From: a virus
Virus record (IMG/VR): IMGVR_UViG_3300037258_000368
Location: 1 to 64,000 of that record
Strand: one strand, 5' to 3'
DNA length: 64,000 nucleotides
This document shows, piece by piece, positions 1 through 64,000 of the stretch; within the stretch, counting starts at the first letter, position 1, and every line of letters starts with the position of its first letter. The translations under genes were made by a program, and so were the position numbers. The notes beneath the pieces are model-generated. The model was not told where the DNA came from. It saw only the letters and a list, made by a program, of their open reading frames with translations, and did not search any database.

Positions 1-1261
1 TCTCGCCGGCGGCATCGCCAAGAGCAATATGTTCCACCGCTGACGTTTCAAAGGCAGCGTCGATCCCCAGAGCCACAATCGAACCAAATCCGGTAAACCC
101 CTGTGCTGCCCCCTCGCCAAACGCAACGATCGTGTTCGGCTCATCCAGCAGGATGAAGTCCGCCCCGTTGAGCGTTCCGGTAATTGTGTGGTTCGTCACA
201 TCGTCCTCGACAATGGTCGTGTCGACGACATTCGTGGTCGAGGCATCGAACATCGAGAGGTGATTCAAGGTGCCTGGGCCAACGCCACCGCCGCCGCCGC
301 AGCTTCCGTTCGCCGCCGCGGTAATCAGCCCTTTGCCGTTGGCGGTAATGTTGGCGCACGTGAAGCTCCCGATATCCGAGTTGACCGTCGCCAGAGTGGC
401 GACCTGCGACCCGGATCCAGGGCCAGCCGTCACGTCTCCTGTCAATTGGGTGATCCCGCTGGCCGTCGCCTGAAGCACTCCGGCCGGTGCGGTGATCGTC
501 ACATTATCGATCTTGTAGACCCCGAAAACGCTATCGGTCCCGACCGGGATAGCCGGAGCCGAATCCGATGTCATAAATGTCGGCGCGGTGCCGTTAACCG
601 CCGCAATACCGACCTGCGCTGTCGGGTTCGCGGAGGTTGGCGCCGCGCCTCCTGTGCATCCAGCGCCAGCGTCGGAAAGGCTGGCGCAATTCGGCCGGTT
701 GAACCCGGTGTCACTCAGGTAGGTATAGGCGGTTGCTGTGTTCGGCGCCGGCACCGCGCCCTTCACCGTCTCGGTAAAGACATTGATCCCGATCGTCCCG
801 GTACCGGTGAGCGGGCTGGGCGACACGACAATCGGCCCGATCCCCGTAATGCTGATAGCGCCGCCGCTGCCGCCACCGCACGGAAACAACACCCCATTGA
901 TGCGAAAATTGCAGGTCGGGTCCGGACCGCCGCCAATCCGGTCGACGGTGAACAGCACATTGCCGCTGCCGTCGAAACCTGAGCAGACCTGGCTATAGGC
1001 ATCGTCCGAATATCCGGTCCACTGGCAATTGCCGAGCCCGGAATTGACGATGCCGAGACCGCTCGGCAGTGTGCCGCGCAGCGCATTGTTCTGCGGCATG
1101 ATCCCGGGACCGGGCGATCCACCGGCGTCCATGATGCTGCCGTCAGCGATCCACATCGCCAGATGCTGTTTGCTGACGGCATCGAACTGCTGGACCGTGC
1201 CCTGCGCATGCGCCGCCATGCTGACGAAGAGGATCAGCAAGAACGCGAACCTCGCGATCAC
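1..1261 (-). CDS. Tail fibre-like protein with signal peptide (3' end outside window)
   Basis: The reading frame is open from a GTG start to the left edge, so about 420 N-terminal codons are visible. A strong ribosome site (GGGGGAAGAA) precedes the GTG, which overlaps the stop of the glycine-rich gene as GTGA. The protein begins MIARFAFLLILFVSMAAHAQ, a textbook Sec signal peptide with an AHA-Q cleavage site. The mature part is rich in Gly, Thr, Ser and Ala with spaced cysteines, as in phage fibre or collar proteins. Its last visible part (roughly residues 340-420) has the repetitive LGxxAA/FGxGA flavour of fibre shafts. It probably continues into the frame ending at 63718 on a circular map. 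Receptor binding is inferred from composition and position. Confidence 0.75.
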   Translation of the reverse strand, partial: MIARFAFLLILFVSMAAHAQGTVQQFDAVSKQHLAMWIADGSIMDAGGSPGPGIMPQNNALRGTLPSGLGIVNSGLGNCQWTGYSDDAYSQVCSGFDGSGNVLFTVDRIGGGPDPTCNFRINGVLFPCGGGSGGAISITGIGPIVVSPSPLTGTGTIGINVFTETVKGAVPAPNTATAYTYLSDTGFNRPNCASLSDAGAGCTGGAAPTSANPTAQVGIAAVNGTAPTFMTSDSAPAIPVGTDSVFGVYKIDNVTITAPAGVLQATASGITQLTGDVTAGPGSGSQVATLATVNSDIGSFTCANITANGKGLITAAANGSCGGGGGVGPGTLNHLSMFDASTTNVVDTTIVEDDVTNHTITGTLNGADFILLDEPNTIVAFGEGAAQGFTGFGSIVALGIDAAFETSAVEHIALGDAAGE

Positions 1262-2649
1262 TTCTTCCCCCATCGGGACGGATCGAAAAAGTCGCGGCGC
1301 GCGAGGATGGCATTTCGGCGGAACGCCGCCAACGCAGCCCCGCCGGCCGGGATGATCATCCCTCCCGGCATCACAAACGGCGCCCGGATCGGCATCGGTG
1401 GGGCCACCGTCGCCGATGGCGCCCACATTAATAAAATTATCGCACCCCCGCCCATGCCTTGGACAAAACTAACCGAGCCGCCCGCCGCCGCCTTCCCCAT
1501 TCCGCCGCCGCCGCCGCCGTAATTCCCCCCGTCACCACCTTGACAGGTGACCGTGCCAGATCCGGCGCCATATCGGCCACTACCACCACCCCCACCGCCT
1601 ATCCCGTGTGAAGCGTCAAAATCCGTACCGCTGCCGCCATTCCCACCGCGAGTGTAAACTCCCGGCGTCGTCATGTTGTCGCTACCCGCCCCGCCAGAAT
1701 TACCGGTCCCAGCCTGTCCGTTAGAAGTACCGCCAGAGCCACTCGATCCGTTCCCACCGTTCGTATGCGTCGTCTGGGTGCCGGAGGTCGTATCGCCACC
1801 CTGCGTCCCTCCATCAGCGCCACCGCCTCCTAGACCACCCTGTGCGGTCGTGTTCAGAACGTTCCCGCCGCGCGCGCCTACATTGTGCGGCCCTGCTGCA
1901 CCACCACCGCCCTGTCCACACTGCGGCTGCGAACCACCTGTTCCCGATCCCCCATTCCCACCGTTAAAACCGTGGACAAGCGTGAACGGGACAGGAGGTG
2001 TCCCATTAATAGACCAAGCGCCGAAAGTCCCGCCGGACCCTTGATTAAATCCCGTCGCAGTTCCATCCAATGCGAACCCTGCCTGATAGAAGTTAGAGGC
2101 GCCCGTCGAACTTTCCCATAAAGCAGAAGTTGATGCACTAAAATCAACCGTCCCCGTCACGGCGCCATTCGCCAGCTGCATAAACGACCCGCCGCCGCCG
2201 CCGTCGGCGCCGAACGCCGTAGATCCCTGCGCGCTTATGCCGGAGTTTCCGCCTTTCCCGACTAGATAAACCGTGTTGTTCGCTGGATTCCATGTGGCAT
2301 CAACCGTCCACGGAGACGAACTCCCGGAGGTCAGCGCTACGGAGGTCATCGAGAATGGGAACAGCCACAGCACAATATCCGGGATAGGCTCGTTCGGGTC
2401 CGGGCTCGACCAGACGATCGAACTCCAGTCCTTATAAAGCGGTCGCAATTCTTGGTCGTTCCACGGATCGGGCAGCCAGACGACCTTGCCGTGATCGACG
2501 CCGTATTTTGCTTTGAGGAAGCCGGTGACCCAACCGATCTGCTTCGAGGCGTTGTAGTCGGGCTTCGGCAGGCCGAACATATGCCAGTAGCTCGGCGCCT
2601 GCCCGATGTCGTTGAGAAGGACGATCTGCGTTCTAGGCGCGCGGATCAT
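1258..2649 (-). CDS. Glycine-rich tail fibre-like protein
   Basis: This 463-residue protein starts MIRAPRTQIVLLND, overlapping the preceding stop as ATGA. Residues 1-150 look globular and are rich in Trp and Pro. From about residue 150 to 420 it is strongly glycine-rich with GGNGGSG, GGGGG and GGDGG runs, like glycine-rich domains of phage fibre and appendage proteins. The C-terminus turns basic. There is no signal peptide, unlike both neighbours. It lies in a chain of translationally coupled structural genes, which favours a virion appendage. No enzymatic motif is visible. The ATG at 2649 is preferred over longer in-frame extensions because of the stop-start overlap. Confidence 0.8.
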   Translation of the reverse strand: MIRAPRTQIVLLNDIGQAPSYWHMFGLPKPDYNASKQIGWVTGFLKAKYGVDHGKVVWLPDPWNDQELRPLYKDWSSIVWSSPDPNEPIPDIVLWLFPFSMTSVALTSGSSSPWTVDATWNPANNTVYLVGKGGNSGISAQGSTAFGADGGGGGSFMQLANGAVTGTVDFSASTSALWESSTGASNFYQAGFALDGTATGFNQGSGGTFGAWSINGTPPVPFTLVHGFNGGNGGSGTGGSQPQCGQGGGGAAGPHNVGARGGNVLNTTAQGGLGGGGADGGTQGGDTTSGTQTTHTNGGNGSSGSGGTSNGQAGTGNSGGAGSDNMTTPGVYTRGGNGGSGTDFDASHGIGGGGGGSGRYGAGSGTVTCQGGDGGNYGGGGGGMGKAAAGGSVSFVQGMGGGAIILLMWAPSATVAPPMPIRAPFVMPGGMIIPAGGAALAAFRRNAILARRDFFDPSRWGKK

Positions 2650-3989
2650 GCGCCGTCGCCCAACAGCGTGAACGTAGCGGCCGATCCGGCGTTCGACTTC
2701 ACCGTGATCGAGATGATCGCGTATTGGCCGAAGGTCTTGGTGTAGCTGTGCGGGTTCGCGTTGAACACCGCGCTCGCCCCCGCCGCGATCGTGACCTGCC
2801 CCGATGCCGTCTCCTGCGACACGGCGATGTTGCACCCGGTCGGCAGGCTGTTCGGCACGGTGTACGTCGCTGCCGAGGCGCCGGTCGCCAGGATCATCGT
2901 CCCGCAATCGGTCGCCGCAAACGTGTAGGCGCTGCTGCCGGTCCCGCTCTGCGAGGTTACGGTGCCAAGCACCTCACCAAAGGTCTGCGCCCCCGAAAAG
3001 GTATTCGTGCCGTTCAGCAGCGGGATCGTCGCGCCGCTCGTGCCGACCGCTTTCCCGTTGAGGGTCGTGCATGTGACGTTGGGCGTCGAGAATGTGCAGT
3101 CGCCGCCCAACGTGATCCCGGTGAACGAATTTGAGCTGTTGATCTGTATCTGCCCCGATGAACCGCCCGGCTTTGCCTTTGAATTGAGCGCGGCCATCGA
3201 ACCGATCGGCGACAGATCGACCACGTAGGTGCCCCCGCCTCCGTTCGTCGAGAGCACCTGGCCGAACACCGCGACCGCGGTCGGCACCGTTGACCCTGCA
3301 TCGTGGCAGTCGCCGGCCGTGGTAGTCGAGACGATCACAAAATCGCCGGCCGTGGTCGCCCCGTCGAAAACGCACGAAGCCTGTCCGGATATAGCGACAG
3401 AGGCATTCCCCGTCGTCCCGCAACTCGTTCCCGTGACGCCGGAGACGCAGATGCCTATCACCGAGCTGGTATCCGTCGTAGCGGCTTTCTTAACCGTCGC
3501 CCCCGTCGTGTAGACCACGAGCTTGCCGGCGGCGGTCCCGGTCGCCCCCTCGTTGACCAGCGTCTCGATCAGCGAGCTGGTGTTGAGCGTCACAGCCCCA
3601 CTGCTCGTCGAGATTGGCGTGCCGTTGACCATGAATGTCCCGGAGATATTCACGTCTCCGGTAGACGCAGAGCCGGTCGGTGCCCCCGATGTCAAACTCG
3701 GGGCCGTCACCGCGCCACCCAAAGCTAAAGCCGCCGATCCGGCGCTCGTTGCAATGGCCTGCTGCGCAGCCGAGGTCGAGTTCGCCCCGTCCGTCGACAT
3801 GCCGGAACCCGCACTGCAGGGCGCCCCGGCATCGACCAGCTGGCCGAATAGCGTTCCTGCGGCAAGGCAATGCCCAGCGGTGACCGGCGGAATTTCCCAG
3901 AGTTGCGACGGCGGGAGCTGCGCGCGCGCCAAGCCGGCGCCGAATAAACCAAGCACGAGGACCGCGACGAATAGAGAGCGCGCGCGCAT
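2646..3989 (-). CDS. Exported fibre-like structural protein
   Basis: This 447-residue protein begins MRARSLFVAVLVLGLFGAG and continues LARAQ, a clear Sec signal peptide. The rest is Ala/Thr/Ser/Gly-rich beta-type sequence with cysteines at roughly even spacing (for example SCGTT, SCVF, DCTF, TCTT, DCGT), compatible with disulfides. The start overlaps the upstream stop as TGATG and the stop overlaps the next start as ATGA, so it belongs to the same late transcript. The repeated short beta segments fit a fibre or appendage. Why a virion protein should carry an export signal is unclear. The assignment as fibre is an inference. Confidence 0.75.
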   Translation of the reverse strand: MRARSLFVAVLVLGLFGAGLARAQLPPSQLWEIPPVTAGHCLAAGTLFGQLVDAGAPCSAGSGMSTDGANSTSAAQQAIATSAGSAALALGGAVTAPSLTSGAPTGSASTGDVNISGTFMVNGTPISTSSGAVTLNTSSLIETLVNEGATGTAAGKLVVYTTGATVKKAATTDTSSVIGICVSGVTGTSCGTTGNASVAISGQASCVFDGATTAGDFVIVSTTTAGDCHDAGSTVPTAVAVFGQVLSTNGGGGTYVVDLSPIGSMAALNSKAKPGGSSGQIQINSSNSFTGITLGGDCTFSTPNVTCTTLNGKAVGTSGATIPLLNGTNTFSGAQTFGEVLGTVTSQSGTGSSAYTFAATDCGTMILATGASAATYTVPNSLPTGCNIAVSQETASGQVTIAAGASAVFNANPHSYTKTFGQYAIISITVKSNAGSAATFTLLGDGA

Positions 3990-4654
3990 CACGGCGTGTC
4001 CTCCTGGATCTCGATCGTGATGTCGAAAACTGCGCCGGTCGGGAGCGCCGCTCCGTTCATGTTGAGATACACAAACTCCGCGATGCCGCGCAGCACCGCC
4101 GCATTGATATCCAGTTCCCACACGAGTGGGGTGACGCCGAGTCCGGTGCCGTCGGCGCTGAGACACACATGCCCCGCCGCACCAATGCCGCCCACTTGTG
4201 CCCCAAGGCTGTCGGGGTTGGCCGTGCCGATCGTGGAGACCACTGCGGCGGCCGCAGGGTAAGCCGTGTCGGTTGCGAACGCGGCAAGCGCGGTGCGCAC
4301 AAGGTTCGTCGTGTCGGCGGCCGAGCGGCGGATCAGCTGCACCGGCATGTTGCCGGCTGCGGTCGCGACGCCCGTCAGGATGATCCTGCGGATACGTAGG
4401 GTCTTTCCGGCCGCGCCCTGGATTTCGAGGATATCGGTCGGTGTCGCGACTGGCGTGTAGCCGAGGACAGCGTAGCGGTATGTCGGCTTTACGCCTTCGG
4501 CTTGCACCGGCAGCGCGACAAGGCCCGGCGCGAGCGGGAATTTGACGCCGTTTTCATCGGCGAGAACCACGGTCGCGGCTTGGTTCGGGCCGACCGCGTT
4601 GATGTCCATACCAATCGGATTGCCGTCCCGGTCGGTGATCGCAAGAGCGCCCAT
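3989..4654 (-). CDS. Hypothetical structural protein in tail module
   Basis: The 221-residue product starts MGALAITDRDGNPIG and is mostly predicted beta strand, rich in Ala and Val, with no signal peptide. It sits between exported fibre-like genes and is coupled by a TGATG overlap to the gene downstream. A segment around residues 80-110 (AAGKTLRIRRIIL) begins a likely beta-sandwich seen in small appendage proteins. I do not recognise the family. A structural role is inferred from position only. Confidence 0.7.
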   Translation of the reverse strand: MGALAITDRDGNPIGMDINAVGPNQAATVVLADENGVKFPLAPGLVALPVQAEGVKPTYRYAVLGYTPVATPTDILEIQGAAGKTLRIRRIILTGVATAAGNMPVQLIRRSAADTTNLVRTALAAFATDTAYPAAAAVVSTIGTANPDSLGAQVGGIGAAGHVCLSADGTGLGVTPLVWELDINAAVLRGIAEFVYLNMNGAALPTGAVFDITIEIQEDTP

Positions 4655-4670
4655 AGGTCAGGTTTCCCAA

Positions 4671-4835
4671 TCAGGAGGCGACGAGCGGCGATTGCGGGAC
4701 TCCGGTCAGGACGAGGAGACCCCAAGGCGTGAACTGGCTCGGCGTGTTGGCGACCAATCCGGGCAGGTTGATTTGCGGAAAGCCGAAGATCCCCGGCGAC
4801 AGTTGCGGGCTCGGCGTCAAGCGGCCGCGGTTCAA
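4671..4835 (-). CDS. Small hypothetical protein with TTG start
   Basis: A 54-codon frame uses a TTG start preceded by GAGGAG four bases upstream and overlapping the previous stop as TTGA. The peptide is proline-rich (LTPSPQLSPGIFGFPQINLP) and hydrophobic in its second half, without a clear membrane helix. The stop-start overlap and ribosome site argue for translation although the gene is short and begins with a rare start codon. Function is unknown; location suggests a minor virion or assembly component. Confidence 0.55.
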   Translation of the reverse strand: MNRGRLTPSPQLSPGIFGFPQINLPGLVANTPSQFTPWGLLVLTGVPQSPLVAS

Positions 4836-5191
4836 AGGCTCTCCTCGTCCGAAATCCGCTCGTGATGTGCGCCGACTTCGTGGTCGAAAAGGGCGACCCT
4901 GCTACCGGCCTTCAGGAGGAAGCCTTCATAGAGGCTATCGACGCGCGTCTTGTAGAAGCGCTTCTCACCATAATCGGCGGGATCGGCTGGCTTGGGCGGG
5001 GCGCCCGGCGCCGCTCCGGGCGAGGCGCCTGTCCCATCGGCCGGATTGCTGCCGGCGTTGATGCGCTCGATATGCGTCGCGGTATCGTACGGGTGCCGCG
5101 TCGGCGCCTCGACCGTCGTCGGGCGCCGGCTGCGCGCGTCCATTGACGTTGCCCGTTTCAGGTTTACCGAGTCTTCGATTTCAGCAGTCAT
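4832..5191 (-). CDS. Hypothetical protein, disordered N-terminal half
   Basis: The 119-residue protein starts MTAEIEDSVNLKRA, overlapping the upstream gene by 11 bases, with GAGG nine bases before the ATG. The first 70 residues are charged and Pro/Ala-rich, likely disordered. The last 45 residues (RFYKTRVDSLYEGFLLKAGS to VALFDHEVG) look folded and resemble short beta-type head or tail accessory proteins. A longer frame start at 5290 exists but lies inside the previous gene. No family recognised. Confidence 0.7.
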   Translation of the reverse strand: MTAEIEDSVNLKRATSMDARSRRPTTVEAPTRHPYDTATHIERINAGSNPADGTGASPGAAPGAPPKPADPADYGEKRFYKTRVDSLYEGFLLKAGSRVALFDHEVGAHHERISDEESL

Positions 5192-5477
5192 CGGCCATAT
5201 CCTCGATGGTCTCGATTTGCAATTCGACCCGGCAGGAGGGACCGCCCGGGCCGTCTCTTGTTTCGCGGTCGGTGACACGGCATCGCGCAACGATGTCGAG
5301 GCAATCGCCCCTCTCGCAGTCCGCGATATCCAGATGCAGCTTCGCGAGTTCGACGTGCGTCAGGCAGATGCGCAGGCCGTAAGGGAAATCCGGCTTGTCC
5401 GACATCTTGATCGGCTGCACCGCGTCGAATTTCTCCTCATCGTCGAGTTCCATCGACACGGGTTTGCTGAAGGCCAT
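5181..5477 (-). CDS. Small acidic hypothetical protein
   Basis: The 98-residue product starts MAFSKPVSMELDDEEKFDAV with GGAG eight bases upstream. It contains three cysteines in its second half (ICLTH, DCERGDC, ARCRV), and the end ETIEDMADDC overlaps the next start. Sequence such as FPYGLRICLTHVELAKLHLD suggests a compact alpha/beta fold. It may be a small tail or head accessory protein. I do not recognise it. Confidence 0.65.
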   Translation of the reverse strand: MAFSKPVSMELDDEEKFDAVQPIKMSDKPDFPYGLRICLTHVELAKLHLDIADCERGDCLDIVARCRVTDRETRDGPGGPSCRVELQIETIEDMADDC

Positions 5478-5499
5478 CGGCCGTCTCCACAAATGCGAA

Positions 5500-5519
5500 G
5501 GGCGCCCCGAAGGGCGCCC
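5500..5519 (-). terminator. GC-rich hairpin with TTCG loop
   Basis: On the minus strand GGGCGCCC, a TTCG tetraloop and GGGCGCCC form an 8-bp stem just downstream of the gene ending at 5526. Only short T-rich sequence follows, so it could be a weak terminator or an RNA-stabilising hairpin rather than a full intrinsic terminator. Confidence 0.45.
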
Positions 5520-5525
5520 CAATAA

Positions 5526-5957
5526 TCAGGCACCAGCGGCCATCGGTGCAGCAGCGGGAGCGCCGGCGGCGGGCATCGCCGGCACGGGTGCGGCGACAGG
5601 TGCGGGAGCGGGAGGACCGCCGGCAGCGGCGGCGGGCGCAGCGGCGGCGGCAGCGCCCTGCATCGCGGCCATCTCGGCCATGTGGCGCTGCTCCATGTTG
5701 CGGAGCTCCTCGCGCTGGCCGCCGTGCATGTCGCGGCGCGCGTCCTCGTGACGTTTCGCCGTGTTCGCACGCTCGGTGTGATGGCGCGCGATCATCTCCT
5801 TGCTGGGATCGGCGGCGGGCTTATCGCCTTCGGCCTTTGCCTCGGATTTCGATTCGGTGTGCTCTTCCTTGGACGAGCCCTCGGAACCTTCCTTTTTGTC
5901 GTCATACATCCCGCCATGGCGGGGCTTTTTGGTCTCGGGCTTTTTCTCTTCGGCCAT
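5526..5957 (-). CDS. Charged/alanine-rich protein with HGGMYD motif
   Basis: The 143-residue protein starts MAEEKKPETKKPRHGGMYDD. A GGGAG ribosome site lies eight bases before the ATG. Residues 20-60 are Lys/Glu/Ser-rich and residues 60-95 are likely helical coiled coil (RHEDARRDMHGGQREELR). The last 45 residues are almost only Ala, Pro and Gly. The HGGMYD segment recurs in three other virion-module proteins here. Composition suggests a flexible minor head or scaffold-like component. Exact role unknown. Confidence 0.7.
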   Translation of the reverse strand: MAEEKKPETKKPRHGGMYDDKKEGSEGSSKEEHTESKSEAKAEGDKPAADPSKEMIARHHTERANTAKRHEDARRDMHGGQREELRNMEQRHMAEMAAMQGAAAAAAPAAAAGGPPAPAPVAAPVPAMPAAGAPAAAPMAAGA

Positions 5958-6096
5958 TCGATTTGCTCCCTAGTAGAATTGCCGCGCGGCGGCAGCGATG
6001 ATGGATCAGCCGCTCATGCGGGTCGCGCTTTAGCGAGATAGAGCGTGCCGCGTCTCGGGGTGGGCCTAGCTGTCGCCGCAAAGGAGGATGAGAGGG

Positions 6097-6339
6097 ATGG
6101 GTGAAAAAAAGAGGCGAGTGCAACTCGGGCCAACCGGACAATTCCCCGGCGGAATGATCCGGCAGGATGATCAGGGTAGCATCAACATCGCTATTTCCGA
6201 TATGGACAGCCACGGCAACATCCATATCGATTTCGGCACGCCGGTCGCATGGGTTGCGCTTCCAGCGGAGCAGGCCATAAACCTTGCTCGGCTGCTCTTG
6301 CGCAAGGCTGGCGCGAAGAGTGTGGAGATCACGCTGTGA
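6097..6339 (+). CDS. Small hypothetical protein on opposite strand (cargo gene)
   Basis: The 80-residue product starts MGEKKRRVQLGPTGQFPGG. AGGAGG lies nine bases before the ATG at 6097, which favours this start over the ATG at 6088. The core (INIAISDMDSHGNIHIDFG) is beta-rich, and the C-terminal helix (AEQAINLARLLLRKAGAKSV) resembles short phage housekeeping proteins. It is plus strand inside a minus-strand late block and overlaps the next plus gene by one base (TGATG), so the two form a small independent unit. Function unknown. Confidence 0.75.
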   Translation: MGEKKRRVQLGPTGQFPGGMIRQDDQGSINIAISDMDSHGNIHIDFGTPVAWVALPAEQAINLARLLLRKAGAKSVEITL

Positions 6340-6569
6340 TGGATCAGCTTCGGCACGACAGCGCGGCCTCGATGGAGGTCCGTTTTCTCCTTACGTCAAA
6401 CGGCAGAGGCGGACAGCGGGAGATTACCCGTGCCGGATGGTACGTCGTGCGCACCTGCACCTGCCATAATGGCCACGCGATTACGGAGCCGTTCGATAAT
6501 CGTGAGCGCGCGGCCCAGGCGCTTGCGGTGCTCGACGATGACGCGCGGCGCTACGCGATCCGCTCGTAA
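6339..6569 (+). CDS. Small hypothetical protein, second gene of plus-strand pair
   Basis: The 76-residue protein starts MDQLRHDSAASMEVRFLL, coupled to the upstream stop by TGATG. It contains a CTCHNGH segment and a C-terminal helix (ERAAQALAVLDDDARRYAIR). It overlaps the 3' end of the convergent minus gene by about 19 bases. It is probably a cargo gene expressed apart from the late structural transcript. No family recognised. Confidence 0.7.
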   Translation: MDQLRHDSAASMEVRFLLTSNGRGGQREITRAGWYVVRTCTCHNGHAITEPFDNRERAAQALAVLDDDARRYAIRS

Positions 6570-6829
6570 CCGTCCTCGAACTGGCTGCGGGGCGAGATCG
6601 AGCGGTAGCCATCCGGTTTGTAGATCACGAGATAGTCGTCCACGACGGGCATATAGCGGCGCACTACGTCGTGATCGACCGTGATCGGTCCGAAATCCTC
6701 AAAGAGGAGCATCGCGCTACCATCGGCCTGCGGCGCGACGCCGGCAATCTTCAGCGCCCAGACCTCTTTGTGCGAGCGATAGCGCGGCGGTTCCGCTTCC
6801 TTGCCATCCGAGGTCGGAAATAGCGGCAT
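6551..6829 (-). CDS. Hypothetical protein
   Basis: The 92-residue protein starts MPLFPTSDGKEAEPPRYRSH, with the ATG overlapping the upstream stop as TGATG. The sequence KEVWALKIAGVAP, then a conserved-looking stretch near FGPITVDHDVVRRYMPVVDDY, suggests a small alpha/beta domain. Phages often carry proteins of this style near capsid genes, but I cannot name the family. The longer in-frame region upstream is a shadow of neighbouring genes. Confidence 0.7.
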   Translation of the reverse strand: MPLFPTSDGKEAEPPRYRSHKEVWALKIAGVAPQADGSAMLLFEDFGPITVDHDVVRRYMPVVDDYLVIYKPDGYRSISPRSQFEDGYERIA

Positions 6830-7077
6830 CAGTCGTACATCCCCCCGTGGCGCTTCTTGCCTGCGGCCATCGCATTGAGAGCGAAATTGGCTTCCTTGCC
6901 GAGTGTGCCGCCGGCGTGTTTTTTCTGCGCGGCGTACTCGCGCGTCGTCTCGCCGGCGGCCGTCGCCTTTGCGGCAAACCGGCCCGGGTGCTCGGCTGCG
7001 CCAGCTTTGATCCAGCCCTTTGACTTTGCCATGCCGGTGCTCCGCGATGCGAGATCGGCGAGGGTGGCGCTCGCCAT
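6829..7077 (-). CDS. Small basic KGWIK-type phage protein ending HGGMYD
   Basis: The frame encodes 82 residues from the ATG at 7077, which overlaps the preceding stop as TGATG. An internal ATG at 7032 (MAKSKGWIKAG) has a good GGAG site and gives 67 residues. The sequence GWIKAGAAEHPGRFAAKATA resembles a widespread small phage protein type with a KGWI..AI.HPGAL signature, which favours the shorter start. The protein is basic, Ala/Lys/Gly-rich and ends KKRHGGMYD, sharing its tail with the next gene. Function unknown; a virion or DNA-condensing role is possible. Confidence 0.7.
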   Translation of the reverse strand: MASATLADLASRSTGMAKSKGWIKAGAAEHPGRFAAKATAAGETTREYAAQKKHAGGTLGKEANFALNAMAAGKKRHGGMYD

Positions 7078-7262
7078 CAGTCGTAGAAGCCGCCGTGCTT
7101 CTTGCGCACCGGCTTACCGTCCTTGACGGTCGCCGGCAATTTGCCACCCGGATCGGCGCCCGCGAACTCTTTGCCTACAGCTTGGCTCACGCCGCCGACA
7201 CCGCCCTTCTTGGCGGCGGCGGCGAACATAAGCCTGCGCTGCGCTTCCGAAACTGCGGGCAT
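7077..7262 (-). CDS. Small DUF3008-like protein ending HGGFYD
   Basis: The 61-residue protein starts MPAVSEAQRRLMFAAAAKKG, which matches the start of the DUF3008 type of small phage proteins (MPAxSxAQRRLM). It ends PVRKKHGGFYD. The stop overlaps the next start and the ATG abuts the upstream stop. It is basic and likely helical at the N-terminus. The shared C-terminus with the neighbouring gene suggests both bind the same virion partner. No biochemical function is known to me. Confidence 0.75.
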   Translation of the reverse strand: MPAVSEAQRRLMFAAAAKKGGVGGVSQAVGKEFAGADPGGKLPATVKDGKPVRKKHGGFYD

Positions 7263-8576
7263 TTACAGTTCGGCCGACGCCTGGATATTCGCGCCGCCGC
7301 CGGCGCCAACCAATTCGCAGGCAAAACCGGCCGTGGTCGAGGCGGTCGTGCCTTGAAGCGCGATCGTATCGACGGTATTGCCGATCACCGCGTCCTGGAT
7401 CAGATAGGTCGAGGCGAGTGCAACCGGGGTCGTTGTTTTCGACATCACGGCCCAGGTGCCGACACCTTCGGCCGTGCCGCCGATCGTGATCGTTGGTGCG
7501 ACACGCATCGACACCGGCAACTTGATCGCGACATCGCAAATCGTGGCGGTCTCATAGGCGCCGCCCTGGCTGACGATCTTCGAGGCCGCGGGCTCGTTGA
7601 TCTGGTAATAATAGCGCTGCTGCAATACCTGCTCTTGCGCAGTGAGCCGTCGCGCGAAGGCTTTGGCGGAAGGCGCCTGCTGGGCGTTGAGCAGCGTCGC
7701 GGTGCCGAGGGTCGTGCCGGCAACCGTGGTCAGAGCCGAATTGCGCACAAGCTGGCAGCCGGCCATCTTGAAGCCATCCGTCGCCGTGCCGGTACCGACC
7801 GGCGTGAAGCCGATCGCGGCGGCTACCTCGGTAGCGCCCGTGGGAATCGGCGCAACGATCGAATAGCGGCCCCAGCTCGTGGTGATCGGGACAAGGACGC
7901 TCGCATTGATCTGCCCGGCCCAGGCCGTGGTGCCGGCGCCGCCGTGCGCATTGAGGCCGTAGGCGTAATCGGTCGATCCCTCATCGGTGCCGGTGCCATA
8001 GCTGATCGTCATCAGAACCTGGCTGCTGGCGGCCGAGAAGCCGCTGAGCGCCTTCAGATGGCAATCGAACTCGGCGGTCTGTCCCTGGAATTGCAGGGAA
8101 TTGTCGCTCTCAACCTCCTGTGCGATCGTCACCGGCACGACACCGGTCAGCGATCCCTTGACGATTTGCAGCGAGTCGAGATAGCCGGCCGGCGCATCGG
8201 CCTGCTGGGTGATCGTCGCCGGCGTCGAGGTGCCTCCCCAAGCGAACCAGCGATCGGCTGTGTAGCCGACATAATAGGTCGCGCTGGCGAGCGCGACCGA
8301 GACGCCACGTTGCCACAAATTCTGCCCGGTCGAGAAGTCACCGCCGATGAGAGCGTTCTCGGGGTTGTTGCCCGGCTGGGTCTGCGGGTAGTTGCCGAAG
8401 AGAGTAGCGGGCATCCACTGGTCGCCGACCGCGGGATTGCCGCCCGGTACGATCTTGACGAGATCGTTCGGCCCGATCGATTGGACCCGCGGGGGCGGAT
8501 AGGATTGGGCCAGAGCAGCAGCGACGGCGCCAGCCAAGAGCGCGGCGGCCGCGAGGCCGACGGGGATTTTCTTCAT
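7263..8576 (-). CDS. Exported receptor-binding/tail fibre-like protein
   Basis: The 437-residue protein begins MKKIPVGLAAAALLAGAVAA then ALAQS, a Sec signal peptide. Residues 75-130 (ALIGGDFSTGQNLWQRGVS, later YTADRWFAW) match the N.l.nGdf..WQRG...y.ADRW pattern common in phage fibres and collar proteins, where it forms a carbohydrate-binding-like beta sandwich. The C-terminal 100 residues contain the YYYQINEP segment typical of such domains. GGAG precedes the ATG. Receptor recognition is the likely role; the signal peptide is unusual for a virion protein. Confidence 0.8.
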   Translation of the reverse strand: MKKIPVGLAAAALLAGAVAAALAQSYPPPRVQSIGPNDLVKIVPGGNPAVGDQWMPATLFGNYPQTQPGNNPENALIGGDFSTGQNLWQRGVSVALASATYYVGYTADRWFAWGGTSTPATITQQADAPAGYLDSLQIVKGSLTGVVPVTIAQEVESDNSLQFQGQTAEFDCHLKALSGFSAASSQVLMTISYGTGTDEGSTDYAYGLNAHGGAGTTAWAGQINASVLVPITTSWGRYSIVAPIPTGATEVAAAIGFTPVGTGTATDGFKMAGCQLVRNSALTTVAGTTLGTATLLNAQQAPSAKAFARRLTAQEQVLQQRYYYQINEPAASKIVSQGGAYETATICDVAIKLPVSMRVAPTITIGGTAEGVGTWAVMSKTTTPVALASTYLIQDAVIGNTVDTIALQGTTASTTAGFACELVGAGGGANIQASAEL

Positions 8577-8590
8577 GTGGAAAACTCCAA

Positions 8591-8636
8591 GGGGGACAAG
8601 GGGACATGAGGGGGACAGGGGGGTACATGTCCCCCC
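8591..8636. other. G-quadruplex-like and inverted-repeat leader
   Basis: The plus strand has four G runs of 5, 4, 5 and 6 bases (8591-8595, 8600-8603, 8610-8614, 8618-8623) separated by 3-6 bases. The last run can also pair with CCCCCC at 8631-8636 across a TACATGT loop. It lies in the 78-base leader of the exported fibre gene starting at 8576. The motif fits an intramolecular G4 on the template strand or a hairpin in RNA. Confidence 0.5.
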
Positions 8637-8654
8637 ATTGTCCGGACAGCGGGG

Positions 8655-9158
8655 CTAGTAGTGCAAGCGGCAGTAGACCCGGATATTCGCCGTGGCTGCC
8701 GCACCCTGTCCTGTCGTCAGCGAGAAGTAGATCGTGCGCAGGTCGAATTTCGCGGTCGTGTTGTTGAGGGTCGCAGACAACACGCTGCCAGCGGCATTGG
8801 TGGCCGCAGCGGTCAGGCCCGAGTAGGCCTGGCTGCTTGCCACGATCGCCGTTCCGGCTTTTGCGGGCGCCGGATAAAAACCGCCTGCCGCGGTGGTCAG
8901 CGAGACGCTCGGCGAGGTGATGACGATGGCGTCGATCTCATAAGTCGCGCTTGGGAAAGAGATCGGGATTGGCTGGTCGGCCGTCGAATTCATATCCGCG
9001 CCGCGCAAGGTCCCGCATTGGATGCGAGATGGCGCGTAGCCGCCCCATGGCGCCGTCGGGAATTGCATCTGCGTCTGCGCGCGCGCGCCGCCGCTCAAGC
9101 CGCCGACGAGCGCCAAAATTGCGACACCCGCGAGGGCGCGCCTCAGAAGATTTCGCAT
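8655..9158 (-). CDS. Exported small structural-like protein
   Basis: The 167-residue protein starts MRNLLRRALAGVAILALVGG and continues to ARAQ, a clear Sec signal peptide. AAAGG precedes the ATG at 9158. The mature part is a beta-rich Ala/Thr domain with a cysteine near the start (IQCGTL) and one near the end (VYCRLHY), which could form one disulfide. It lies between a fibre-like gene and other appendage genes. A virion appendage or secreted coat is inferred; no family recognised. Confidence 0.75.
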   Translation of the reverse strand: MRNLLRRALAGVAILALVGGLSGGARAQTQMQFPTAPWGGYAPSRIQCGTLRGADMNSTADQPIPISFPSATYEIDAIVITSPSVSLTTAAGGFYPAPAKAGTAIVASSQAYSGLTAAATNAAGSVLSATLNNTTAKFDLRTIYFSLTTGQGAAATANIRVYCRLHY

Positions 9159-9189
9159 GTTGAAGCCCTTTGCATTTGAGACGGCGGTT

Positions 9190-9618
9190 TCAGCTGACGG
9201 CCACCGACAGCGACATTGCCGCCTGCCCGTTCCCGGAAAAGCGCCAATTGACAGTCCCGACTGACAAATCGGTGAAATTGAGGCGGTAGAGGACGCCCTT
9301 TTCGCACTCGCCGGTGGTGAGCGAGACATCGGTGCCCGTTGCCCATACCGCCTGCTGGCCCCCGCCGCCGACGTTGCAGACAATCCAGGTCGTGCCTCCG
9401 TCGAAACTGCGTTCGAGCCGCCCGCTGCCGGTCCAGGCGCCGTTCGGGCCGCCGCTGCCGAAGATGACCAGGTTGAAGACGCCGAAAATCTCGACGCCGG
9501 CGGTATGTCCTGGGGCGGTAAATGGCGCGTTTCCGGCCTGCGCCGACGAAAAGACAAAGTTCGCCTTGTCGCTTGCCGGCGGCGTCGGAATGACGGGCGG
9601 CGTCGCGGGGATGCCCAT
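9190..9618 (-). CDS. Hypothetical tail appendage protein
   Basis: The 142-residue product starts MGIPATPPVIPTPPASDKAN and has no signal peptide. The core looks like a single beta-sandwich: FNLVIFGSGG, then ERSFDGGTTWIVCNVGG, then VLYRLNFTDLS. The sequence type RSFDGGTTW resembles small phage fibre-tip or accessory proteins that bind repeated units. Its start overlaps the previous stop. Function not demonstrated. Confidence 0.7.
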   Translation of the reverse strand: MGIPATPPVIPTPPASDKANFVFSSAQAGNAPFTAPGHTAGVEIFGVFNLVIFGSGGPNGAWTGSGRLERSFDGGTTWIVCNVGGGGQQAVWATGTDVSLTTGECEKGVLYRLNFTDLSVGTVNWRFSGNGQAAMSLSVAVS

Positions 9619-10037
9619 CAGTCTGCCGGGTTCTCGGCCGCCGCTGCGGCGCCCTGCTCGACGTCCGTCGGCGCGGGCGTTTCACGTGAAACGACACCGG
9701 TGTCGCCCTCGCCGATGCGGGCGACGAGCGCCAGCATCTCGGCCTCCTCGGCTTCGGTGCGGTGCTCATTCTCGCGCAATGCAAGGAGGCGTTGCTCCTC
9801 GGCGGCGTCCAAAGCTGGTTGGGCCGGCGGATCAAGCGGGGTGGCCGGGTCGACCTCAACCTCGACCTGCTTCATCGTCGGCCCGACCTGGTGCGGAAGG
9901 AGATGCACGATCTCGCCCGCTCGACGGAAGATGCCACCGATAAAGCTCTTCTCGGTCAGCACGTAGGGCTGCGGGACCTCTTCGGGTGCCGCCGGCGGCT
10001 GCCCGCGGTCCTGTTTGCCTCGCGAATCGTCGGACAT
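9618..10037 (-). CDS. Hypothetical acidic protein, likely head/tail accessory
   Basis: The 139-residue protein starts MSDDSRGKQDRGQPPAAPEE, with GAGG nine bases upstream of the ATG. An N-terminal folded part (TEKSFIGGIFRRAGEIVHLL) is followed by an acidic, probably helical segment (ALDAAEEQRLLALRENEHRT) and a Pro/Ala tail. It is coupled downstream by TGATG. Short proteins of this style near capsid genes often act in head maturation, but no specific family is evident. Confidence 0.65.
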   Translation of the reverse strand: MSDDSRGKQDRGQPPAAPEEVPQPYVLTEKSFIGGIFRRAGEIVHLLPHQVGPTMKQVEVEVDPATPLDPPAQPALDAAEEQRLLALRENEHRTEAEEAEMLALVARIGEGDTGVVSRETPAPTDVEQGAAAAAENPAD

Positions 10038-10089
10038 GAGTGGTTCCTCTCTAAAATTCACCTGAACCCCCCATTCAGGTGCAGCGGTG

Positions 10090-10917
10090 TTATCCGTTAT
10101 AGGTAGTGGGGCGCGCCGGATCGGCGATCGTGCCAAGGATGTGAATCGGCTTCTGCAGCGCGTCGACCGGGTAGAGTTCGCCCAATTCGATCGCGCCGTG
10201 GCTGCCCGCACCCTGCCCCGCACCGGTCTCGGGCCTGTTACCATCCTTGCCGATGACTTCGAAGCCGGCGACGAGCGGATCCTTTGCCGCCGGGGTGACC
10301 GAGGCGCCGATCGACTCGCAGAAGAGGCGATAGACCTCGCGGGCCATCTCGTTCTCCGGCCGCATCGCCTGGTTCGGGACGCCCGGCCATTTGACCCGGC
10401 GCGAGCGCTCGACATGATCGTTGGCGACCCAGGTCGGCTTGATCCACGTCTCGCTAAGATAGACCGCGGCCGTGAGGTGATATTCGGGGACGATGCCCCG
10501 TGCGCGCGCATTGAGCAGCAGTTCGACCATGCGTTCGCGGGCGCGCAGGCGCATCGCCAGAACGGCAGGCGCGACCGTGCGCTTGGCGCCGGGTCTACCC
10601 TGGTCGATCAGTTCGTTGATCGAAAGCGCGAGACTTTCGACGAAAGCGCGATCACCGCTGGGGTTCGGGATCTGCGCCGCCGGCTCGCCGCGCTCGTCGG
10701 CGAGTTTGGCGAGCATCGCGGCGACGGCTGCACCAGCTGCAGCGGAGGCTGCGGCGGCGATTGCCGCCTTGACCTCGGGTCGCTCCATGAGATTCGAGAG
10801 ATCGAGCGCCGGCGGTTCATCGAATTGGGCGGCAGCGACGGTTGCACCGCCAGCCAGGAGTGCGGCCTCACGCTCGGCCAATTCGGCCGCAGCACGTTCG
10901 GGGGTATTGCTTCGCAT
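10090..10917 (-). CDS. Hypothetical structural protein
   Basis: The 275-residue protein starts MRSNTPERAAAELAEREAAL. Residues 1-90 are alanine-rich and helical. A more conserved-looking region follows, with MRLRARERMVELLLNARARG, a Trp-rich YLSETWIKPTWVANDHVERS patch, and a C-terminal domain (GELYPVDALQKPIHILGTIA). It lies just downstream of the cement gene and may be a head or head-tail component. The start is chosen as the first ATG; its ribosome site is weak. I do not recognise the family. Confidence 0.7.
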   Translation of the reverse strand: MRSNTPERAAAELAEREAALLAGGATVAAAQFDEPPALDLSNLMERPEVKAAIAAAASAAAGAAVAAMLAKLADERGEPAAQIPNPSGDRAFVESLALSINELIDQGRPGAKRTVAPAVLAMRLRARERMVELLLNARARGIVPEYHLTAAVYLSETWIKPTWVANDHVERSRRVKWPGVPNQAMRPENEMAREVYRLFCESIGASVTPAAKDPLVAGFEVIGKDGNRPETGAGQGAGSHGAIELGELYPVDALQKPIHILGTIADPARPTTYNG

Positions 10918-10974
10918 TGAAATACTCGAGCGGTTGTGTCAGAAAAATTCCGGCGCCATTGGGCTGCGTGACAC

Positions 10975-11005
10975 GGGGCCGCGGCGTGGGGTGCGTCGCG
11001 GCCCC
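10975..11005 (-). terminator. Hairpin after cement protein gene
   Basis: GGGGCCGCG (10975-10983) and CGCGGCCCC (10997-11005) form a perfect 9-bp stem with a 13-base loop, immediately after the cement gene stop on the minus strand. A short T run appears only about 25 bases later, so termination may be partial or factor-assisted. Confidence 0.4.
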
Positions 11006-11017
11006 AGATCGGCCGGA

Positions 11018-11578
11018 CTAGCTCACGCTGTAATTGCGCTGTGCGTTCTTGATGCTCAGATCGTCGCGATCGAGGGTCACCAGCGCGTAGGCGATCGTGC
11101 CGGCCGAGAGATTGGTGCCGGCTGGGACCTGCATCAGGAGCCGCGCATAACGCGGGCGCAGCGTCGACGGGAATGCCGGTGGCCAGTCGAACCGCGCGAT
11201 GATGGCGTTGGCAGGGGCCAGCGCGACAGCCTGCGCCCCGGTCTCTTCGGCGGTGTACCAAGTGTCCGGCTGATAATTGCCCGCCGCGCCCAGATCGGCC
11301 GCGAGCTGGAACGCCAAGTTCCACGTCGCCGCATTGCCGGTGGCAAATGCCGTACCGACCGTGACGGCGAGCAACGGCTTCCTGACGCCGATGCCGAAAT
11401 CCGTTCCGAAGGTGGGAAAGCTGGTGCCGAAGATAATGGGCGGCGCTTCGCCGACGCCGGCGCCCAGAAGGTCGAGAGCGACGCCGCCAGGAGCGAGAAC
11501 GATGGGGGCGCCCGCGGCGCCGACCATCGAGAGATTTCCCCCGATCGGCACGAAATTGAGAAGTGCGTCCGTGTACAT
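11018..11578 (-). CDS. Bbp16-family capsid cement protein
   Basis: The 186-residue product starts MYTDALLNFVPIGGNLSMVG and matches the Bbp16 capsid cement type of Bordetella phage BPP-1. The visible pattern is TDALLNFVP..., GTDFGIGVRKPLL, VGTAFATG, LRPRYARLLMQVPAGT and a C-terminal strand with TIAYALVTLDRDD. In BPP-1 this protein decorates and stabilises the capsid lattice on the outer surface. Its place directly after the major capsid gene agrees. A terminator-like hairpin separates it from the capsid gene, which could tune stoichiometry. Confidence 0.88.
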   Translation of the reverse strand: MYTDALLNFVPIGGNLSMVGAAGAPIVLAPGGVALDLLGAGVGEAPPIIFGTSFPTFGTDFGIGVRKPLLAVTVGTAFATGNAATWNLAFQLAADLGAAGNYQPDTWYTAEETGAQAVALAPANAIIARFDWPPAFPSTLRPRYARLLMQVPAGTNLSAGTIAYALVTLDRDDLSIKNAQRNYSVS

Positions 11579-11596
11579 GGGCGGGTTCCTTTACGA

Positions 11597-11623
11597 AAAG
11601 AAAAAGCCGCCCGGAGGCGGCTC
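11597..11623 (-). terminator. Intrinsic terminator after major capsid gene
   Basis: On the minus strand GCCGCC, a short CGGA-type loop and GGCGGC form a 6-bp GC stem followed directly by TTTTTCTTTT. It lies between the capsid gene (ending 11685) and the cement gene (starting 11578), so it probably reduces read-through and makes capsid message most abundant. Confidence 0.75.
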
Positions 11624-11664
11624 TTTCATTGATTGCGGGGGCGCGATGCGACGGCGCCGCGGAC

Positions 11665-11691
11665 CTTTAGGTGCTTTAGGTGCTTTAGGTG
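11665..11691. repeat. Three tandem 9-bp repeats at the capsid gene stop
   Basis: CTTTAGGTG occurs three times without gaps, at 11665, 11674 and 11683. The last unit contains the capsid gene stop codon. Period 9 keeps the reading frame, so slippage would not shift phase. A second triple 9-bp repeat with the same AGGT core lies at 18929-18955. Confidence 0.8.
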
Positions 11692-12728
11692 ACCTGGCCT
11701 TCCGTGGTGAGCAGCTGGTCGCTGATGCCGACCTTGATGCCGCGGATGAAGTCGGTCACCCGACCCGCCGCGTCGGTCAGCGACAGCAGCACGTTGCGGT
11801 CGCGCATTCCCTGCACGTCGCACCAATGCCGCCCGGTGCGGCTCATGTACCAGACCGGCCGGATACCGGGCGCGGGCTCATCGGGCGCGTCGGTCTCGGT
11901 GATGCCGCTGGCTTCGCGGCTGAGCGTCGGCGGAAAGAGGACCGCCTCGGCGAAGAGCGCGAACAAATCCGCCGCATTCGGTCCGGCGAGGCCGGCGGCG
12001 GTCACATCGAGGTTTGCGATGCGCACGCCATAGCGCCAATCCTCGACGACGATTCCGGCTTCCTGGCGGAAATAGCTGGTGAGCGCGCGGAACGGATTGC
12101 CGAGCGCATCGAAGGCGGGCCATGTGTCGCCGAGGTTTTCCTGATTGAGGCCGGCTTTCGAGTTGCGCGGGAACAATCCCTTGATCGTCATATCGCCCCA
12201 GCAGATGAGCCAAGCGCTGAGGTTCGAGGAACCGGTGCCGCCGCCGTTGATGACGTTGGAACCGTTGGCGGCCGAGTTGCTGTCGGTGTTGTAGAACGGC
12301 GACAAGCCCATGAATTCGCCGGGCGTCGCGACCGTATTGCCATACCAGAGCGTGTTGCAGACCGTCTGCCCCATGCCCTCGATGAAGGATACATCCTCGC
12401 GATATCGGAAATTCTCGATATCGCCCGAGCGCTCGGCCAGCGTGCGATCGACCTGGCTCCAGCCGACGAGTTCGCCCAAACCAACGCGGGATTTGGCGGT
12501 CGTCGATTTGCCGAACGCGGTTCCGGCATTGATCTGGCGCCATGCACCTGCCGGGATCGAGGTACGATAGACGAATTCGTGCCCCGTCATTTCCGAGGCT
12601 TCCGCCCACGGCATGTCCTTCAGCGGGTCGTTGGTTTGGGACATCAGCTCCGCGATGCGGCGCTGTTTACCCATGGCATCGGTGCGGCTCGTCAGGTCGA
12701 GAAGGGTGGGCCATTGTCCGTTCGCCAT
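11685..12728 (-). CDS. Major capsid protein
   Basis: The 347-residue protein starts MANGQWPTLLDLTSRTDAMG with GGAGG six bases before the ATG. The sequence has the pattern of the major capsid protein of BPP-1-like podoviruses (HK97-type fold, GP7-type family). Visible landmarks are LLDLTSRTDAMG, IAELMSQTNDPLKDMPW, the VYRTSIPAGAWRQINAGTAF region and a central FMGLSPFYN loop. It lies between scaffold and cement genes, the expected order. Its long leader contains a large inverted repeat and the gene is followed by a terminator. Confidence 0.9.
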   Translation of the reverse strand: MANGQWPTLLDLTSRTDAMGKQRRIAELMSQTNDPLKDMPWAEASEMTGHEFVYRTSIPAGAWRQINAGTAFGKSTTAKSRVGLGELVGWSQVDRTLAERSGDIENFRYREDVSFIEGMGQTVCNTLWYGNTVATPGEFMGLSPFYNTDSNSAANGSNVINGGGTGSSNLSAWLICWGDMTIKGLFPRNSKAGLNQENLGDTWPAFDALGNPFRALTSYFRQEAGIVVEDWRYGVRIANLDVTAAGLAGPNAADLFALFAEAVLFPPTLSREASGITETDAPDEPAPGIRPVWYMSRTGRHWCDVQGMRDRNVLLSLTDAAGRVTDFIRGIKVGISDQLLTTEGQVT

Positions 12729-12791
12729 TTTCTGCCTCCATAAAGACCGCCGCTCGCACAAGCGAGGTGAGCGGCGTTGTTGTTTTCTGGA

Positions 12792-12843
12792 GGTCAGCTT
12801 TTCGGGTACGCTTCACGCGCTTGGGATGTCCGAATAGCTGACC
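12792..12843. repeat. Long inverted repeat in capsid gene leader
   Basis: GGTCAGCTTTTCGG (12792-12805) and CCGAATAGCTGACC (12830-12843) are inverted copies with 13 of 14 matching positions and a 24-base loop. They sit in the 245-base gap between the scaffold and capsid genes, upstream of the capsid ribosome site. A second smaller hairpin (CTCGC..GCGAG) lies nearer the gene. They could be an RNA processing or stabilising structure or a protein-binding site. No other gene is seen in this gap. Confidence 0.65.
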
Positions 12844-12973
12844 AAGCCTATTCGCCTCATTCGTGCATGCCTGGGGCGGGTTGATAGGGGCCGGCGGGAC
12901 GTGTCGCGGATGGCGCGATCCTGCCGGCTCCGGTTGGGGTGCGCCGATCTGCGACGATCTTGCGACGATCCCT

Positions 12974-13852
12974 TTATTTGTTCGGGGCGGCGGGTCCCGG
13001 GCCGCTGCCGACCGTTTCGTAAAACCCGCCGTGCGCCCCGGCGGATGGGCGCCTGCCATTGTTGGGCGGCGGCTTTGGCGGATCGTGCATCGGCGCCGGC
13101 TCGTCGAAGAGACGTGCCGCGGCGTGGAATACGCGCAATATCTCGGGATGGTCGCCCGCCCCGGTCAGGTCCATTGCGCGATTGAAGGCTTCGCGGCGCG
13201 CGCTCGGTACAAGCATATCGCGCATGCGGGCGATCGCGTTCATCGCGGTCTGATGGCCGGCGCCGCCCAATTCCTCGTCGGCCATAACTTCGGTGCGCCA
13301 GCCGCGCCGCATCTCGCCGAAGGCTTTGTGTTGGTCGGCGGCAATTCCCTCGGCGTAGCTCTGCATCGCATTGACGTGCATGTCGACGAGCTGCTGGGCG
13401 CGCGCCTGCGGGGCGAGTTCGGTATTGCCGAGGAGCGCGGTGAATTCGTCGACGCGCTCGGGTTGCAACGTGACGCCTTCGGGCAGGGTGAAGGCTTCGT
13501 ATTTGACCGGCTCGGCCGCGCCGACGACGGCGAGTGCGGCCGCCGGATCTGCTATCGGCGGATCGCCGGGCTTTGCCGCTGCCGCCGGATCGACTGCAGG
13601 CTTTGTCGCGAGCGGATCAGCGGCAGTAGCGATGAGGCTCGGCGTGTCGGTGTGGAGCCCGATGGCGGGTTTCGCCTCGCCCGGTGCGGGTGCTTCCGGG
13701 GCAGCCGGCGGCGCTTCGGCCGTCGGGGGGACGCCAGCCGCCGGCGCTGCGGCTGCCTCGGAAACGACTTCGGCCACCGCAGGGGTGGCCGATTGTTCGG
13801 GAACGACAGGGGACGCCGCCGGGGCGCCGCCGGTGTTATCTTCGGGCGGCAA
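12974..13852 (-). CDS. Capsid scaffolding protein
   Basis: The 292-residue protein uses a TTG start at 13852 with GAGG nine bases upstream. The first 115 residues are Ala/Pro-rich and disordered. Residues about 118-230 form the conserved helical part (YEAFTLPEGVTLQPERVDEF, LVDMHVNAMQSYAEG, ELGGAGHQTAMNAIARMRDM), typical of podovirus scaffolds with the F.LPEG signature and the W....D.E.GG motif. The C-terminus carries HGGFYETVG, echoing the HGG(M/F)YD motif elsewhere. It directs prohead assembly and is expected to be lost before maturation. Confidence 0.85.
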   Translation of the reverse strand: MPPEDNTGGAPAASPVVPEQSATPAVAEVVSEAAAAPAAGVPPTAEAPPAAPEAPAPGEAKPAIGLHTDTPSLIATAADPLATKPAVDPAAAAKPGDPPIADPAAALAVVGAAEPVKYEAFTLPEGVTLQPERVDEFTALLGNTELAPQARAQQLVDMHVNAMQSYAEGIAADQHKAFGEMRRGWRTEVMADEELGGAGHQTAMNAIARMRDMLVPSARREAFNRAMDLTGAGDHPEILRVFHAAARLFDEPAPMHDPPKPPPNNGRRPSAGAHGGFYETVGSGPGPAAPNK

Positions 13853-13865
13853 TGGGGAACCTCAC

Positions 13866-14120
13866 ATGACCGATTTAGAAATGGCGCGTGCCGAAATTTC
13901 GGCGCATCTCGTCGACGTTGTTGTTCGCCTGTTCAAGCCGGGCATGAAGACGACGATCGTTGTGCGACGACCGGGCTCGCCCGAGCGAGAGTTCGTGATT
14001 ACCAACGACCGGATCGACGACGTTATCGAGTGCCTTTCGCGCCGGCGCGAGGCTGGCGCTGCGGAACAGCAAGCGCCGGATCGTTCTCCCGCTCCATCAG
14101 GAAGACGCCCTCTGGCGTAA
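13866..14120 (+). CDS. Small hypothetical protein on opposite strand
   Basis: The 84-residue protein starts MTDLEMARAEISAHLVDVVV, with GGGGAAC before the ATG. The pattern FKPGMKTTIVVRRPGSPERE and then ITNDRIDDVIECL suggests a compact alpha/beta fold. It is transcribed divergently from the scaffold gene, and its last roughly 98 bases overlap the convergent gene ending at 14023. It is probably a cargo gene with its own promoter. No family recognised. Confidence 0.7.
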   Translation: MTDLEMARAEISAHLVDVVVRLFKPGMKTTIVVRRPGSPEREFVITNDRIDDVIECLSRRREAGAAEQQAPDRSPAPSGRRPLA

Positions 14121-14448
14121 TAATCTGCCAGGATCGCTTTAGTCGTCGCGCAAGTACCTGCTGTCCGAGTTCGTACCAAGTCGCCTCGGGCTGCGGAAAC
14201 CCGTTGGGTCCGCATGCAAAGCGCTCTTCATTCGGGTGGCCGGCCTCGAGGATTTCCCAACGCTCGCGCCGCCCAGCTGGCGTGCTGAAGGCGCGACGAA
14301 CAATGTCTGCGATCTCTTCCCTGCGCAGCGTCGCACGGGCGCGCGCCCGCTTCAGTGAACGAGGTTCGGCCGCATTGACAGCTTCGGGCATAGCGGGGTC
14401 ACCGTCGGAAGGCTCGTCCTCCGGCGTCTCGATGTCGTCATCGACCAT
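14023..14448 (-). CDS. Hypothetical protein overlapping a convergent gene
   Basis: The 141-residue protein starts MVDDDIETPEDEPSDGDPAM, with an acidic N-terminus and a folded part from about residue 40. The segment EATWYELGQQVLARRLKRSW, followed by QIITPEGVFLM, reads like real coding sequence. Its C-terminal third overlaps the plus-strand gene ending at 14120 by 98 bases. The ribosome site at 14448 is weak, so a later start is possible. Function unknown. Confidence 0.55.
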   Translation of the reverse strand: MVDDDIETPEDEPSDGDPAMPEAVNAAEPRSLKRARARATLRREEIADIVRRAFSTPAGRRERWEILEAGHPNEERFACGPNGFPQPEATWYELGQQVLARRLKRSWQIITPEGVFLMERENDPALAVPQRQPRAGAKGTR

Positions 14449-14455
14449 ATTGCGA

Positions 14456-14836
14456 TCAGGAGTCTTTCGGCTTGCGCAGTTCCGCGAGCGCGGTCCAATC
14501 GAAGCCGTCCTTGGACGACAGAAGCCCGCCGCGAGTTCTAAACGGATCTCGATCCGGCGGGGATGGTGGCGTGCTCGGTCCTGGCATGTGCCAGTTTCCT
14601 GGGTCCGGATCGCGCACCGCGTTGTCGAGCACCTCTCGCTGTGCGATGGCTGCGGCGCCGATCAAGTTGATCTTGAAGCCGTTGTCGTAGGCCGTCAGGT
14701 GTCGCACGTCGCCGGTGCGCAGAACGATGGAGATCGACACCGCGCCTATTTCGTCGCGCGCGTAAAGGGCCGTCATCTCGTCGATAATCGAAGCCATGCC
14801 CCGCTTGAAGCGCAGCGCGCCGTCTTCGTCTGGCAT
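14456..14836 (-). CDS. Hypothetical protein near portal module
   Basis: The 126-residue protein starts MPDEDGALRFKRGMASIIDE, coupled to the previous gene by TGATG. The N-terminal 75 residues look folded (EIGAVSISIVLRTGDVRHLT, INLIGAAAIAQREVLDNAV). The C-terminal part is Pro-rich and then ends WTALAELRKPKDS. It may be a small head protein. I do not recognise the family. Confidence 0.65.
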   Translation of the reverse strand: MPDEDGALRFKRGMASIIDEMTALYARDEIGAVSISIVLRTGDVRHLTAYDNGFKINLIGAAAIAQREVLDNAVRDPDPGNWHMPGPSTPPSPPDRDPFRTRGGLLSSKDGFDWTALAELRKPKDS

Positions 14837-15015
14837 CAGGCGTTGCCCTGCGCCGGCATCACTGCCAGCAGTAGCGCGGCATGCGCCTCTTCGGCAGTCG
14901 CGAACGGCCCGGCGAAGAATTTCATGCCGGGTCGCATCGGAAGGATGTCAGCGCTACCCCGCTCGGCCCAGGCTTCTGGGGTGTACCAAATGGATTTCTT
15001 GGGCCTGTCAGCCAT
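14836..15015 (-). CDS. Small hypothetical protein
   Basis: A 59-residue product starts MADRPKKSIWYTPEAWAERG, with GAGGAG about nine bases before the ATG. Its stop overlaps the next start (TGATG) and its start overlaps the upstream stop (TAATG). The sequence has a WYTPEAWAERG motif and a C-terminal Ala-rich helix. Tight coupling on both sides supports it as a real gene despite its size. Function unknown. Confidence 0.7.
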   Translation of the reverse strand: MADRPKKSIWYTPEAWAERGSADILPMRPGMKFFAGPFATAEEAHAALLLAVMPAQGNA

Positions 15016-15554
15016 TAGGCGGTTCTCCTCTGATCGCGGAACGCCGGCGGCAGCGCGATCCCGCCGGGCGTGATGACCGAAACCGGGCGCGTATCGCGGT
15101 GTGGACCTGGTCGGACCGGCGGGCGTAGATGCCCAGTTTTACCGGTCGCCATCGTGCGGCGCTGCTCGGCCTTGCGGTGGCACTCGCGCAAGACGCCGGC
15201 GAGCTTCAGAAATAGAGGCCGCGGATAGTGGCCGCGCAGCCAGTTGCCGGCGCGCTTGTGGCACTCGCCCATCATGTGCGCGATTTCGAGCCAGCCCGGG
15301 TCGCCCATGTCGCTCTTGAGCGCCTCGAAGCCGTGGGTGCCGGCAAAGCCGATCGGCGCACCGGCGCCGCCCGCATCATCGCGCCAATAAGCCGCCTGCC
15401 GCGCCGCGCCCTCGATGAAGCCCAGCTCCTCGATGAGGAGCTGATAGGTCGGCCCACGCATCGGCAGGGTGGCCAGGAGATCGCAATGCTCGGCGGCCAG
15501 TCGGAAATTCTCGGAGAGGCACGCAAAGATTTCGATCTCGGTAAGCTGGCTCAC
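15015..15554 (-). CDS. Hypothetical helical phage protein
   Basis: The 179-residue protein starts MSQLTEIEIFACLSENFRLA. Residues 1-125 look like a helical bundle with conserved-looking acidic and His positions (EHCDLLATL, EIAHMMGECHKRAGNWLRGH, LRECHRKAEQRR). The last 50 residues are a basic, proline-rich tail. It sits just downstream of the zinc-ribbon gene in the portal operon. I do not recognise the family. A head-assembly or regulatory role is possible. Confidence 0.7.
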   Translation of the reverse strand: MSQLTEIEIFACLSENFRLAAEHCDLLATLPMRGPTYQLLIEELGFIEGAARQAAYWRDDAGGAGAPIGFAGTHGFEALKSDMGDPGWLEIAHMMGECHKRAGNWLRGHYPRPLFLKLAGVLRECHRKAEQRRTMATGKTGHLRPPVRPGPHRDTRPVSVITPGGIALPPAFRDQRRTA

Positions 15555-16318
15555 CTGTCGCCGCCGATCCAGCGCGACGGCACGAAGGGACGCTCCTCCG
15601 GCGGCAGCGGCTGCGCGGGCAGCGGTACGAGCGGGCCGTCAGGGTCGGCGCCCAGCGCAGCGACGGGCGCATCGATGGACGCGCGATGCTGCAGGCTCTC
15701 GATCACACGCCATTTTCTGAGCGCCTCCTGATAGCGGAACAGGCGCGCCTGTCGCGACGGGTTCCCCACCATTAGGTAGCGCTCCGGGACCATAAAGGCT
15801 TCGTTGATCTTGCGATCCACCTCGGCCAGCATTTCGGCTGTGACCGGTGGTGCCGGCTCAGGCGGCGCCATGATCATGAGCATCGCTTCGACCAGCTCCT
15901 CGATGATCCCGACCAGCATCATCTTTATCAGTTTTCCGCTCGCGTCCAGCGCATCACGACGTGCGGCGATGGGATAGCACAATGCACAGTTCGGGTCGCC
16001 GCAGCTTATCGTCTTGCTCTCGTATGTCGGCAAAGCCGCCGTGAATATCGTTGAGCAGACACAGCGCGCGATTCCCGATGCCGGGCGCTGTATCGAGGCG
16101 CCACATTTCGGGCAAGTCATCGTCTCTCCGCGCGCCTTGGCGAGAATGGCGCGCGCCGCGAGCCAGTCTTCGCTAAAATCCCCTGGGTTTTCTTCCATTT
16201 GAGCATCCTGCTCCGGCGAAATGAGCCGAGCCAATGCCTCGTAAAGCTCCGGTGCCGCCGCGATCAGCGTGCTGGTGCTGGGCGCTCTCGCTACAGTTCT
16301 CGTCTTGCTCTCGTTCAT
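15551..16318 (-). CDS. Hypothetical protein with zinc-ribbon-like segment
   Basis: The 255-residue protein starts MNESKTRTVARAPSTSTLIA, overlapping the portal stop as ATGA. Residues 20-65 match a short phage module (LIAAAPELYEALARLIS then WLAARAILAKARGE). A CPKCGASIQR segment and later CGDPNCALCYP suggest two metal-binding knuckles. Residues 120-200 are helical (LIKMMLVGIIEELVEAMLMI). It could be two fused small domains. Function unknown. Confidence 0.65.
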   Translation of the reverse strand: MNESKTRTVARAPSTSTLIAAAPELYEALARLISPEQDAQMEENPGDFSEDWLAARAILAKARGETMTCPKCGASIQRPASGIARCVCSTIFTAALPTYESKTISCGDPNCALCYPIAARRDALDASGKLIKMMLVGIIEELVEAMLMIMAPPEPAPPVTAEMLAEVDRKINEAFMVPERYLMVGNPSRQARLFRYQEALRKWRVIESLQHRASIDAPVAALGADPDGPLVPLPAQPLPPEERPFVPSRWIGGDR

Positions 16319-18156
16319 GCTCCCGCTCCTGTCTGTGCTCCGGCTTGGCCGCCGAGCATAGCAGCAACGGGGTTCTGGCCCCCCCCGATATCGATCTTGC
16401 TCGCGCCCTCGGCCGCTTGCACCGCCGCCGGGATCGCCTGCATCGCCTGCTGTTGCTGAGCGTGCTGATCGCGGATCTTGTCGGCGGCTTGGACCTGCTC
16501 ATCGGTATAGAGGAGGCGCGCCGGGAAACCGTAGCGGTCGCCGATGAAGCGCAGCGTCTCGTCGAGGTTGATGATCCGCATCGGGTCGGGCAACTGTGCG
16601 CCACCCGGAACATGCGTCGCCATCGCGGCCTCGGAGAGCTTCGCCGCGGTGCCGACGGTCTGCTGCATGCCGCCGATCTCGGCGGCGCGCTGCGCCATCT
16701 TCATCATCGAAATGTATTCGATGCTGATCGGCACGCCGTGCAACGATTTGGGCGGCGGCTTCAGGAGACCGCGGCGGTAGGCGATCGAGATGACGCGCTG
16801 CAAGGCGGGCGACGCGACCTCGGTTTCGAATAGCTCAATGACCGGACCGAGCATCTGGATTTTCTCGCCTTTGCGCTCGGCGATTTCCAGCTCGTTGCGC
16901 GGCTGCACGCCCTCCATCTGCGAGATCATCAGGAAAACGTCGGTGAAGAAGCACCGATCGATGCGCTTCTGCACGCTCTCGATATCGGCGGTCAGCGGCG
17001 CCATACCCTGACCATTGATCTCGAACAGCGGCCAGAATCCCTCTTTGCGGCCCTGGCCGCCAATGGTGTAAGTGACTTCGCCCGGGAGGATCGAGGAGGG
17101 CCGGTGCTCCATTTCAAGGCTCGCGCCCATCGGCGGCCGGACCATCTTGTCGATGAATTCGCCCTTGCGGCGCTGCTCTTGCTGCAGCTGCTGGGTGTCC
17201 GGCAGCGCGTCCATGCCGGGACCGCGGCCGTAAGCGTCATTGCTCGTCTTGCTCCAACGCACGGCCATGAACGGGCGCTCGTGGAAGCCTTTGCGTGATA
17301 ACTCGGCCTCGGTCTTGCGCCCGCGCAGCCAATAGACCTCGCGATAGGGGAACGAGCCGGGGACGACGCGAACCGTCTTCTTGCCATTGCGCGCGGAGAT
17401 CAGGAAATTGGGTTCGATTGCGTGCGCGACGATGACCTCGCGCTCGAGGAGCGCGCCGCCCTCTTCCCAGTTCGCCCGGATTTCCGCGGGGCAGGCTTCG
17501 AGCCCGAACCAATCGACGACCTGGGCGACGGTATAGGTGAACTCGCGATAGAGGCTGTCGACGGAGAGGCGCCCGCCGGTCGCGAGGAAATACTCACCGG
17601 CGCAGGGCACGTAGCAGCGGATTACGTCCTCGTGATCCTCGTAGATAATGAGCGGGGACGTACCGAACGTTGCCACGTCCTGAAACAGCTGGCCCGCCTC
17701 GGTATAGAAATTGGACCCGCCAAGGATCGCATAGATGCGCTCCGCGGTGTCGTCGAGCCAGGCCTGTCCGTCAGCGTCCAGGTCGAAATTGGGCAGCGCG
17801 ACGCCGAGCTTGAACCATGGGCGGCTTGGGGACATCAGCCCGGCCAGCATGCCCGAGGCGCAGACGCGCATCGCCAGCGTCGCGGTCGAATCGACGATCG
17901 ACTCGTTGACCGGGTTGCCGCGGTTGGTCGTGTTCGCGGTGATGACCCAGTGGTAGCGGTAGGGCAGCAGGAACCGGGCGAGCGCGGCCCAGTGGACCCA
18001 CCACGACCAGCGCCAGAGCCGCAGCATCCCGAGCCGCGCCTCGAGATGGGTAAAGATCGTCAGCCAGTCGGCGCCGGGCTTGCGATCGCGGTCTATCGTG
18101 AGCGGTTGCGCGGCGAGCAGCGTTGCGCCGCCGTGGTCAATCGCGTTGTCGGACAT
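16315..18156 (-). CDS. Portal (head-tail connector) protein
   Basis: The 613-residue protein matches the podovirus head-to-tail connecting protein family (PF12236 type). Visible blocks are the N-terminal WHWALARFLLPYRYHW-like region near residue 60, VNESIVDSTATLAMRVCASG (about 82-101), PWFKLGVALP, AYGRGPGMDALPD (about 310-325), the tunnel-helix region around FFTDVFLMIS and the Gln-rich C-terminus. It forms the dodecameric ring through which DNA enters and leaves and to which the tail attaches. It follows terminase in the late order, as expected. Confidence 0.92.
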   Translation of the reverse strand: MSDNAIDHGGATLLAAQPLTIDRDRKPGADWLTIFTHLEARLGMLRLWRWSWWVHWAALARFLLPYRYHWVITANTTNRGNPVNESIVDSTATLAMRVCASGMLAGLMSPSRPWFKLGVALPNFDLDADGQAWLDDTAERIYAILGGSNFYTEAGQLFQDVATFGTSPLIIYEDHEDVIRCYVPCAGEYFLATGGRLSVDSLYREFTYTVAQVVDWFGLEACPAEIRANWEEGGALLEREVIVAHAIEPNFLISARNGKKTVRVVPGSFPYREVYWLRGRKTEAELSRKGFHERPFMAVRWSKTSNDAYGRGPGMDALPDTQQLQQEQRRKGEFIDKMVRPPMGASLEMEHRPSSILPGEVTYTIGGQGRKEGFWPLFEINGQGMAPLTADIESVQKRIDRCFFTDVFLMISQMEGVQPRNELEIAERKGEKIQMLGPVIELFETEVASPALQRVISIAYRRGLLKPPPKSLHGVPISIEYISMMKMAQRAAEIGGMQQTVGTAAKLSEAAMATHVPGGAQLPDPMRIINLDETLRFIGDRYGFPARLLYTDEQVQAADKIRDQHAQQQQAMQAIPAAVQAAEGASKIDIGGGQNPVAAMLGGQAGAQTGAGA

Positions 18157-18298
18157 CGATCGGGTGCAGGTTGCGGCAGCGCGGGCAGAGCGCGAGATCG
18201 GGGGTGATCGAACGCTTGGGGTGCAGGATCACGCCGAGCATGGCTGCGCTCGCGGCCACCGTCAGGAGGACGATGCCGGCAAGCGCGAGGATGTTCAT
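18137..18298 (-). CDS. Small membrane protein with CxxC motif
   Basis: A 53-residue frame starts MNILALAGIVLLTVAASAAM. It has one membrane helix (residues 3-25) followed by a short soluble tail with CPRCRNLHP. It overlaps the portal start by 20 bases and abuts the next membrane-protein gene. The single helix plus CxxC tail resembles small phage membrane proteins of unknown role. With its neighbour it may belong to a holin or membrane-modifying pair. Confidence 0.65.
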   Translation of the reverse strand: MNILALAGIVLLTVAASAAMLGVILHPKRSITPDLALCPRCRNLHPIDVRQRD

Positions 18299-18598
18299 TT
18301 AGAAAAGCAACGTGATCCAGGCTGCGACGCCCAGAATGATGCTGGCCCACGTCACCGGCGCGCAAAGGCGTCCCGGCCAGTTGTATTGTACGAGATAGCT
18401 CAGATAGGTGATGCCCATCGCGGCAAGGGCGAGACGCCAAGCGGCGGGCCGTTCCAAGATGATGCCGGCCCCGAAAGCGCTCACGAGATAGAGCGCGCTG
18501 TTGAGCTGCAGCCCATCGATGATCCGATCGGTTGCGTCGCAGTTGCAAAGGCAGTTGCGGCTTGGTTGCGCGGTTGCGGCGCCGGCATCGTCATCCAT
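18299..18598 (-). CDS. Multi-pass small membrane protein, holin candidate
   Basis: The 99-residue protein starts MDDDAGAATAQPSRNCLCNC and has three predicted membrane segments: LNSALYLVSAFGAGIIL, WRLALAAMGITYLSYLV and VTWASIILGVAAWITLL. Size and topology fit class I holins, which open the inner membrane for endolysin. It lies upstream of the portal gene, away from the main membrane/lysis block at 35-39 kb, so its role is uncertain. Confidence 0.6.
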   Translation of the reverse strand: MDDDAGAATAQPSRNCLCNCDATDRIIDGLQLNSALYLVSAFGAGIILERPAAWRLALAAMGITYLSYLVQYNWPGRLCAPVTWASIILGVAAWITLLF

Positions 18599-18660
18599 GC
18601 TCGCCTCTGTCAAGTCGGCACTTCTGCCACTTTGCGACTTGGCCGAAGTGGCGAGGGGTC

Positions 18661-18885
18661 TCATTGCCCCGTCAGCTGCTTTTGCGCCGTGGTCGGGCTC
18701 GCTGTGCCCTGGCCGCCGGTGAGGATCGTGCCGTCGGCGCCAAGGCCGCTTGCGGCAGCGGCCGCCGCGCGTTCGGCTGAGCCTGCCTGGGCGACGCTCG
18801 CGTCGGCCGCGGTCGGGGGCGCGGGTGGCGGTGGCGGCGGCGGGGGCGGCGCCGGTATCTTGGGGGAGCCGAAGAGCATGCCCAT
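18661..18885 (-). CDS. Small proline-rich virion-type protein
   Basis: The 74-residue protein starts MGMLFGSPKIP and then has a run of prolines. The second half ends LGADGTILTGGQGTASP. Small phage proteins with this layout (MG..FG.PK.P, polyproline, then T(I/V)LTG) are common near portal genes in short-tailed phages. A head-tail junction role is often assumed but not proven. Sequence similarity is judged by eye only. Confidence 0.7.
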   Translation of the reverse strand: MGMLFGSPKIPAPPPPPPPPPAPPTAADASVAQAGSAERAAAAAASGLGADGTILTGGQGTASPTTAQKQLTGQ

Positions 18886-18928
18886 CAGGGGATCGATTCC
18901 AATTTCTCAGGGCCGAAACCGGGCCAAA

Positions 18929-18955
18929 AGGTTGCGCAGGTTGCGCAGGTTGCGC
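18929..18955. repeat. Three tandem 9-bp repeats in intergenic gap
   Basis: AGGTTGCGC occurs three times in a row at 18929, 18938 and 18947, in the 146-base gap between two minus-strand genes. Apart from the repeat I see nothing else in the gap. It shares period and AGGT core with the repeats at 11665-11691. Confidence 0.75.
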
Positions 18956-19031
18956 CTGGAATGCGTGAGGTTCATTGGGGTCAATGGTCCTCCTATGAGC
19001 CCAACGGTCCTCCCCCCGACGGCGGGAGGGT

Positions 19032-19268
19032 TCAAGCGGGCTCGCGCAATGATTCGGCGGCCGCCAGGACAAGGTCGACCCCGATTTCGGTCGTTTGCGC
19101 GCATCGAAGCCGCACCAGCGTCCGCTTCTCGCCGGTGATGTCGATCGCATGCCGCACGCCCTGCGCCATCGCCTCGCCTTGAGTACGGGCGACGGTGAAG
19201 ATGCTGGTCAGATACATGCCATCGGTCGGGTGCTCGGTCAGGACCGCGACGGCCCAGGCTCTCATCAT
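19032..19268 (-). CDS. Small hypothetical protein
   Basis: The 78-residue product starts MMRAWAVAVLTEHPTDGMYL; the second Met could also start. It reads like an alpha/beta protein (TSIFTVARTQGEAMAQGVRH, TLVRLRCAQTTEIGVDLVLA). Its start overlaps the upstream stop as ATGA. It is encoded with terminase and a 60-residue gene. Function unknown. Confidence 0.65.
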   Translation of the reverse strand: MMRAWAVAVLTEHPTDGMYLTSIFTVARTQGEAMAQGVRHAIDITGEKRTLVRLRCAQTTEIGVDLVLAAAESLREPA

Positions 19269-19447
19269 CGGCGCGCCTCGGGGGCTCTTATCAGGGTCTT
19301 AAGGTCCGCCATCTGGGTAGCACGGCTATGGGGACCGGTCGGCGCCGGCTGCGGCGGGCAGCCGGTCAGCCAGTGCCGGATCGCGGCCACAGAGCCCATC
19401 TCGCGGCTCAGCTCGCGCAGCAGGGGGCGAAGCTCTTGCGGCGTCAT
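19265..19447 (-). CDS. Small hypothetical protein next to terminase
   Basis: The 60-residue protein starts MTPQELRPLLRELSREMGSV and is helical, ending basic (LKTLIRAPEARR). It overlaps both the terminase stop and the following gene start by four bases, so it is translated with terminase. No family recognised. Confidence 0.65.
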   Translation of the reverse strand: MTPQELRPLLRELSREMGSVAAIRHWLTGCPPQPAPTGPHSRATQMADLKTLIRAPEARR

Positions 19448-20862
19448 CGTGCGTCCTTATAGGGGTCGTAATCGGATCGATGCTGCGAGCGGCCCGGCTG
19501 GCCGGAGAAACCGCGGGGGAGGACCGGCTGCGCGAACGTCAGCATCAATCCGTCCATGTGATCCGGGCTGTACCCGAGCTTGATCTTGACCAGATCCTTC
19601 GGCTCCAACAGCAGCGCATCGCCTTTGAACGTATAAGTGGTTTTGGTCAGCGCCGCTGCAAGCTCGGGGCAATCGGGGATCTGGCCGCCGGCCTTGATCC
19701 AGGCGACGCATTCGAACGCCATCTCGGATCGCTTGTTGTAATAGCGCCGGTCATTCGGCTCGCCGGAGAACGGCACGCCGATCGGCGAACGGCCGAGCTG
19801 GCGCAGGCAATCGATGACGCCTACGGCCCAGCCACCGGTGTCGTCGATGAAGGTGGCGTCGGCGTTCCAATCCCCCCATTTGCGGGCGATCGCCCCAGCC
19901 ATCTGAAAGCTGTTGATGTTGCGGTATTGCAGCGGGTTGAAGGCGATCAGGCCCTGCCGCGGGAAGATGATGTTCGAGTCGTCGCCGAACCGGGCGACGT
20001 CGACACCGAGCACCTTGGCCGCGTGGGCGATCTGGTCTTCTTTGTATCCGCGGCGCGTGGCGGCTGATACCTCGTCCGGGCCGATCAGCGTATTGATCGA
20101 GGATGGCGGGAAGCGGCCGAAGACGTTGACCAGCACCCACGGATTGTCGCGGCCGTACTTCTCGATCTGCTCGCGCGCCCATTCCGCTTTGACCCGGGGC
20201 GAGCGTTTCGGATCATCCGGATCGCCGGTAATTTCGACGATGAACCAGAGGCGGCGCTCGGTCGTGCACGCCGCGTAGAGCGGGCCGTCGAGCATGATCG
20301 GGTTGCCGGCCTGAACGATATGCGCCTCGATGCCGGTCGAGAGCGCGGCTTCGGCCGAGGCCATGACGGCCGACGGAATGCCGCCCGACTCGTCGAGGAT
20401 GAACAGCACATAGTCGGCGTGCAGCCCGGCAAGCGTATCGGCCTGCTGCTGCGGGTCGGCACCTTGGCGCCAGCTCCGCGCGCTCATCCACCAGGTCTCG
20501 GGGTGGTCGCGGCTGATGATCCGCGTCTTCTGCCACTCGAAAGTGCCCTTCAGCAGCTCCGATTTGGCCTGCCACTTCGCCATCTCGGTCCAGAGATTAT
20601 CGGCGAGGTTCTCGCGCGTGATGCTCGTAGCGGCGATTTTCGGATGCGGCCGGGTCAGAAGGAAATTCCACGCCAGCCAGCTTTCGAGTGCGGTTTTGCC
20701 CGGACCCTTGCAGGCTTTCATCGCGATCCGCTGATGGTGCGGAAAGGCGGCGAGCACGTCGTCCTGCCAGGCGTCGGGCGTGACGCCGAACACCTCGCGG
20801 ACGAAAACTTGGGGCTTCTCCCACCACTCGAGGATCTTGTCTTCGGCGAGAGCGACCGTCAT
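19444..20862 (-). CDS. terL: Terminase large subunit (packaging ATPase-nuclease)
   Basis: The 472-residue protein has the two domains expected for large terminase. The ATPase has Walker A KACKGPGKT at residues 49-57 and Walker B FILDES with D157 and E158. The nuclease begins with GVDVARFGDD (D288, D294/295), then FIDDTGG near residue 340 and DHMDGLML near the C-terminus. It pumps DNA into the prohead and cuts concatemers. It directly follows the small terminase gene. The start MTVALAEDK overlaps the small-subunit stop. Confidence 0.93.
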   Translation of the reverse strand: MTVALAEDKILEWWEKPQVFVREVFGVTPDAWQDDVLAAFPHHQRIAMKACKGPGKTALESWLAWNFLLTRPHPKIAATSITRENLADNLWTEMAKWQAKSELLKGTFEWQKTRIISRDHPETWWMSARSWRQGADPQQQADTLAGLHADYVLFILDESGGIPSAVMASAEAALSTGIEAHIVQAGNPIMLDGPLYAACTTERRLWFIVEITGDPDDPKRSPRVKAEWAREQIEKYGRDNPWVLVNVFGRFPPSSINTLIGPDEVSAATRRGYKEDQIAHAAKVLGVDVARFGDDSNIIFPRQGLIAFNPLQYRNINSFQMAGAIARKWGDWNADATFIDDTGGWAVGVIDCLRQLGRSPIGVPFSGEPNDRRYYNKRSEMAFECVAWIKAGGQIPDCPELAAALTKTTYTFKGDALLLEPKDLVKIKLGYSPDHMDGLMLTFAQPVLPRGFSGQPGRSQHRSDYDPYKDAR

Positions 20863-21395
20863 TACGTCCTTTTCGCGACGGCTCCCATCACGAGCTGCTC
20901 CAAGGTGAGCTTGCCGGTCAATTCGAGCTTGTCGTTGAAGATACCGAGGTGGCGGCCGAGGCTGTTGAGCGCGGCCAGCTTGTCGGCCAGCTTGAACTTC
21001 ACCCGCTTGACGCCGAGTGCTTCCTCGCCGTGCCCGTCGGTGTATTCCTCGACCGTGACCTCGCTCAGCGCCGCGGCCTGATCGCGCGTCAGAGCGCTGA
21101 AATCGAGCGTCGGATTGCCACCGTGTCCGACCCGCATGTAGTCGAGCATGTTGGCGAAGCTGAGCTTTGCGAGTTCGGCGACCACGCGATCGGCGCTGAT
21201 TTCGAGCCGCTCGCTGCGTTTCTCCATCTCGACGGCGATCGCGGCAGCGATTACGGGTTTTCTCAGGTTTTCCCAGCCGATGTCGTGCGCGGTCTTGGCG
21301 CTGTATCCGGCGCGGATGGCCGCTTGCGTAGCGTTCAGGTCTTGCAGGTATTCCTTGACGAACAGGGCCTGCTTTTTTCCGAGTTTAGATGGCAT
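20862..21395 (-). CDS. terS: Terminase small subunit (Terminase_2 type)
   Basis: The 177-residue protein starts MPSKLGKKQALFVKEYLQDL and then NATQAAIRAGYSAKTA, the classic signature of the Terminase_2 small subunit (helix-turn-helix recognising pac/cos DNA). The end (NDKLELTGKLTLEQLV) is also typical. It binds the packaging site and recruits the large subunit. It is immediately upstream of terL in the same direction. Confidence 0.9.
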   Translation of the reverse strand: MPSKLGKKQALFVKEYLQDLNATQAAIRAGYSAKTAHDIGWENLRKPVIAAAIAVEMEKRSERLEISADRVVAELAKLSFANMLDYMRVGHGGNPTLDFSALTRDQAAALSEVTVEEYTDGHGEEALGVKRVKFKLADKLAALNSLGRHLGIFNDKLELTGKLTLEQLVMGAVAKRT

Positions 21396-21633
21396 CTCTC
21401 TGCTGGGGCTGCGCGTCTGGGCCGAGTAACTTGCGCAGGCGCTTTATGGGCTCGGCCATCGAGGGCATTTCGATGAGCGCGAGCGTCTCGCTGATTATCG
21501 TGGCCGCCGCGCGCTGGTCGCCTTCGCCGGCGAGCTGTGCCGCTCGCTGGCGCAAGCGTCCGGTCAATTCGGCGAGTTCGACCGCTGTTGCGTGTGTGAC
21601 GTTTGTTGCACGGCCGAATTTATCGCGATACAT
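21385..21633 (-). CDS. Small hypothetical protein upstream of terminase
   Basis: The frame can begin at 21669, but the ATG at 21633 (MYRDKFGRATNVTHATAVEL) is preferred and gives 82 residues. It is helical (LTGRLRQRAAQLAGEG, AATIISETLALIEMPS) and overlaps the small terminase start by 11 bases. It is divergent from the plus-strand gene starting at 21673. Function unknown; it may be a DNA-packaging accessory. Confidence 0.6.
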   Translation of the reverse strand: MYRDKFGRATNVTHATAVELAELTGRLRQRAAQLAGEGDQRAAATIISETLALIEMPSMAEPIKRLRKLLGPDAQPQQRDAI

Positions 21634-21672
21634 GACGTGCTCTACCCCTCTGTCAAAAAGGAAAAGCACGCC

Positions 21673-22113
21673 ATGCCATCAGCGACTCTCACCAAAGCCG
21701 ATTGCCTTTGGCTCGCCGCGCTGCAGCCGCCGCATTACAGCGCCGTGGAGTGGAAGGCCAAGCTGCTCGACATGATCGTTGCGGGCGATGTCTACGACGA
21801 AGGCTCGACGAGTGCATCGCAGCCGGCGCCCGCCATCAGCAAATTCTCGACCGAGTTGCTCGCCTTGATTCAGCAGGGCGGCGGCAATAGCGGGATGAAC
21901 CTCGACCAGCTCAAGCAGAAAACCGGGCGGGCGGGCAATATCATCGGTCGCGCGCTCGCGAGCCTGAAAGGTCAGAACCTCATCAACGAGACCGCCGGCG
22001 GCGCCTATCTGGCCGTCGGTGCGAGCAACGTGCAGGGCATCGGCACCGGTCCGACGCCGGCAAGGCGCGGTCGGCGCCCCGGTACGCGGCAGGCCGCGGC
22101 GAACGCGGCCTAG
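21673..22113 (+). CDS. Hypothetical winged-helix-like protein on opposite strand
   Basis: The 146-residue protein starts MPSATLTKADCLWLAALQPP. Residues 60-115 (LLALIQQGGGNSGMNLDQLK then ASLKGQNLINETAGGAYL) look like a winged-helix DNA-binding domain. The C-terminus is basic with repeated Arg-Gly (RRGRRPGTRQ). Its stop shares CTAG with the convergent recombinase stop. It may be a regulator or nucleoid-type protein. Family not recognised. Confidence 0.65.
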   Translation: MPSATLTKADCLWLAALQPPHYSAVEWKAKLLDMIVAGDVYDEGSTSASQPAPAISKFSTELLALIQQGGGNSGMNLDQLKQKTGRAGNIIGRALASLKGQNLINETAGGAYLAVGASNVQGIGTGPTPARRGRRPGTRQAAANAA

Positions 22114-22901
22114 AACGAGCCAGTACGAGCGCCGTCTAAGGCGGCGGCTGCTCGTGCGAGCACCCGGCGCACCTGGGTGCTATTCCAGCCAAAATTGCCG
22201 GCCGGAGTTTCTATCCCGCGCGCCGTAAGCGCCCTTGCCACATCGCCGAGCGAGCGGCATCCGGCCTTGCGAGCGGCCTCGATCAGCGGCAGCACGTCGC
22301 CGGCGTATTGATCGGCTTTGGCGGTGCGCGCCTTGCGCGCGACACGGGCATCGCCGAAACGATCGCCGCGGCGAAGATTAGGATTGCCCAGCTTGTCGAT
22401 ACGCTCGCCGGATCGCCGGGAGATCCAGCCGCGGCCTGCCGCCAGCTCGGCCTTGACGACCGCGAGCGCCGCGGTTGTGCGGCCCGAGATCGCCTCGGCT
22501 TCGTATTCCGCGAACGCGGCCATGATGTGCACGAGGATCTTCGTGGCGTGCGGGTTGTCGCATGCCACGAACTCGACGCCGGACTCCATGAGCCCGCTGA
22601 TGAAATGAACATTGCGCGCGAGCCGGTCCAGCTTCGCGATTATCAAGATCGCACGCCGAAGGCGGCAGCTGCTCAGCGCTTCGGCCATTTGGGGCCGGTG
22701 TCGCTTATTGGTCCCCGTCTCGATCTCGGTGTATTCGGCAATGACCGTGCCGCCGGCGCCGGTCACATGCTGGGTGACAGCCTGTCGTTGAGCCTCAAGA
22801 CCGAGCCCGGAGACACCTTGTTTGTCCGTCGAGACCCGAAAATAGGATACGAAAAGCGGCCCTGCGCCGGCGCGTGTCGCGCTGCGGCGGGCGGTCCTCA
22901 T
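22110..22901 (-). CDS. Serine recombinase (resolvase/invertase family)
   Basis: The 263-residue protein contains the catalytic domain of serine recombinases: YFRVSTDKQ with S24 as nucleophile, later LIIAKLDRLARN (D92, R93, R96). The C-terminal 100 residues hold a basic region and a helix-turn-helix-like end (SLGDVARALTARGIETPAGN). At this length it resembles small resolvases or invertases rather than large serine integrases. It could resolve or invert DNA, or act in lysogeny. No tyrosine integrase was seen in the window. Confidence 0.85.
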   Translation of the reverse strand: MRTARRSATRAGAGPLFVSYFRVSTDKQGVSGLGLEAQRQAVTQHVTGAGGTVIAEYTEIETGTNKRHRPQMAEALSSCRLRRAILIIAKLDRLARNVHFISGLMESGVEFVACDNPHATKILVHIMAAFAEYEAEAISGRTTAALAVVKAELAAGRGWISRRSGERIDKLGNPNLRRGDRFGDARVARKARTAKADQYAGDVLPLIEAARKAGCRSLGDVARALTARGIETPAGNFGWNSTQVRRVLARAAAALDGARTGSF

Positions 22902-22944
22902 GGGCTGTCACTCTGATGCGCTCGTATGACCAGAGCGACATGGT

Positions 22945-23514
22945 TCAGTGGGGACGTGCGGCGCCCGCGCGCCGGTCGACCTCATCGAAATAATCGTGCA
23001 GCAGGTCGAGCCCTTCGCGGATCTTCTCGAGCCGCTGCGTCGTGCGCGGCACGTGGTCGTAAATGACGAGATCGTCGACCGCCATCGCGACGGCGGCGCC
23101 GTGCCGGCCGAGCGCCTGGCGGGCGGCGAGGTAATCGCTGCGATCGGCAGCACCCCGTTCCCCGTCGCTCATCTGGTCGAGCGCGGCCATTGCAACCTGG
23201 AAGCCGCCACTGGCTACCAAGTTGCCGAGAATCGAGGGGAGGACGAGAGGGCGTACCGCGCGCTTGAACAGCGCCGCATAGCGCAGGCCGGTGTAATGCT
23301 GAGCCGAGCTGATGTCGCGTTTCTCGCCGGGCTTTGGGTCGCGGACGTAAAGCACCCCGAGCGCATAGGAGGCATAGCGCTGCTTGCGATCGTCTGTGCC
23401 TACGAGAGCATGACGCCGTTCCTTTTGTTCATCGGTCGGGCCGTCATTTGTCGGGCGCAGCTTACCACATGGGTAACGCTCGCCGGGTCGTGGGCGGGGA
23501 CCATGCTTAGCCAT
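22945..23514 (-). CDS. Hypothetical phage protein
   Basis: Two starts are possible. MAKHGPRPRPGERYPCGKLR at 23514 has a GGGAA site and gives 189 residues; a longer form from 23604 exists. The N-terminal basic patch (KHGPRPRPGERYP) is seen in many proteobacterial phage proteins of unknown role near replication genes. Later parts are helical (KRAVRPLVLPSILGNLVASG, DHVPRTTQRLEKIREGLDLL). Function unknown. Confidence 0.65.
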   Translation of the reverse strand: MAKHGPRPRPGERYPCGKLRPTNDGPTDEQKERRHALVGTDDRKQRYASYALGVLYVRDPKPGEKRDISSAQHYTGLRYAALFKRAVRPLVLPSILGNLVASGGFQVAMAALDQMSDGERGAADRSDYLAARQALGRHGAAVAMAVDDLVIYDHVPRTTQRLEKIREGLDLLHDYFDEVDRRAGAARPH

Positions 23515-23620
23515 TGGTTTCCCGCGCAAAGACGACAAATCCGCCTCGGCCAGAGACCGGGCGGACAACATTCTTGACGCTATGTACTCGGAAGCTGCGC
23601 GCATTTTCGCACCCTGTCAA

Positions 23621-23637
23621 GAATCTTTCAAAGATTC
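23621..23637. promoter_or_regulatory. 17-bp perfect palindrome, operator candidate
   Basis: GAATCTTT, a central C and AAAGATTC form a perfect palindrome in the AT-rich gap between the replication-like gene and the next minus-strand gene. Its size and symmetry suit a dimeric repressor site. Confidence 0.5.
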
Positions 23638-23721
23638 ATGCCATTTGTAGGAGTGTTACCCTGTAGATAGCACGCAAAATCGGAATCGATGCGTTTTATG
23701 AACTATATCAATCTATTAAAA

Positions 23722-24618
23722 TCACGCTGCTTCCGTTTCGCGCTTGTCATCCCAACCCTCCAACCGCATCCGTTTGTCGACTAGATCGAAGACTTGGCGG
23801 GCTTCCTCGGGATCACCCATCTGCGTGGCCAGGTACGCCGACAATTCGCCGGGGCGGCCGGTCGCCTGAAGGTATCTCATGTGTTTGGCCCGCAGCGCCT
23901 CGCGTATCTGCTCGGCCGAGGGCTTTCCTCCTCTCATCGAGGCGCAACGGTCCAATGGGAAAGTCGTGTCAAACGTGTCCCGACGCGGCATCCGGCATGT
24001 CTGACGCACCTGCTCGACGCAGGTATCGACATGGAGGAGATCGTCGGCTGACCTGCCTTCGAAAGGCGCGGAGCGCACCTGATCCCCTTTTGCAGACTCC
24101 TTTAATCTTGAATCTCTCTCTTTCTCTTTCTCTGTGTCGCGCGCAACGCCCTGCGCAACGCTTGCAACGCCCCGCGCAACGCTTTGTGAGAGGCCTCCGG
24201 GCAGCTCCATGAGGAGTTCGCCTTGCCGCCGATCGCGACCATGGACCTCGCGGAACCGGCGCGATCGTCGAGCCGCCGAAGTTTCGGAGCGCGCGCCGGT
24301 TGCAGCGCTGGTCGGTAATTCCTGGCGCTTTGCCCATGCAGCGATGCGGTCTCCGACGATTTTGCCGAACTGTATAAAAACCGCGACGATCCGCTTTACC
24401 TCGTCGAGCGGGACCCGGTTGAACGAGGCGATCACCGGGAGCAATCGCTCATATCCGGCGACCGAGCCGCGGTCGTCGCGTTCATTGGCGTACTCAAGGA
24501 GCGCGAAATAGGTCTGCGCTGCCACCGCTGGACTAGATCCGGATAGGTCCGCTACGGCTGGGAAAATCGGATCAGTGTGGGCGCCGTTCCACAGCTTGAG
24601 CCACATAAACGGTGTCAT
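23722..24618 (-). CDS. Replisome-organiser-like protein (DUF1376-type N-terminus)
   Basis: The 298-residue protein starts MTPFMWLKLWNGAHTDPIFP. The start resembles phage replisome organiser proteins (W.K.....D......L). Basic segments follow (ARRSRRFREVHGRDRRQGEL). The middle is low-complexity and charged (DTEKEKERDSRLKESAKGDQ) and the C-terminal 90 residues are helical (EQIREALRAKHMRYLQATG, YLATQMGDPEEARQVFDLVD), resembling helicase-loader ends. It probably recruits host replication proteins. The ATG is coupled to the previous stop (ATGA). Confidence 0.55.
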   Translation of the reverse strand: MTPFMWLKLWNGAHTDPIFPAVADLSGSSPAVAAQTYFALLEYANERDDRGSVAGYERLLPVIASFNRVPLDEVKRIVAVFIQFGKIVGDRIAAWAKRQELPTSAATGARSETSAARRSRRFREVHGRDRRQGELLMELPGGLSQSVARGVASVAQGVARDTEKEKERDSRLKESAKGDQVRSAPFEGRSADDLLHVDTCVEQVRQTCRMPRRDTFDTTFPLDRCASMRGGKPSAEQIREALRAKHMRYLQATGRPGELSAYLATQMGDPEEARQVFDLVDKRMRLEGWDDKRETEAA

Positions 24619-24827
24619 GGAATTCCCCCCTTTTGGGTCAGGTACGAAAAGCGAAGCATGTGCGCGGTGATGGAGATCCAGCCGTGAGGCGGCTTGCCGC
24701 TGTTGCCCAAAGCGGCCCATGCCATTTTCGCGGACACGCCGGTAGCGCGCCAAACCAGGATCGTCGCTTCGATGTCGAGAAGAGCAGCATCGGGCAGCAG
24801 CGGGAGCGAATTATCCCCACGTTGCAC
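24615..24827 (-). CDS. Small hypothetical protein upstream of replication gene
   Basis: The 70-residue product uses a GTG start and encodes QRGDNSLPLLPDAALLDIEA followed by a hydrophobic/aromatic part (SITAHMLRFSYLT). Its stop overlaps the replication-like start as ATGA. It may contain a short helix-turn-helix (ATGVSAKMAWAALGNSG). Function unknown. Confidence 0.6.
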   Translation of the reverse strand: MQRGDNSLPLLPDAALLDIEATILVWRATGVSAKMAWAALGNSGKPPHGWISITAHMLRFSYLTQKGGIP

Positions 24828-24850
24828 AGACTAATCCACAAGGGCCGGCC

Positions 24851-25465
24851 TCACGGCTCAAGCCCCGCGAAAAGGTCTCCCATATACGATGGCGCGCGCC
24901 CAGCAGCTTTCTCTCGGGCGTTGGCTGTGTCGACCGCGGGCGTCAGCGGCCAGACCGTGATGCGCAACATCGGCTTCTCACTGTACCGTTTGACGACACA
25001 GCCTTCCGCGATCTGTTTGTCATCTTTCCAGATCAGCGTATTGCAGCCGTCGCAAATTTTCCCGATGTTGTCCCAATCTGGCTTAACGGTCGGCCGGATG
25101 ATGCCGAGGAGCGCCTCGCGCTGGCGCTTCATCGACCAGCTCGTCGGGATTGGGAAATCCGCCTCGATGAAGACGCGCAGCGGGATCCCGTCGGCGATGA
25201 GTGTGCGGCCTTCCATCGCCTTAGCGGCGGCAATCCGGAGGTTTCCCTCGTATTGCTCGCTTGCTGGATGGGAGTGCGTGACAAACGCGCCGTTTTTCAT
25301 GCGGTCGCGCCGCACCGAGCCCTTGCCGCGAGGATGTCCAAGCATCGTCACGACGATCGGGAAAGTCATCGCCGCGGTCGGCCGCGGCGTTTCGCTGGAG
25401 GCTCGACATGCCCGCCGTTGTTTCCCGGCTCGGGCGCGGTCCAGCCAGCGCGACCCATTGCTCAT
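24851..25465 (-). CDS. rusA: RusA-family Holliday junction resolvase
   Basis: From the coupled ATG at 25465 the protein is 204 residues; a shorter start at 25369 (MTFPIVVTMLGHPRGKG) is also plausible and gives a more usual length. The RusA catalytic pattern is present: KPDWDNIGK with D130, D132 and K136, then WKDDK with D148/D149. The N-terminal GHPRGKGSVRR matches the family's entry strand. It cuts four-way junctions during phage recombination or packaging. Confidence 0.85.
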   Translation of the reverse strand: MSNGSRWLDRARAGKQRRACRASSETPRPTAAMTFPIVVTMLGHPRGKGSVRRDRMKNGAFVTHSHPASEQYEGNLRIAAAKAMEGRTLIADGIPLRVFIEADFPIPTSWSMKRQREALLGIIRPTVKPDWDNIGKICDGCNTLIWKDDKQIAEGCVVKRYSEKPMLRITVWPLTPAVDTANAREKAAGRAPSYMGDLFAGLEP

Positions 25466-26073
25466 ATTGAGCACGTTCGGTTGTGGCGCTGAAAGGATTG
25501 CTCTCTTCCGGCTCTTGCGCCTTTACCCGCGACCGCGCCCAGCTCTAGGGCTGTTGCGAGCAGCGCTGCGCGCTCATTATTGCCGAGCGCGCGTCCGATC
25601 TCATAATCGGCATGGCCGTATTCCGGATAGGCGGCCGCATGGTCGCGGTCACCGCGCAGTCCGTCCTCCTTGCCGATCCTGCGCGCCTTCTTGTCAGGAG
25701 GCGTGGGCGCCCGAGGGATGGGCGCCCGATTTGCAGGCCGCGCCAGGTCCAGATTGACGGCGAGTGCCGGGAAGTCGTGGGCGGCAATCAGGACGACAGC
25801 GCGGCTGACGACGGTGCGCATCGCGTCCTGGACAAAGGTGGCGAAATAGACCTGCTGTTTCTCGGACAGCTTATGCCAGGGCTCGCGCAACTCGCGCAGG
25901 ATGTCGAGCACCAAGTCGCGCATGTCGCCGGCGAGCGTTTCGGCGTCAAGCTCCGGCCGATAGTTCGCCATCCAGTCAGGTAGGGCCTCTTCGGCTTGCC
26001 CGAGGATCTCGTCCTCCAAGGCATGCCCCTTACCAGAGTTGACTTCTGCGGCGCTCGCGGTATTTTTGCTCAC
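25462..26073 (-). CDS. Hypothetical early protein
   Basis: The 203-residue protein uses a GTG start with GAGGG ten bases upstream. The core (YRPELDAETLAGDMRDLVLD, AVVLIAAHDFPALAVNL) is helical. A basic, Arg/Asn-rich C-terminal part follows (DKKARRIGKEDGLRGDRDH). The stop overlaps the RusA start as ATGA. It may be a recombination or regulatory accessory. Family not recognised. Confidence 0.6.
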   Translation of the reverse strand: MSKNTASAAEVNSGKGHALEDEILGQAEEALPDWMANYRPELDAETLAGDMRDLVLDILRELREPWHKLSEKQQVYFATFVQDAMRTVVSRAVVLIAAHDFPALAVNLDLARPANRAPIPRAPTPPDKKARRIGKEDGLRGDRDHAAAYPEYGHADYEIGRALGNNERAALLATALELGAVAGKGARAGREQSFQRHNRTCSI

Positions 26074-26101
26074 CCAAATACCCTCTTATTTTGTGCCCAC
26101 G

Positions 26102-26129
26102 CCCGGCAGCTTGTAGCGAAGCTGCCGGG
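26102..26129. terminator. Perfect 11-bp hairpin between regulator and next gene
   Basis: CCCGGCAGCTT, loop GTAGCG, and AAGCTGCCGGG form a perfect 11-bp stem just after the Cro-like gene on the minus strand. No T run follows on that strand. It may attenuate or process the regulator transcript. Confidence 0.5.
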
Positions 26130-26138
26130 TCGCTCACG

Positions 26139-26339
26139 TTATGCAGCGGTCTCGTCCAGGAGCCGCTCGTCGAGAGCCACGCCCTCGGCCTCGCAGATTT
26201 TTATCAGTCGGCGATGTAGCCGCGCCGGGAAGCGATTTTCCCTACGCCAATTACTGACGGCGCTGGGCACGAGCCCGAATCGCGCTGCGACCTTAAAGGT
26301 GCCCCCGAGGGCCTCAACGACATCGTCTACGGTCATCAT
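26139..26339 (-). CDS. Small helix-turn-helix repressor (Cro-like)
   Basis: The 66-residue protein starts MMTVDDVVEALGGTFKVAAR and contains a helix-turn-helix (ALGGTFKVAARFG, then VPSAVSNWRRENRFP, R.LHRRLIKI). This pattern is typical of YdaS/Cro-type phage regulators. It is transcribed away from the early operon; together they form a lambda-like divergent control region. A regulator of early genes or lysis-lysogeny is the natural inference. Confidence 0.8.
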   Translation of the reverse strand: MMTVDDVVEALGGTFKVAARFGLVPSAVSNWRRENRFPARLHRRLIKICEAEGVALDERLLDETAA

Positions 26340-26346
26340 CCCACCA

Positions 26347-26375
26347 AGCTATTCAGCGCAACTGACTCTTGTCAA
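26347..26375 (-). promoter_or_regulatory. Leftward promoter candidate
   Basis: A perfect TTGACA -35 occurs on the minus strand at 26375-26370. The expected -10 position holds only a weak TAGCTT-like hexamer, about 18 bases away. It would drive the Cro-like gene, whose start is at 26339. Confidence 0.45.
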
Positions 26376-26408
26376 GCGGCACGATTCAACCACCCTGCAT
26401 ATTCCCCA

Positions 26409-26438
26409 TTGACAGAGACTTGGGGCAACATTCATTAT
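26409..26438 (+). promoter_or_regulatory. Rightward early promoter candidate
   Basis: TTGACA (26409-26414), an 18-base spacer and CATTAT (26433-26438) resemble a sigma-70 promoter. It lies 51 bases before the first gene of the plus-strand early operon and is about 33 bases from the leftward -35. Confidence 0.55.
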
Positions 26439-26472
26439 CTGTGAAGCGTTGGGCAGGGCAATCGTGCCGGCC

Positions 26473-26488
26473 GATAGGAGATCCTGAG
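26473..26488 (+). repeat. 16-bp leader repeat, copy 1
   Basis: GATAGGAGATCCTGAG immediately precedes the first early gene and includes its AGGAG ribosome site. The identical 16 bases occur at 34038-34053 before another operon start. Identical leaders may give matched translation or a binding site. Confidence 0.65.
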
Positions 26489-26710
26489 ATGACACAGACT
26501 GCAAAATATATCGCGGAAATCGGCGGATCGAGCTGGGCGCGCGGCCCGCGTCTTGAGTGCGCGACCATCCGCGAGGCGCGCAAGACGGCGGAGGAATACG
26601 GCACCACGGCCGATTACTGCTACATCTACAACGCCAAAGGTCGGCTGGTCGGGTCGCACCATCGCGACACATCCGGTGATGGCACACGCTGGTTCCGGGC
26701 TGTCGCCTAA
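26489..26710 (+). CDS. First early protein, small hypothetical
   Basis: The 73-residue protein starts MTQTAKYIAEIGGSSWARGP with AGGAG nine bases upstream. It reads like a small beta-rich domain (CATIREARKTAEEYGTTADY, YIYNAKGRLVGSH). Its 5' leader contains the 16-bp repeat. As first gene of the early operon it may be an early host-takeover protein. Function unknown. Confidence 0.75.
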   Translation: MTQTAKYIAEIGGSSWARGPRLECATIREARKTAEEYGTTADYCYIYNAKGRLVGSHHRDTSGDGTRWFRAVA

Positions 26711-26774
26711 CTCGCGGCTCCAATCCCTCCCATCATCAGCCCGCTCCTACAGAGGCAGCAGGGGAGACATTTTG

Positions 26775-26960
26775 ATGCCGCCGACCTACGACGAATACGA
26801 CGACGAAGAAGAGAGCTTCGGCGAGGGCGAGTGTACCTGCCTGAGAATCGGTCGCGGAGGCAACGATCCCGACGCGGGATGGCGGCGCGACCGCAACTGC
26901 CCCGTCCACGGCGAAGACCCGGACTATGCGCTTGAGCGCAGGAGGGACGACGAGCGATGA
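26775..26960 (+). CDS. Small acidic protein with possible metal site
   Basis: The 61-residue protein starts MPPTYDEYDDEEESFGEGEC and contains CTCLRIG and later NCPVH, a possible zinc knuckle. It has a strongly acidic N-terminus. GGAG lies about ten bases before the ATG. The stop overlaps the next start (ATGA). Function unknown. Confidence 0.65.
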   Translation: MPPTYDEYDDEEESFGEGECTCLRIGRGGNDPDAGWRRDRNCPVHGEDPDYALERRRDDER

Positions 26961-27046
26961 CTGAGATGTTGATCCGGCTGGGGCTGGCGTGGCTGGCAAT
27001 TAATGCTTTGGTGGTGTGTGTCCTGTTGATGGGAGCGAAGCGGTGA
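26957..27046 (+). CDS. 29-residue membrane peptide
   Basis: The peptide starts MTEMLIRLGLAWLAINALVV and is one membrane helix with a basic end (GAKR). Overlaps of ATGA upstream and GTGA downstream argue for real translation. It may be a small membrane-targeted regulator or toxin-like peptide. Size makes it tentative. Confidence 0.5.
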   Translation: MTEMLIRLGLAWLAINALVVCVLLMGAKR

Positions 27047-27321
27047 GCGCGCTATTTGGTGAGTCCAACCGTGTTCCCCGCCTATCGGGGCAGGAAGAGA
27101 TAGTCCTGACGTACCTGATGCGTGGCATCACTAATAAGTCGATCGCCCGAGAACTCGGAATCGCCGAAGCGACTGTGAAGGTTTACGTCAAGAATTTGTT
27201 GCACAAGCTCCGGGTACAGAACCGCACACAGGCGGCTATTTGGGGCATTAACCGATCCGCAGTGATGACGGTGATCGGGAGCGCCAGCGCGGTTGGGGGA
27301 GGATTGAGCGATGGCGATTGA
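27043..27321 (+). CDS. LuxR-type helix-turn-helix protein
   Basis: The 92-residue product uses GTG with GGGAG eight bases upstream. Residues 13-70 form a LuxR/FixJ helix-turn-helix: LSGQEEIVLTYLMRGITNKS followed by IARELGIAEATVKVYVKNLLHKL. No receiver domain is present, so it is a free-standing DNA-binding domain that may regulate early genes or host transcription. The frame begins inside the previous stop (GTGA). Confidence 0.8.
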   Translation: MSALFGESNRVPRLSGQEEIVLTYLMRGITNKSIARELGIAEATVKVYVKNLLHKLRVQNRTQAAIWGINRSAVMTVIGSASAVGGGLSDGD

Positions 27322-27463
27322 TCGCAGCGAGATCAACCGGGCGCTGGCGAAAGCCATTGCCTATAAGCAATGCGGCAAGCAACGCGAAGCCGAGAATTGG
27401 GCGCGCGTGCTGGTGCGATTGCTGGAATGTCACGAAATCCTTGTGGGGACAGGCCCACTCTAA
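27311..27463 (+). CDS. 50-residue hypothetical protein
   Basis: It starts MAIDRSEINRALAKAIAYKQ and is helical, with two cysteines (YKQCGKQRE, LLECHE). It overlaps the end of the LuxR-type gene by 11 bases. Function unknown. Confidence 0.55.
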   Translation: MAIDRSEINRALAKAIAYKQCGKQREAENWARVLVRLLECHEILVGTGPL

Positions 27464-27482
27464 CGCGCGTGAAGGAACGAAA

Positions 27483-27851
27483 ATGGCTACAAAGTTCTCC
27501 CGGCATATTGAAGGCGCATGCGGGCTATTGCGGCAGGACGTTCCTCCGACGGAGGAATACCTCGCCTCTATCGCGATCAGCCTCAAGCGGCTCGCGGACG
27601 CGGAATGCGATGATATTCTTCAAAGCCGAGGCGTCCGCCCTTCGATACCGCCCCCCATTCCCTGGAAGGTCACGGCTATCCTGGACCAAGCGCACGTCGC
27701 GCTGCGGACGATAGATGCGGAGGTTGTGGTTATCGAGCTAGACAAAGCCGTCGTAACCCGGCCGGCGCTCGACCGCGTTGGGAACGCCATCGCCGCCATC
27801 GAGGAGTTCGCCCGCGAGCACGGGATCACGCTAACGGAATTCAGGCAATGA
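27483..27851 (+). CDS. Hypothetical early protein
   Basis: The 122-residue protein starts MATKFSRHIEGACGLLRQDV with AAGGA upstream. The body is helical (ASIAISLKRLADAECDDILQ) with a second half (VVIELDKAVVTRPALDRVGN, AIEEFAREHGITLTEF). No family recognised. The stop overlaps the next gene as ATGA. Confidence 0.7.
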   Translation: MATKFSRHIEGACGLLRQDVPPTEEYLASIAISLKRLADAECDDILQSRGVRPSIPPPIPWKVTAILDQAHVALRTIDAEVVVIELDKAVVTRPALDRVGNAIAAIEEFAREHGITLTEFRQ

Positions 27852-28045
27852 CTGCGACATCCGATTACCTCAACCGCCCGCTGCGCGGCCTCGATGAGGT
27901 ATTGCGCCAACGCGCCCGCAAGCTGGTCGTCGATATCGCCGAGGAGGCTGGGCTGCATCGCTGTCCCAACGCGACCGTTCCCGGTCCGGCCGTGCTGTGC
28001 GGCTGCGGGCCGGGGAAATGCGCCAGCAAGGAGACGAAGCGATGA
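27848..28045 (+). CDS. Small hypothetical protein with CGCGPGKC motif
   Basis: The 65-residue protein starts MTATSDYLNRPLRGLDEVLR and has one clear helix (EVLRQRARKLVVDIAEEAGL). The end carries CPNATV and CGCGPGKCASK, a plausible metal-binding pattern. It overlaps genes on both sides by four bases. Function unknown. Confidence 0.65.
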   Translation: MTATSDYLNRPLRGLDEVLRQRARKLVVDIAEEAGLHRCPNATVPGPAVLCGCGPGKCASKETKR

Positions 28046-28305
28046 AGATGCAGCCGGTGGCATCATCGACGATCGCCAAGATCGGCCACGAGAACGGCAC
28101 GCTCGCCGTGCGCTTTGTCAATCGCACCAGGAAGGACGGAACCAACATTCCCGGCGCGCTCTACGAATATGACGGGGTGCCAGCCTCTTTGTATCGAACG
28201 CTGCTCGCCGCCGATCGCAATCCGAAGCAGAGCGTCGGACAGGCATTTGACCGGTTCGTGAAGAACGCGAAGCCGCCCTATCCTTACCGAAGGATCGACC
28301 AATGA
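28042..28305 (+). CDS. KTSC-domain protein
   Basis: The 87-residue protein starts MKMQPVASSTIAKIGHENGT. It fits the KTSC pattern seen in phage and bacterial single-domain proteins: L.V.F.NR, Y.Y.GVP, then F.RFVKN. KTSC is a small beta-alpha domain of unknown biochemical role, sometimes next to nucleases. It is embedded in the early operon with four-base overlaps. Confidence 0.75.
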   Translation: MKMQPVASSTIAKIGHENGTLAVRFVNRTRKDGTNIPGALYEYDGVPASLYRTLLAADRNPKQSVGQAFDRFVKNAKPPYPYRRIDQ

Positions 28306-28547
28306 AAATCACGCTCGAAAATACCGACAAGATCATCGAGGCCGAGGTCGATTGCGCCCTGGTCAATGCCCGAGTTTGGGAAGGTACGACCGAAAGCGGT
28401 ATCCCGGTTGTCGCCTTTATCGTTCGGATTTCGCCGCAGACGCATGACCCCGAGGCCAATGCCCTCTTCGCCCGCGAGCTGATCGAGACACGCAAGGCGA
28501 CTATCAAGCCGTTCGCAGGCGGCATTTCGCTCCGCTACATCCTCTAA
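28302..28547 (+). CDS. Small hypothetical protein
   Basis: The 81-residue protein starts MKITLENTDKIIEAEVDCAL and looks like a small beta-rich domain (VNARVWEGTTESGIPVVAFI, SPQTHDPEANALFARELIET). Coupled to the previous gene by ATGA. Function unknown. Confidence 0.7.
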   Translation: MKITLENTDKIIEAEVDCALVNARVWEGTTESGIPVVAFIVRISPQTHDPEANALFARELIETRKATIKPFAGGISLRYIL

Positions 28548-28559
28548 AAGGGCGACCAA

Positions 28560-29957
28560 ATGAAAATCATCGAATTCTCAGCCTCGAACTTCAAGCGGCT
28601 GCGTGCCGTCGATATCACGCCCAACGGCCATATGGTCGAAATCAAGGGAAAGAACGGGCAGGGGAAGTCGAGCGTGCTCGACGCGATCGAGGCGATTTTC
28701 GCCGGTGCGCTGCCGAAGCGGCCGGTCCGCGACGGCGCCGAGCGCTCGGTCCTGCGCGCCAGCGTTGGCGAGGAGGCGGTCGAATACATCCTGACCCGGC
28801 GGATCAGCGCCGCCGGCGGCAATCCTCCTCTCATCATCGAGGCGCCGTCCGGTGCACGTTATCAGCGGCCGCAGGAATTTGTCGATCGGCTCATCGGCGC
28901 GATCAGCTTCGACCCGATGGAGTTCGCCCGGCAGAAGCCCAAGGCGCAGTTCGAGGAGCTGCGCAAGATCGTCACCCTCGACGTCGATGCCGATGCGCTC
29001 GATGGCCAGAACAAGCGCGACTTCGAGACCCGCACCGAGATCAACCGGGATGCGGCCCGCGCGCGCGGGCAGGCGGCAGGAATCCAGGTCAGCGCCGATC
29101 TTCCGCAGCAGCCGATCGACACTGCGGCGCTGATCGCCGAGATGCAGGCCGCAGGCGAGCACAACCGGGCGCTCGACCGCGCCGCCACGGCGCGCCAGCA
29201 AAGCGACGAGATCATCGCTGCTGATCTGCGCAAGGCTATCGAGCTTGAGAATCAGGCAGCCGAGCTGCTGCGGGAGGCCGAGCGGCTGCGCAAGCGGGCA
29301 AAGGACGGGCGTGAGACGCTCGCCGCGGCGCCGGCGCCGGCCGAGGCGATCGACACCGCGGCGCTCGCCGAGACCCTGCGAAAGGCACAGGCGACCAACA
29401 GTATGGTCACCGATCGAGACCGGCGGGCGATCCTCGAGGCCGAGGCCACGACGCTCGAAAAACGCGCGACGGCGCTAACCGAGGCGATGGACGCGCGCAG
29501 CCTCGCGAAGGCCGAGGCGCTGGCCCGCGCCGTCTTCCCGGTGCCCGGGCTCGCCTTCGGCGACGGCGAGATCCTCTATCAGGGCGTTCCCTTCGAACAG
29601 GCGAGCCAGGCCGAGAAGATCCGGGTCAGCGTCGGCGTGGCGATAGCCGCCAATCCGAAGCTGCGTGTGCTCTGTGTACGCGACGGCTCTCTCCTCGACA
29701 GCGACAGCAAGAAACTCCTGTCGGAACTCGTCACGGCTGCCGACTATCAATGCTGGTTCGAGGTGACCGAGGACGACGGGGAGATCGGCATCATCATCGA
29801 GGACGGCGCGGTGCGCGGCGCGCCACCGCCAGCAACAGAATCCCCCGTCGCGGCGGTCCAAACGTCGCCGGAGGCTCAGCCCGCCGCTCCGCTTCCTGCC
29901 GCGCCCGAGGGCAAGACGGTGCGGCGCGCGCGGCCGAAGCCGGGAGGTTTGCTATGA
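28560..29957 (+). CDS. RecF/SbcC-like AAA ATPase
   Basis: The 465-residue protein starts MKIIEFSASNFKRLRAVDIT. Walker A GKNGQGKSS lies at residues 30-38. The middle (about 140-300) is charged and helical, a coiled-coil arm (EAERLRKRAKDGRETLAAA). The C-terminal ABC-like part contains SQAEKIRVSVGVAIAANPKL and the Walker-B-like VLCVRDGSLLDSDS. Length and layout fit phage versions of SbcC/RecF ATPases near recombination cassettes. It likely acts with the ERF and nuclease genes downstream. Confidence 0.85.
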   Translation: MKIIEFSASNFKRLRAVDITPNGHMVEIKGKNGQGKSSVLDAIEAIFAGALPKRPVRDGAERSVLRASVGEEAVEYILTRRISAAGGNPPLIIEAPSGARYQRPQEFVDRLIGAISFDPMEFARQKPKAQFEELRKIVTLDVDADALDGQNKRDFETRTEINRDAARARGQAAGIQVSADLPQQPIDTAALIAEMQAAGEHNRALDRAATARQQSDEIIAADLRKAIELENQAAELLREAERLRKRAKDGRETLAAAPAPAEAIDTAALAETLRKAQATNSMVTDRDRRAILEAEATTLEKRATALTEAMDARSLAKAEALARAVFPVPGLAFGDGEILYQGVPFEQASQAEKIRVSVGVAIAANPKLRVLCVRDGSLLDSDSKKLLSELVTAADYQCWFEVTEDDGEIGIIIEDGAVRGAPPPATESPVAAVQTSPEAQPAAPLPAAPEGKTVRRARPKPGGLL

Positions 29958-30316
29958 CCCTGCCTATCATCGACCGCCGCAGCTTTCTGGTCATCCGCAC
30001 CGACGGTTCGGAGGAGACTGTGACCCTTGAGAAAGGAAGCCTTCTCCTCCCGCATGTGCGCGCGGCACTCGGCTTCGACACCCTCGATTTTGTGTACATT
30101 GGGAACCCAAACTCCGACCTGATAATGGCCGTCGACGATAACGGTTGGGAATTCGATGTGGTGGAGCATGGCGCGCACCATCATGAGCACGTTCCGACCA
30201 AAGCAAAAAAGCCGGTCAACGCCAAAGCGACCGCCTATTACCACGCAATCTGTGTTCCGGGCACCACGCACCAGATCGTAGGCGATGTGGCGATCTTTCA
30301 CGATGGAGACAGGTGA
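29954..30316 (+). CDS. Hypothetical protein
   Basis: The 120-residue protein starts MTLPIIDRRSFLVIRTDGSE, coupled by ATGA to the ATPase. The first half is beta-rich with VRAALGFDTLDFVYIGNPNS. A basic linker with HHHEH follows, and the last part (ATAYYHAICVPGTTHQIVG) suggests a second small unit. Family not recognised. Confidence 0.7.
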   Translation: MTLPIIDRRSFLVIRTDGSEETVTLEKGSLLLPHVRAALGFDTLDFVYIGNPNSDLIMAVDDNGWEFDVVEHGAHHHEHVPTKAKKPVNAKATAYYHAICVPGTTHQIVGDVAIFHDGDR

Positions 30317-30516
30317 TGTTTACCGCGACACTTGCCGAACAGGTCGCCTGCGTGCGCCGCGAGATCGCGCTGCGCGAGCGCGTCTATCCCAATTGGGTAG
30401 CCGCCGGGAGAATGAAGCAGACAGAGGCAACCTGCCAGCTTGAGACAATGCGCGCGGTCCTCGAAACCGTAATCAAGGTCGAGCGGTTCGCGGGCAGGCT
30501 AGGACAACACCAGTGA
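30316..30516 (+). CDS. Small phage protein of REIALRERVYP type
   Basis: From the ATG at 30316 it encodes 66 residues: MFTATLAEQVACVRREIALR then ERVYPNWVAAGRMKQTEATC. The pattern VRREIALR.RVYP.WV..GRM is common in small phage proteins of alphaproteobacteria, usually without assigned function. A GTG three bases earlier could also be used. The stop overlaps the next GTG. Confidence 0.75.
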   Translation: MFTATLAEQVACVRREIALRERVYPNWVAAGRMKQTEATCQLETMRAVLETVIKVERFAGRLGQHQ

Positions 30517-30875
30517 GCCCCAACATAGCCCGCGATGAGGAAATCGTCAGGTTGCGCTCACAGGGAAAGACGCTTGCCAAAATCGGCGACCAGTTCGGAA
30601 TCGGTCCGGAAAGGGTCAGGCAAATTGTCGCCAAAGCTGAGCGGCGCGCCAAACGCATCCTCACATCCACGGGGGAGGCACCCCAAATGACATCGCCGGA
30701 TAAAGAGTTCGAGGACCTGCAAGGCCTAACGCGTCAGATTGACGATAGTGATCTGCGCAGCAGGATTACCCTCGCTGCGATCGCCTATGGTTCGGCATGC
30801 GCTCTGAGAGCAATCGACCGCATGGGAAAAGCCTGGGATGAGTCGATAAAGAAATTGGAGCGTAATAATGGCTGA
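30513..30875 (+). CDS. Sigma-70 region 4-like DNA-binding protein
   Basis: The 120-residue protein uses a GTG start (GTGA overlap). Residues 5-50 contain a region-4-like helix-turn-helix: EEIVRLRSQGKTLAKIGDQF then GIGPERVRQIVAKAERRAKR. The remaining part is helical (ASALRAIDRMGKAWD-like). It could be a small transcription regulator or sigma-interacting protein. Assignment rests on the helix-turn-helix pattern. Confidence 0.7.
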   Translation: MSPNIARDEEIVRLRSQGKTLAKIGDQFGIGPERVRQIVAKAERRAKRILTSTGEAPQMTSPDKEFEDLQGLTRQIDDSDLRSRITLAAIAYGSACALRAIDRMGKAWDESIKKLERNNG

Positions 30876-31644
30876 CACCGAAATCGCCGTCCGCGAGGAC
30901 GCCTTGCCGGCGACGCTCGCCGCCTCGACGATCCTACAGGTAATCGCGAGAGCCGCCGCCGATCCGAATGTCGACATCACGAAAATGCAAGCTCTCATGG
31001 ACATGCAAGAACGGCTGATGGCGAGCCAAGCCGAGCAGCAATTCAATGCCGCGATGGCCCGGTTGCAACCCAAGCTCCCGCGCATCAAAAAGAAGGGCGA
31101 CGTTAAATATCCGGTCAACAAGAACAATCCCGATGGCCCCACGAAACACGCCTTCTCGTTTGCGCGCATCGAGGATATCGACGATGTGATCCGCCCTCTC
31201 CTCAACGAGGAGGGCTTCAGTCTCTCGGGCGACACGATCGTGCAGCCCGATGGCCGGATTATCGTGACGACGACGCTGCAGCACTGCGGCAACCACCGGA
31301 AGACGGTGCAGATTGGTCCTCTCCCGCTCGATACCTCGGGCGGCAAGAACAACGTCCAGGCGCTGGGCAGCACGTTTAGTTACGGCTATCGCTACGGGCA
31401 GCGTGCGCTCCTCAATTTGGTCTACGAGGGCGAGGACGACGACGGGATGCGCGGCGGCCAGGAATTCATCAGCGCAGAATGCGTCAAGACGCTGAGCGAT
31501 CTATTGATCGAGACGAAATCCGATCTCGGCCGCTTCTGCGCCCTGTTCAGCGTCGGCGGACTGCCTGATATCGAGGTCAAGGATTACCCGGCCGCGGTCA
31601 ATGCGCTGCTCGACAAAAGGAAAAGGCTTGGAGGAAATCCATGA
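30868..31644 (+). CDS. ERF-family single-strand annealing protein
   Basis: The 258-residue protein shows the ERF family pattern. The helical part FNAAMARLQPKLPRIKKKGD is followed by FSFARIEDIDDVIRPLLNEE, then LQHCGNHRKTVQIGPLPLDT and GSTFSYGYRYGQRALLNLV. ERF proteins anneal complementary single strands and promote phage recombination, working with a 5'-3' exonuclease. The YqaJ/lambda-type exonuclease lies two genes downstream. Confidence 0.88.
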   Translation: MADTEIAVREDALPATLAASTILQVIARAAADPNVDITKMQALMDMQERLMASQAEQQFNAAMARLQPKLPRIKKKGDVKYPVNKNNPDGPTKHAFSFARIEDIDDVIRPLLNEEGFSLSGDTIVQPDGRIIVTTTLQHCGNHRKTVQIGPLPLDTSGGKNNVQALGSTFSYGYRYGQRALLNLVYEGEDDDGMRGGQEFISAECVKTLSDLLIETKSDLGRFCALFSVGGLPDIEVKDYPAAVNALLDKRKRLGGNP

Positions 31645-32543
31645 CGCATGCAGAAATGGCCGCGCTCCTGGGGATGGACGACAACTATCGGGTGCTGCGC
31701 CGCCTCGCTCCTGCGCCAGCTTATTGCACGCCGACCGATGGGGTGGAAAAGCGCATCGCCGCTCTCGTTGATGTCGAGACGACCGGGCTCGATCCCGCGC
31801 ATGACAAGATCATCGAGTTGGGGATGTTGCTCTTCGAGTATGGCCCCGACGGCCAGATTTACGAGGCGCTGAGCCCTCACTCGCAATGGTTTGAAGATCC
31901 TGGCGTACCAATCTCAGCGGAGATCACGAAAATCAACGGGATCACCGACAGTATGGTCGCCAGCTGCCGGATCGACGACGCGGAAATAGACCGCCTGCTG
32001 CCCTCGGTCAGCGTCGTCATTTCCCACAACGCCGCGTTCGACCGCCCCTTTCTCGAAAAGCGCGTTCCTGGCTTTGAGCGAAAAGCGTGGGGCTGCTCCA
32101 TGAGCGCGATCGATTGGCGGGCAGAGGGCTGCACCTCTCGCTCCCTCGAATTTATCGCCTTCAAATCCGGTGTTTTCTATGACGGACACCGGGCCATTGT
32201 GGATTGCCAAGCACTGCTGCACGTCCTGGCCCAGCCGCTGCCGGTAAGCGGGCGCCGCGCGCTCGCCGCGCTCCTCGATGCGGAGCGCGTGCCGACTTGG
32301 CGAATTTGGGCGCGTGGCGCACCCTTTGAGGCAAAGGACATTCTGAAGGCGCGCGGCTGCACTTGGAGTTCCGGCGAGAACGGGCGCCCGAAAAGCTGGT
32401 TTCGGGACGTGCCGGACCCTGCCTACCTCGACGAAGCTGCGTGGATGCGAGCGAATGCCGGCGTGCGCGAGGTCTGGGGTTTGCCCTTCACCGCGAGCAA
32501 GCGATATTCCGATCGCTGTTGGGACTGGGGGAAGCGGCTATGA
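31641..32543 (+). CDS. DnaQ-like 3'-5' exonuclease with C-terminal domain
   Basis: The 300-residue protein has DEDDh exonuclease motifs: LVDVETTGLD (D44, E46), SHNAAFDRPF (D134) and DGHRAIVDC (H183, D188). The C-terminal 100 residues (TWRIWARGAPFEAKDILKAR then ENGRPKSWFRDVPDPAYL) form a domain seen after many phage DnaQ-like exonucleases. It likely trims ends during recombination or replication. Coupled on both sides by ATGA overlaps. Confidence 0.87.
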   Translation: MTHAEMAALLGMDDNYRVLRRLAPAPAYCTPTDGVEKRIAALVDVETTGLDPAHDKIIELGMLLFEYGPDGQIYEALSPHSQWFEDPGVPISAEITKINGITDSMVASCRIDDAEIDRLLPSVSVVISHNAAFDRPFLEKRVPGFERKAWGCSMSAIDWRAEGCTSRSLEFIAFKSGVFYDGHRAIVDCQALLHVLAQPLPVSGRRALAALLDAERVPTWRIWARGAPFEAKDILKARGCTWSSGENGRPKSWFRDVPDPAYLDEAAWMRANAGVREVWGLPFTASKRYSDRCWDWGKRL

Positions 32544-33289
32544 TTATCCACCGCATGCCACAGGGATCGCTCGCGTGGCTTGAGGTTCGTCTCGGCCTGC
32601 CGACCGCAAGCGAGTTCGACAAGATCGTCGACAACGATGGCAATCTACGCCGGAACCGCAGCGACAAATCGCAATGGTCGCAACAGACCCGGAAGTACGC
32701 CTTCACCCTCGTCGCCGAGGCCGTGCTAAACCGCAGCCTCGAAACGCTGACTGGGATCGAGTGGATCGAACGCGGCAAGGAACTCGAACCGCAGGCTGCT
32801 AAGGCCTATGAATTCAGCCAGGAGGTCGAGACGCAGCCGGTCGGCTTCGTCACCACCGACGACGGCGAGATCGGCGCAAGCCCAGACCGGCTCGTCGGTG
32901 ATAACGGACTCCTCGAAATCAAATGCCCCGCGCCGCAGACTCATATCCGCTACATGGTCGATGGCTTTGACGAGGGGTACAAAGCCCAAGTCCAGGGCCA
33001 GCTTTATGTCAGCGAGCGCGATTGGGCCGATTGGATGTCCTATAGCCCCGAAATGCCGAAGTGCGTCATCCGAGCCGTCCGCGACGAGCGTTATATCCAA
33101 GCGCTCGCTGATTCGCTCGACGCCTTTCTCGACATGAAGGCGGGCCTCTTGGAGCAGGTTCGCGCGGCCGGCTACTTCGCCGAGCACGCCCGCATGTTGA
33201 CGGCGGTCGATGATCAGCGCGCCGCCCTCGAACTGTCGCAAGAAGCACTCGAAGACCCCTTCGGATTGCCGCCGCTGAAAGGATTTTGA
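32540..33289 (+). CDS. YqaJ/lambda-type recombination exonuclease
   Basis: The 249-residue protein has the YqaJ (PD-(D/E)XK) nuclease pattern: LAWLEVRLGLPTASEFD near the start, ERGKELEPQAAKAYE (residues 77-91), SPDRLVG (D116), LLEIKCP (E126, K128) and YKAQVQGQLYV (Q151, Q153). It degrades one strand from double-strand ends and supplies single-stranded DNA to the ERF annealase. It completes a two-component recombination system in the early operon. Confidence 0.9.
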   Translation: MIIHRMPQGSLAWLEVRLGLPTASEFDKIVDNDGNLRRNRSDKSQWSQQTRKYAFTLVAEAVLNRSLETLTGIEWIERGKELEPQAAKAYEFSQEVETQPVGFVTTDDGEIGASPDRLVGDNGLLEIKCPAPQTHIRYMVDGFDEGYKAQVQGQLYVSERDWADWMSYSPEMPKCVIRAVRDERYIQALADSLDAFLDMKAGLLEQVRAAGYFAEHARMLTAVDDQRAALELSQEALEDPFGLPPLKGF

Positions 33290-33292
33290 GCG

Positions 33293-33412
33293 ATGGACGC
33301 CTGGACGCACACAGATCCTTCGCAGCTGCTCGCTTTTCTTTTCCTGATCGGGATGGTCGCGGCTGGCGTGAAGTGGTGCTGTTTCCCACCGCGCCGGGAG
33401 CGCGGACCATGA
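33293..33412 (+). CDS. 39-residue membrane peptide
   Basis: It starts MDAWTHTDPSQLLAFLFLIG and is one membrane helix followed by a basic tail with CCFPPRRERGP. Its stop overlaps the HNH gene start (ATGA). The overlap favours a real gene. Role unknown; it may aid the membrane-anchored nuclease next to it. Confidence 0.5.
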   Translation: MDAWTHTDPSQLLAFLFLIGMVAAGVKWCCFPPRRERGP

Positions 33413-33825
33413 ACGGCCGGATGAGTGCCGTTCTCGGCGGCATCGTCCTGGTCGGCGCCTTTGTCGCTCTCGCGGTGCCCGAACCGCACGCCGGCGACGC
33501 GCGCATCGCCTCAACCAGCGAGATCGAGGTTTGCGCCACCGATGGTCTGCCGGGCAGCAGCTACAGCCGCGCCCACCGTGTCGTGCGCCGCCGCGGGGTG
33601 GCGGGACACGAGATCGATCATATCGTGCCGCTCTGCCTCGGCGGGGCCGATGTCGACGCCAATATCCAAGTCGAGCCGATCGATGAAGCGCTGCGGAAGG
33701 ATGCGCTTGAACGCGAGGCCTGCATCCGGGTCTGCCGCTACCACACCCTTTCCCTGATCGAGGCGCAGTCGTGGTTCATCGGGAATTGGACTGTTGCGTA
33801 TCGGCGCGAAATCGAAGGCCGCTAG
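33409..33825 (+). CDS. HNH endonuclease with N-terminal membrane segment
   Basis: The 138-residue protein starts MNGRMSAVLGGIVLVGAFVA, one hydrophobic segment that may act as signal or anchor. The HNH motif is clear: HEIDHIVPLCLGGADVDANI (about residues 68-87). Four cysteines surround it (EVCATDG, LCLGG, EACIRVC). HNH enzymes cut DNA with a metal ion. An exported or anchored HNH could act at the cell boundary. The last 10 bases overlap the first tRNA. Confidence 0.8.
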   Translation: MNGRMSAVLGGIVLVGAFVALAVPEPHAGDARIASTSEIEVCATDGLPGSSYSRAHRVVRRRGVAGHEIDHIVPLCLGGADVDANIQVEPIDEALRKDALEREACIRVCRYHTLSLIEAQSWFIGNWTVAYRREIEGR

Positions 33826-33892
33826 CTCATCCTGGTAGAGCGCCGGCCTTTGAAGCCGGAGGCACGAGGTTCGAGTCCTCGGCGGCCTGCCA
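33816..33892 (+). tRNA. tRNA-Gln (anticodon TTG)
   Basis: A full cloverleaf is visible: acceptor AGGCCGC/GCGGCCT, D stem GCTC/GAGC, anticodon stem CCGGC/GCCGG with loop CTTTGAA (anticodon TTG), T arm CGAGG/CCTCG with TTCGAGT loop, and encoded CCA. It begins inside the last codons of the HNH gene. Confidence 0.92.
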
Positions 33893-33894
33893 AA

Positions 33895-33968
33895 GCCGGG
33901 TTCGTTCAACGGTAGGATGCCGCGTTCTGAGCGCGGTGATCGAGGTTCGATTCCTCGCCCCGGTGCCA
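33895..33968 (+). tRNA. tRNA-Gln (anticodon CTG)
   Basis: A second cloverleaf follows after two bases. The anticodon stem is CCGCG/CGCGG with loop TTCTGAG (anticodon CTG), and the T arm CGAGG/CCTCG and CCA are encoded. The acceptor stem has a G-T pair and one mismatch at its base, so folding is a little weaker than for its neighbour. Both tRNAs would read glutamine codons. Confidence 0.85.
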
Positions 33969-33973
33969 GACAC

Positions 33974-34007
33974 AAAAAAAGCCGCCGCGGGATCGCTCCC
34001 GGGCGGC
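33974..34007 (-). terminator. Strong terminator facing left, between tRNAs and next operon
   Basis: The hairpin GCCGCC-G-CGGGA/TCCCG-GGCGGC with loop TCGC is followed on the minus strand by seven Ts (33980-33974). It would stop minus-strand transcription coming from the lysis module before it runs antisense through the tRNAs and early genes. A weaker 7-bp hairpin at 34012-34030 follows on the plus strand. Confidence 0.75.
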
Positions 34008-34037
34008 ACCGGCCCGCTCCTTTAGCGGGCTTGAGAG

Positions 34038-34053
34038 GATAGGAGATCCTGAG
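34038..34053 (+). repeat. 16-bp leader repeat, copy 2
   Basis: GATAGGAGATCCTGAG is identical to the sequence at 26473-26488 and lies just before the zinc-ribbon gene at 34058, including its AGGAG site. Both copies sit before the first gene of a plus-strand unit. Confidence 0.65.
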
Positions 34054-34057
34054 GTAA

Positions 34058-34237
34058 ATGGCCGCCAAAATGAGATATTGCGCATATTGCGGAGATGAAC
34101 TCGGAATGATCGAGGATCGCCATTACGAGAGAGGGGACACCTGCGGAAAAAGAGAATGCGATCAAGACGCCCGCGACCGCGGGCAGGAGGAACGGGATGA
34201 TCGCCATCGCCAACTCGACGAAGATATGGGGTATTGA
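34058..34237 (+). CDS. Small zinc-ribbon-like protein
   Basis: The 59-residue protein starts MAAKMRYCAYCGDELGMIED and has a CAYC pair and a second pair near CGKREC, a likely zinc ribbon. The rest is highly charged (QEERDDRHRQLDEDMGY). It starts the last plus-strand unit after the tRNAs and terminator. It may be a transcription or replication accessory. Function unknown. Confidence 0.65.
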   Translation: MAAKMRYCAYCGDELGMIEDRHYERGDTCGKRECDQDARDRGQEERDDRHRQLDEDMGY

Positions 34238-34238
34238 G

Positions 34239-34673
34239 ATGACGACCTACAGCAACCCGCGCATGGAAGCCACTCTCGCCACTTGGACTAGAATCAGCAC
34301 CATTCCCAATTGGACTAGAGTCAGACCAAATCTCGGTGCAGTCCACCTCGCCGTCGAAACGGTCGAAGGCAAAGGCCAGCGCGCCACCCGCTACACGCTA
34401 GGCGATTGGCCCGATGCCAAGCCCAGCGCAACGAAGCGCGACACCTACAACCTGCGCACCCGCATCGTCGATGGCGACGACGGCAAAACCTACATCATCG
34501 GCATGACGATGTACGGCTTCGTCAACGTCACCCGCAGCGACCTCAAGACCCAGCAGGAGACAGTGTGGCCGAAAGATGAGCGCTGGGCCTCGCTGGTCGC
34601 GATGTTCGACTATTCCGCCGACGAGATCGCCCGGCTTAATGCCCGGCTGCTCGCGCAGGAGAGCCGGAGATGA
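34239..34673 (+). CDS. Hypothetical protein
   Basis: The 144-residue protein starts MTTYSNPRMEATLATWTRIS. A 27-base direct duplication near the start repeats the ends WTRIS and WTRVR. The remaining 110 residues look like a folded alpha/beta domain (HLAVETVEGKGQRATRYTLG, YIIGMTMYGFVNVTRSDL). Its stop overlaps the next start (ATGA). Family not recognised. Confidence 0.65.
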   Translation: MTTYSNPRMEATLATWTRISTIPNWTRVRPNLGAVHLAVETVEGKGQRATRYTLGDWPDAKPSATKRDTYNLRTRIVDGDDGKTYIIGMTMYGFVNVTRSDLKTQQETVWPKDERWASLVAMFDYSADEIARLNARLLAQESRR

Positions 34674-35224
34674 CACAGGAGACCCCGCTCCCATCTTCGT
34701 CCACCACGGCGTTCTTCGATCAGAGTCGCCCGTTGCCAGCCGCGGCACAGCAACCAGTGATCGCAATGATGGAAGACCATTTCGTCGTGAACATGGTCGT
34801 CCGCACTCGGGAAAAGGCTCGGGCGCTGAGGCGCATGATCGAACTGAGTGAGCAGCTATTACCCGAAACAGACGCCCCAGAGAAAGCGCCAGTAAGCGTG
34901 AGCGCGATCGAGCGAGCAAGGAGCGCCGTCACCGAGATCCTCACCGTACACCAAAATCTTGGCGATACAGTTCACTCTCATCCCGATGTCGATTGGTCCG
35001 TTATCGCCGGCGAGATCGAGGCCGCCGAGCGCCGGGGCCGCGAGCAAATGCGGGAGGCGCTTAACGAGGGCATCCGCGCTCTACAAGACATTGGCGGGGG
35101 CAATTTAGACTATGGAGACGAGCCACTGGCGGCAACTGCGTTACATGCTCTTGGTGCACTTGACCGGATCAACCGCGCCCTCTCGCTCGACCCTCCGATC
35201 ATGCAGGAGAATTCAGATGGCTGA
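34670..35224 (+). CDS. Hypothetical helical protein
   Basis: The 184-residue protein starts MTQETPLPSSSTTAFFDQSR. From residue 35 it is helical and charged (VVNMVVRTREKARALRRMIE, AAERRGREQMREALNEGIRA). It may be a DNA-binding or regulatory accessory. It overlaps the next gene by eight bases. Function unknown. Confidence 0.65.
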   Translation: MTQETPLPSSSTTAFFDQSRPLPAAAQQPVIAMMEDHFVVNMVVRTREKARALRRMIELSEQLLPETDAPEKAPVSVSAIERARSAVTEILTVHQNLGDTVHSHPDVDWSVIAGEIEAAERRGREQMREALNEGIRALQDIGGGNLDYGDEPLAATALHALGALDRINRALSLDPPIMQENSDG

Positions 35225-35459
35225 ACATCTAATCGACGGAGAATTCCAGAGCGATGAACAACGGCCTGTCAACTTCCGGCACTCGGTCGCGCGCCAGATC
35301 AGCCAGGAGAACATCCGGCCCGGCGTCATGCGTATGGCGCACAGGTTGCGGCGCTCGACAGGTCGGCTCACCTCACCAACGGTGCCGCCCCTGCAATTGT
35401 CGCGAGAGGTCATTTTGACCAATCGATCGCTGCTGCCCAACCCACCACGAGCACAATGA
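35217..35459 (+). CDS. Small basic hypothetical protein
   Basis: The 80-residue protein starts MAEHLIDGEFQSDEQRPVNF. Residues 18-50 resemble a helix-rich basic region (HSVARQISQENIRPGVMRMA, HRLRRSTGRL). The end is proline-rich. It overlaps the convergent minus-strand membrane gene by about 50 bases. Function unknown. Confidence 0.55.
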   Translation: MAEHLIDGEFQSDEQRPVNFRHSVARQISQENIRPGVMRMAHRLRRSTGRLTSPTVPPLQLSREVILTNRSLLPNPPRAQ

Positions 35460-35586
35460 GCGACGTTATCACGCTCAATGTTTCAAGTGCGGCGAACCAG
35501 AACGTATCAACCTCGCCAAAATGATAGAGCGCGATCGGAACGGCCTGCCAGGCAAGCACGGCAAGAGCGGAATAGAGAAACGGCAT
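35410..35586 (-). CDS. Small two-helix membrane protein (lysis module)
   Basis: The 58-residue protein starts MPFLYSALAVLAWQAVPIAL and has two hydrophobic helices (residues 3-21 and 34-54). Size and topology fit small holin-like or antiholin proteins. It overlaps the end of the last early gene on the other strand. Its neighbour at 35592 is also a two-helix protein, so the pair may act together. Confidence 0.6.
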   Translation of the reverse strand: MPFLYSALAVLAWQAVPIALYHFGEVDTFWFAALETLSVITSLIVLVVGWAAAIDWSK

Positions 35587-35591
35587 TAGGG

Positions 35592-35798
35592 TCACCCGAA
35601 CCAATGCACGCAGAGCGCCACCGCGACGCCCCACACCACCATCGGCAGCCAGTGGTGCGCCTTGGCCCAGCGGCGGATCGTGTCGCTGAGGGTCCATTGC
35701 GCGCCGCCGGCGAAGTACCAGGATAGCGCCTCGGCCGGCAGGAAGGTGATGGCGATCGTCAAAAGCCAATAAAACCAGAAGGCGGTCCAGAAGGTCAT
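35592..35798 (-). CDS. Small membrane protein (lysis module)
   Basis: The 68-residue protein starts MTFWTAFWFYWLLTIAITFL. It has a hydrophobic first half and a second membrane segment (LPMVVWGVAVALCVHWF). The pattern of aromatic residues near WY..G..WTLSD resembles small phage membrane proteins adjacent to lysis genes. The ATG overlaps the upstream stop. It is a holin-like candidate; not proven. Confidence 0.6.
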   Translation of the reverse strand: MTFWTAFWFYWLLTIAITFLPAEALSWYFAGGAQWTLSDTIRRWAKAHHWLPMVVWGVAVALCVHWFG

Positions 35799-36217
35799 GC
35801 AGCGACCTCGCCAATCGCGTGCCGCCCCCAGAGGTTCGCCAGCCAAAGCCGGTGATCGAGTGGCACGGCGGCATCGTTCCAGTTCTCGTAAAGATCAGTA
35901 GGCCCGCAATCGAGATGGAATTGCCCGGCGCGCTTGACCGTGGCAAGCAACTCGACAAGGCCGCTCGGTTGCAGCCAATAGGCATTCCAACACCAATTCC
36001 CGTACCCCCCTTTGGCCGCGAGGATGGGCCAATTACGGCGACATAGACGGATCGCGCCCGTCAATTCGGAAAATCGCGGGGCCGGGGCGCGCGCGCTCAT
36101 AAATTCGATGCTCTCGCCGTCCCATGTCTCCACCTGGAGAGCTTCCGCCCGGCCAGCGAAAATGCCGTTGTCGGGATCGTTGCAACACACGTCGAGGCGA
36201 ACTCTCGCAAGGCCCAT
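35795..36217 (-). CDS. Hypothetical protein in lysis module
   Basis: The 140-residue protein starts MGLARVRLDVCCNDPDNGIF and looks like an alpha/beta domain with aromatic patches (YGNWCWNAYWLQPSGLVELL, LDHRLWLANLWGR). It has several cysteines (CC, LC, WC, DC). It is coupled to the membrane protein downstream (ATGA). No lysis enzyme motif is visible. Function unknown. Confidence 0.65.
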   Translation of the reverse strand: MGLARVRLDVCCNDPDNGIFAGRAEALQVETWDGESIEFMSARAPAPRFSELTGAIRLCRRNWPILAAKGGYGNWCWNAYWLQPSGLVELLATVKRAGQFHLDCGPTDLYENWNDAAVPLDHRLWLANLWGRHAIGEVAA

Positions 36218-36218
36218 C

Positions 36219-36587
36219 TCACCCCCCGCGCACCTGCGCCACGGCAGCCCGCAGCGTCACCGGCAGGCCGGTCAGCCACGCGATCGTGCTCGGATCGTTG
36301 ACCGCCTTCGTCGTCAGCGCCGCGATCGCCTGCGCCCCGACGCAGCTGCCGGTGATGAACGTCAGCACGCCGGCGACCTGCGGGATCGCAGCAAGGGGGG
36401 TCATGCTCACGCCGGCAGCCGCCGTGTTTGCGATGCCGCAGCCCTCGACGATCTTCGCCTGGATCGCGGCCTGATCCGCCTGGACCGTCGTCACGACGCC
36501 GGCCGGGATAATCCCAGCGCAGGCTCCCAACAGCAGCGCCGCACCAAAGCCGGCGCCGACAAACCACCGCATTCTGTTTCTGATCAT
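36219..36587 (-). CDS. Putative lipoprotein
   Basis: The 122-residue protein starts MIRNRMRWFVGAGFGAALLL, with the lipobox LLGAC at residues 19-23. AAGGAG lies eight bases before the ATG. The mature part is Ala/Gly/Val-rich and helical (TTVQADQAAIQAKIVEG, QAIAALTTKAVNDPSTIAWL). Phage lipoproteins in lysis regions are sometimes outer spanins, but this one is long and not proline-rich. A lysis or superinfection role is possible. Confidence 0.65.
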   Translation of the reverse strand: MIRNRMRWFVGAGFGAALLLGACAGIIPAGVVTTVQADQAAIQAKIVEGCGIANTAAAGVSMTPLAAIPQVAGVLTFITGSCVGAQAIAALTTKAVNDPSTIAWLTGLPVTLRAAVAQVRGG

Positions 36588-36634
36588 GGTCGACTCCTTG
36601 AGTACCCTAATGCGCAGCGAGATATCGCTGCCTT

Positions 36635-37684
36635 TCAGTTGAGCGAGAGCGCCGATTGCGGCACCCAGCCATCGCACCCCGAGGCGAACACGACGAACCA
36701 GTATGTGACGCCGTTGACTGTGCGCGGCCCGGCGACGATCGTGCCGTTAACGCCGATCGCTTGGGTGCAGAGCGTGCCGCCCCGCCCCGCGCGGCTCATG
36801 ACGGCAATGGAGCCGGCCGTGATCACGGCGGCGCCGAGTAGCCACAGCGTGTCAGCCGGGACAGGCTGCGGCGGCGGCGCAACGACAACCGGCGCCAATT
36901 GGTAGACCTGCACGTCGGCAACCGCCATCTCGAAAGGCCCTGGATGGTTCACCGGATCGGCAACCGTGTGCCACCCGGCCGTCTTCGCCCCGGCCATCTC
37001 AAGCTCGATGATCAGCTCGTAGGACGCGTTGGTCGAGACGCCATCGGTCCAGGTGAACATCAGCTTGCCGTCGAGGAACACCTTCCACGACTTACCGGGA
37101 ACGTACTCGACGCCATAGGTGTGATATCCGGCCGAGAGATCGACGCCAGCATCGGCTAAGTGCTGCGTTTTATTGCCTCCCCACCAATGCGAGGCCAGGA
37201 TGTGGTTCGCCGTCAGGCTGCCCGTGGTGCCGTAGTTGCCGCCCTCTTGCAGGTCGAATTCCTTGCCGTCCGATCCCGCACTTGGCAGCAGCCACAACGA
37301 AGGCCACGCGCCGTAGCGGCTGTCCGGCATCTTGGCGCTGATCTGGAGATAGCCGCCGGCCGCCGGAATATGGAACTTGCCGCCGTAGGTCGAGACTCCC
37401 CCTGAAACCCACGTATAGCCAGCTTTCGTACCATCCGGCTTGGCCGTCAGCAGCAACCCCGCCGATCCCGTGGTGATCTGCCCCGGCGCTTCCCATTGGA
37501 TCTGATAGCTGCCCGAGTTCTCGCCGGAATCGGGCGCCGGCAGCGCGCCGCGGTTGGTCCACCGCCCAAAGGCGTCATCCCCCATGCCGGGGTTCCACTT
37601 CGTCGTGTCGAGCGTCGGGCCGAGAAAAGTGTCCTCGAAGATCAGCTGCGAGGCGACGTATCCGGAAGGCGCCGACAATGTCAT
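36635..37684 (-). CDS. GH16-like glycosidase with C-terminal SH3-like domain
   Basis: The 349-residue protein matches GH16 (laminarinase/lichenase-like) enzymes. The active-site pattern is EFDLQEGG (about residues 142-149), with W..WGG..., YHTYGVEYVPGKSWKVFLDG and FTWTDG following. A possible membrane helix (WLLGAAVITAGSIAVMSRAG) lies near residue 280, and the last 50 residues look SH3-like (TIVAGPRTVNGVTYWFVVFA). It would cut beta-glucan or related exopolysaccharide. Its place beside the DUF1906 gene suggests envelope degradation or capsule removal. Confidence 0.8.
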   Translation of the reverse strand: MTLSAPSGYVASQLIFEDTFLGPTLDTTKWNPGMGDDAFGRWTNRGALPAPDSGENSGSYQIQWEAPGQITTGSAGLLLTAKPDGTKAGYTWVSGGVSTYGGKFHIPAAGGYLQISAKMPDSRYGAWPSLWLLPSAGSDGKEFDLQEGGNYGTTGSLTANHILASHWWGGNKTQHLADAGVDLSAGYHTYGVEYVPGKSWKVFLDGKLMFTWTDGVSTNASYELIIELEMAGAKTAGWHTVADPVNHPGPFEMAVADVQVYQLAPVVVAPPPQPVPADTLWLLGAAVITAGSIAVMSRAGRGGTLCTQAIGVNGTIVAGPRTVNGVTYWFVVFASGCDGWVPQSALSLN

Positions 37685-37698
37685 CGAATCATCTCCTT

Positions 37699-38175
37699 TT
37701 AGAGGGGGGATTGGGCGCGCGCTCCTGCTGATCCGACCACGACAACCGGTGATGCAGATTCCGGCACGACGCGCGGCGTCGGGTCGAGGGGCGTCACGAC
37801 GATGGGCGCGGGACTCGCGGACAGCGCAAGGTTTGTCTTGATGTGTTCGAGACCGATCTTCGCTTCGATTTTGGCGGCGATTGCAGCCGGGGTAATGCCA
37901 AGCCGCGTCGTTTCCGGGCCAGCCTGCTCCAGAACATAACGCACGCCGACGGCGAGGCTGGCGGGAACGCCGGTGACTTGCGGGTGCAGCGCCACGATGC
38001 CGCCGTCTGCCGCCTGCTGAATAGCGCCAAGGCTATTCTGCACCGCCGCCTCGACGGTCGCGGCCGCCGTCTGATTCTTGATATGCGCGGTCAGCCACGC
38101 CGACACGACGAGGGCAAGGATCGAAAAGCCGCCCCCGATAACGGATACCGCGATGCCAGTCAGGTCCACCGTCAT
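37699..38175 (-). CDS. Holin-like membrane protein (LLH-type topology)
   Basis: The 158-residue protein starts MTVDLTGIAVSVIGGGFSIL with one N-terminal membrane helix. A helical segment (AAATVEAAVQNSLGAIQQAA) and a proline-rich tail follow. The topology resembles the LLH-type of phage holins (one helix then an amphipathic segment). It is coupled to the upstream DUF1906 gene by ATGA. Holin function is a reasonable inference, not shown. Confidence 0.6.
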   Translation of the reverse strand: MTVDLTGIAVSVIGGGFSILALVVSAWLTAHIKNQTAAATVEAAVQNSLGAIQQAADGGIVALHPQVTGVPASLAVGVRYVLEQAGPETTRLGITPAAIAAKIEAKIGLEHIKTNLALSASPAPIVVTPLDPTPRVVPESASPVVVVGSAGARAQSPL

Positions 38176-38825
38176 GAGATTTGTCCCACGTCCTCGGAGT
38201 AGATCAGATTTGGGTCGTAATCGAGGCCGTCGATTTCCGGCCAGTCGATCCCCATCCACGTCCCGCCGCGCCCGATGATGCCCTGCACGATGTCGGGATT
38301 GCCGCTGCCGAGCATCGCCTTTGATCCGTCCCATCCGGTCGCACCGGCGAGCCATTCGAAATTGAGGCCATCGGCGTGCAGCTTCATCAGCTCGGTGCCG
38401 TCGGCATAACCGCCGATCCGAAAACCGGCCGCGAAAATCTCCGCATCGGCTGCCGCGAAGTATTCCTCGACCAGCAGAAGATCCGCCTCGCCGATATCGG
38501 TATCGCTCGTCAGGTAGACACCCGCGCCGTCCGGCACTCCCAATGCTTTCATCTGGTTGACACAACGCTCGCCGTCGACAGTCCCCTGCCCGCTGCCCCC
38601 GAGCGAGTTCCGGGCGCCGACCTCGAAGATCAGCGCCACCGGAAAGCCGGCCGCCTTATAGGCCGCCAGGTGCGCGGGGGTGATGATCTTCGTGTAGCAG
38701 AGGAGAAGCGGTTTCGGATATCCGAGCGCCCCGAACATTTCCCCAATATCGTCGAGGAAAGGCGTAAATGGCGCGTCGGCGTCGAGGCCCAAATTGATGA
38801 TCGTGCGCGGCGGTCTGTCACTCAT
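38172..38825 (-). CDS. DUF1906 glycoside hydrolase-like protein
   Basis: The 217-residue protein reads as a (beta/alpha)8-type DUF1906 / Rv2525c-like glycoside hydrolase-like domain: TIINLGLDADAPFTPFLDDI near the start, PLLLCYTKIITPAHLAAYKA, VALIFEVGARNSL, GVYLTSDTDIGEADLLLVEE and GFRIGGYADGTELM. Proteins of this group often act as lysins on the cell wall. It is placed with holin-like and GH16 genes. Catalytic residues cannot be fixed from sequence alone. Confidence 0.78.
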   Translation of the reverse strand: MSDRPPRTIINLGLDADAPFTPFLDDIGEMFGALGYPKPLLLCYTKIITPAHLAAYKAAGFPVALIFEVGARNSLGGSGQGTVDGERCVNQMKALGVPDGAGVYLTSDTDIGEADLLLVEEYFAAADAEIFAAGFRIGGYADGTELMKLHADGLNFEWLAGATGWDGSKAMLGSGNPDIVQGIIGRGGTWMGIDWPEIDGLDYDPNLIYSEDVGQIS

Positions 38826-38890
38826 TTTGGGTTCCTTTTCGCCGAGAAGAGGATTGTCAGAGCAGTGAAGGCGAAACCATTATTAACACG

Positions 38891-39397
38891 CTACGCCGCT
38901 CGGTCGCGAGGAGTCGGAAGTTGCGTCAGCAAGATTTTTGCCGGTCGCAGCGCCATCGCCTCGGCCTGCGCCCGCCTTACGACCATCATCAGCATGCGAG
39001 CCGCGTCGCGTTCGAGATCGTCCACTGTTTCGTCTGGCTCGTCCGCCCGCGCGGCAAGTTCGGAATTGAGCAAAACCTCCTCTTTTTCCGTCAAAACCCA
39101 TGGCGGCCCAATTTTTTCGAGGAGTTTATCGAGCACGATCGCATGAGGGTGAGTCAGTTCCTTGATCAATATCGCCTGCATTACCGCCGTGACGGGAAGC
39201 GCTTGTTGGCGCAGCAGCGCCTGGCCCTCTTCAAGCTCGACGATGCGCTCTACCAGACGGTCATTGGCGAGTGCGATCCGTTCGGCGCTTTTGACCCTTT
39301 CCGATTTCACGAACCAATAATGCGAGGCAAAGAAACTGAGGAGTGCACCAAGCGTGACACCGACGATCAGCGGGAAGAGTCCCGAAACTGCTTCCAC
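38891..39397 (-). CDS. Membrane protein with coiled coil, possible inner spanin
   Basis: The 168-residue protein starts MEAVSGLFPLIVGVTLGALL, a single N-terminal membrane helix. Charged coiled coil follows (SERIALANDRLVERIVELEE-like, LRQQALPVT). The rest is helical. One helix plus periplasmic coiled coil suits an inner-spanin-like role, and the lipoprotein at 36219 could be a partner. Both are inferences from topology. A strong terminator follows the ejection genes just upstream. Confidence 0.55.
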   Translation of the reverse strand: MEAVSGLFPLIVGVTLGALLSFFASHYWFVKSERVKSAERIALANDRLVERIVELEEGQALLRQQALPVTAVMQAILIKELTHPHAIVLDKLLEKIGPPWVLTEKEEVLLNSELAARADEPDETVDDLERDAARMLMMVVRRAQAEAMALRPAKILLTQLPTPRDRAA

Positions 39398-39411
39398 CGG
39401 ACGCCTCCTCA

Positions 39412-39446
39412 GAAAAACAAAAAAGGCGCCCCGAAGAGGGCGCCCC
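39412..39446 (-). terminator. Intrinsic terminator after the ejection-protein operon
   Basis: On the minus strand GGGCGCC, a six-base loop and GGCGCCC form a 7-bp stem followed by TTTTTTGTTTTT. It separates the ejection-protein operon (ending 39477) from the lysis module (starting 39397). Confidence 0.75.
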
Positions 39447-39476
39447 GTTCACGGCGACTTGATCCGAGCCTCGGGC

Positions 39477-42266
39477 TTAATGGTGACCGAAGAGACCACC
39501 CGATTCGGACCTTGTCGCCGTGTAGATGCCGGGAACGCCCCAAGGAACGCCCCCGCCGGGCTCATAGCCGAGCATCGTGCGGCCCGTCTCGCGCGCCAGG
39601 CGCCGGTTTGTCCGCTCCCACCAGCCGGGCGAGGCGGCATCGTAGAGGTGATACCAGACCAAATAATCGAGGGCGCCCTTCAGATAGATCAGGTTCGCGA
39701 ACGGCACATGGCCGCTGGCGAACCGCGCGAGATCGGGCCACAGATGCGAGAGCGCTTTCTCGGGATGGTCCCTCAATTCGATCTTGAAATCGGTGTACAT
39801 CCGATAGAGCCGATCGATATCGGACCCGATCGGCCCGACCATCGTCGCGATGCCGCCGCCGCCGAGCCGGCTCGTCTCGCCGAAAAGGAAATCGCCGTAA
39901 ATCCCGAGGCCACCGCCTTGCGCCAGCGCGGCGAGCAGCGTCACCGGATTGCGGTAATCGCGCTGCGCGTTACCGGTCACAGCGTCATTGACGGCCATCC
40001 GCAGCATACCGCCGGCGGTTGCCAGAGCGATCAGCGCGCCGATGTTGGACGCCATCTCCTTGCCCGATAGCGACAGCGCGATCTCGCGGCCCATGATCTG
40101 ATTGGCCGCGGCGAGCGGCCACATCTTGAACTGCAACAGCGCCCGGGCGACCATGTAATAGGGGTCACCCGGTCGCAGACCACGCAGCGCCATCGCCTGC
40201 TCGCGCACGCCCGACGTGACGGCGCCACGGTCGGCTGCATCGTTCAGATACATCCCGAGCCGGTCGGCCATCTCCCATTGCTTTTTCTGTACCGCCGACA
40301 GGATGCGCGCAATCAGCGCCTCGCGCTGTGCGTCGGAAAGCGCCGGGTCATCGGGTGTCACGTTCGGCAGGAGGCCCTGCCGGCGCAGGAGCGCAGCGAC
40401 CTCATCCGGGTCCGAGGCTATCGCATCGTGCGGCGTCACCCAGCGACGATCGCCGACGACCGCCGGGTTGGCCGCGCCGCGCACCAGATCCCATTCGTCC
40501 GGCCCGATCCCATAGCTGGTGAGAACGGTGCGCTGGTGGATCTCCATCTGCTCGAGTGGTGCATTGGCCGCGCGCCCGAGCCGATCCATCAGAACGCCTT
40601 TGACGCCGCCGGCCTGGAACCTGTCGAGCACCGTCGGGAGTCCGGTGACGCGCATGAATTGCGCCGCCCAGTAAGAGACAAAGCCCGGGACGCCAGCTCC
40701 GTGCATGCCGGCGTCACGCGCCAGCATATTGCTCCAGCCGTGCGCGTAGGCGCCGGCGTCGGCCATTGCTTCCTGTTCGACCGCGCCGCCGCGCCCGTGC
40801 ACCAAGGCGCCGGTGAGGTTGCGTATCGTTTCCCAGCGTCCGACGCCATGATGCGCCATCTCCGACCCGAAGGTTGCCGGCGCCGCCGACATATGGGTGA
40901 GCGAGATTGCCCCGAGATGGGAAGCGGCCTCGATGCTCATCACTGCCTCGAAGGCTGCGGCATGGTCGGCGTTGACCGGCATGTTGAGCGAGCCATCGAG
41001 CCGCCCCATGACGTTGCGCAGCCCCTCGGCCTGGGCATCGAACCGTTGCAGCCCTTCATGGTCAGTCCTGAATTCCTCGCGCACCTTTTTGATGACGAGG
41101 TTGAGATTGGCCTCGGGATTGGTCCCGAAATAGCGCATCAGCGCGGTGCGCCGCGCGCCAGCGTCGATCGTGCGGTTGACCTGCGCCAGGAGCCCATCGC
41201 CACCGCCGAACTCGCGCATGTGGTCGAGCCAATCGCCTGAATTGTTCCAGTGCCAGATCCGCGGATGCGACACCGAACGCGCGATATTGTGCGTACCCAT
41301 GAACGCCGGCGGGATGAAACCGCCTTCATCGGCCGCCATGCCGGCCATGCCGGATTGCCGCAGATGGACGCCGCTCGATGTGGCATCGAACCAGGAGCGC
41401 AGGAAACGCGTGCGCGCGTCGGCCATGCTCTCGCCTTCCTCGGGCACCAGGTTATTGAAGGTTTCGGCCGCGGCACGCGGCTCTTCCTTCGCTCGCCAAG
41501 CGCGGAACGCCGCGTCATGGGTGGCGCCCGGTCCCGCCGCGAGCTGCAGCTGCCGCGGATCCCAGTTGGTGTGGCTGACATAATCGGTTGCCGTGCCGAT
41601 CCGGGCGCCTTCAGCGTTCTGGCGGCGCTTGATGGTGTCGACCGCCGGGTAGAGCGCATCGGCGATCGTCTGTCCGGCCGTCGATATGGTGATCCGGGCG
41701 TCGGGCGCCCCGCCATTTCGGCGCCAGAAGGCCTCGGCGACCTCGCGTTCGAGCGAGGTCCCCTTCATTTCGCGGGCCGCGCCGAGCAGGCCCTCCTGCC
41801 GCAGGCGGTTGACCATCGCGGCGCTTGTGGCGCGGTACATGGTGTGCCACCGCGACTGGGCGTTGTCCTTCTGCTTGGCGCCGGCGACCCAGTGCATCTG
41901 TGAGGCGATCCCGTCGGCGATCCCCAGATCCTTCGAGCCGCCGACGAGGGTATGGCCGATGCGCTGGGCAAGGTTGCGATCGGGCGCAAGCTGGCCACCC
42001 GATTCGGCCTTCGCCCGTGCGATCATCCCGACCCGACGGTCGGCATTGCGGATCGCGTCGACCAGGTCGGCGCGGGCCTTTTCCTTGATCCCCATCGCGG
42101 CGGCGCCGGCGGCCGCGACGATCGTGTCGAATTCTCCGGTGGCGCGCATCTGCTCGGCGCGGACCGCAACGTCTTCGAGGAGCTGCGCCGCCTCGGATTG
42201 CGTGATCGCGCCGCGCGCGGCGACCCGGGCGATGCAGGCTTCGATGTTTCTGCCGGTGCGTGCCAT
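39477..42266 (-). CDS. Internal virion (ejection) protein with polyvalent-type end
   Basis: The 929-residue protein starts MARTGRNIEACIARVAARGA (TGATG overlap with the giant gene). It is helical with repeated charged segments, and the last 300 residues contain several hydrophobic stretches (ASNIGALIALATAGGMLRMA, AALAQGGGLGIYGDFLFG). Large C-terminal domains of podovirus ejection proteins look like this. Its size, order and strand fit T7 gp16-type or Bcep22-type ejection proteins that cross the envelope. Exact activity unknown. Confidence 0.75.
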   Translation of the reverse strand: MARTGRNIEACIARVAARGAITQSEAAQLLEDVAVRAEQMRATGEFDTIVAAAGAAAMGIKEKARADLVDAIRNADRRVGMIARAKAESGGQLAPDRNLAQRIGHTLVGGSKDLGIADGIASQMHWVAGAKQKDNAQSRWHTMYRATSAAMVNRLRQEGLLGAAREMKGTSLEREVAEAFWRRNGGAPDARITISTAGQTIADALYPAVDTIKRRQNAEGARIGTATDYVSHTNWDPRQLQLAAGPGATHDAAFRAWRAKEEPRAAAETFNNLVPEEGESMADARTRFLRSWFDATSSGVHLRQSGMAGMAADEGGFIPPAFMGTHNIARSVSHPRIWHWNNSGDWLDHMREFGGGDGLLAQVNRTIDAGARRTALMRYFGTNPEANLNLVIKKVREEFRTDHEGLQRFDAQAEGLRNVMGRLDGSLNMPVNADHAAAFEAVMSIEAASHLGAISLTHMSAAPATFGSEMAHHGVGRWETIRNLTGALVHGRGGAVEQEAMADAGAYAHGWSNMLARDAGMHGAGVPGFVSYWAAQFMRVTGLPTVLDRFQAGGVKGVLMDRLGRAANAPLEQMEIHQRTVLTSYGIGPDEWDLVRGAANPAVVGDRRWVTPHDAIASDPDEVAALLRRQGLLPNVTPDDPALSDAQREALIARILSAVQKKQWEMADRLGMYLNDAADRGAVTSGVREQAMALRGLRPGDPYYMVARALLQFKMWPLAAANQIMGREIALSLSGKEMASNIGALIALATAGGMLRMAVNDAVTGNAQRDYRNPVTLLAALAQGGGLGIYGDFLFGETSRLGGGGIATMVGPIGSDIDRLYRMYTDFKIELRDHPEKALSHLWPDLARFASGHVPFANLIYLKGALDYLVWYHLYDAASPGWWERTNRRLARETGRTMLGYEPGGGVPWGVPGIYTATRSESGGLFGHH

Positions 42267-45200
42267 CAAACCTCGCTCTCTCCGATGCAGGCGGCGGCCT
42301 CATCGACGGCATCGCCGGTCCGGGCTTTCGCGGCGTCGATCGCCGCCTGTTCCTCCGGCAGGAGCTGGTCGCCGATCGTGTCGAGCCGCTGCAGCGCGGC
42401 GGTCAGATCGGGTTCCTGTCCCCAGAGACGCAAGAGCGCGGGATCTCGCGAGACCATCGTGCCCTCAGGGCCGATCGACGTCGTCTGCCCCGGCGCCAGG
42501 GGCGCGGTGCCGCCGGCGGCCGCCGGGGCTGCCGCCGCCGCTTGCGGTCCGGGCGGCGCATCTTCTGCGACCGGCGCCTGCTTGCCGCTGAGCGAGGCTT
42601 CAAGCGCGGCGACCTGCTGGCGCATCGGCGGGATCTTCGCCTCATCGACGAAGGTCTTGCCGATCTCGCGATTGCTCGATTCGGCGCGCAGCTCGGCGTT
42701 GCGGGCGCGCTCCTGGGCTCCCTTGAGGTAGTCAGGCAGGAGCCGCAACAAGCTGGAGGCCGAGGCGATCATGTTGGGCGCGGGGACCATGCCGAGAGGG
42801 CGATCCTCGCCCGGCCAGAACTGGAGATAAAAATGGGGCGCATCGTCTTTTAGGGTGACGAGAAGCCCGGTAGGCCCCTTCACGAAATGGCCTTCCGCAT
42901 CGAGGGCATAGTGATTCTGTGCGGAGATCAATAGCGGGAAGCCGCCGATCTCGCCGATCTGCTGGGTCTTGCCAACATCGAGGCCCGGGTAGGTCGCGGC
43001 GACCGCCTTGTCGATCGCCGCTACAGCCTCCTCGCGTGTCGTCAGCACCTGGTCGCCGACCGTCACCTTGAAATTCTCGCCGGTGATCTGATGGCTGCGC
43101 CCGATCGCCTCCTGCAACGCCGCTGCCGTGGCATGTTCCTTGGCGGCTTCCGTCGCGCCGCGTTGAGAGTCGATCTGGTAGCGGTACTGCTCGCTGCGAT
43201 GGGCGCTTTGCCGGCGCTCCAGCTTCTTCAAATCCTGCTTGAACTGCGCCAGCTGCATGACGCGCGGATCCGAGGTCGTCATCGCGGCGAGTTGGCTGTA
43301 GGTATCAGCTTCGCCCAGATCCTCCATTTCGCGCAGGTTCGGGTCGCCGCGGAAGAACTGCTCGATGAAACCGGCCTTCTTCGCCATCAGGTTCCACATG
43401 AATTCGTCGAGCGAGCCCATCGTCGAATAATCGTGAATGTCGAGCGTGGGGTTGTGGTTGCCCTGCCGGAAGCCCCGCCCGTTGCGCTGCTCGTCGTCGG
43501 CCGGATACCACAAGGGATCGAGGTTATGGATTGCCCGCAGGCGCCGCTGCACGTTGACGCCGGTCCCCATCTTCTGAACCGAGCCGACGAGGAGGCGCAC
43601 CTTGCCCTCGTTCACATCGTTGAAGAGGCGCAATTTGGCGACCGGGTTCTCGAAATCCTTGATGAAGGCGATTTCGCTCGCCGGGATGCCCATGCGGATC
43701 CACTCGCGGCGCATCCATTGATAGGAGGAAAAGACCGGCTCGCCCTTGCTGTTGCGCGTCCCGATGCCGCTATTGGCGAAGACCAGCTGCGTCGCCGGGC
43801 CACGAAATGACTCGTTCTTGAAATCTGTGGCTGGATCGTAGAATTGTGTGTCCCTGGTTTCGTCCCAAATGCGATGAACATTGGCGATCATCATGTTGAG
43901 TTTGCTCGGGTCGCCAGCTGTCGCCGCATGCATGTCGACAAGGCGAGGATCGATCGCAGCCTTGCGGCCGTCGGAAAGGATCGAGAAGAGAATGTCATCT
44001 CCCTTTCCCGGCGGTCCCTTGCGGGTTTTGATCGCCTCGGCGCGGCGGGTAATATCGGCGCGGAAATCCTGCAGCCAATTGGTGAGCGGCGCCAGCCAGG
44101 GCGGCAGCCGGTTGTAGGCTGGCCGCGTCACATACTGCGCGAGATCCTTCGAGGTAACCACGTCCATCGCCGACCCGACCATCTTGTAGAGTTCGGGCAT
44201 GTTGACGAAGGTGTCGAATCGGGTGGCATTTTTGTATTCGTTGGTAACAGTCGGTTCGAGTTTTGTCGTCGTCGTGCCGAATGCCTGTTTCCAGGCGTCG
44301 AAATGCTGGAGACCACGCTCGGCCAGCGCCTTCGGCTGGATATAGCGCGAGATCGAATAGAGTTCGCCCATCGTGTTGGTGACCGGCGTTCCCGATGCCA
44401 TAACCAGCGAACGGCCGGGGTTCTGCTGATCGAGATAGCGGGACTTGGTGTAAAGATCCCACGCCATATCCGAGCCACCGCTCGAATCGATGCCCTTCAT
44501 CGGTGTGATTGTGGTGATCGGGAGTTTTCGGAACTGGTGCGCCTCATCGACGAAGAGGAAATCGACACCCAGCTCTTCGAACGTATTGACCTCATCCTGC
44601 CGCGCTCGTGCAGCCAGCAGCTTCTGTTCGAGGCGCTGCTTCTGTGCCTGGAGCCGCTTTACGGTGAAACGGTCGTCGGGGTTGACGCCCTTGGTGACCT
44701 TCTTCAGCTCGTCGGGGTTCTGACCAAGCTGTGCGAATGCCTCGTCGATCTCGTCGGTTGCCTCGCGGATCATCTGTGCGCTGAATTCACCGCTGATCGG
44801 GATCAGTCCGAAGGCGGAATTGGTGATGACGACGCCATCGAGATCCTGCTGCGCGATGTTGGCGACGAACTGCTTTCTGACGCTTGTGTGGAAATTGCTG
44901 GTGTCGGCGACCATGATGCGGGCGGTCGGGTATTGCTCGTAGAATTCCTTGGCGAATTGCCCGAGCATGTGGTTCGGCACCACGAACATCGGCTTTGCGA
45001 CGAGGCCAAGCCGACGCATCTCCATCGCTGATCCGATCATGGCGCTGGTTTTGCCGGCGCCGACCGCATGCGCCATGTAGGTATTGCCGTCCTGGATGAT
45101 GCGCGCGACGACGCGGGTCTGATGCGGGCGCCAGGACCAGTTGCTCGACACTCCCGGCGTCGTCAGATAGCCGCCGTCCCACTGGCGCAGCACGACACGG

Positions 45201-48200
45201 TTGAATTTGGCGTTGTAGAGTGTGGCGAGATCAACCGCCCGGGCCGGATCGGCCATTGTCCAGTCGGTGAAGGCTTCCTTCAGCTTGGAGACAACCTCCT
45301 GCGCCGCCTCCGTGGCTTCCTGGTTGACGTAAGTTGTCGTCGGCGGCCCGGGGTCGCGGTCGCGAATGACCGCCGACTTGCCGTTGAGGGCGAGTTCCAG
45401 CAACTCATGGGCGCCGAGCCGTTCGGTGCTCCACTCGGCCTGGCGCGGCCCATATTTTCCGTCTTTGTCGACCAGCCATTGCCCGAGAATTTCGGAAAAT
45501 TGCAGGTTCGTGCGGCCCATGCCGATGTCGTCGAGGAAATTCAGAATGTGGCTGACCGGTATCCACGACATACCGAGGTTCATCGTGATCTCGCCCGGCG
45601 GCAATGGCGGCGGTTGCACCGCTTCGAGAGCCGACACATTGCGTTGTAGCCGCGGGTCGGCTTCGACCGCGGCACGGGCTTCCTCCAGTTTGGTGACAAC
45701 ATCGCCCGAGAGATAGGCATCGCGTATCACGTAGCTGTCCTGGGTGCCGGGCAGCCGCATGACCGCATCGCCTAATTCCTCGATAACCTGGGGGCGCGTC
45801 ACGCCGAGTTTCTTGGCGATGGCGTCGACATCGAGGCGACCGTGCTTATTCATCGACCACATCACGCCGTCATTGGCCGATTTCAGCTCCGGTTCGATGT
45901 AGCGGGTGAGGTTGTTCTCGAAAAAGATCCGGCGCTTCTCGGCAAGCCCAGTCTCCGCGTCGTAATCCTCGGCGGCGCTCAGGACGTAGCTCTGCTGATC
46001 CGCGCGCAGCGGGTCGAGGTTCGGCTGCTTGCGGGTCTCGATATCCGGCATGCCCGCCGGATCGAAGGTGCCCTCATCGAATTCGCGGCCGGCTTCTTTG
46101 GCGAGGCCGCGCGCTGTCTCGCGGGCACGAGCGATCTCATTCGCCTTCGATCCCATCGCGATCATGACGCCAGGATCGAAATCGCCCTCGTCAAAGTGCT
46201 CGCCGGCCGCGCGGGCTTCTTCGCGCGCCGCGGTGCGGGCGTTCTCCTGCTGTACGACATTGGGACGCCGGTATGTGAATTCGGTCTTATTGACCGGACC
46301 GTTCTTCGCAACAAAGGCGTCGTAGACCCGGCCCAACTGTGCGCGCGCAGCGGCGCCCGCCACCTCGTCGCCGGCAAGATTGGCGCGATAGACCTCGCGC
46401 ATCGCATCCCGCAAGGGGACGAAATCGCGGATCAGATGGATTTCGGCGGCCGTCTTGCCGCCCTCGACGCCGGCACCGCGCTCGGGAACCGGCCGGCCGG
46501 CGCCCTGCGAATACTGCATGAGCCGGCCGTCCGGTGCGACGTAATAGGAGCCGTCCACTTTTTCGGTCGATGAGAAATCGATCGCCGCCTTTTCTTCGGG
46601 ACTCAGCGGCGGGTCCATGACGCCCTCGGGCAACCGCGCCATTGCCTCGCGCAGCCGATCGGAAAGCACGGTGCCGGGTGTCTCGCCGACGGTGTATTCG
46701 TCTCTGCCAGAATTCATCTTGCCGGCGAAACTCTCGTTGCCGAGCACCATCTCGGGATGCTCGGTGAAGTAGCGGTTGACCGGCCCGGTAGCCGGTTCGC
46801 CGTTCTTGTCGGGGAGTTCGCGCAGCGCCGATTGGGTCCATTCGGGCAGCTCGTTGCCAAGATCGACCGGGGCGGCCCGCTTTTTGAAAAAGAGGATGTC
46901 GGTGGTGACCTCGGTGCCGGCATTGGCCTTGAAGGCGGTGTTCGGCAATCGCACGGCGCCGAGAAATTCCGCGCGCTCGGCAAGAAAGCGGCGTGCGTCG
47001 CCGTCCATCGAATCCATCGTGAAATGGCTCGTGATGAACGCGAGGAGGCCGCCAGGGCGCACGGAGTCGATCGATTTGGCGAAAAAGAAATTGTGGATCG
47101 AAAAGTTGCGGGCCGCATAGCGCGGATCGGCCTTGATCGCGATATTGCCGAAGGGCGGGTTGCCAATCGCCATGTCGAAATGGTCAAGCGGGACCTTGAC
47201 GCGCGAGAAATCGCCCTGCCGGACCCCGCTCTCGGGGTATAGCAATTTTGCGATCTGCGCAGTGATGGCGTCGCGTTCGATGCCCTGGTAGCGCGAGGCC
47301 GCGGCGAGGTCACCCGGCATCAGACCGAGAAAATTGCCGATACCCATGCCCGGCTCGAACACCGAGCCACCCTTGAAGCCAAGGCGTTCGACCGCCTGCC
47401 ACATCGAGCGGACAACCACCTCGGAAGTGTAGTGGGCGTTGAGGACGGAGGCGGCGGCGGCGCGATGCTCGTCGTCGGTGAGGATTTCTTTGAGCCGCGC
47501 ACCGATCTTGTCGAGGCCGCCGCGGAAATTTCCCTTGGCATCAGGGAGAGCACCGGAGAGGCCGCCCCAGCCGACATAGCGGGCAAGGATCGCCTGCTGT
47601 TCTTTCGTCGCGGGCAAACCTGCGGCGGTCAGCGATTTGGCGAGTTCGATCGCGGCGATATTGTCGTTTGCCTTGACCCGCGGCGAGCGCGCTTCGGCGA
47701 GCGCGCCGGGTTCTATGACGTAATTTGCGCCTTTGACATCGGCATCTGGCGCGCGCTCGCCGGGTTCCCCGTTCCGCTCCCCGGCAGGTCGTCCGGTGAC
47801 TCCAGGTGATCCGGGTCCGGCTTCCCCTCCGGCGGGAATGTTATCAGGGTGTCGAATACCAGCTCCCGCGCCCGCACCCTCTCCGCTGGATCCGGGTCCG
47901 GGTTCCCCTGCAGGATTTGGTTCAGCAGTTCCCGCGCCCGGCTGCTCACTTCCTTCAGGTGCTGTTGCCACTGGCCCGCGCGTTGCAGCGCCGCCACCAT
48001 CTTCGGTGCCCTCTCCATTGCCGCCTGTGCGTAGGGTTCCCGGATGTTGAGTAGCATTTGCCGCGTCCTCGATTGCCCGGTCGATTTCCTCGGGCGTGGA
48101 CATATTACGCGCTGGCTCGAAATCAGGATAGTGGCGCGCATTTTCGTAAAAGCCGCGGAGGTACGGTCGGATCGCCTCGCCGAAATCGGCAACCATCTCA

Positions 48201-51200
48201 TGCGCAAAATCGGCGAATTTATGTGCGCCCGCCTCGATATGATAGCCGGCGAGCGTCAATCCTGCTGCTGCGATTTCCGGGTCAAACCCGGCATTGAGTT
48301 GCGAGCCGCCGAGTTTGGCGCGCAGGATCGCACGCGCTTTATCGGCGGCATCCTTGGTGAAGATTTTATTGCTCTCGCCGTAGCCGGCTTTTTCAGAAGC
48401 GAGCGGTCCCGCATCGGCAATACGGCGGCGGGCTTCGGCGATTGCCCTTTCGATTGTTGCCTTCTCGCTCGGCCCAACTTCGCGTTCTCGCAGTTCCTGC
48501 TCTAACGTATTGATCCGATCCTGTTCGCGGCGCGCGATGTCCGCTGGTTCGGATGTTGGGATAGCGGCGAGGCCCGGGTGTTCTGGCGAAGCAAGCGCAA
48601 TCTCCCACTCGCCTTCCGTCAAATCGGTCAGACGCTGGATGCGGCTTAGATTTACCTGCGCCACGCCCTCCGGAATTGCGCCCTCTTTTACGAGGCGAGC
48701 GAGACCCGCAACAGCTTGCTGCGGCGTGACCTCTCCATTCAGGGCGTCGACCGCCCACTTGTTCGCTGATCTTTTCCCCGGATCTTCGAAATCCGCATAC
48801 TCGTAGCGCGGTGTGACGCCTTCGGGCGCGATCTTGTATTCGGGATGCGCGTCGCGATCGATGCTCAGTTTCACCCCGTCGCGCGTCGGGGTCATGCCGA
48901 CCGGCTCGGTCGTGCGCACGCCATTTTCCACGGTCGAGCGCACGCCGCGCTCGTCTTCGTAAAGGGTCTGGCCGAGAGAATTTTTGCCGATCTCTTTCGG
49001 CTCAGGCCGCGGAGCCCGTACCGCGGCTCCCGTGACGAATGACGGCAGCACGTATTTCGTGCCGGCGGGCGGTTCCATGACCTGCGGTGTCGGCGCTTTT
49101 GGCTTGGGCGGCGCCTTCGCCTTCCCTTCTGCTTCGCCTTCCGGGGGTTCCGGCGGCGCCGGCGGTGGCGGTGGCTTCGCTGCCTCGGCTTCGGGCTCGG
49201 GCGGCCCATAGATTTCGGCGGTCGCCTCGCGCAACTCCTCGGGCGGCACGCCGGCGACAAAGCCGTCGCGGCGCATCTCGGCTTGCTTCGCCGCGATCTC
49301 GGCCGGCGTCGGCGCTCGACCGTCCGGTGTCGGGAAGAACGCCTCGGTATCGACGGGTCGGCCATCGGCCAATTCCGCGACGCTGGCGCTGATCGCGGCG
49401 TGCTGGGTCTGCGCGTCGGCGTGGACGATCGGCGCGGCGGCAGCGGCTTTTCGTATCTCGTCCTCGAAGGTTATGCCGAGCCGTTCTTGTGCGGCTATGA
49501 AGGCGGCCTCGTTTTCTGGATTGTGGAAAAACGGAATTTGCCCGCCGATCGATTCCACACCGCTTTGTCGGGCGTATTCCTCGAAAAACTCTTCCTCGGT
49601 GACGCCCCGCGTCGGGATGCCCCGCTTTTCGCCGATCTCCTGCGCTTCTGCGTCGGGCTGCCACATGCGGGTTGTGGTCGACTCGGCTGCCGGCGAGCGC
49701 CGGATCGCCATCTCTGTCGAGACCTTTTCGGAGTGGCCTTGGGCGAGCAGGTAGGCTTTGACCTGTTCCTGCTCCGGGGTCAGCGGTACGGTCTCGGCGG
49801 CCGGGAGGGGGGGTCCACCCGCAGTCATGCTTGCCCGCCACTCCGCGGCTTGCCGCTCGAAATCCGCGACATCGTTGGACTCGATGACGGTGCGCTGGCC
49901 GTTGATCTCGATGGTCGTGCGGAAGGATCTCGCCGGCGGGGCTGGTTCCGGTGCGGGCGGCGTGGTGGCCGGCGCTCCTTGGCGAGCATTCTTCCAAGCG
50001 TTGAATTCCGTCATATTGTCCATCGACGGAATACCGAGCGCTATCCTGGCCTCACGCACGAATTGAGCTGCGGCCTGTCGTTCCGAGTCGCCATTGGCAC
50101 GCGCAACTGCCCGCACTTGATCGAGCCGGGGACCAAGTGCCTCCGCAATTTGGCTAGCGGTTTTGCCTTCGGCAGCAAGTCCTTCAATGTTGCCAACGAT
50201 ATTGAGCCGGGTTGCTGTTGCATAAGAGCGCGCAACGTTCTCACGAACGAGATCGGCAACGGGGCCTGTGCCCGCCGGGATCACAGGCTGGCGGACCGCA
50301 GCAACGATGGGCGGCGGGGCGCCAGACGGGGGAGGAGGCGGCGCTCCTCCTGGCGGCGCTCCTCCTGGCGGCGCTCCTCCTCCTGGCGGCGCTGGCGGCG
50401 GCGCCGGCGCCCGCGCGACGTGCCAAAGATCCTTGATCGGTCCGGTGATCCCGGCATGGGTGAGCGCGGCCAGGCCGGCGCCCATCGCAGTGTCGAGGAG
50501 CGCCTCGCGCAAACCGTAGTCGCTGGCTTCCTCTTGGCCGAGGCCGTACTGCAGCGCGGCGACCGGCGCCATCGCCAGCGCGCCGCTTGCCGCACCGGCG
50601 CCCAGCCGCGCGACGGTGCGTCCGATGATCCCGGCCCCGGTCCGGGCCATGATCGCCTCTTCGCCGATGCCCGGCACAAAGATCGTGGCGGCCCGCAGCG
50701 GGTCGAGCATGAAGCCGAGCGAGCCGACGGCAAAATTGGTCGGCCAGGAATGAGCGTTTTCGAAGCGAGCGGTCACGTTGTCGCGTTCGATTTCCTCGCG
50801 CTTTGCTTCACCGATCAGCTTGGCGACCGCCTCGGGCAGCGGACCATCGCCAAGCGAGACCGGTTTGCCGTCATTGCCGAGTGGGGCGTAACGCTGCTGG
50901 TATTCCTCGTGCGGTAGCATCGGTGTCGGCTCGGAGCCGGGCGGCGGCATCTGGTCCGTGGTGCCAAAGGGCGCCGCGGCTTCCTCCTGCTCTCGGGTCA
51001 TGCCGTAGAGCATCTGCGGAAGGATGCCGCTGCCCCGGTAGAGGCCTTGTGTCGCGACGCGGCCTGCCGAACGCAGGGTCGAACCGACCTGCTCGCCGAT
51101 CGACTCGCCGGCGGTCGAGGGGATGTCCTGGTAGGCGATATCCGCGGCCGCTTCGGGATCTTCGACCGGTTTCCCGTCCGGGATGATATCGAAACCGCTC

Positions 51201-51202
51201 AT
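42266..51202 (-). CDS. Giant polyvalent virion protein with N6-methylase and SNF2-like helicase domains
   Basis: The 2978-residue protein has three visible parts. The N-terminal 1000 residues include Pro-rich linkers and polyvalent-type helical segments. A methylase follows: FEPGMGIGNF (SAM-binding motif I, about residue 1284) and NPPFG (about 1346), as in N6-adenine methylases. A helicase follows: Walker A AVGAGKTS (about 2047), DEAHQ (about 2221) and motif VI QRNGRGFRQG (about 2574). Similar giant proteins occur in Bcep22-type phages and DarB-like antirestriction proteins; it probably enters with the DNA and blocks restriction. Confidence 0.88.
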   Translation of the reverse strand: MSGFDIIPDGKPVEDPEAAADIAYQDIPSTAGESIGEQVGSTLRSAGRVATQGLYRGSGILPQMLYGMTREQEEAAAPFGTTDQMPPPGSEPTPMLPHEEYQQRYAPLGNDGKPVSLGDGPLPEAVAKLIGEAKREEIERDNVTARFENAHSWPTNFAVGSLGFMLDPLRAATIFVPGIGEEAIMARTGAGIIGRTVARLGAGAASGALAMAPVAALQYGLGQEEASDYGLREALLDTAMGAGLAALTHAGITGPIKDLWHVARAPAPPPAPPGGGAPPGGAPPGGAPPPPPSGAPPPIVAAVRQPVIPAGTGPVADLVRENVARSYATATRLNIVGNIEGLAAEGKTASQIAEALGPRLDQVRAVARANGDSERQAAAQFVREARIALGIPSMDNMTEFNAWKNARQGAPATTPPAPEPAPPARSFRTTIEINGQRTVIESNDVADFERQAAEWRASMTAGGPPLPAAETVPLTPEQEQVKAYLLAQGHSEKVSTEMAIRRSPAAESTTTRMWQPDAEAQEIGEKRGIPTRGVTEEEFFEEYARQSGVESIGGQIPFFHNPENEAAFIAAQERLGITFEDEIRKAAAAAPIVHADAQTQHAAISASVAELADGRPVDTEAFFPTPDGRAPTPAEIAAKQAEMRRDGFVAGVPPEELREATAEIYGPPEPEAEAAKPPPPPAPPEPPEGEAEGKAKAPPKPKAPTPQVMEPPAGTKYVLPSFVTGAAVRAPRPEPKEIGKNSLGQTLYEDERGVRSTVENGVRTTEPVGMTPTRDGVKLSIDRDAHPEYKIAPEGVTPRYEYADFEDPGKRSANKWAVDALNGEVTPQQAVAGLARLVKEGAIPEGVAQVNLSRIQRLTDLTEGEWEIALASPEHPGLAAIPTSEPADIARREQDRINTLEQELREREVGPSEKATIERAIAEARRRIADAGPLASEKAGYGESNKIFTKDAADKARAILRAKLGGSQLNAGFDPEIAAAGLTLAGYHIEAGAHKFADFAHEMVADFGEAIRPYLRGFYENARHYPDFEPARNMSTPEEIDRAIEDAANATQHPGTLRTGGNGEGTEDGGGAATRGPVATAPEGSEQPGAGTAEPNPAGEPGPGSSGEGAGAGAGIRHPDNIPAGGEAGPGSPGVTGRPAGERNGEPGERAPDADVKGANYVIEPGALAEARSPRVKANDNIAAIELAKSLTAAGLPATKEQQAILARYVGWGGLSGALPDAKGNFRGGLDKIGARLKEILTDDEHRAAAASVLNAHYTSEVVVRSMWQAVERLGFKGGSVFEPGMGIGNFLGLMPGDLAAASRYQGIERDAITAQIAKLLYPESGVRQGDFSRVKVPLDHFDMAIGNPPFGNIAIKADPRYAARNFSIHNFFFAKSIDSVRPGGLLAFITSHFTMDSMDGDARRFLAERAEFLGAVRLPNTAFKANAGTEVTTDILFFKKRAAPVDLGNELPEWTQSALRELPDKNGEPATGPVNRYFTEHPEMVLGNESFAGKMNSGRDEYTVGETPGTVLSDRLREAMARLPEGVMDPPLSPEEKAAIDFSSTEKVDGSYYVAPDGRLMQYSQGAGRPVPERGAGVEGGKTAAEIHLIRDFVPLRDAMREVYRANLAGDEVAGAAARAQLGRVYDAFVAKNGPVNKTEFTYRRPNVVQQENARTAAREEARAAGEHFDEGDFDPGVMIAMGSKANEIARARETARGLAKEAGREFDEGTFDPAGMPDIETRKQPNLDPLRADQQSYVLSAAEDYDAETGLAEKRRIFFENNLTRYIEPELKSANDGVMWSMNKHGRLDVDAIAKKLGVTRPQVIEELGDAVMRLPGTQDSYVIRDAYLSGDVVTKLEEARAAVEADPRLQRNVSALEAVQPPPLPPGEITMNLGMSWIPVSHILNFLDDIGMGRTNLQFSEILGQWLVDKDGKYGPRQAEWSTERLGAHELLELALNGKSAVIRDRDPGPPTTTYVNQEATEAAQEVVSKLKEAFTDWTMADPARAVDLATLYNAKFNRVVLRQWDGGYLTTPGVSSNWSWRPHQTRVVARIIQDGNTYMAHAVGAGKTSAMIGSAMEMRRLGLVAKPMFVVPNHMLGQFAKEFYEQYPTARIMVADTSNFHTSVRKQFVANIAQQDLDGVVITNSAFGLIPISGEFSAQMIREATDEIDEAFAQLGQNPDELKKVTKGVNPDDRFTVKRLQAQKQRLEQKLLAARARQDEVNTFEELGVDFLFVDEAHQFRKLPITTITPMKGIDSSGGSDMAWDLYTKSRYLDQQNPGRSLVMASGTPVTNTMGELYSISRYIQPKALAERGLQHFDAWKQAFGTTTTKLEPTVTNEYKNATRFDTFVNMPELYKMVGSAMDVVTSKDLAQYVTRPAYNRLPPWLAPLTNWLQDFRADITRRAEAIKTRKGPPGKGDDILFSILSDGRKAAIDPRLVDMHAATAGDPSKLNMMIANVHRIWDETRDTQFYDPATDFKNESFRGPATQLVFANSGIGTRNSKGEPVFSSYQWMRREWIRMGIPASEIAFIKDFENPVAKLRLFNDVNEGKVRLLVGSVQKMGTGVNVQRRLRAIHNLDPLWYPADDEQRNGRGFRQGNHNPTLDIHDYSTMGSLDEFMWNLMAKKAGFIEQFFRGDPNLREMEDLGEADTYSQLAAMTTSDPRVMQLAQFKQDLKKLERRQSAHRSEQYRYQIDSQRGATEAAKEHATAAALQEAIGRSHQITGENFKVTVGDQVLTTREEAVAAIDKAVAATYPGLDVGKTQQIGEIGGFPLLISAQNHYALDAEGHFVKGPTGLLVTLKDDAPHFYLQFWPGEDRPLGMVPAPNMIASASSLLRLLPDYLKGAQERARNAELRAESSNREIGKTFVDEAKIPPMRQQVAALEASLSGKQAPVAEDAPPGPQAAAAAPAAAGGTAPLAPGQTTSIGPEGTMVSRDPALLRLWGQEPDLTAALQRLDTIGDQLLPEEQAAIDAAKARTGDAVDEAAACIGESEV

Positions 51203-54200
51203 CAAAATTGCCCCTGCTGATAGTCAACCGGGGCGTCTGGCACCTTGTCGGGCTTCGCGTTGAACGGCACTTCGATGAATCCGCCGTTGGCCTGTCGCAC
51301 GAAACGGCCGCCGCTGTCCATGAGGCGGATCGATTGACCGACCGTGATCCAGTTCGGCGCCGCCTTGAGGATGCGCAGCCAATCGTCGCCGCTCACGGCC
51401 CCGGCGATGTCGGGCCGGTTAGCCAGGGAGAGTGGCTGCTGAACATCGTTGAGCGTCAGAGAATTGACGTATTGCTGGGCTGCGGCGCTGATCGCATCGA
51501 CGTTGGAGCGCGGCACGCGGGCGCCGCCGTTCGGCATGAATTCCCATTTGCCGATCGCGCTCTCGACCGCATGATCGGCCGCCGCCGCCGGATCTTCGCC
51601 GTGGTAGAGCGCCTTCGCTTTCGCAAGGAGGCCGATCGCGGAGATGATGCCATCGACCTGGCGCGGCGACGCGCCGGAATTGAGCATCGAGCGCTCGTAT
51701 TGTTTGATGCTGTCGTCGCCGGCGATGCGCGTCGCGATCGTCATCGAGGGCTTTAGGGCGCCGGCGACTTTGGCGTCGAGCAGATCGTCGAGGGACTTGT
51801 TGACGCCGGCCTTGTTGGCTTCCGCCAAACCACGCGCGAGGAGCGCGCCGTCGCCCTCGTTGTCGAGCGCGCCGACCATCTGGTAGGCCGGCGGCAGTTT
51901 GCCGACGCTGACGATATCCCGCCAGACTTCCGGCCATGCTGTACCCCAGCGCTCTTGCATCGCTTTCAATGCCGCTGGTGCGTGTTCAGGGTCGGCCATG
52001 ATCTGCTGCGTCGCTGACTGGGCCTGTGTGTTGCTCAGAACGTGGCGGCTGTCGGCGGGCACCTGAAGCCGCTCCTGTTCGCCAAGAAGCTTTGCGGCAA
52101 AGCTCTCGACGGCATCGGGGATGCCCTGACCGCGCAATTCGGCTGACTGCTCGAGCGTTTCTTTCGCCGTCGCCTCGCGCGCCGCCTCGACATCGGGGTT
52201 GGTCGCCAGGACGTAGGAGGCCGGATCTTCGCCCAGGGCTTTGATGTGCTGTTCGACGGCTTTGTCAAAAGCGTCGGCGAGCTTTTTCTGCTTCACGTAG
52301 CCCGGGCCGGCGCTGCGGGCGAGCACCGCTTGGTTGGCGGCGTGCTGCGTCGCGATTTCAGTCAGCGGCATGCCGCGCACCGCCTGCACCTGTTGACCGA
52401 TCGTTCGGGCGTCTTCAAGATCGCCGATCATCTGATCGGCGTTTTCCTTCGGGAACAACCGGCGATAGGTGTTCGGGTCGTAATTGAACTCGCGGCCGTC
52501 TTGCAGCATCGCGACGCCGCCCTTGTATTGCGCCAGCGCCTGTGAGCGATCGGCCGAAGTCGTCTGCACCATGCGGCCGTAGCGTTGATTGGCCATGCCG
52601 TAGACGCGGCTGTATTGCTCTTCCGACAGCCCTTCGGGGATGCGGGCGAGATATTCCTCGCGGGTCGGGAAATTGGGCACCGGCGCCGTCATCGGGGTCG
52701 CCGGCGCTGCCGGCTGGCCGACAAGCTGATCGGGCGGTGGCGCTGCCTTCGGGTTGCCGTGGGCGTCGTACATCGACGCCTGCGCGTTGTGGAGCAGTGT
52801 CGCATAGGCATCGGCCGCGGCCGGCGTCGAAAACGTGCCGAGGTTCTCACCGGTCGCCTTGAAATGCGCTATCGCGTCCTCGTTGCTCAATCGGCCCGCC
52901 GGGTGACCCATCACGGTCGGAATCAGCACCTCGCCGGCGCCCGTGCCGATCGACATCGAACTCGTAGTGCTGTAGCTGCCATCTGGGTTATGCAGAACCG
53001 CCCGGTTCCAGGGATCGACATTCCCCGGTTTCACCATTCCGGCGGCATGCTGGGTGTCGAAAACCGGCGGGTTGACTTTTCCCGCTGCCGGTGCTGGCGC
53101 GGCGGTTGTCAGCGCGCGGATCTTCTCGCCCATCGAACTGTAGCCGTGTGGGCTCGGGTGCACGCCCTCGGTCGCGCCGACATCCTCAGCCGCAATTACC
53201 GGGACGCCCTGCCGCTTGGCGATATCAGCGAGCTCCGCGTTCTTCTCGGGGAATTTGGGGCCGTATCCGACCGCGATCACATTGGCGCCGTGCGCCTTCA
53301 GGTAATCGATCGTCTGCTCAACGACCGGCATCTGCTGACCGTTCGAGCCGGACGGCAGCACCACGGTCTTGCCCTGCCAATGATCCTCGGGCTGGCCCTT
53401 GATCGTGTCGAAGATGGTCTGCGGCGTGTCGCCGCCGTGGACATGCCCCGGCGCGCGCAGCGGTACATTGAGCCCGACGCCGAGGCTGTCGCCCCAGACT
53501 TCGAGATTTTGTGCACCGCCTTGGGCGCCCGGTGCAACATTCGGGGCTCCTGGCGCAACGCCCCGGTCCAACGCGTCGGCAAGCTGCGGAACGCCAGCGC
53601 GCGTGTAGGAGGCATCCTTGTGTGGGTCGCCACCAAGGTATCCGCGCAATGCGGCATTCCAGGTGCCCCCTGTCGCCTTCAGATCGGCGAGATAGCGCGC
53701 CGCCTGCGGGATTGCCTGTGTCGGATCGTCTGGGTCGAAGCCGCCGCGACTGGCGGCAGTCGAGGGCAGAAATTGGGCTATCCCCCGCGCGCCTTTCGGC
53801 GAGACCCCGGTCGGCTTAAAGCCGTTCTCGGCAAAAAGCACCCGCGTCAGCAATTCCTCGGGCACGTCGTATTGGGTCGCTGCACCGTTGATGAGCGGGG
53901 CATATTGCGCCGGCGCCTGCGGGAGCGCCGGAAGCGGGCCGGTTGTCGTGCGGGGACCCGTCGTGCCCGGAACCGCGCCGCCGGACATGCGATCGACGAT
54001 CGCGGCCGCCTGCGCGCGATCGGCGTTGCGCTGCGCGGTAGCTGCGTGGCCGGCGAGACTGTACCCGAGCGAATCGTAATTCTTCGAGGTCGACAGGATG
54101 TCGGTGTGGTCGGTGTAGAGCTTCGTCGCAAGCGCCGGATTGCTGATCGCGGCCGCCTTAATGCGGGCCTCGGTGACATCGGTCAACGCCTGGCGCTGCT

Positions 54201-54843
54201 CGCGCGCCATCAGCGCTGCCTGATCCGGCGTCAGTTGCGAGACATCCCGTGGCAATAATCCCGCGAGTTGCATTTTTTGGATGCGCGCGGAATTGGCTGT
54301 TGCCAAAGCCTGCGTCGCTGCCCCCTCGTCCTCGGGGTGCGTCGCGGCATCGGCAATCGCGTTCTGGTACCGCGTTTCACTGACCTGGGTACCCCAGCCT
54401 TTCGATTCGGTATCGTAGTGGGTGCCAATCTCTCCCTGCTGGCGGGCCATGAGATAGCGGGTCTGCTGGTTGAATTCGATCTGGCTGTCGGTGGTCATCC
54501 CCATGCCGGCATATTTGTCGCGTAGCGCTTTCAGCGCCGCGATGACTCCAGGCTGGGCGTCCATTGCCTCCTGGTTGTGCTTGCCCAGGTAGTCGGTCAT
54601 TACCTGCTGGGATTCGTCCATATAGCCGGATGCAGCCTGTTGCCCGGAGAGCTGGCCATAGACGTGGCCGACCTTGAGGACATCCTGGCCGACCTTTTCC
54701 TCGGCCGCGCCGACCTGCGCGCCGAAATCCGCTCCGGACGACGCGATCCGCTCGTAATCTTCGGGCGGCCTGGATTGCGGCTCAACATTGGGGATGCCGC
54801 TCGCCGCCGGAATGCGCGAGGGTATGGTAAGAATCTGGGCCAA
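51202..54843 (-). CDS. Ejection protein with lytic transglycosylase and SGNH-hydrolase domains
   Basis: The 1213-residue protein has an SLT-type lytic transglycosylase domain around residues 315-400 (RVLFAENGFKPTGVSPKGAR, GIAQFLPSTA with a catalytic Glu in FAENG). An SGNH-hydrolase-like domain follows near 448-575, with block I GDSLG and block V GVHPSPHGY. The transglycosylase would cut glycan strands for DNA entry, as in T7-like ejection proteins. SGNH enzymes remove acyl groups, which could help on acetylated peptidoglycan. A widespread phage module (NPDGSYSTTSSMSIG) follows. Confidence 0.87.
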   Translation of the reverse strand: MAQILTIPSRIPAASGIPNVEPQSRPPEDYERIASSGADFGAQVGAAEEKVGQDVLKVGHVYGQLSGQQAASGYMDESQQVMTDYLGKHNQEAMDAQPGVIAALKALRDKYAGMGMTTDSQIEFNQQTRYLMARQQGEIGTHYDTESKGWGTQVSETRYQNAIADAATHPEDEGAATQALATANSARIQKMQLAGLLPRDVSQLTPDQAALMAREQRQALTDVTEARIKAAAISNPALATKLYTDHTDILSTSKNYDSLGYSLAGHAATAQRNADRAQAAAIVDRMSGGAVPGTTGPRTTTGPLPALPQAPAQYAPLINGAATQYDVPEELLTRVLFAENGFKPTGVSPKGARGIAQFLPSTAASRGGFDPDDPTQAIPQAARYLADLKATGGTWNAALRGYLGGDPHKDASYTRAGVPQLADALDRGVAPGAPNVAPGAQGGAQNLEVWGDSLGVGLNVPLRAPGHVHGGDTPQTIFDTIKGQPEDHWQGKTVVLPSGSNGQQMPVVEQTIDYLKAHGANVIAVGYGPKFPEKNAELADIAKRQGVPVIAAEDVGATEGVHPSPHGYSSMGEKIRALTTAAPAPAAGKVNPPVFDTQHAAGMVKPGNVDPWNRAVLHNPDGSYSTTSSMSIGTGAGEVLIPTVMGHPAGRLSNEDAIAHFKATGENLGTFSTPAAADAYATLLHNAQASMYDAHGNPKAAPPPDQLVGQPAAPATPMTAPVPNFPTREEYLARIPEGLSEEQYSRVYGMANQRYGRMVQTTSADRSQALAQYKGGVAMLQDGREFNYDPNTYRRLFPKENADQMIGDLEDARTIGQQVQAVRGMPLTEIATQHAANQAVLARSAGPGYVKQKKLADAFDKAVEQHIKALGEDPASYVLATNPDVEAAREATAKETLEQSAELRGQGIPDAVESFAAKLLGEQERLQVPADSRHVLSNTQAQSATQQIMADPEHAPAALKAMQERWGTAWPEVWRDIVSVGKLPPAYQMVGALDNEGDGALLARGLAEANKAGVNKSLDDLLDAKVAGALKPSMTIATRIAGDDSIKQYERSMLNSGASPRQVDGIISAIGLLAKAKALYHGEDPAAAADHAVESAIGKWEFMPNGGARVPRSNVDAISAAAQQYVNSLTLNDVQQPLSLANRPDIAGAVSGDDWLRILKAAPNWITVGQSIRLMDSGGRFVRQANGGFIEVPFNAKPDKVPDAPVDYQQGQF

Positions 54844-54844
54844 A

Positions 54845-55423
54845 TCAGATCACTGCGCCATTGGTGTTCTGGTAATAGCCGGAATTGCTGGTATCGGCGG
54901 TTGTACCGAGCCCGGACCATTTGAGGCCGATATTCGACGCGCCCGCCAGGAGCGAGCCACCGGCGCTGGCAAAGCCGGCCGTCGTGTCGAACCCGGCCTG
55001 AGCTTTAAGGAGCTGGGCTTGCGCAGCATCATTCGTTGATTCCGTGCGGTAGCCATAGGCTGTCAGCGCCGCGGCCTGCCGCGTCGTCTCGGTATCCAAT
55101 TGGCCCTTTTCGGCGGCGCTGGTTCGCAGATCGACCGCGGAGCCGCTGTTGACATCGATCCCGTTGGCCGCGATCTCGGCCTTCAAATGCTGCTCCTCGG
55201 CCCGCGCTTTAAACGCCTCGTTCGTCGCCTGCTGCTCTCCGGCCTTGATCGCGTAGGCGGCATTCTGATTCGCGGTGATCTGGTTATTTGCAGCGACTTG
55301 GGCTTGATAGTTCGCCGAGGCAGCATTCGCTTCGCCGGTGCTGATCGCGCCGAGCGCAGATATGCCGCTGCCCGCGATGCCCGCAACGGCAGATACAAGA
55401 CCAAGATCAAGTCCCACGTTCAA
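54845..55423 (-). CDS. Internal virion protein (T7 gp14-like)
   Basis: The 192-residue protein starts MNVGLDLGLVSAVAGIAGSG and has an N-terminal hydrophobic segment. Ala/Gln/Asn-rich helices follow (ANYQAQVAANNQITANQNAA), then a glycine-rich end. This is the usual look of gp14-like ejection proteins that line the channel through the outer membrane. It is next to the gp13-like gene and the 1213-residue ejection protein, the standard order. Confidence 0.75.
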   Translation of the reverse strand: MNVGLDLGLVSAVAGIAGSGISALGAISTGEANAASANYQAQVAANNQITANQNAAYAIKAGEQQATNEAFKARAEEQHLKAEIAANGIDVNSGSAVDLRTSAAEKGQLDTETTRQAAALTAYGYRTESTNDAAQAQLLKAQAGFDTTAGFASAGGSLLAGASNIGLKWSGLGTTADTSNSGYYQNTNGAVI

Positions 55424-55877
55424 TCCTCAATTCTCGGTAGACGGCGCCGGCGATTAGCTGGGGATCGCCAACGGAGAAACCCGCCAACGAAAAAAACCGG
55501 ATGGCGCACTGGTAGGAGCAGGCGACGTGCGCGCGCAACACCTGGCGCGAACCGAGCATCATCCTGACTTCCTTTCGGGTCTCGCGCAGGAAAGCCAGTG
55601 GCAATCGGGCGACCGGCGCCGCCGTAAATGCCCATAGCGATCCGGTATCGCTCAAGAGCTGCGCGGTGTCGCCCCAGGCTGCCGCAACTTCGCCATCGAC
55701 GATCGCCACCCGCGGCGCGATCGACGCCCGCCACAGCGCGATCAGCGCATGCCGCGGCACGAGCCCGACCGCCTCGATCTCGGCGCGGTCCTCGGCACGC
55801 AGCGTCGCGCAAAGCGCGCGCACATGGGCGAGAGTACAAGGGCGGATTTCGTATCGCACCGGATCGGATGCTATCAT
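55407..55877 (-). CDS. T7 gp13-like / GNAT-fold virion assembly protein
   Basis: The 156-residue protein starts MIASDPVRYEIRPCTLAHVR. It has the pattern of the phage gp13 family with a GNAT-like fold (RPCTLAHVRALCATLRAEDR, ALWRASIAPRVAIVDGEVAA, LLSDTGSLWAFTAAPV). It aids assembly of internal virion proteins in T7-like phages. It overlaps the gp14-like gene by 17 bases. Acetyltransferase activity is not implied. Confidence 0.75.
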   Translation of the reverse strand: MIASDPVRYEIRPCTLAHVRALCATLRAEDRAEIEAVGLVPRHALIALWRASIAPRVAIVDGEVAAAWGDTAQLLSDTGSLWAFTAAPVARLPLAFLRETRKEVRMMLGSRQVLRAHVACSYQCAIRFFSLAGFSVGDPQLIAGAVYRELRIERGT

Positions 55878-55915
55878 AGACTGCCTGCACACACGGGTCA
55901 GGGTAGGAGGGAAAG

Positions 55916-56404
55916 ATGGACGAGAATTCGATCGGACATATCGATTCGGTAATTGCGCATATGACCGTCTGGGCGCCGTGGCGGCTTCCCCTTTATCGAG
56001 CGGTCAAAGCGAAGACGATCAGTCTCGTCGAATTTTTCCCGGGAGGAAACGCGGACCCCATATTTCTCGGCAGCCTACCTGCCCCCACGGTGGCGATTAT
56101 TGCCGACGATATTGGAAGCCCCGTCGGGCCGGATGGTTTTCCCTGCGCCCAATACCTGTTGTGTAACTGGGCGCAGGGTCTATTGGTTCATTCGGCAGGC
56201 GGCGAGACTTGGCATTACGACGAGGCTGTGCGCGGTGCTATCATTGTTCGGCACCTCGTCCTTATTGAAACCGGCAGCCGCGACCATGACAAATGGATCG
56301 TAGCAGCCGGCATCGATCCTACCCCCTTAGCGGCCACTCGCATTCCTGTGTTGAGCATTATCGTCTCCCCATCTTCCCCTCCGCACCCGCTTCCGCCGAA
56401 TTGA
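55916..56404 (+). CDS. Hypothetical protein on opposite strand (cargo gene)
   Basis: The 162-residue protein starts MDENSIGHIDSVIAHMTVWA, preceded by AGGAGG five bases upstream. It appears globular alpha/beta (TISLVEFFPGGNADPIFLGS, DGFPCAQYLLCNWAQGL, GAIIVRHLVLIETG). It is divergent from the gp13-like gene and starts a plus-strand cargo unit. Family not recognised. Confidence 0.7.
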   Translation: MDENSIGHIDSVIAHMTVWAPWRLPLYRAVKAKTISLVEFFPGGNADPIFLGSLPAPTVAIIADDIGSPVGPDGFPCAQYLLCNWAQGLLVHSAGGETWHYDEAVRGAIIVRHLVLIETGSRDHDKWIVAAGIDPTPLAATRIPVLSIIVSPSSPPHPLPPN

Positions 56405-56424
56405 CGCCCCGGGCTCGGCCTCCG

Positions 56425-56892
56425 ATGAGCGTCTGCCACTGCGAGCAGCTTGGTCGTGAATACGATGAAACGGCGGGCGTAAAATGCCGAGGTTGCGGCA
56501 AAATCCAACCACACCGCGCCGCCCTCGATCGCCGACAGGAGGAAGCCATGGCCAACAAGCCGCCGTCCGCTGAGACCTACGCCCCGATGGCTGACCGCTT
56601 TATTTCCCCATCACCCCCGATGGAAGGTTATGCACGCGAGATCCTGACGATCCTCGTTGAGGAATGCGCCGAAGTGCAGCAGCGCGCCACCAAGGCGATG
56701 CGGTTCGGCGTTGGCGAGACGCAGCCAGGACAGCCCTTCTCAAACGCCCAGCGGCTCGCAGCCGAAATTGGCGATCTTCTTGAGATGGTTGATCGCGCGA
56801 TTTCGATCGGGCTTATCAACCAAGACGACATCGATATGGGGCGCCGACACAAGCGACAGCAACTCGCGATCTACATGCAGTTTAAGCCATGA
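56425..56892 (+). CDS. MazG-like protein with N-terminal zinc-knuckle extension
   Basis: From the ATG at 56425 it encodes 155 residues. Residues 4-31 contain CHC and CRGCGK, a possible zinc knuckle. Residues 60-150 resemble a MazG-like helical nucleotide pyrophosphohydrolase (EILTILVEECAEVQQRATKA then AAEIGDLLEMVDRAISIGLI). A second start at 56548 (MANKPPSAETYAPMADR) has an excellent AGGAGG site and may give the shorter form. It may control nucleotide pools or host alarmones. Confidence 0.7.
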   Translation: MSVCHCEQLGREYDETAGVKCRGCGKIQPHRAALDRRQEEAMANKPPSAETYAPMADRFISPSPPMEGYAREILTILVEECAEVQQRATKAMRFGVGETQPGQPFSNAQRLAAEIGDLLEMVDRAISIGLINQDDIDMGRRHKRQQLAIYMQFKP

Positions 56893-57023
56893 TCCCCGCC
56901 ATGCGCGACGGCGTCCTCGCCGGCATCGTCCTCGTGTTCGCGGTATCCGCTCGGCTCGCTGTAGTCGCGCAGCTCGGGCTCATCGGCCGCGCTGCGCGAT
57001 TGCCGCCATTTCCTGATCGGTAA
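56889..57023 (+). CDS. 44-residue membrane peptide
   Basis: It starts MIPAMRDGVLAGIVLVFAVS and has one membrane helix followed by a basic, proline-ending tail. The start overlaps the MazG-like stop (ATGA). Its last 44 bases overlap the convergent nozzle gene end. It may be a real small gene; evidence is modest. Confidence 0.45.
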   Translation: MIPAMRDGVLAGIVLVFAVSARLAVVAQLGLIGRAARLPPFPDR

Positions 57024-60000
57024 GACTGGGGGCACGCGACCGGGCAGCCGGAGCGCCGGAGCCGCCGCCGTCGGGCCGCGCCCCGCCGCCGCCGCCGCGC
57101 GCCTGTTGCGCGTATTCCAATTCCGGAATATCGCCGGGCAACATCTCGGGGACCAGCGCCAGCACGTTTAGCGGCAGCGGATTTACCTGCTGAATCGCGA
57201 TCTGTCCGTTGGTCTGCCAATTTGCCGGAAGGGTCACACGCTCGTCGCCGGTAAAGAGCGGCACCACCGTACCGCCTCCGGGCGTCGTGTAGGGCGTACC
57301 CTTGTCTTTCACCGTAGCGAGGGCCGGCCATGGGACGGCGAACGGCGTCGGCGTCAGGGTTGAGGCGTCGACCTGGTTCGCTCCGGCCTGCAACCGGCAA
57401 CTCGCTTCGATCCGCGCGGTGACTGCGGTGATCGCCTTACGGCGCCCCTGGATCGTCGGTTGGCCGGTATCGGCATAGACGCTCTGCAGCTGCGCGGTGA
57501 AGCCGAGCCCGACGGTAACCTGCGAAGCTGGAAAGGGAAGCGGTATTGTCCCATCGGCCGCCGCGATCTGCGCAGGGATCACGATTCCGTCGGCAAGCCC
57601 GGTGATGATTTTTCCTGCGAGGTGCGGCGCCTTGACGGTCGTCACCATAGGGGCGATCGACCACTTCCCGGGCAATTGCACGATCGGCGCGTTGCTCGGA
57701 TCGTTCGGATAGGTCTGCTGGCAGGGGTAGAACCAAGTTCCGGTAACCTGTGTGGGCGAATTATAGCTGGTGACCTGTGCGATGCCGCCGCCCAGCCGGA
57801 TGACTTGGCCGACCGCGGCTGCGCTAAAGATTCCTGGAAAGCTCGTGAAGATCGCGCCGGCCCCGCTCGCCTTGTCGGCCGAAAGCGATGCGTTGGGCGT
57901 CGCGAGCGGCAGCGTCAGACCGCAATCGACCGCCCATACCTCTTCGGTCGCCTGCCAGAGGCGGTTATCCATTCGCTCGATGAAATACCGCGTGCCGCCA
58001 GCTGCAACCGGGCGCTCGACGACCAGATAGAGCGCATCGACCGGCAATTCGGTGACGCTGCACAGCGAGCGCACGAGGCCTTGCGTGTCATGCCGCGCCC
58101 AGCCCCCGACCTCCTGTTCTTTTAGATAGGTGAGGCTGAGGAGAACGCCGTCGTCGCGCGCGGACCAGAGGATGCGATAGGGTTCTTCCGCCCAAGCCCA
58201 CTCGGCGATCCCGTGCCCGATCAGCAGATGCGAGGATTGCCAGGAGGCGTCGGTCCCGGTGTAGATGTTGAAAAACAGCTGGTAGGAAAGATCGCGGACC
58301 GTGAAGCCGTGCGATTGCAGATAGAGGATGTCCCAGTTGATCTTGATCGGCGGGACCGTTGAAGAGGAACCGATCGAGGATTGCGGCGCGGCGATCTGGT
58401 TGGCCGGGGTGATCGCCTGCGGCGAGGAGGCGAACGAGCCGGGCGCACCGATCTGCCAAACCCCGGCACCATTGAAGGTGACGAGGCCCAACGGCATCTG
58501 CACCATCCATTGGATGCCGTTGACTTGTTCTGACCAGGGCGTCGCGGTGATCGCATCGGCGTCGCCAACCGGGATCGAACTGTCCATGTTGGTAAAGGCG
58601 CCCGGCTGCGACGCCCAATAGGTGTCCGGGTTGTTGTCCGAATCGGCGTAGAACCGGCGCTCTTGGAAATAGGAGACGACACCCGGGTTGACGCCCGTCA
58701 GCGGTCCGACGTTGAGCGTCCCGGACGCGCTGGAACCGTCCCCGGTGAAGACGAGTGTATCGCCGGATCGGTAATCTATGCCCGCATCGAGCACGATAAC
58801 GTCGGCGATCCCGCCGGTCGGCGTCGGACTGATGACGCATTCACCGATAAAGCCGCTGCCTGTCGCACTGACGATCGAGGGGGTCGCGACCGACCAATCG
58901 TTGCTGCTCGCGCCCATTGTGACGCCGACAATTTGTCCCGGCGCAAAGGGGTTCTTGTGGGTCGGCGGCGAAATCGCGAGATCGGTCGTGATATTGGTGT
59001 CGATGAACTGGTTGCCGAAACTTGATCCGACAAAGCCGAAGAACGCGCCGACCGGCACCGGCAATGCGTTCGAGGTGTTCCCCGGCAGCGTGTTATAGGA
59101 GGCCGGCGCACGGTAGATGTTGTAGTAGCCCGCGCCGGCGACGGCCGACCAGGACACGATTTCCGAGCCGGCGGTGACGCCCATATCCACCGAATCGGTG
59201 ACGTTGGCGATCGGTGAGGCGATCGATTCTTCCCCGGTCTTCGGGTCGACCGCGGTGACGACATAGGCGTAGGCGCAGGGCAGGGTCGGCGGGGTCGATC
59301 CGGTGGAGGGATGGACCGTCGCATTGACGCTCGTGCTCCCCGGCGCCGCGATCATCGCACCGAAGCTGGTGGGACCGATCGTCCAAGCCGTCGGCCCGAG
59401 CCGCTTCAAATCCTGCGGCGGATAATCGGGGTGCGTCAGCGAGATAACATCGGCCGATTCTGCGAATTTGAGGAGCGCCAGGTCGACCGCTGCGTAGGGC
59501 GTTGCGATCGTATAGATCCTCGATGCCGTCCCGCCGCCCGTGTAGGCGCCAAAGAGGCTGGCATCGATGTCGTTGCCGTCGAGATCCTGAAGGGTGAAAT
59601 CGTCGAGGGTGGCGCCGGCGACGATATAGGTGTTGCCGTTTAGCTCGGTCGTTCCCCTTATCGCGGCAAGCGCGACCCAATCGCCATTCGCGAAGGTATT
59701 GGGGGCGGTGACGACGCAGGGATCGGTAGGGCTGATCCCGGTGATCACGACGGGGCTCTCGACGACCTGGCCCCCGTTGCTGATAAAGCGCAGATAGTGG
59801 TCGCCGAATTCGAGAACGATCGTCTGCGATTGCGAGAATTCGAATGAGATGAGGCGTGGCTTGGTCTCACCGAAGAGCGGGTTCTGCCGCGAGCGTCCGA
59901 CATAAGCCGTTCCGGCGCGCGAGTAGGCGCCGCCGCGGAACCCGACATAGAGGTTCCGCATTGTGGCTGCGGCGGTATGGAATTTGGCGACGTCGACTCG

Positions 60001-60063
60001 ACCATAAAGCGCCGGCGCAATCTCTCCCCATGTAAAGGCGGGTTCTAGGAACGGGGCTGACAT
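56980..60063 (-). CDS. Tail nozzle (T7 gp12-like tubular protein B)
   Basis: The 1027-residue protein starts MSAPFLEPAFTWGEIAPALY. It has the pattern of podovirus tail nozzle proteins: GRVDVAKFHTAAATMRNLYV, PRLISFEFSQSQTIVLEFGD, many beta strands, EERRFYAD-like tail sequences near residue 465 and a C-terminal beta domain. It is much longer than T7 gp12 and includes extra beta domains (SGTASRIYTIATPYA). It would form the end of the short tail. It ends with a Gly/Arg-rich tail. Neighbouring adaptor genes support the call. Confidence 0.85.
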   Translation of the reverse strand: MSAPFLEPAFTWGEIAPALYGRVDVAKFHTAAATMRNLYVGFRGGAYSRAGTAYVGRSRQNPLFGETKPRLISFEFSQSQTIVLEFGDHYLRFISNGGQVVESPVVITGISPTDPCVVTAPNTFANGDWVALAAIRGTTELNGNTYIVAGATLDDFTLQDLDGNDIDASLFGAYTGGGTASRIYTIATPYAAVDLALLKFAESADVISLTHPDYPPQDLKRLGPTAWTIGPTSFGAMIAAPGSTSVNATVHPSTGSTPPTLPCAYAYVVTAVDPKTGEESIASPIANVTDSVDMGVTAGSEIVSWSAVAGAGYYNIYRAPASYNTLPGNTSNALPVPVGAFFGFVGSSFGNQFIDTNITTDLAISPPTHKNPFAPGQIVGVTMGASSNDWSVATPSIVSATGSGFIGECVISPTPTGGIADVIVLDAGIDYRSGDTLVFTGDGSSASGTLNVGPLTGVNPGVVSYFQERRFYADSDNNPDTYWASQPGAFTNMDSSIPVGDADAITATPWSEQVNGIQWMVQMPLGLVTFNGAGVWQIGAPGSFASSPQAITPANQIAAPQSSIGSSSTVPPIKINWDILYLQSHGFTVRDLSYQLFFNIYTGTDASWQSSHLLIGHGIAEWAWAEEPYRILWSARDDGVLLSLTYLKEQEVGGWARHDTQGLVRSLCSVTELPVDALYLVVERPVAAGGTRYFIERMDNRLWQATEEVWAVDCGLTLPLATPNASLSADKASGAGAIFTSFPGIFSAAAVGQVIRLGGGIAQVTSYNSPTQVTGTWFYPCQQTYPNDPSNAPIVQLPGKWSIAPMVTTVKAPHLAGKIITGLADGIVIPAQIAAADGTIPLPFPASQVTVGLGFTAQLQSVYADTGQPTIQGRRKAITAVTARIEASCRLQAGANQVDASTLTPTPFAVPWPALATVKDKGTPYTTPGGGTVVPLFTGDERVTLPANWQTNGQIAIQQVNPLPLNVLALVPEMLPGDIPELEYAQQARGGGGGARPDGGGSGAPAARSRAPSLTDQEMAAIAQRGR

Positions 60064-60092
60064 CTGATCGTGCCGGCTGCTATTCTGGCGTC

Positions 60093-60257
60093 ATGAGCGA
60101 ATTCACCTGCGTTGTGTGTCGCAAGACGTTTACCGAGGGCTGGTCAGAGGAAGAAGCCATGGCCGAGTTGGCCAAGAACTTCCCCGACGTTCCTCTTTCG
60201 GAATGCGAGATCCTGTGCGAGGATTGCTATAGGGCGATGGGATTTGGCGATGCGTAG
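60093..60257 (+). CDS. Small zinc-binding phage protein
   Basis: The 54-residue protein starts MSEFTCVVCRKTFTEGWSEE with a CVVC pair, and ends with CEILCEDCYRAMGF. The pattern fits a small family of phage zinc-binding proteins with FTC..C...F..GWS. It is divergent from the nozzle gene. Role unknown; proteins of this group may be host-interaction factors. Confidence 0.75.
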   Translation: MSEFTCVVCRKTFTEGWSEEEAMAELAKNFPDVPLSECEILCEDCYRAMGFGDA

Positions 60258-60349
60258 AGACCTTCTCGATGGCCTCAATTCAGAGCAGCGTATCCGGCAT
60301 GAACGCGCGTCCATGTCTGCTGCGCCGCGCGACGTGCAGGGGAGAGAAA

Positions 60350-60601
60350 ATGAAGGCGCCGAGAGATGGGATCTATTACGGAACCCGCAAAGTGTCAGAC
60401 GGATTTAACGGGGCAATCTTCTGCTACGAAAACGGCCGCCGAACGCGGAGATATTCGGTTTACCCCAGTTTCCCCACGGCAGCGGAAGCAGCGGACGTGG
60501 CCAAGTTCGAGGCAGAATACATAGCGATGGAAGGCCAAAGGGTGGCGCCGATGAATCAAAAGACTGAGCCATCGGCCCAGCCCGACGCCTCCCAGCCGTA
60601 G
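60350..60601 (+). CDS. Small hypothetical protein on opposite strand
   Basis: The 83-residue protein starts MKAPRDGIYYGTRKVSDGFN, with a strong GGGGAG site before the ATG. The sequence IFCYENGRRTRRYSVYPSFP suggests a small beta-rich domain, then a helical part (AAEAADVAKFEAEYIAMEGQ). It overlaps the end of the adaptor gene on the other strand. An in-frame ATG exists upstream but the ribosome site supports this start. The gap before it (60258-60349) has no convincing gene. Confidence 0.6.
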   Translation: MKAPRDGIYYGTRKVSDGFNGAIFCYENGRRTRRYSVYPSFPTAAEAADVAKFEAEYIAMEGQRVAPMNQKTEPSAQPDASQP

Positions 60602-61437
60602 CGCAATACGCCGGGGCCTTCGGCGCCGCCCCAACCGAGCCCATAGCCGGGCGAGCGCGCCCTGATCCAATCGGCGACATGATCGATCGACTGCGGGAAC
60701 CCCGCCTCGTTGGCGTTTTTCAGCCGGGCGAGCGCGATGGCCCCTTGAGCAATCGAGATTTGCTGGGCGCGGTAGGAAAGAACCGCCTTCGGATCGGAAA
60801 TCGCAACGGGCGCGAGTTTTGTGCCCAAGGCGTTGATGAACGCCTCGGCGAACATCGGGTCCCATTGCTCGATTTCGGCGACGAGCTTGGTATAGACCAG
60901 ATGCGCGTTGGTGACGTTCGTGAGAACGATGCGGCGGGCGGTCAGGCCGACGCCTTCGGTCCCGGAGAAATCCGGCAGGCTGTCCCAATCGATCTCGCCG
61001 CTCATCAGCGGGAAATCTTCGCTGGTCGCCACGAGGAACCGCGCCGGCACTGAGCGCTGCCCGGGCCAACTCGTTTGCATATTGGTCATGATCGGCGGCG
61101 TCGGGGGCGAACCGACGAGCTGCTGCGGGAGCCAGCGCGCCGCGATGCCGTCGATCGGCCATGCATAGGCAAAGCACCAGGGCGGCTCGACCGCCTTCGA
61201 GATCGGCAACCCGGTTGCAGCGTCAAGCGTGTTGCCGGTGGCATCGGCGAGGAGTTGCAGAGGGGCGATTTTGCGGGCGAAGTTCCAATGTGCTGCACGT
61301 AGTATCTGACGCAGGACAGGCCCGTATTGGCGCCGCGCCGCTTCGCTGATCCGGCTTCCGTCGTAGATGTCCCCGATCGGCGGTTCGCCGAAGGCGTCGA
61401 GCGATCGGTTGACCATATCGGCCGCGATCTGGAACAT
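60556..61437 (-). CDS. Tail adaptor-like protein, copy 1 (T7 gp11 type)
   Basis: The 293-residue protein starts MFQIAADMVNRSLDAFGEPP. It belongs to the tail adaptor type that links portal and nozzle, with conserved blocks: IYDGSRISEAARRQYGPVLR, AHWNFARKIAPLQL, FAYAWPID, RIVLTNVTNAHLVYT and WDPMFAEAFINALGTKLAP. It is the longest of three tandem paralogues. The start overlaps the Acb2-like gene stop (TGATG). Confidence 0.8.
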   Translation of the reverse strand: MFQIAADMVNRSLDAFGEPPIGDIYDGSRISEAARRQYGPVLRQILRAAHWNFARKIAPLQLLADATGNTLDAATGLPISKAVEPPWCFAYAWPIDGIAARWLPQQLVGSPPTPPIMTNMQTSWPGQRSVPARFLVATSEDFPLMSGEIDWDSLPDFSGTEGVGLTARRIVLTNVTNAHLVYTKLVAEIEQWDPMFAEAFINALGTKLAPVAISDPKAVLSYRAQQISIAQGAIALARLKNANEAGFPQSIDHVADWIRARSPGYGLGWGGAEGPGVLRYGWEASGWADGSVF

Positions 61438-61697
61438 CAGGAAGTGAGTTCCTTGACGTTCCACATGACGGCCTCTTCCAGCGCCGTGACGGATAGCGCT
61501 CTGTAGCGGCCGGGCTTGACCTGCTCGAAAAGGGCAAGGAGTTCCTCGGCCTTCTGCTTGATCGCGTCGTGCAGCGCTTTTTCCTCGGGCGTCATCGCTC
61601 GATAGCGCGGGCGAAACCGGCTGACAGCGATATCGCCGCCCTGCCGGTCATCGGGCTTGCCATCGAAGACATTTTCGGTTCGGCGGTCGTCGGCCAT
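61437..61697 (-). CDS. Candidate Acb2/Tad1-type anti-CBASS protein
   Basis: The 86-residue protein starts MADDRRTENVFDGKPDDRQG. The C-terminal half is a helical hairpin with the pattern YRAMTPEEKALHDAIKQKAE, then LLALFEQVKPGRYRALSVTA and LEEAVMWNVKEL. This matches my recollection of the Acb2/Tad1 hairpin domain, which sequesters cyclic nucleotide signals of CBASS and some Thoeris systems. A good AAAGGA site precedes the ATG. It sits inside the tail operon, coupled to tail adaptor copy 1. Binding needs testing. Confidence 0.6.
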   Translation of the reverse strand: MADDRRTENVFDGKPDDRQGGDIAVSRFRPRYRAMTPEEKALHDAIKQKAEELLALFEQVKPGRYRALSVTALEEAVMWNVKELTS

Positions 61698-61711
61698 CGG
61701 AATTTCCTTTC

Positions 61712-62353
61712 TCAGCCTCTGTGTCTTTCAGCAATCGCGGCGGCCTGTGCCGAATCCTGGGACAGCATCCTTTGCTGATCCGGGTTGGCGAGCTGCGGCG
61801 ACGCGGCGAGTTTTTCCCCCAGCCGGTCGACCAGCACGGTGACAAAACCCGGCTCCCACAACGCGGGGTTTGTCACCCGGCGCCGGTAGACCGCGACAGC
61901 CCCCGTCTGATTGGTGAGGATGACGCGTTGCGGCGGCCCGGCGGCCACAGGCGGATTGCCGCCGACAGTGGGCAACAGGTCGTTGCTGATGCGCTTGGGC
62001 ATCGGCGTCGGCAGGAGCACCGGCAGCGCGGATGGCGGCGGCACGATCGCGAGCAATTCGACGCAATCGACGGGGTAAGCATATTCGTAGAGGTAGCCAG
62101 GGGGCGGAAAGAGCGTCGTCCAGGGGCTCAGCGGCGTATAGCCGCCTGGTGGCGGCGGCCCCTTCAAGAGCGTGAGCGGCACGCTGCCAAGAGCGAAGGG
62201 CCATTCGCCGCTGCGCAGCACCTCGTCGCGCGTCTGCCCGTAGATTTCGAGGGCAGCGCGCGCTGCAGCCGAACCTTCGTAGATCGAAGCGATCATGCGG
62301 CTGAAGCCGATGCCACGCAGCGCCTGATTGACGATTTCCTCGATGGCCGTCAC
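61712..62353 (-). CDS. Tail adaptor-like protein, copy 2
   Basis: The 213-residue protein uses a GTG start overlapping the previous stop as GTGA. Shared blocks with copies 1 and 3 include EEIVNQALRGIGF, IYEGSAAARAALEIY, AYPVDCVELLA and RVILTNQTGAVAVYRRRV followed by WEPGFVTVLVDRLGEKLA. A proline-rich insertion occurs in the middle. It is probably one of three proteins in the connector ring region or a specialised variant. Confidence 0.75.
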   Translation of the reverse strand: MTAIEEIVNQALRGIGFSRMIASIYEGSAAARAALEIYGQTRDEVLRSGEWPFALGSVPLTLLKGPPPPGGYTPLSPWTTLFPPPGYLYEYAYPVDCVELLAIVPPPSALPVLLPTPMPKRISNDLLPTVGGNPPVAAGPPQRVILTNQTGAVAVYRRRVTNPALWEPGFVTVLVDRLGEKLAASPQLANPDQQRMLSQDSAQAAAIAERHRG

Positions 62354-62940
62354 ATCAGATCCTCATTCGACATAGCGAGCTGGGCGTATTTCTCGCTCTC
62401 GGCGAGGAGTTCGCGAGCGAAGTCCGGGCGCCCGGCGAGTGCCATCGCGAGTGGGCTGGATAGCCGGCGCGACATGGCCTCGGAAAATCCCGGGTCCCAC
62501 AAGTTCTCGATGATCGAATTCGCGGTGTAGGCGAGGAGCGCGTTCTGCTGGTCCGTGAGGATGACGCGCTTTGTTATTCCCGCTCTCGGGTCGAAGGGCG
62601 CCATGCCGCGCACCGGCTGCGGGTCGAAGGGATCGGCGAGCGCCCCGGCACCGGTCGCCGGCGGTCCTATCTGGCGCGCTCGCACGCAATCGGCGGGATA
62701 GACGTATTCGTATTGCCAGGGGACGATCGGCGCACCGGCGACAGGCGTCAGTGGCGCAGCGACGATCCAGGCAAATTCGGGGTCGATCTCGCGCAGCAAA
62801 AGGTCACGGCAGATTGGATAGAGCACCCCGGCTGCGAGGCCAGCCGGCGTCCCGTCGAAATTGGGCAATGTGCCGGTGACCTGCTCCTGATTGACGCTTA
62901 ACTCGAGCGCTCGGTTTACAATATCGGCGGCTGTCGTCAT
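62350..62940 (-). CDS. Tail adaptor-like protein, copy 3
   Basis: The 196-residue protein starts MTTAADIVNRALELSVNQEQ. It shares with the other two copies the start pattern IVN.AL, the YEYVYPADCVRARQ block, RVILTDQQNALLAYT and the WDPGFSEAMSRRLSSPLAMA end. It is the first of the tail adaptor genes to be transcribed. The divergent plus-strand gene at 62974 leaves only 33 bases for promoters. Confidence 0.75.
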   Translation of the reverse strand: MTTAADIVNRALELSVNQEQVTGTLPNFDGTPAGLAAGVLYPICRDLLLREIDPEFAWIVAAPLTPVAGAPIVPWQYEYVYPADCVRARQIGPPATGAGALADPFDPQPVRGMAPFDPRAGITKRVILTDQQNALLAYTANSIIENLWDPGFSEAMSRRLSSPLAMALAGRPDFARELLAESEKYAQLAMSNEDLM

Positions 62941-62973
62941 AAACGGACGCGCCTTTCAGAGAGGAATTAAGGA

Positions 62974-63564
62974 ATGAAATTCAGATTTTTGGCGACGGCG
63001 ATCGCGCTATCGCTATCGACCTGTCTTCTGTCACCGGTTCCGGCACAGACCTTGAGATTGCCGACAGGAGGCGAGGATACGATCGAGCCTCCGCAGGCTA
63101 AAAACGTCCTGACGTTTCAGCAGATCGAGGATCTTACATCTGCGCTACGGGCCGTGGACGCCGGGAGCGCTGATCAATGCACCGAGGCGCCGAAGCCAGC
63201 GACGTCCCCGCCAGCGGCATTGGCAACGCCGCCGCCGCGATCCTGTCCTTTCCACAAATCGCCGTCGCTGCTGCGCGCGATGGCGCAAGACATGGTGGCG
63301 CTGCAGCCGCTCGATGCCGAGTTCAAGATCCGGCAGAATGCTGTCCGCCTCGAAGTGCTCGACGAATCGAAGCTGACCACCGCTCAACAAGATGCCAAAT
63401 TTCTGGCGAAGATGGCACCGATTACCGCCGAAAAGCGGACGCTCCCGCTGCTGGCGCGGATCAAGATGGCCGAACTAAACCTCGGCGATCCGCCGGATCA
63501 CAACCGCATCCCTGCGATGTGGATCGCGGCGCTGTCACCGATCATCGACGATCTGACGCCCTAA
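62974..63564 (+). CDS. Exported hypothetical protein (cargo gene)
   Basis: The 196-residue protein starts MKFRFLATAIALSLSTCLLS and continues PVPAQT, a clear Sec signal peptide. The mature part is helical (FQQIEDLTSALRAVDAG, LLRAMAQDMVALQPLDAEFK), with one proline-rich stretch and CPFHK. It is divergent from tail adaptor copy 3 and overlaps the convergent gene at the right end. It might modify the periplasm of the infected cell. Function unknown. Confidence 0.7.
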   Translation: MKFRFLATAIALSLSTCLLSPVPAQTLRLPTGGEDTIEPPQAKNVLTFQQIEDLTSALRAVDAGSADQCTEAPKPATSPPAALATPPPRSCPFHKSPSLLRAMAQDMVALQPLDAEFKIRQNAVRLEVLDESKLTTAQQDAKFLAKMAPITAEKRTLPLLARIKMAELNLGDPPDHNRIPAMWIAALSPIIDDLTP

Positions 63565-63727
63565 GATTCGGCGCGGATGTTGGCGGCGCCGGCGGCGGCG
63601 GCGGTGGTTTATAGGCCGGCGGGATTGGTCGCTGGTGCGATGCCGCCGCCGGCGGTGTGGGCGGGAGCTGCGCCGCCTCGGCAGACAGCCCGGCGAATAG
63701 CAGGAGGAAGATCAGGATCAGGGGCAT
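63542..63727 (-). CDS. Small secreted proline-rich protein
   Basis: The 61-residue product starts MPLILIFLLLFAGLSAEAAQ, a signal peptide, followed by a proline-rich tail (IPPAYKPPPPPPAPP). Its start overlaps the end of the fibre gene fragment by ten bases. It overlaps the convergent gene's end by 23 bases. Function unknown. Confidence 0.6.
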   Translation of the reverse strand: MPLILIFLLLFAGLSAEAAQLPPTPPAAASHQRPIPPAYKPPPPPPAPPTSAPNLRASDRR

Positions 63728-64000
63728 AGGGTCACCACACCGGCGTTGCTGTACCAATCGCCGGTCACTGCCCCGGCGCAATCTGTCGGGATGGTCAGCC
63801 GCAGATGGCCAGGCTCCAGCGACACCATAAGGGTGCCCCCGACCGTCGTCTGCAACTGGCCGGTAACGATCTGCATGTAGTTGTTGCCGTCCCATTTGAT
63901 CGCCGAGCCGAGCGCCGTCGTGTTGAGGACGATCGCGGCGTCGGTTATCGTGGCGCTGGCGAGGTTGAGGCCATCGGCCCAGCTGCCGACAGCGCCGAAG
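63718..64000 (-). CDS. 3' end of tail fibre-like gene (5' end outside window)
   Basis: The frame is open from the right edge to a TGA at 63718 and gives 93 residues: GSWADGLNLASATITDAAIV, then IKWDGNNYMQIVTGQLQ and MVSLEPGHLRLTIP. The style matches fibre shafts and C-termini. It is on the same strand as the fibre gene that leaves at the left edge, so the two could be one gene on a circular map. Confidence 0.65.
   Translation of the reverse strand, partial: FGAVGSWADGLNLASATITDAAIVLNTTALGSAIKWDGNNYMQIVTGQLQTTVGGTLMVSLEPGHLRLTIPTDCAGAVTGDWYSNAGVVTLCP

Follow-up and report, generated by a model that had tools for sequence, protein, structure and literature searches.

Fibre cassette of the virus record

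The window, which is the whole stretch of 64,000 nucleotides that was analysed, makes up most of a virus record of 66,286 bp. The record is considered circular because a 127-bp direct repeat is common to both of its ends, and the circular length is 66,159 bp. The gene that starts at 1261 therefore crosses the window edge and runs on to record position 65717 (567 aa). The gene set is that of a podovirus-like tailed phage and consists of terminase, portal, major head protein, internal virion proteins, tail proteins, and a DarB-like giant protein. An endolysin-family gene was also identified in the family scans. The fibre cassette spans the record start and is flanked on one side by the head genes (9618 and below) and on the other by tail genes of phrog_394 (62940 and below). 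The signal-peptide genes sit in the late structural operon, adjoining the tail genes, at a conserved place and with overlapping reading frames. The features are as follows, where a slash denotes the predicted cleavage site.

1 to 1261, on to record position 65717, minus strand: putative fibre gene with signal peptide, 567 aa, GTG start at 1261; signal peptide MIARFAFLLILFVSMAAHA then /Q (...MAAHA/QGTV), conserved N-module, and tip with YadA-head-like repeats (by eye)
1258 to 2649, minus strand: 463-aa glycine-rich fibre- or adhesin-like protein, no signal peptide; shares bases with the start of the 1261 gene
2646 to 3989, minus strand: 447-aa signal-peptide protein, ...GLARA/QLPP, 10 mature cysteines; AGGAGG ribosome site, start overlapping the stop of the preceding gene
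3989 to 4654, minus strand: 221-aa appendage-type protein without signal peptide; kept in one relative (L014)
5181 to 5522, minus strand: 113-aa protein, phrog_825 and below-cutoff Gp10-like (PF21628); conserved in relatives, where it lies between the two signal-peptide genes
7263 to 8576, minus strand: 437-aa signal-peptide protein of a tail-fibre-like family, ...VAAALA/QSYP, 4 mature cysteines
8655 to 9158, minus strand: 167-aa signal-peptide protein, ...GGARA/QTQM, 2 mature cysteines
9190 to 9618, minus strand: 142-aa protein of appendage type, no signal peptide; also kept in relatives
11685 to 12761, minus strand: phrog_212, the major head protein; lies upstream of the cassette
16315 to 18156, minus strand: portal / head-tail adaptor, phrog_332, epsilon15 type
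60556 to 61464, 61712 to 62353, and 62350 to 62940, minus strand: three phrog_394 tail genes, the downstream border of the cassette
62974 to 63564, plus strand: 196-aa protein with its own signal peptide (...SPVPA/QTLR); one cysteine in the signal and two in the mature part
Record positions 63718 to 65409, minus strand (C-terminal end in the window at 63718 to 64000): 563-aa paralogue of the 1261 gene, signal peptide ...QVAQA/QGVV
Record positions 65406 to 65726, beyond the circular junction and after the 1261 gene: 106-aa signal-peptide protein

It had been claimed in an earlier note that the four genes starting at 1261, 3989, 8576, and 9158 begin with Sec signal peptides ending in AxA/Q, that at least three of the four proteins have spaced cysteines, and that the neighbouring genes at 4654, 9618, and 2649 lack signals. 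All four signal peptides, of the Sec/signal peptidase I type, are present on the minus strand at those starts, and all four proteins have mature cysteines (12, 10, 4, and 2, respectively). The three neighbours indeed lack signals. The claim that the signals are selective also holds, as the rule-based scorer finds a signal in 6 of 13 fibre-cassette genes and in only 1 of the 46 genes called elsewhere (one-sided Fisher test, p = 2.4e-4). The extent given earlier, 1 to 9158, has to be revised, as it cuts a cassette that continues past the record start, where two further cassette genes with signal peptides (106 aa and 563 aa) lie beyond the circular junction.

The signals were called with a hand-made rule-based scorer rather than SignalP, on a gene list from our own calling. 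The scorer alone is unspecific: antisense ORFs in GC-rich DNA score too, so it is conservation and the parity of the cysteines that carry the weight.

Conservation of the signals and the cysteine pattern

Relatives that were found by their portal have signal-peptide genes of the putative fibre type at the same place. The domain behind the cleavage site, here called the N-module, was used as a search query, and both N-module search patterns for viral contigs excluded the signal itself. The scan of viral contigs confirmed 13 N-module loci (including two on contigs from which the query was taken), all 13 with a signal directly before the module. The scan of genome contigs gave one locus, in a Rhizobium sp. 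BK313 prophage (L032), whose protein begins in the same way as that of viral locus L020. The putative fibre gene of the prophage lies at 9956-12259 of L032 and a small signal-peptide gene at 8249-8740. This already known prophage is also the only occurrence of the N-module among 297 genomes of the order to which the Rhizobium host belongs.

The comparison set consists of 18 N-module proteins from 16 contigs, which are the window and 15 other viral contigs. The signal peptide is kept before the N-module in 18 of 18 proteins, where its form is conserved and its sequence is unshared. By rule-based assessment, these signals have the positive n-region, hydrophobic h-region, and small residues at -3 and -1 of Sec and signal peptidase I substrates, with one of 18 having Pro at -1. 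Position -3 is A, V, or T in all 18, position -1 is A in 15, G in two, and P in one, and position +1 is Q in all 18. The structure model of the N-module is weak (pLDDT 61), and no fold match was found for it at E <= 0.001. A family of small proteins (A5) was identified at 17 loci, of which 14 score a signal, two (L042 and L043) were missed by the scorer and counted as signals by eye, and one (L052) is cut by the contig edge.

The cysteine pattern is the strongest line of evidence that the predicted export is real. An even number of cysteines has already served as a criterion for exported substrates of DsbA (PMC7678975). Two invariant cysteines, 14-16 residues apart, are found in the N-modules of all 18 proteins. 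Both members of a second pair (CW...DCG, about 12 apart) are present in six N-modules and neither member in the other 12. The mature cysteine count is even in 16/16 complete N-module proteins, which leave out two that are cut at the contig end (L027 and L028), and in 18/18 with these two incomplete ones, while the tips are mostly unrelated by blastp. The extra cysteine, where a protein has one, falls within the signal.

The same pattern was observed in broader sets. In a hand-picked set, the count is even in 22 of 22 signal proteins with cysteines compared to 22 of 61 signal-less structural proteins, the latter drawn from 92 of which 31 are without cysteine. The cysteine content in this set is 1.58% for signal proteins and 0.62% for signal-less ones. 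The automated set comprises most fetched viral loci, with low third-position-GC frames in GC-rich contigs and incomplete ORFs dropped. It consists of 45 even and 4 odd signal proteins vs 111 even and 131 odd others after de-duplication at 60% identity (p = 4.7e-10), and of 34 and 4 vs 76 and 89 at 40% (p = 4.9e-7), where both p-values are optimistic because the proteins are related. Among the odd signal proteins, one is truly odd (L022, 7426-7686) and one is a low-complexity frame that is probably spurious (L074, 5023-5250). The other two (L028, 3532-5433, and L050, 8068-9603) become even if cleaved before the next Gln, a post hoc observation that is outside the p-value.

Two families with both signal-bearing and signal-less members serve as natural controls, and their loci are partly duplicates or on contigs already counted. 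The 9158 family was identified at nine loci, where the five proteins with a signal have two mature cysteines each and the four without a signal have none, three of these four being nearly identical in sequence. The 8576 family was identified at 17 loci, where 15 proteins have a signal and all 15 have an even count, up to eight cysteines, and the two signal-less proteins have two and three. The positions of residues 347 and 420 are both occupied by cysteine in a signal-bearing relative (L030), but neither is in HMO-2011 gp28, a signal-less tail fibre of a cultured phage that is related to the 8576 protein. Selection for export and oxidised folding is well supported by the sequences.

Fibre-like features and spread of the signal-peptide proteins

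The window's own signal-peptide proteins matched no Pfam family and no fibre-type PHROG, and the only match of the 8576 protein in Pfam and PHROGs was phrog_28838, whose function is not annotated. Among relatives that share the N-module, one (L015) exhibits an S74 endosialidase chaperone and a match to tail fibre phrog_7121. Pectate-lyase-like domains were identified in three others, above the Pfam cutoff in L054 and below it in L014 and L032, and L028 has a GDSL esterase tip. S74 chaperones and pectate-lyase-like tips are hallmarks of phage fibres. Among solved structures, the A5 model (pLDDT 79) best matches a capsid spike from Pseudomonas phage Pa223 (E 6.4e-4, TM 0.46), a likeness that is only suggestive. 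The A5 model also matches many predicted phage proteins, some of which are named fibre or depolymerase. In a 65.8-kb contig that is possibly incomplete (G005), the ORF list shows by eye only two fibre candidates (1100 and 1255 aa), both of which bear a signal. We infer from sequence that the signal-peptide proteins are virion fibres.

The signal-less glycine-rich fibre-like protein at 1258 to 2649 could be the real adhesin of the window phage. This protein has been retained, and the window phage may therefore carry both kinds.

Cultured phages were also searched. No match was found there for the 1261, 3989, 4654, and 9158 proteins, an N-module, an A5-type protein (L041), or the 8576-type protein of L065. 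The 8576 protein matched three records, one of which is the RefSeq copy of another, and the two that were opened have signal-less fibres. Exported fibres are not mentioned in the available texts on Caulobacter phage Circe, whose gp063 has homologues loosely annotated as tail fibres, and on phage JC1. Two cultured phages are relatives by portal or internal virion protein. Of these, Caulobacter phage Jess A has no signal in 55 genes, whereas Rhizobium phage RHph_TM29 has signals in 3 of 32 scanned genes, none of these on tail genes. Export as a general property of the portal and internal-protein relatives is ruled out by these two phages.

Signal-bearing proteins were also identified next to another portal family. 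One contig (L065) has such proteins with 4, 26, and 6 mature cysteines directly before the terminase and a portal of phrog_156, and one of its signal-bearing proteins matches tail fibre phrog_4492. Another contig (L076) has several signal-bearing proteins before the terminase, one of which matches tail protein phrog_5939. At least two unrelated lineages therefore share the trait.

Proposed assembly route and its alternatives

Tailed-phage assembly is held in textbooks to be wholly cytoplasmic. The earlier note had left the choice between a secreted non-virion system and an exported assembly step. Selective export with disulfides is supported by conservation and by cysteine parity with controls. 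Between the two alternatives, the analysis leans to an exported assembly step because of the position in the late structural operon, the fibre and spike domains in relatives, and the fibre candidates of G005.

The proposed explanation, to which we assign about an even chance, is that these proteins are attachment fibres or spikes that are exported by Sec, acquire their disulfides in the periplasm, and join the virions when the cell lyses. They would be made late and pass through the Sec translocon, signal peptidase I would cut directly before the conserved glutamine, and intrachain disulfides would form during periplasmic folding. The likely docking part is the conserved domain behind the cleavage site, and we conjecture that docking occurs through this domain once it is exposed by signal cleavage. 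The variable C-terminal tip probably binds the receptor or cuts polysaccharides. Since head and tail assembly takes place in the cytoplasm, particles and periplasmic fibres would meet only at cell lysis, so that the fibres would join virions at or after lysis. To our knowledge, no known tailed phage docks periplasmic fibres. The tail fibres and tailspikes of podoviruses (S74, pectate-lyase-like, and GDSL types) similarly have a conserved N-terminal part and exchangeable tips. However, known podovirus fibres and tailspikes are made and attached in the cytoplasm, whereas the signal peptide and the even, conserved cysteines belong to the present proteins.

The main rival is that the proteins are exported without being virion parts. 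Secretion would take place late or during lysogeny, and the proteins would act, either free or on the cell surface, as decoys, adhesins, enzymes that degrade polysaccharides, or blockers of superinfection. This has an appreciable though minor probability, as signals and disulfides suit any exported protein and a GDSL esterase tip such as that of L028 would function free too. Exported proteins that are no virion parts are also known from phage tail regions. Lambda Lom is exported and coded between the tail spike and fibre genes, as given in the available part of PMC12309495. T4 Spackle (gp61.3) is phage-coded and exported to the periplasm, with a cleaved signal and a cysteine pair (PMC7650644, available part). 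However, Lom is an outer-membrane beta-barrel that is expressed in lysogeny and is without fibre modules, and Spackle is a 97-aa periplasmic lysozyme inhibitor rather than a fibre. The Pfam and PHROG matches of the window proteins include no family of the Lom type. The embedding of the genes at a conserved place of the late operon with overlapping frames, the S74 chaperone and pectate-lyase-like tips in relatives, and the lack of any other fibre candidate by inspection in G005 speak against secreted non-virion proteins.

A dual fate is improbable. A cytoplasmic pool arising from failed export or internal starts would join virions and the exported pool would act as a secreted lectin or enzyme, which would reconcile the fibre anatomy with export, but the parity of the cysteines and their gain and loss in pairs suggest that the whole protein is under selection to fold in oxidised form. 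Assembly or release through the envelope without ordinary lysis, with the tail completed in the periplasm, is very unlikely. Filamentous phages as a rule export virion proteins, and their coat proteins have cleaved signal peptides. However, that coat is membrane-inserted and assembled during extrusion, whereas the present phage has an endolysin-family gene besides those for an ordinary terminase, a portal, and internal virion proteins, and secretin-like families were absent from the family scans made. Membership among the filamentous phages (inoviruses) is ruled out by the terminase, portal, head, and tail genes. It is equally unlikely that the N-termini are non-working signals, such as hydrophobic anchors or remnants of host genes that were acquired through recombination: the scorer is hand-made and fires on antisense frames, but the form of the signal is kept without its sequence in 18 of 18 cases, the cysteine counts keep their parity, and the signal-less 9158 homologues are without cysteines. 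Vestigial or chance signal peptides are ruled out by conservation and cysteine parity.

Sec-exported tail fibres are undescribed in the available texts of the literature searched. Subscription journals and preprints were mostly outside this search, and the absence is therefore weak evidence of novelty. The Bcep22-like podovirus JC1 is similar to the window phage in having about 61 kb, 3-4 tail fibre genes, and a DarB-like protein (PMC9144972). It differs in that the available part of the same paper mentions no fibre signal peptide and lists virion proteins without the fibres gp56, gp57, and gp59.

The chances are evenly balanced that exported fibres of this kind define an undescribed and widespread class of tailed phages, from at least two unrelated lineages, whose fibres are exported by Sec, acquire disulfides in the periplasm, and are docked only at lysis. 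If true, this would add a new route of phage assembly, with exported fibres stabilised by disulfides, and would explain the source of the very stable extracellular fibres of some phages. Free fibres would surround the bursting cell, and phage competition, superinfection, and fibre swapping would be affected. Signal peptides together with cysteine parity would be a simple genomic marker of such phages among uncultured viruses, and the prophage of the sequenced strain Rhizobium sp. BK313 opens the idea to testing.

Signal-bearing genes beside the cassette and in another phage

The fibre gene cassette is adjoined on the opposite strand by a protein with its own predicted signal peptide, which has one cysteine in the signal and two in the mature part.

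62974-63564, + strand: 196-aa protein with predicted signal peptide

A group of signal-bearing genes is also located immediately ahead of the terminase in the viral contig of another phage (L076), and the cysteine numbers are even in all of its members.

L076 4683-9274: four signal-bearing genes

Other genes of the window

42266-51205, - strand: DarB-like protein of 2979 aa with helicase- and methyltransferase-type matches
33816-33968, + strand: two glutamine tRNA genes side by side (anticodons TTG and CTG)
36219-36587, - strand: N-terminus with a lipobox-like LLGAC end, within a longer frame

The product of 36219-36587 is possibly a lipoprotein. An endolysin-family gene is located close to this frame.

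Glycine-rich stretch and short motif

1258-2649, - strand: 463-aa protein without signal that has a long glycine-rich stretch

A glycine-rich tip resembling this stretch is found on a signal-bearing fibre in locus L031. Several small charged cassette proteins (window 5181-7262) exhibit a short motif of the HGGMYD, HGGFYD, KLYD or SLYD type at one end, and the same motif is exhibited again in the relatives L014, L016, L050, and L063, between their two signal-peptide genes. This motif may represent a binding tag.

What the first reader, a model, noticed from the sequence alone, without database searches (positions are those of the whole stretch)
61437..61697. Acb2/Tad1-like anti-CBASS candidate inside the tail operon
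The C-terminal hairpin of this 86-residue protein (MTPEEKALHDAIKQKAEEL, then PGRYRALSVTALEEAVMW) has the spacing and key residues I associate with the Acb2/Tad1 hairpin domain. Known members sequester cyclic oligonucleotide signals and blunt CBASS or Thoeris immunity. Here it is translated with tail adaptor genes, so it would be made late unless there is a separate promoter. Late timing would be unusual for an anti-defence protein that must act before signalling. The assignment is from pattern memory.
Basis: partly seen in the sequence, partly recalled or inferred. Interest (0 to 1): 0.78.

Follow-up and report, generated by a model that had tools for sequence, protein, structure and literature searches.

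The report
Acb2-type nucleotide sponge in tail operon
A small phage gene sitting between tail genes belongs to the known Acb2 family of proteins that soak up bacterial alarm nucleotides; the match is sound, and its position among late virion genes turns out to be common for this family, so it is a good but fairly ordinary find.

Summary
A profile of 68 relatives hits solved PaP2 Acb2 (E=6e-6) and T4 Vs.4 (E=4e-4). AlphaFold2 gives a confident helical hairpin, and the best Foldseek matches are Acb2, Vs.4 or Tad1 (E-values weak because the protein is short). The ligand residues shared by PaP2 Acb2 and T4 Vs.4 (Y, K, T, basic K/R) are kept and near-invariant. It lacks Tad1's N-terminal beta domain, so it is Acb2-type, with a shorter hairpin and a conserved N-terminal extension of unknown role. 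The gene is translationally coupled to a tail gene, under purifying selection, and absent from the same site in eight related phages: an accessory insertion. The worry about late timing is weakened: JBD67 carries its homologue between major head protein and head-tail adaptor, and most classifiable relatives sit beside packaging or structural genes. Published triggers of CBASS and Thoeris are themselves late products (terminase RNA, prohead protease, major head protein). Ligand and target system are untested. New member of a known kind.

The parts
61437..61697 (-). acb2-like gene, 86 aa: Acb2/Tad1 hairpin domain at residues 32-82, helices 37-57 and 64-85
   Evidence: PF24729 E=1.2e-14; AF2 pLDDT 95-98 over the hairpin; PDB profile hits PaP2 Acb2 E=6e-6, T4 Vs.4 E=4e-4
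61605..61697 (-). N-terminal extension, residues 1-31, with conserved D16-x-R18; mostly without regular structure in the model, role unknown
   Evidence: D16 and R18 kept in 51 of 68 relatives; absent from short relatives such as L050
61705..61710 (-). ribosome-binding-like AAAGGA, 7 nt before the acb2 start
   Evidence: sequence
61435..61439 (-). TGATG: acb2 stop overlaps the ATG of the next tail gene (translational coupling)
   Evidence: sequence; the downstream start agrees with homologue starts in L137, L141, L142
60556..61437 (-). T3: tail protein, phrog_394 (T7 tail-tube-A-like), third tandem copy
   Evidence: phrog_394 E=1.3e-19
61712..62353 (-). T2: tail protein, phrog_394, second tandem copy, immediately upstream of acb2
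   Evidence: phrog_394 E=4.4e-26
62350..62940 (-). T1: tail protein, phrog_394, first tandem copy
   Evidence: phrog_394 E=3e-25
56980..60063 (-). large tail protein (T7 tail-tube-B-like), downstream in the same direction
   Evidence: phrog_376 E=9e-145

Best explanation
The gene encodes an Acb2-type cyclic-oligonucleotide sponge. Inferred mechanism, by homology with PaP2 Acb2 and T4 Vs.4: protomers assemble through the helical hairpin into a hexamer. Pockets between protomers, built around Y32, K47, T71 and K82, bind cyclic dinucleotides; the hexamer ends, probably involving R64, may bind cyclic trinucleotides. This keeps CBASS effectors (and any other system using such signals) from being activated. 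The gene is an accessory insertion between two tail genes, apparently co-transcribed and translationally coupled with them, so the protein would be made when late products that are known triggers of CBASS or Thoeris appear. Shown here: family, fold, conserved pocket residues, purifying selection, operon coupling in the sequence, empty sites in relatives. Inferred: hexamer, ligand, timing, target system.
For: Pfam PF24729 54.6 bits vs cut-off 27. Known Acb2 (PaP2), a T4-type Vs.4 and the JBD67 protein hit the same model. Profile of 68 relatives vs PDB: PaP2 Acb2 6e-6 over the whole hairpin, Vs.4 4e-4, Acb2 homolog 43 2e-3, Tad1 3e-3; hhalign 95-96% to PaP2 Acb2 and Vs.4. AF2 hairpin, pLDDT 95-98; Foldseek top hits are Tad1, Vs.4 and Acb2 in PDB, and mostly named Acb2/Tad1 hairpin proteins in BFVD with probability up to 1.00. 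Ligand residues Y8, K23, R79 and T68 of Vs.4 (PMC10097602; T68 from PMC12657230) map to Y32, K47, K82 and T71, kept in 67, 68, 68 (K or R) and 67 of 68 relatives; all four lie outside the recruiting motif. R64 is kept in 68 of 68. pN much below pS. In eight related phages the T2 and T3 homologues follow each other with no gene between.
Against: No binding, hexamer or infection data. Pairwise BLAST to PaP2 Acb2 finds nothing, so the link rests on profiles. T4 residues H11 and F82 (the base-stacking Phe) are M35 and T85 here, although PaP2 Acb2 also lacks both (L14, A88). The hairpin is 21-24 residues shorter than in PaP2 and T4. Foldseek PDB E-values are above 1, as expected for so short a hairpin. 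The host, and whether it carries CBASS, are unknown; only 10 of 99 sampled genomes of the family of a related prophage's host have a SMODS cyclase over cut-off.
Confidence: 0.83

Rival explanations
1. A sponge of the same fold whose main target is not CBASS but another nucleotide signal (Thoeris gcADPR, type III CRISPR cyclic oligoadenylate, or an unknown signal of alphaproteobacteria).
For: Tad1 shares the hairpin family and binds gcADPR (PMC12043709). This clade differs from PaP2 and T4 in hairpin length and in an added conserved N-terminal segment. SMODS cyclases are sparse in the one host family sampled.
Against: The Tad1 gcADPR pocket uses loops of its N-terminal domain (PMC12043709), which is absent here. 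The dinucleotide pocket residues are kept.
Confidence: 0.2
2. A small virion-assembly factor (connector or tail accessory protein) that merely shares a helical hairpin with Acb2.
For: It sits in the tail operon, coupled to a tail gene; relatives sit beside head-tail adaptors and terminases.
Against: Eight relatives of the tail genes lack it at the same place, and nine related contigs searched lack the family (several are fragments). The neighbours are unrelated from locus to locus: terminase, capsid, tail, lysis, recombination, integrase. The conserved residues are the ligand residues.
Confidence: 0.07
3. A degraded or inactive homologue kept only by chance.
For: A few known phages carry loss-of-function acb2 alleles, which may be selected by Panoptes (PMC12657218; PMC12657230).
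Against: Open frame, ribosome site, coupling, key residues present, pN much below pS.
Confidence: 0.03

Closest known systems
Acb2 of Pseudomonas phages PaP2/PaMx33 (PDB 8h2j, 8ixz; p26)
   Same: Same Pfam family; stand-alone hairpin protein of similar size; Y11, K26, R67, T74, R85 correspond to Y32, K47, R64, T71, K82.
   Different: Hairpin tip about 24 residues longer there; no long N-terminal extension; gene lies beside DNA replication genes, opposite the virion genes.
Vs.4 (Acb2) of phage T4 (PDB 7uq2)
   Same: Same family; Y8, K23, T68, R79 and hexamer-interface L29, F33, A73 have matching or similar residues here (PMC10097602).
   Different: Base-stacking F82 is T85 here, H11 is M35, A77 is N80; hairpin tip about 21 residues longer; gene in a cluster of small accessory genes.
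Acb2 homologue of Pseudomonas phage JBD67 and other Beetrevirus (gp34)
   Same: Same Pfam family (59.6 bits) and the same kind of place: inside the head-tail morphogenesis operon.
   Different: Between major head protein and head-tail adaptor rather than between tail-tube-A-like genes; long-hairpin type.
Tad1 (Clostridium botulinum prophage, PDB 7uav, 8smd, 8kbf)
   Same: C-terminal hairpin of the same Pfam family; first PDB row by Foldseek.
   Different: Tad1 has an N-terminal four-stranded beta domain whose loops help form its gcADPR pocket (PMC12043709); no strands are predicted here.
PHROG 1454 / PHROG 717
   Same: Matches at 3.1e-8 and 1.3e-3; PHROG 717 is the group in which Vs.4 homologues were collected (PMC10097602).
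   Different: Both are still labelled unknown function in PHROGs v4.

Membership tests
Acb2 (anti-CBASS 2 sponge) | Sequence match to the Acb2/Tad1 hairpin family above curated cut-off | tested here: met
   PF24729 54.6 bits vs 27, E=1.2e-14
Acb2 (anti-CBASS 2 sponge) | Stand-alone two-helix hairpin preceded by a short N-terminal segment, no beta domain | tested here: met
   AF2 helices 37-57 and 64-85, no strands
Acb2 (anti-CBASS 2 sponge) | Cyclic-dinucleotide pocket residues (PaP2 Y11, K26; T4 Y8, K23, T68, R79) | tested here: met
   Y32, K47, T71, K82 present and near-invariant in 68 relatives; T4-only H11 and F82 not kept, nor in PaP2
Acb2 (anti-CBASS 2 sponge) | Hexameric assembly | not testable with these tools
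   Only single chains can be folded; T4 interface positions L29, F33, A66, A73 are L53, F57, S69, A76 here, but A77 is N80
Acb2 (anti-CBASS 2 sponge) | Binds and sequesters cyclic di- and trinucleotides | not testable with these tools
   needs ITC or mobility-shift assay
Acb2 (anti-CBASS 2 sponge) | Restores phage growth against CBASS | not testable with these tools
   needs plaque assays
Tad1 (Thoeris anti-defence 1) | C-terminal helical hairpin of the shared Pfam family | tested here: met
   (Tad1 E=3e-3)
Tad1 (Thoeris anti-defence 1) | N-terminal four-stranded antiparallel beta-sheet domain contributing to the gcADPR pocket | tested here: not met
   86 aa in all, no strands predicted, residues 1-31 mostly without regular structure

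The most novel reading that the evidence does not exclude
A clade of short-hairpin Acb2 sponges, with its nearest genomic relatives in alphaproteobacteria and marked by a conserved N-terminal D-x-R segment, has been inserted repeatedly into late virion operons so that the sponge is produced together with the very late products that trigger nucleotide-signalling defences. The N-terminal segment would give a changed ligand range or an added binding partner.
Probability: 0.2. Interest if true: 0.5.

Novelty: new member of a known kind. Interest (0 to 1): 0.32.

Why it matters
It adds a well-supported Acb2-type sponge from a podovirus-like phage with tandem tail-tube-A-like genes, in a family whose members are often still annotated as hypothetical proteins. 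It shows that late virion-operon placement is a recurring arrangement. That makes a testable point: if defence systems are triggered by late products (terminase RNA, prohead protease, major head protein), a late-made sponge is timed to the signal, not too late for it.

Tried and rejected
Tad1 membership: rejected, no beta domain. Single-sequence search of PDB: no relatives; pairwise BLAST to PaP2 Acb2: nothing; profiles were needed. NCBIfam: no match near cut-off. A separate promoter for acb2: the sigma-70 scan found none on the minus strand of 60000-64000, which is weak evidence because phage or host promoters may differ. Apparent 28-nt overlaps with downstream genes in many relatives: artefact of the conserved Met-Trp codons ATGTGG, which offer a GTG in the +2 frame; not used. 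Invariance of residues 72-79 is partly circular, because relatives were recruited with that motif; not used as evidence. Search for relatives of T3 in viral contigs: none found. 'Relatives' genome search: not available for a virus record. The Acb2 discovery papers (Huiting 2023, Cao 2024) are not held in the library; facts from them are taken second-hand from reviews or marked as own knowledge.

Full report
Observation. The ORF at 61437-61697 is on the minus strand, 86 codons, and reads MADDRRTENVFDGKPDDRQGGDIAVSRFRPRYRAMTPEEKALHDAIKQKAEELLALFEQVKPGRYRALSVTALEEAVMWNVKELTS. It follows the tail gene 61712-62353 by 14 nt with AAAGGA as ribosome site, and its TGA overlaps the ATG of the next tail gene (TGATG), whose likely start is therefore 61437 rather than the GTG listed at 61464. 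The three flanking phrog_394 genes and the phrog_376 gene downstream are tail genes, followed by internal virion proteins. The window is part of a 66,286-base virus record. Terminase, portal-type connector and major head protein lie on the same strand at 19444-20862, 16315-18156 and 11685-12761.

Family. The protein matches PF24729 Acb2_Tad1_hairpin with 54.6 bits against a cut-off of 27. PaP2 Acb2, a T4-type Vs.4 and the JBD67 protein match the same model. A profile of 68 relatives finds PaP2 Acb2 (6e-6), T4 Vs.4 (4e-4), 'Acb2 homolog 43' (2e-3) and Tad1 (3e-3) as the best matches in the PDB. Profile-to-sequence comparison gives 95-96% probability with PaP2 Acb2 and Vs.4. Pairwise BLAST fails, so divergence is large.

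Fold. AlphaFold2 on 68 sequences gives mean pLDDT 86, with 95-98 over the hairpin: helices 37-57 and 64-85, and residues 1-31 mostly without regular structure. In the PDB the first nine Foldseek rows are all Tad1, Vs.4 or Acb2, though no E-value is below 1. In the viral library the named proteins among the top 18 rows are all Acb2/Tad1 hairpin proteins, with probability 0.97-1.00. Tad1's N-terminal beta domain (PMC12043709) is absent, so this is Acb2-type.

Pocket. In Vs.4, Y8, H11, K23, R79 and F82 contact cGAMP, and L29, A66, A73, A77 and F33 hold the hexamer (PMC10097602). T68M lowers binding (PMC12657230). The alignment maps Y8, K23, T68 and R79 to Y32, K47, T71 and K82. In 68 relatives these are Y in 67, K in 68, T in 67 and K or R in 68. 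The two T4 residues not kept (H11, F82) are also not kept in PaP2 Acb2 (L14, A88). R64, aligned with PaP2 R67, is invariant; that R67 serves the trinucleotide site is own recollection, not tested. Interface positions are L53, F57, S69, A76 and N80. Columns 72-79 were part of the recruiting motif and are not used as evidence.

What differs. This clade has the hairpin tip shorter by 21-24 residues than PaP2 and T4, and an N-terminal extension with D-x-R in 51 of 68 relatives. The solved 'Acb2 homolog 43' (9ptq, six chains) aligns with no large insertion at the hairpin tip, so a compact hairpin is not unique. The role of the N-terminal extension is unknown.

Selection and accessory nature. Against 16 relatives pN is 0.16-0.24 and pS 0.45-0.89. 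Relatives of the T2 tail gene show T2 and T3 homologues following each other within a few nt (73 nt in one) with no gene between, in eight loci. Nine such contigs have no PF24729 match (several are fragments). The gene is therefore most simply read as an insertion into a tandem of tail genes, kept coupled. In one more distant phage (L029) a relative sits directly upstream of a tail-tube-A-like gene that is 35% identical to T2.

Late placement. PaP2 acb2 lies beside DNA polymerase, primase and MazG genes, opposite the virion genes. But the homologue of JBD67 lies between the major head protein and the head-tail adaptor, that of Sinorhizobium phage Aussie between head-tail adaptor and stopper, that of Bernal13 just before the terminase small subunit, and that of prophi91-3 between lysin B and holin. 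For 40 related viral loci, one large same-strand neighbour each was scanned: 19 are packaging or structural, 5 DNA metabolism or integration, 1 other, 15 unclassified. This has no background control, and large phage genes are often structural, so it shows that late placement is common, not that it is enriched. That JBD67 Acb2 is functional is own knowledge of the Huiting 2023 paper, which is not held.

Mechanism. Sponges act by concentration (PMC12043709). Known triggers include an RNA from the terminase genes for one CBASS cyclase (PMC10686824), and the prohead protease for another and the major head protein for Thoeris (PMC11312562). A sponge made with the virion genes would be present when such signals start. 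This timing is inferred from gene order; no transcripts were seen.

Host. Unknown. The closest relatives in bacterial genomes are in Phenylobacterium, Caulobacteraceae, Rhodospirillaceae and Siccirubricoccus records. In the family of the first, 10 of 99 genomes have a SMODS cyclase over cut-off.

Verdict. The finding is real and the family assignment holds. Function is assigned by homology with conserved ligand residues; novelty is modest.

Noticed in passing
window 60556-62940 (minus): Three tandem, diverged copies of a tail-tube-A-like gene (phrog_394); related contigs also show tandems, with four in L139 (2812-5481), whereas L029, L145 and L146 show one.
   Followed up: partly
window 42266-51205 (minus): A 2979-residue protein matching DarB-like antirestriction, DNA methyltransferase, helicase and endolysin families, among virion genes: possibly a co-injected polyvalent antirestriction protein.
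   Followed up: no
window 62974-63564 (plus): A 196-residue ORF with a signal-peptide-like start, divergent from the first tail gene with only 33 nt between, so the tail cluster may have its own promoter there.
   Followed up: no
window 60093-60601 (plus): Two small opposite-strand ORFs fill the gap between the third tail-tube-A-like gene and the large tail gene.
   Followed up: no
window 33816-33968 (plus): Two adjacent tRNA-Gln genes (anticodons TTG and CTG).
   Followed up: no
L088 4905-5180 (prophage prophi91-3 of Mycobacterium abscessus): An Acb2-family gene annotated as hypothetical lies between lysin B and holin (PF24729 79.5 bits).
   Followed up: partly
L133 4001-4288 and related Beetrevirus records: The Acb2 homologue is annotated as 'NAD/FAD-utilizing enzyme' in several Pseudomonas phage records, most likely a misannotation.
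   Followed up: partly
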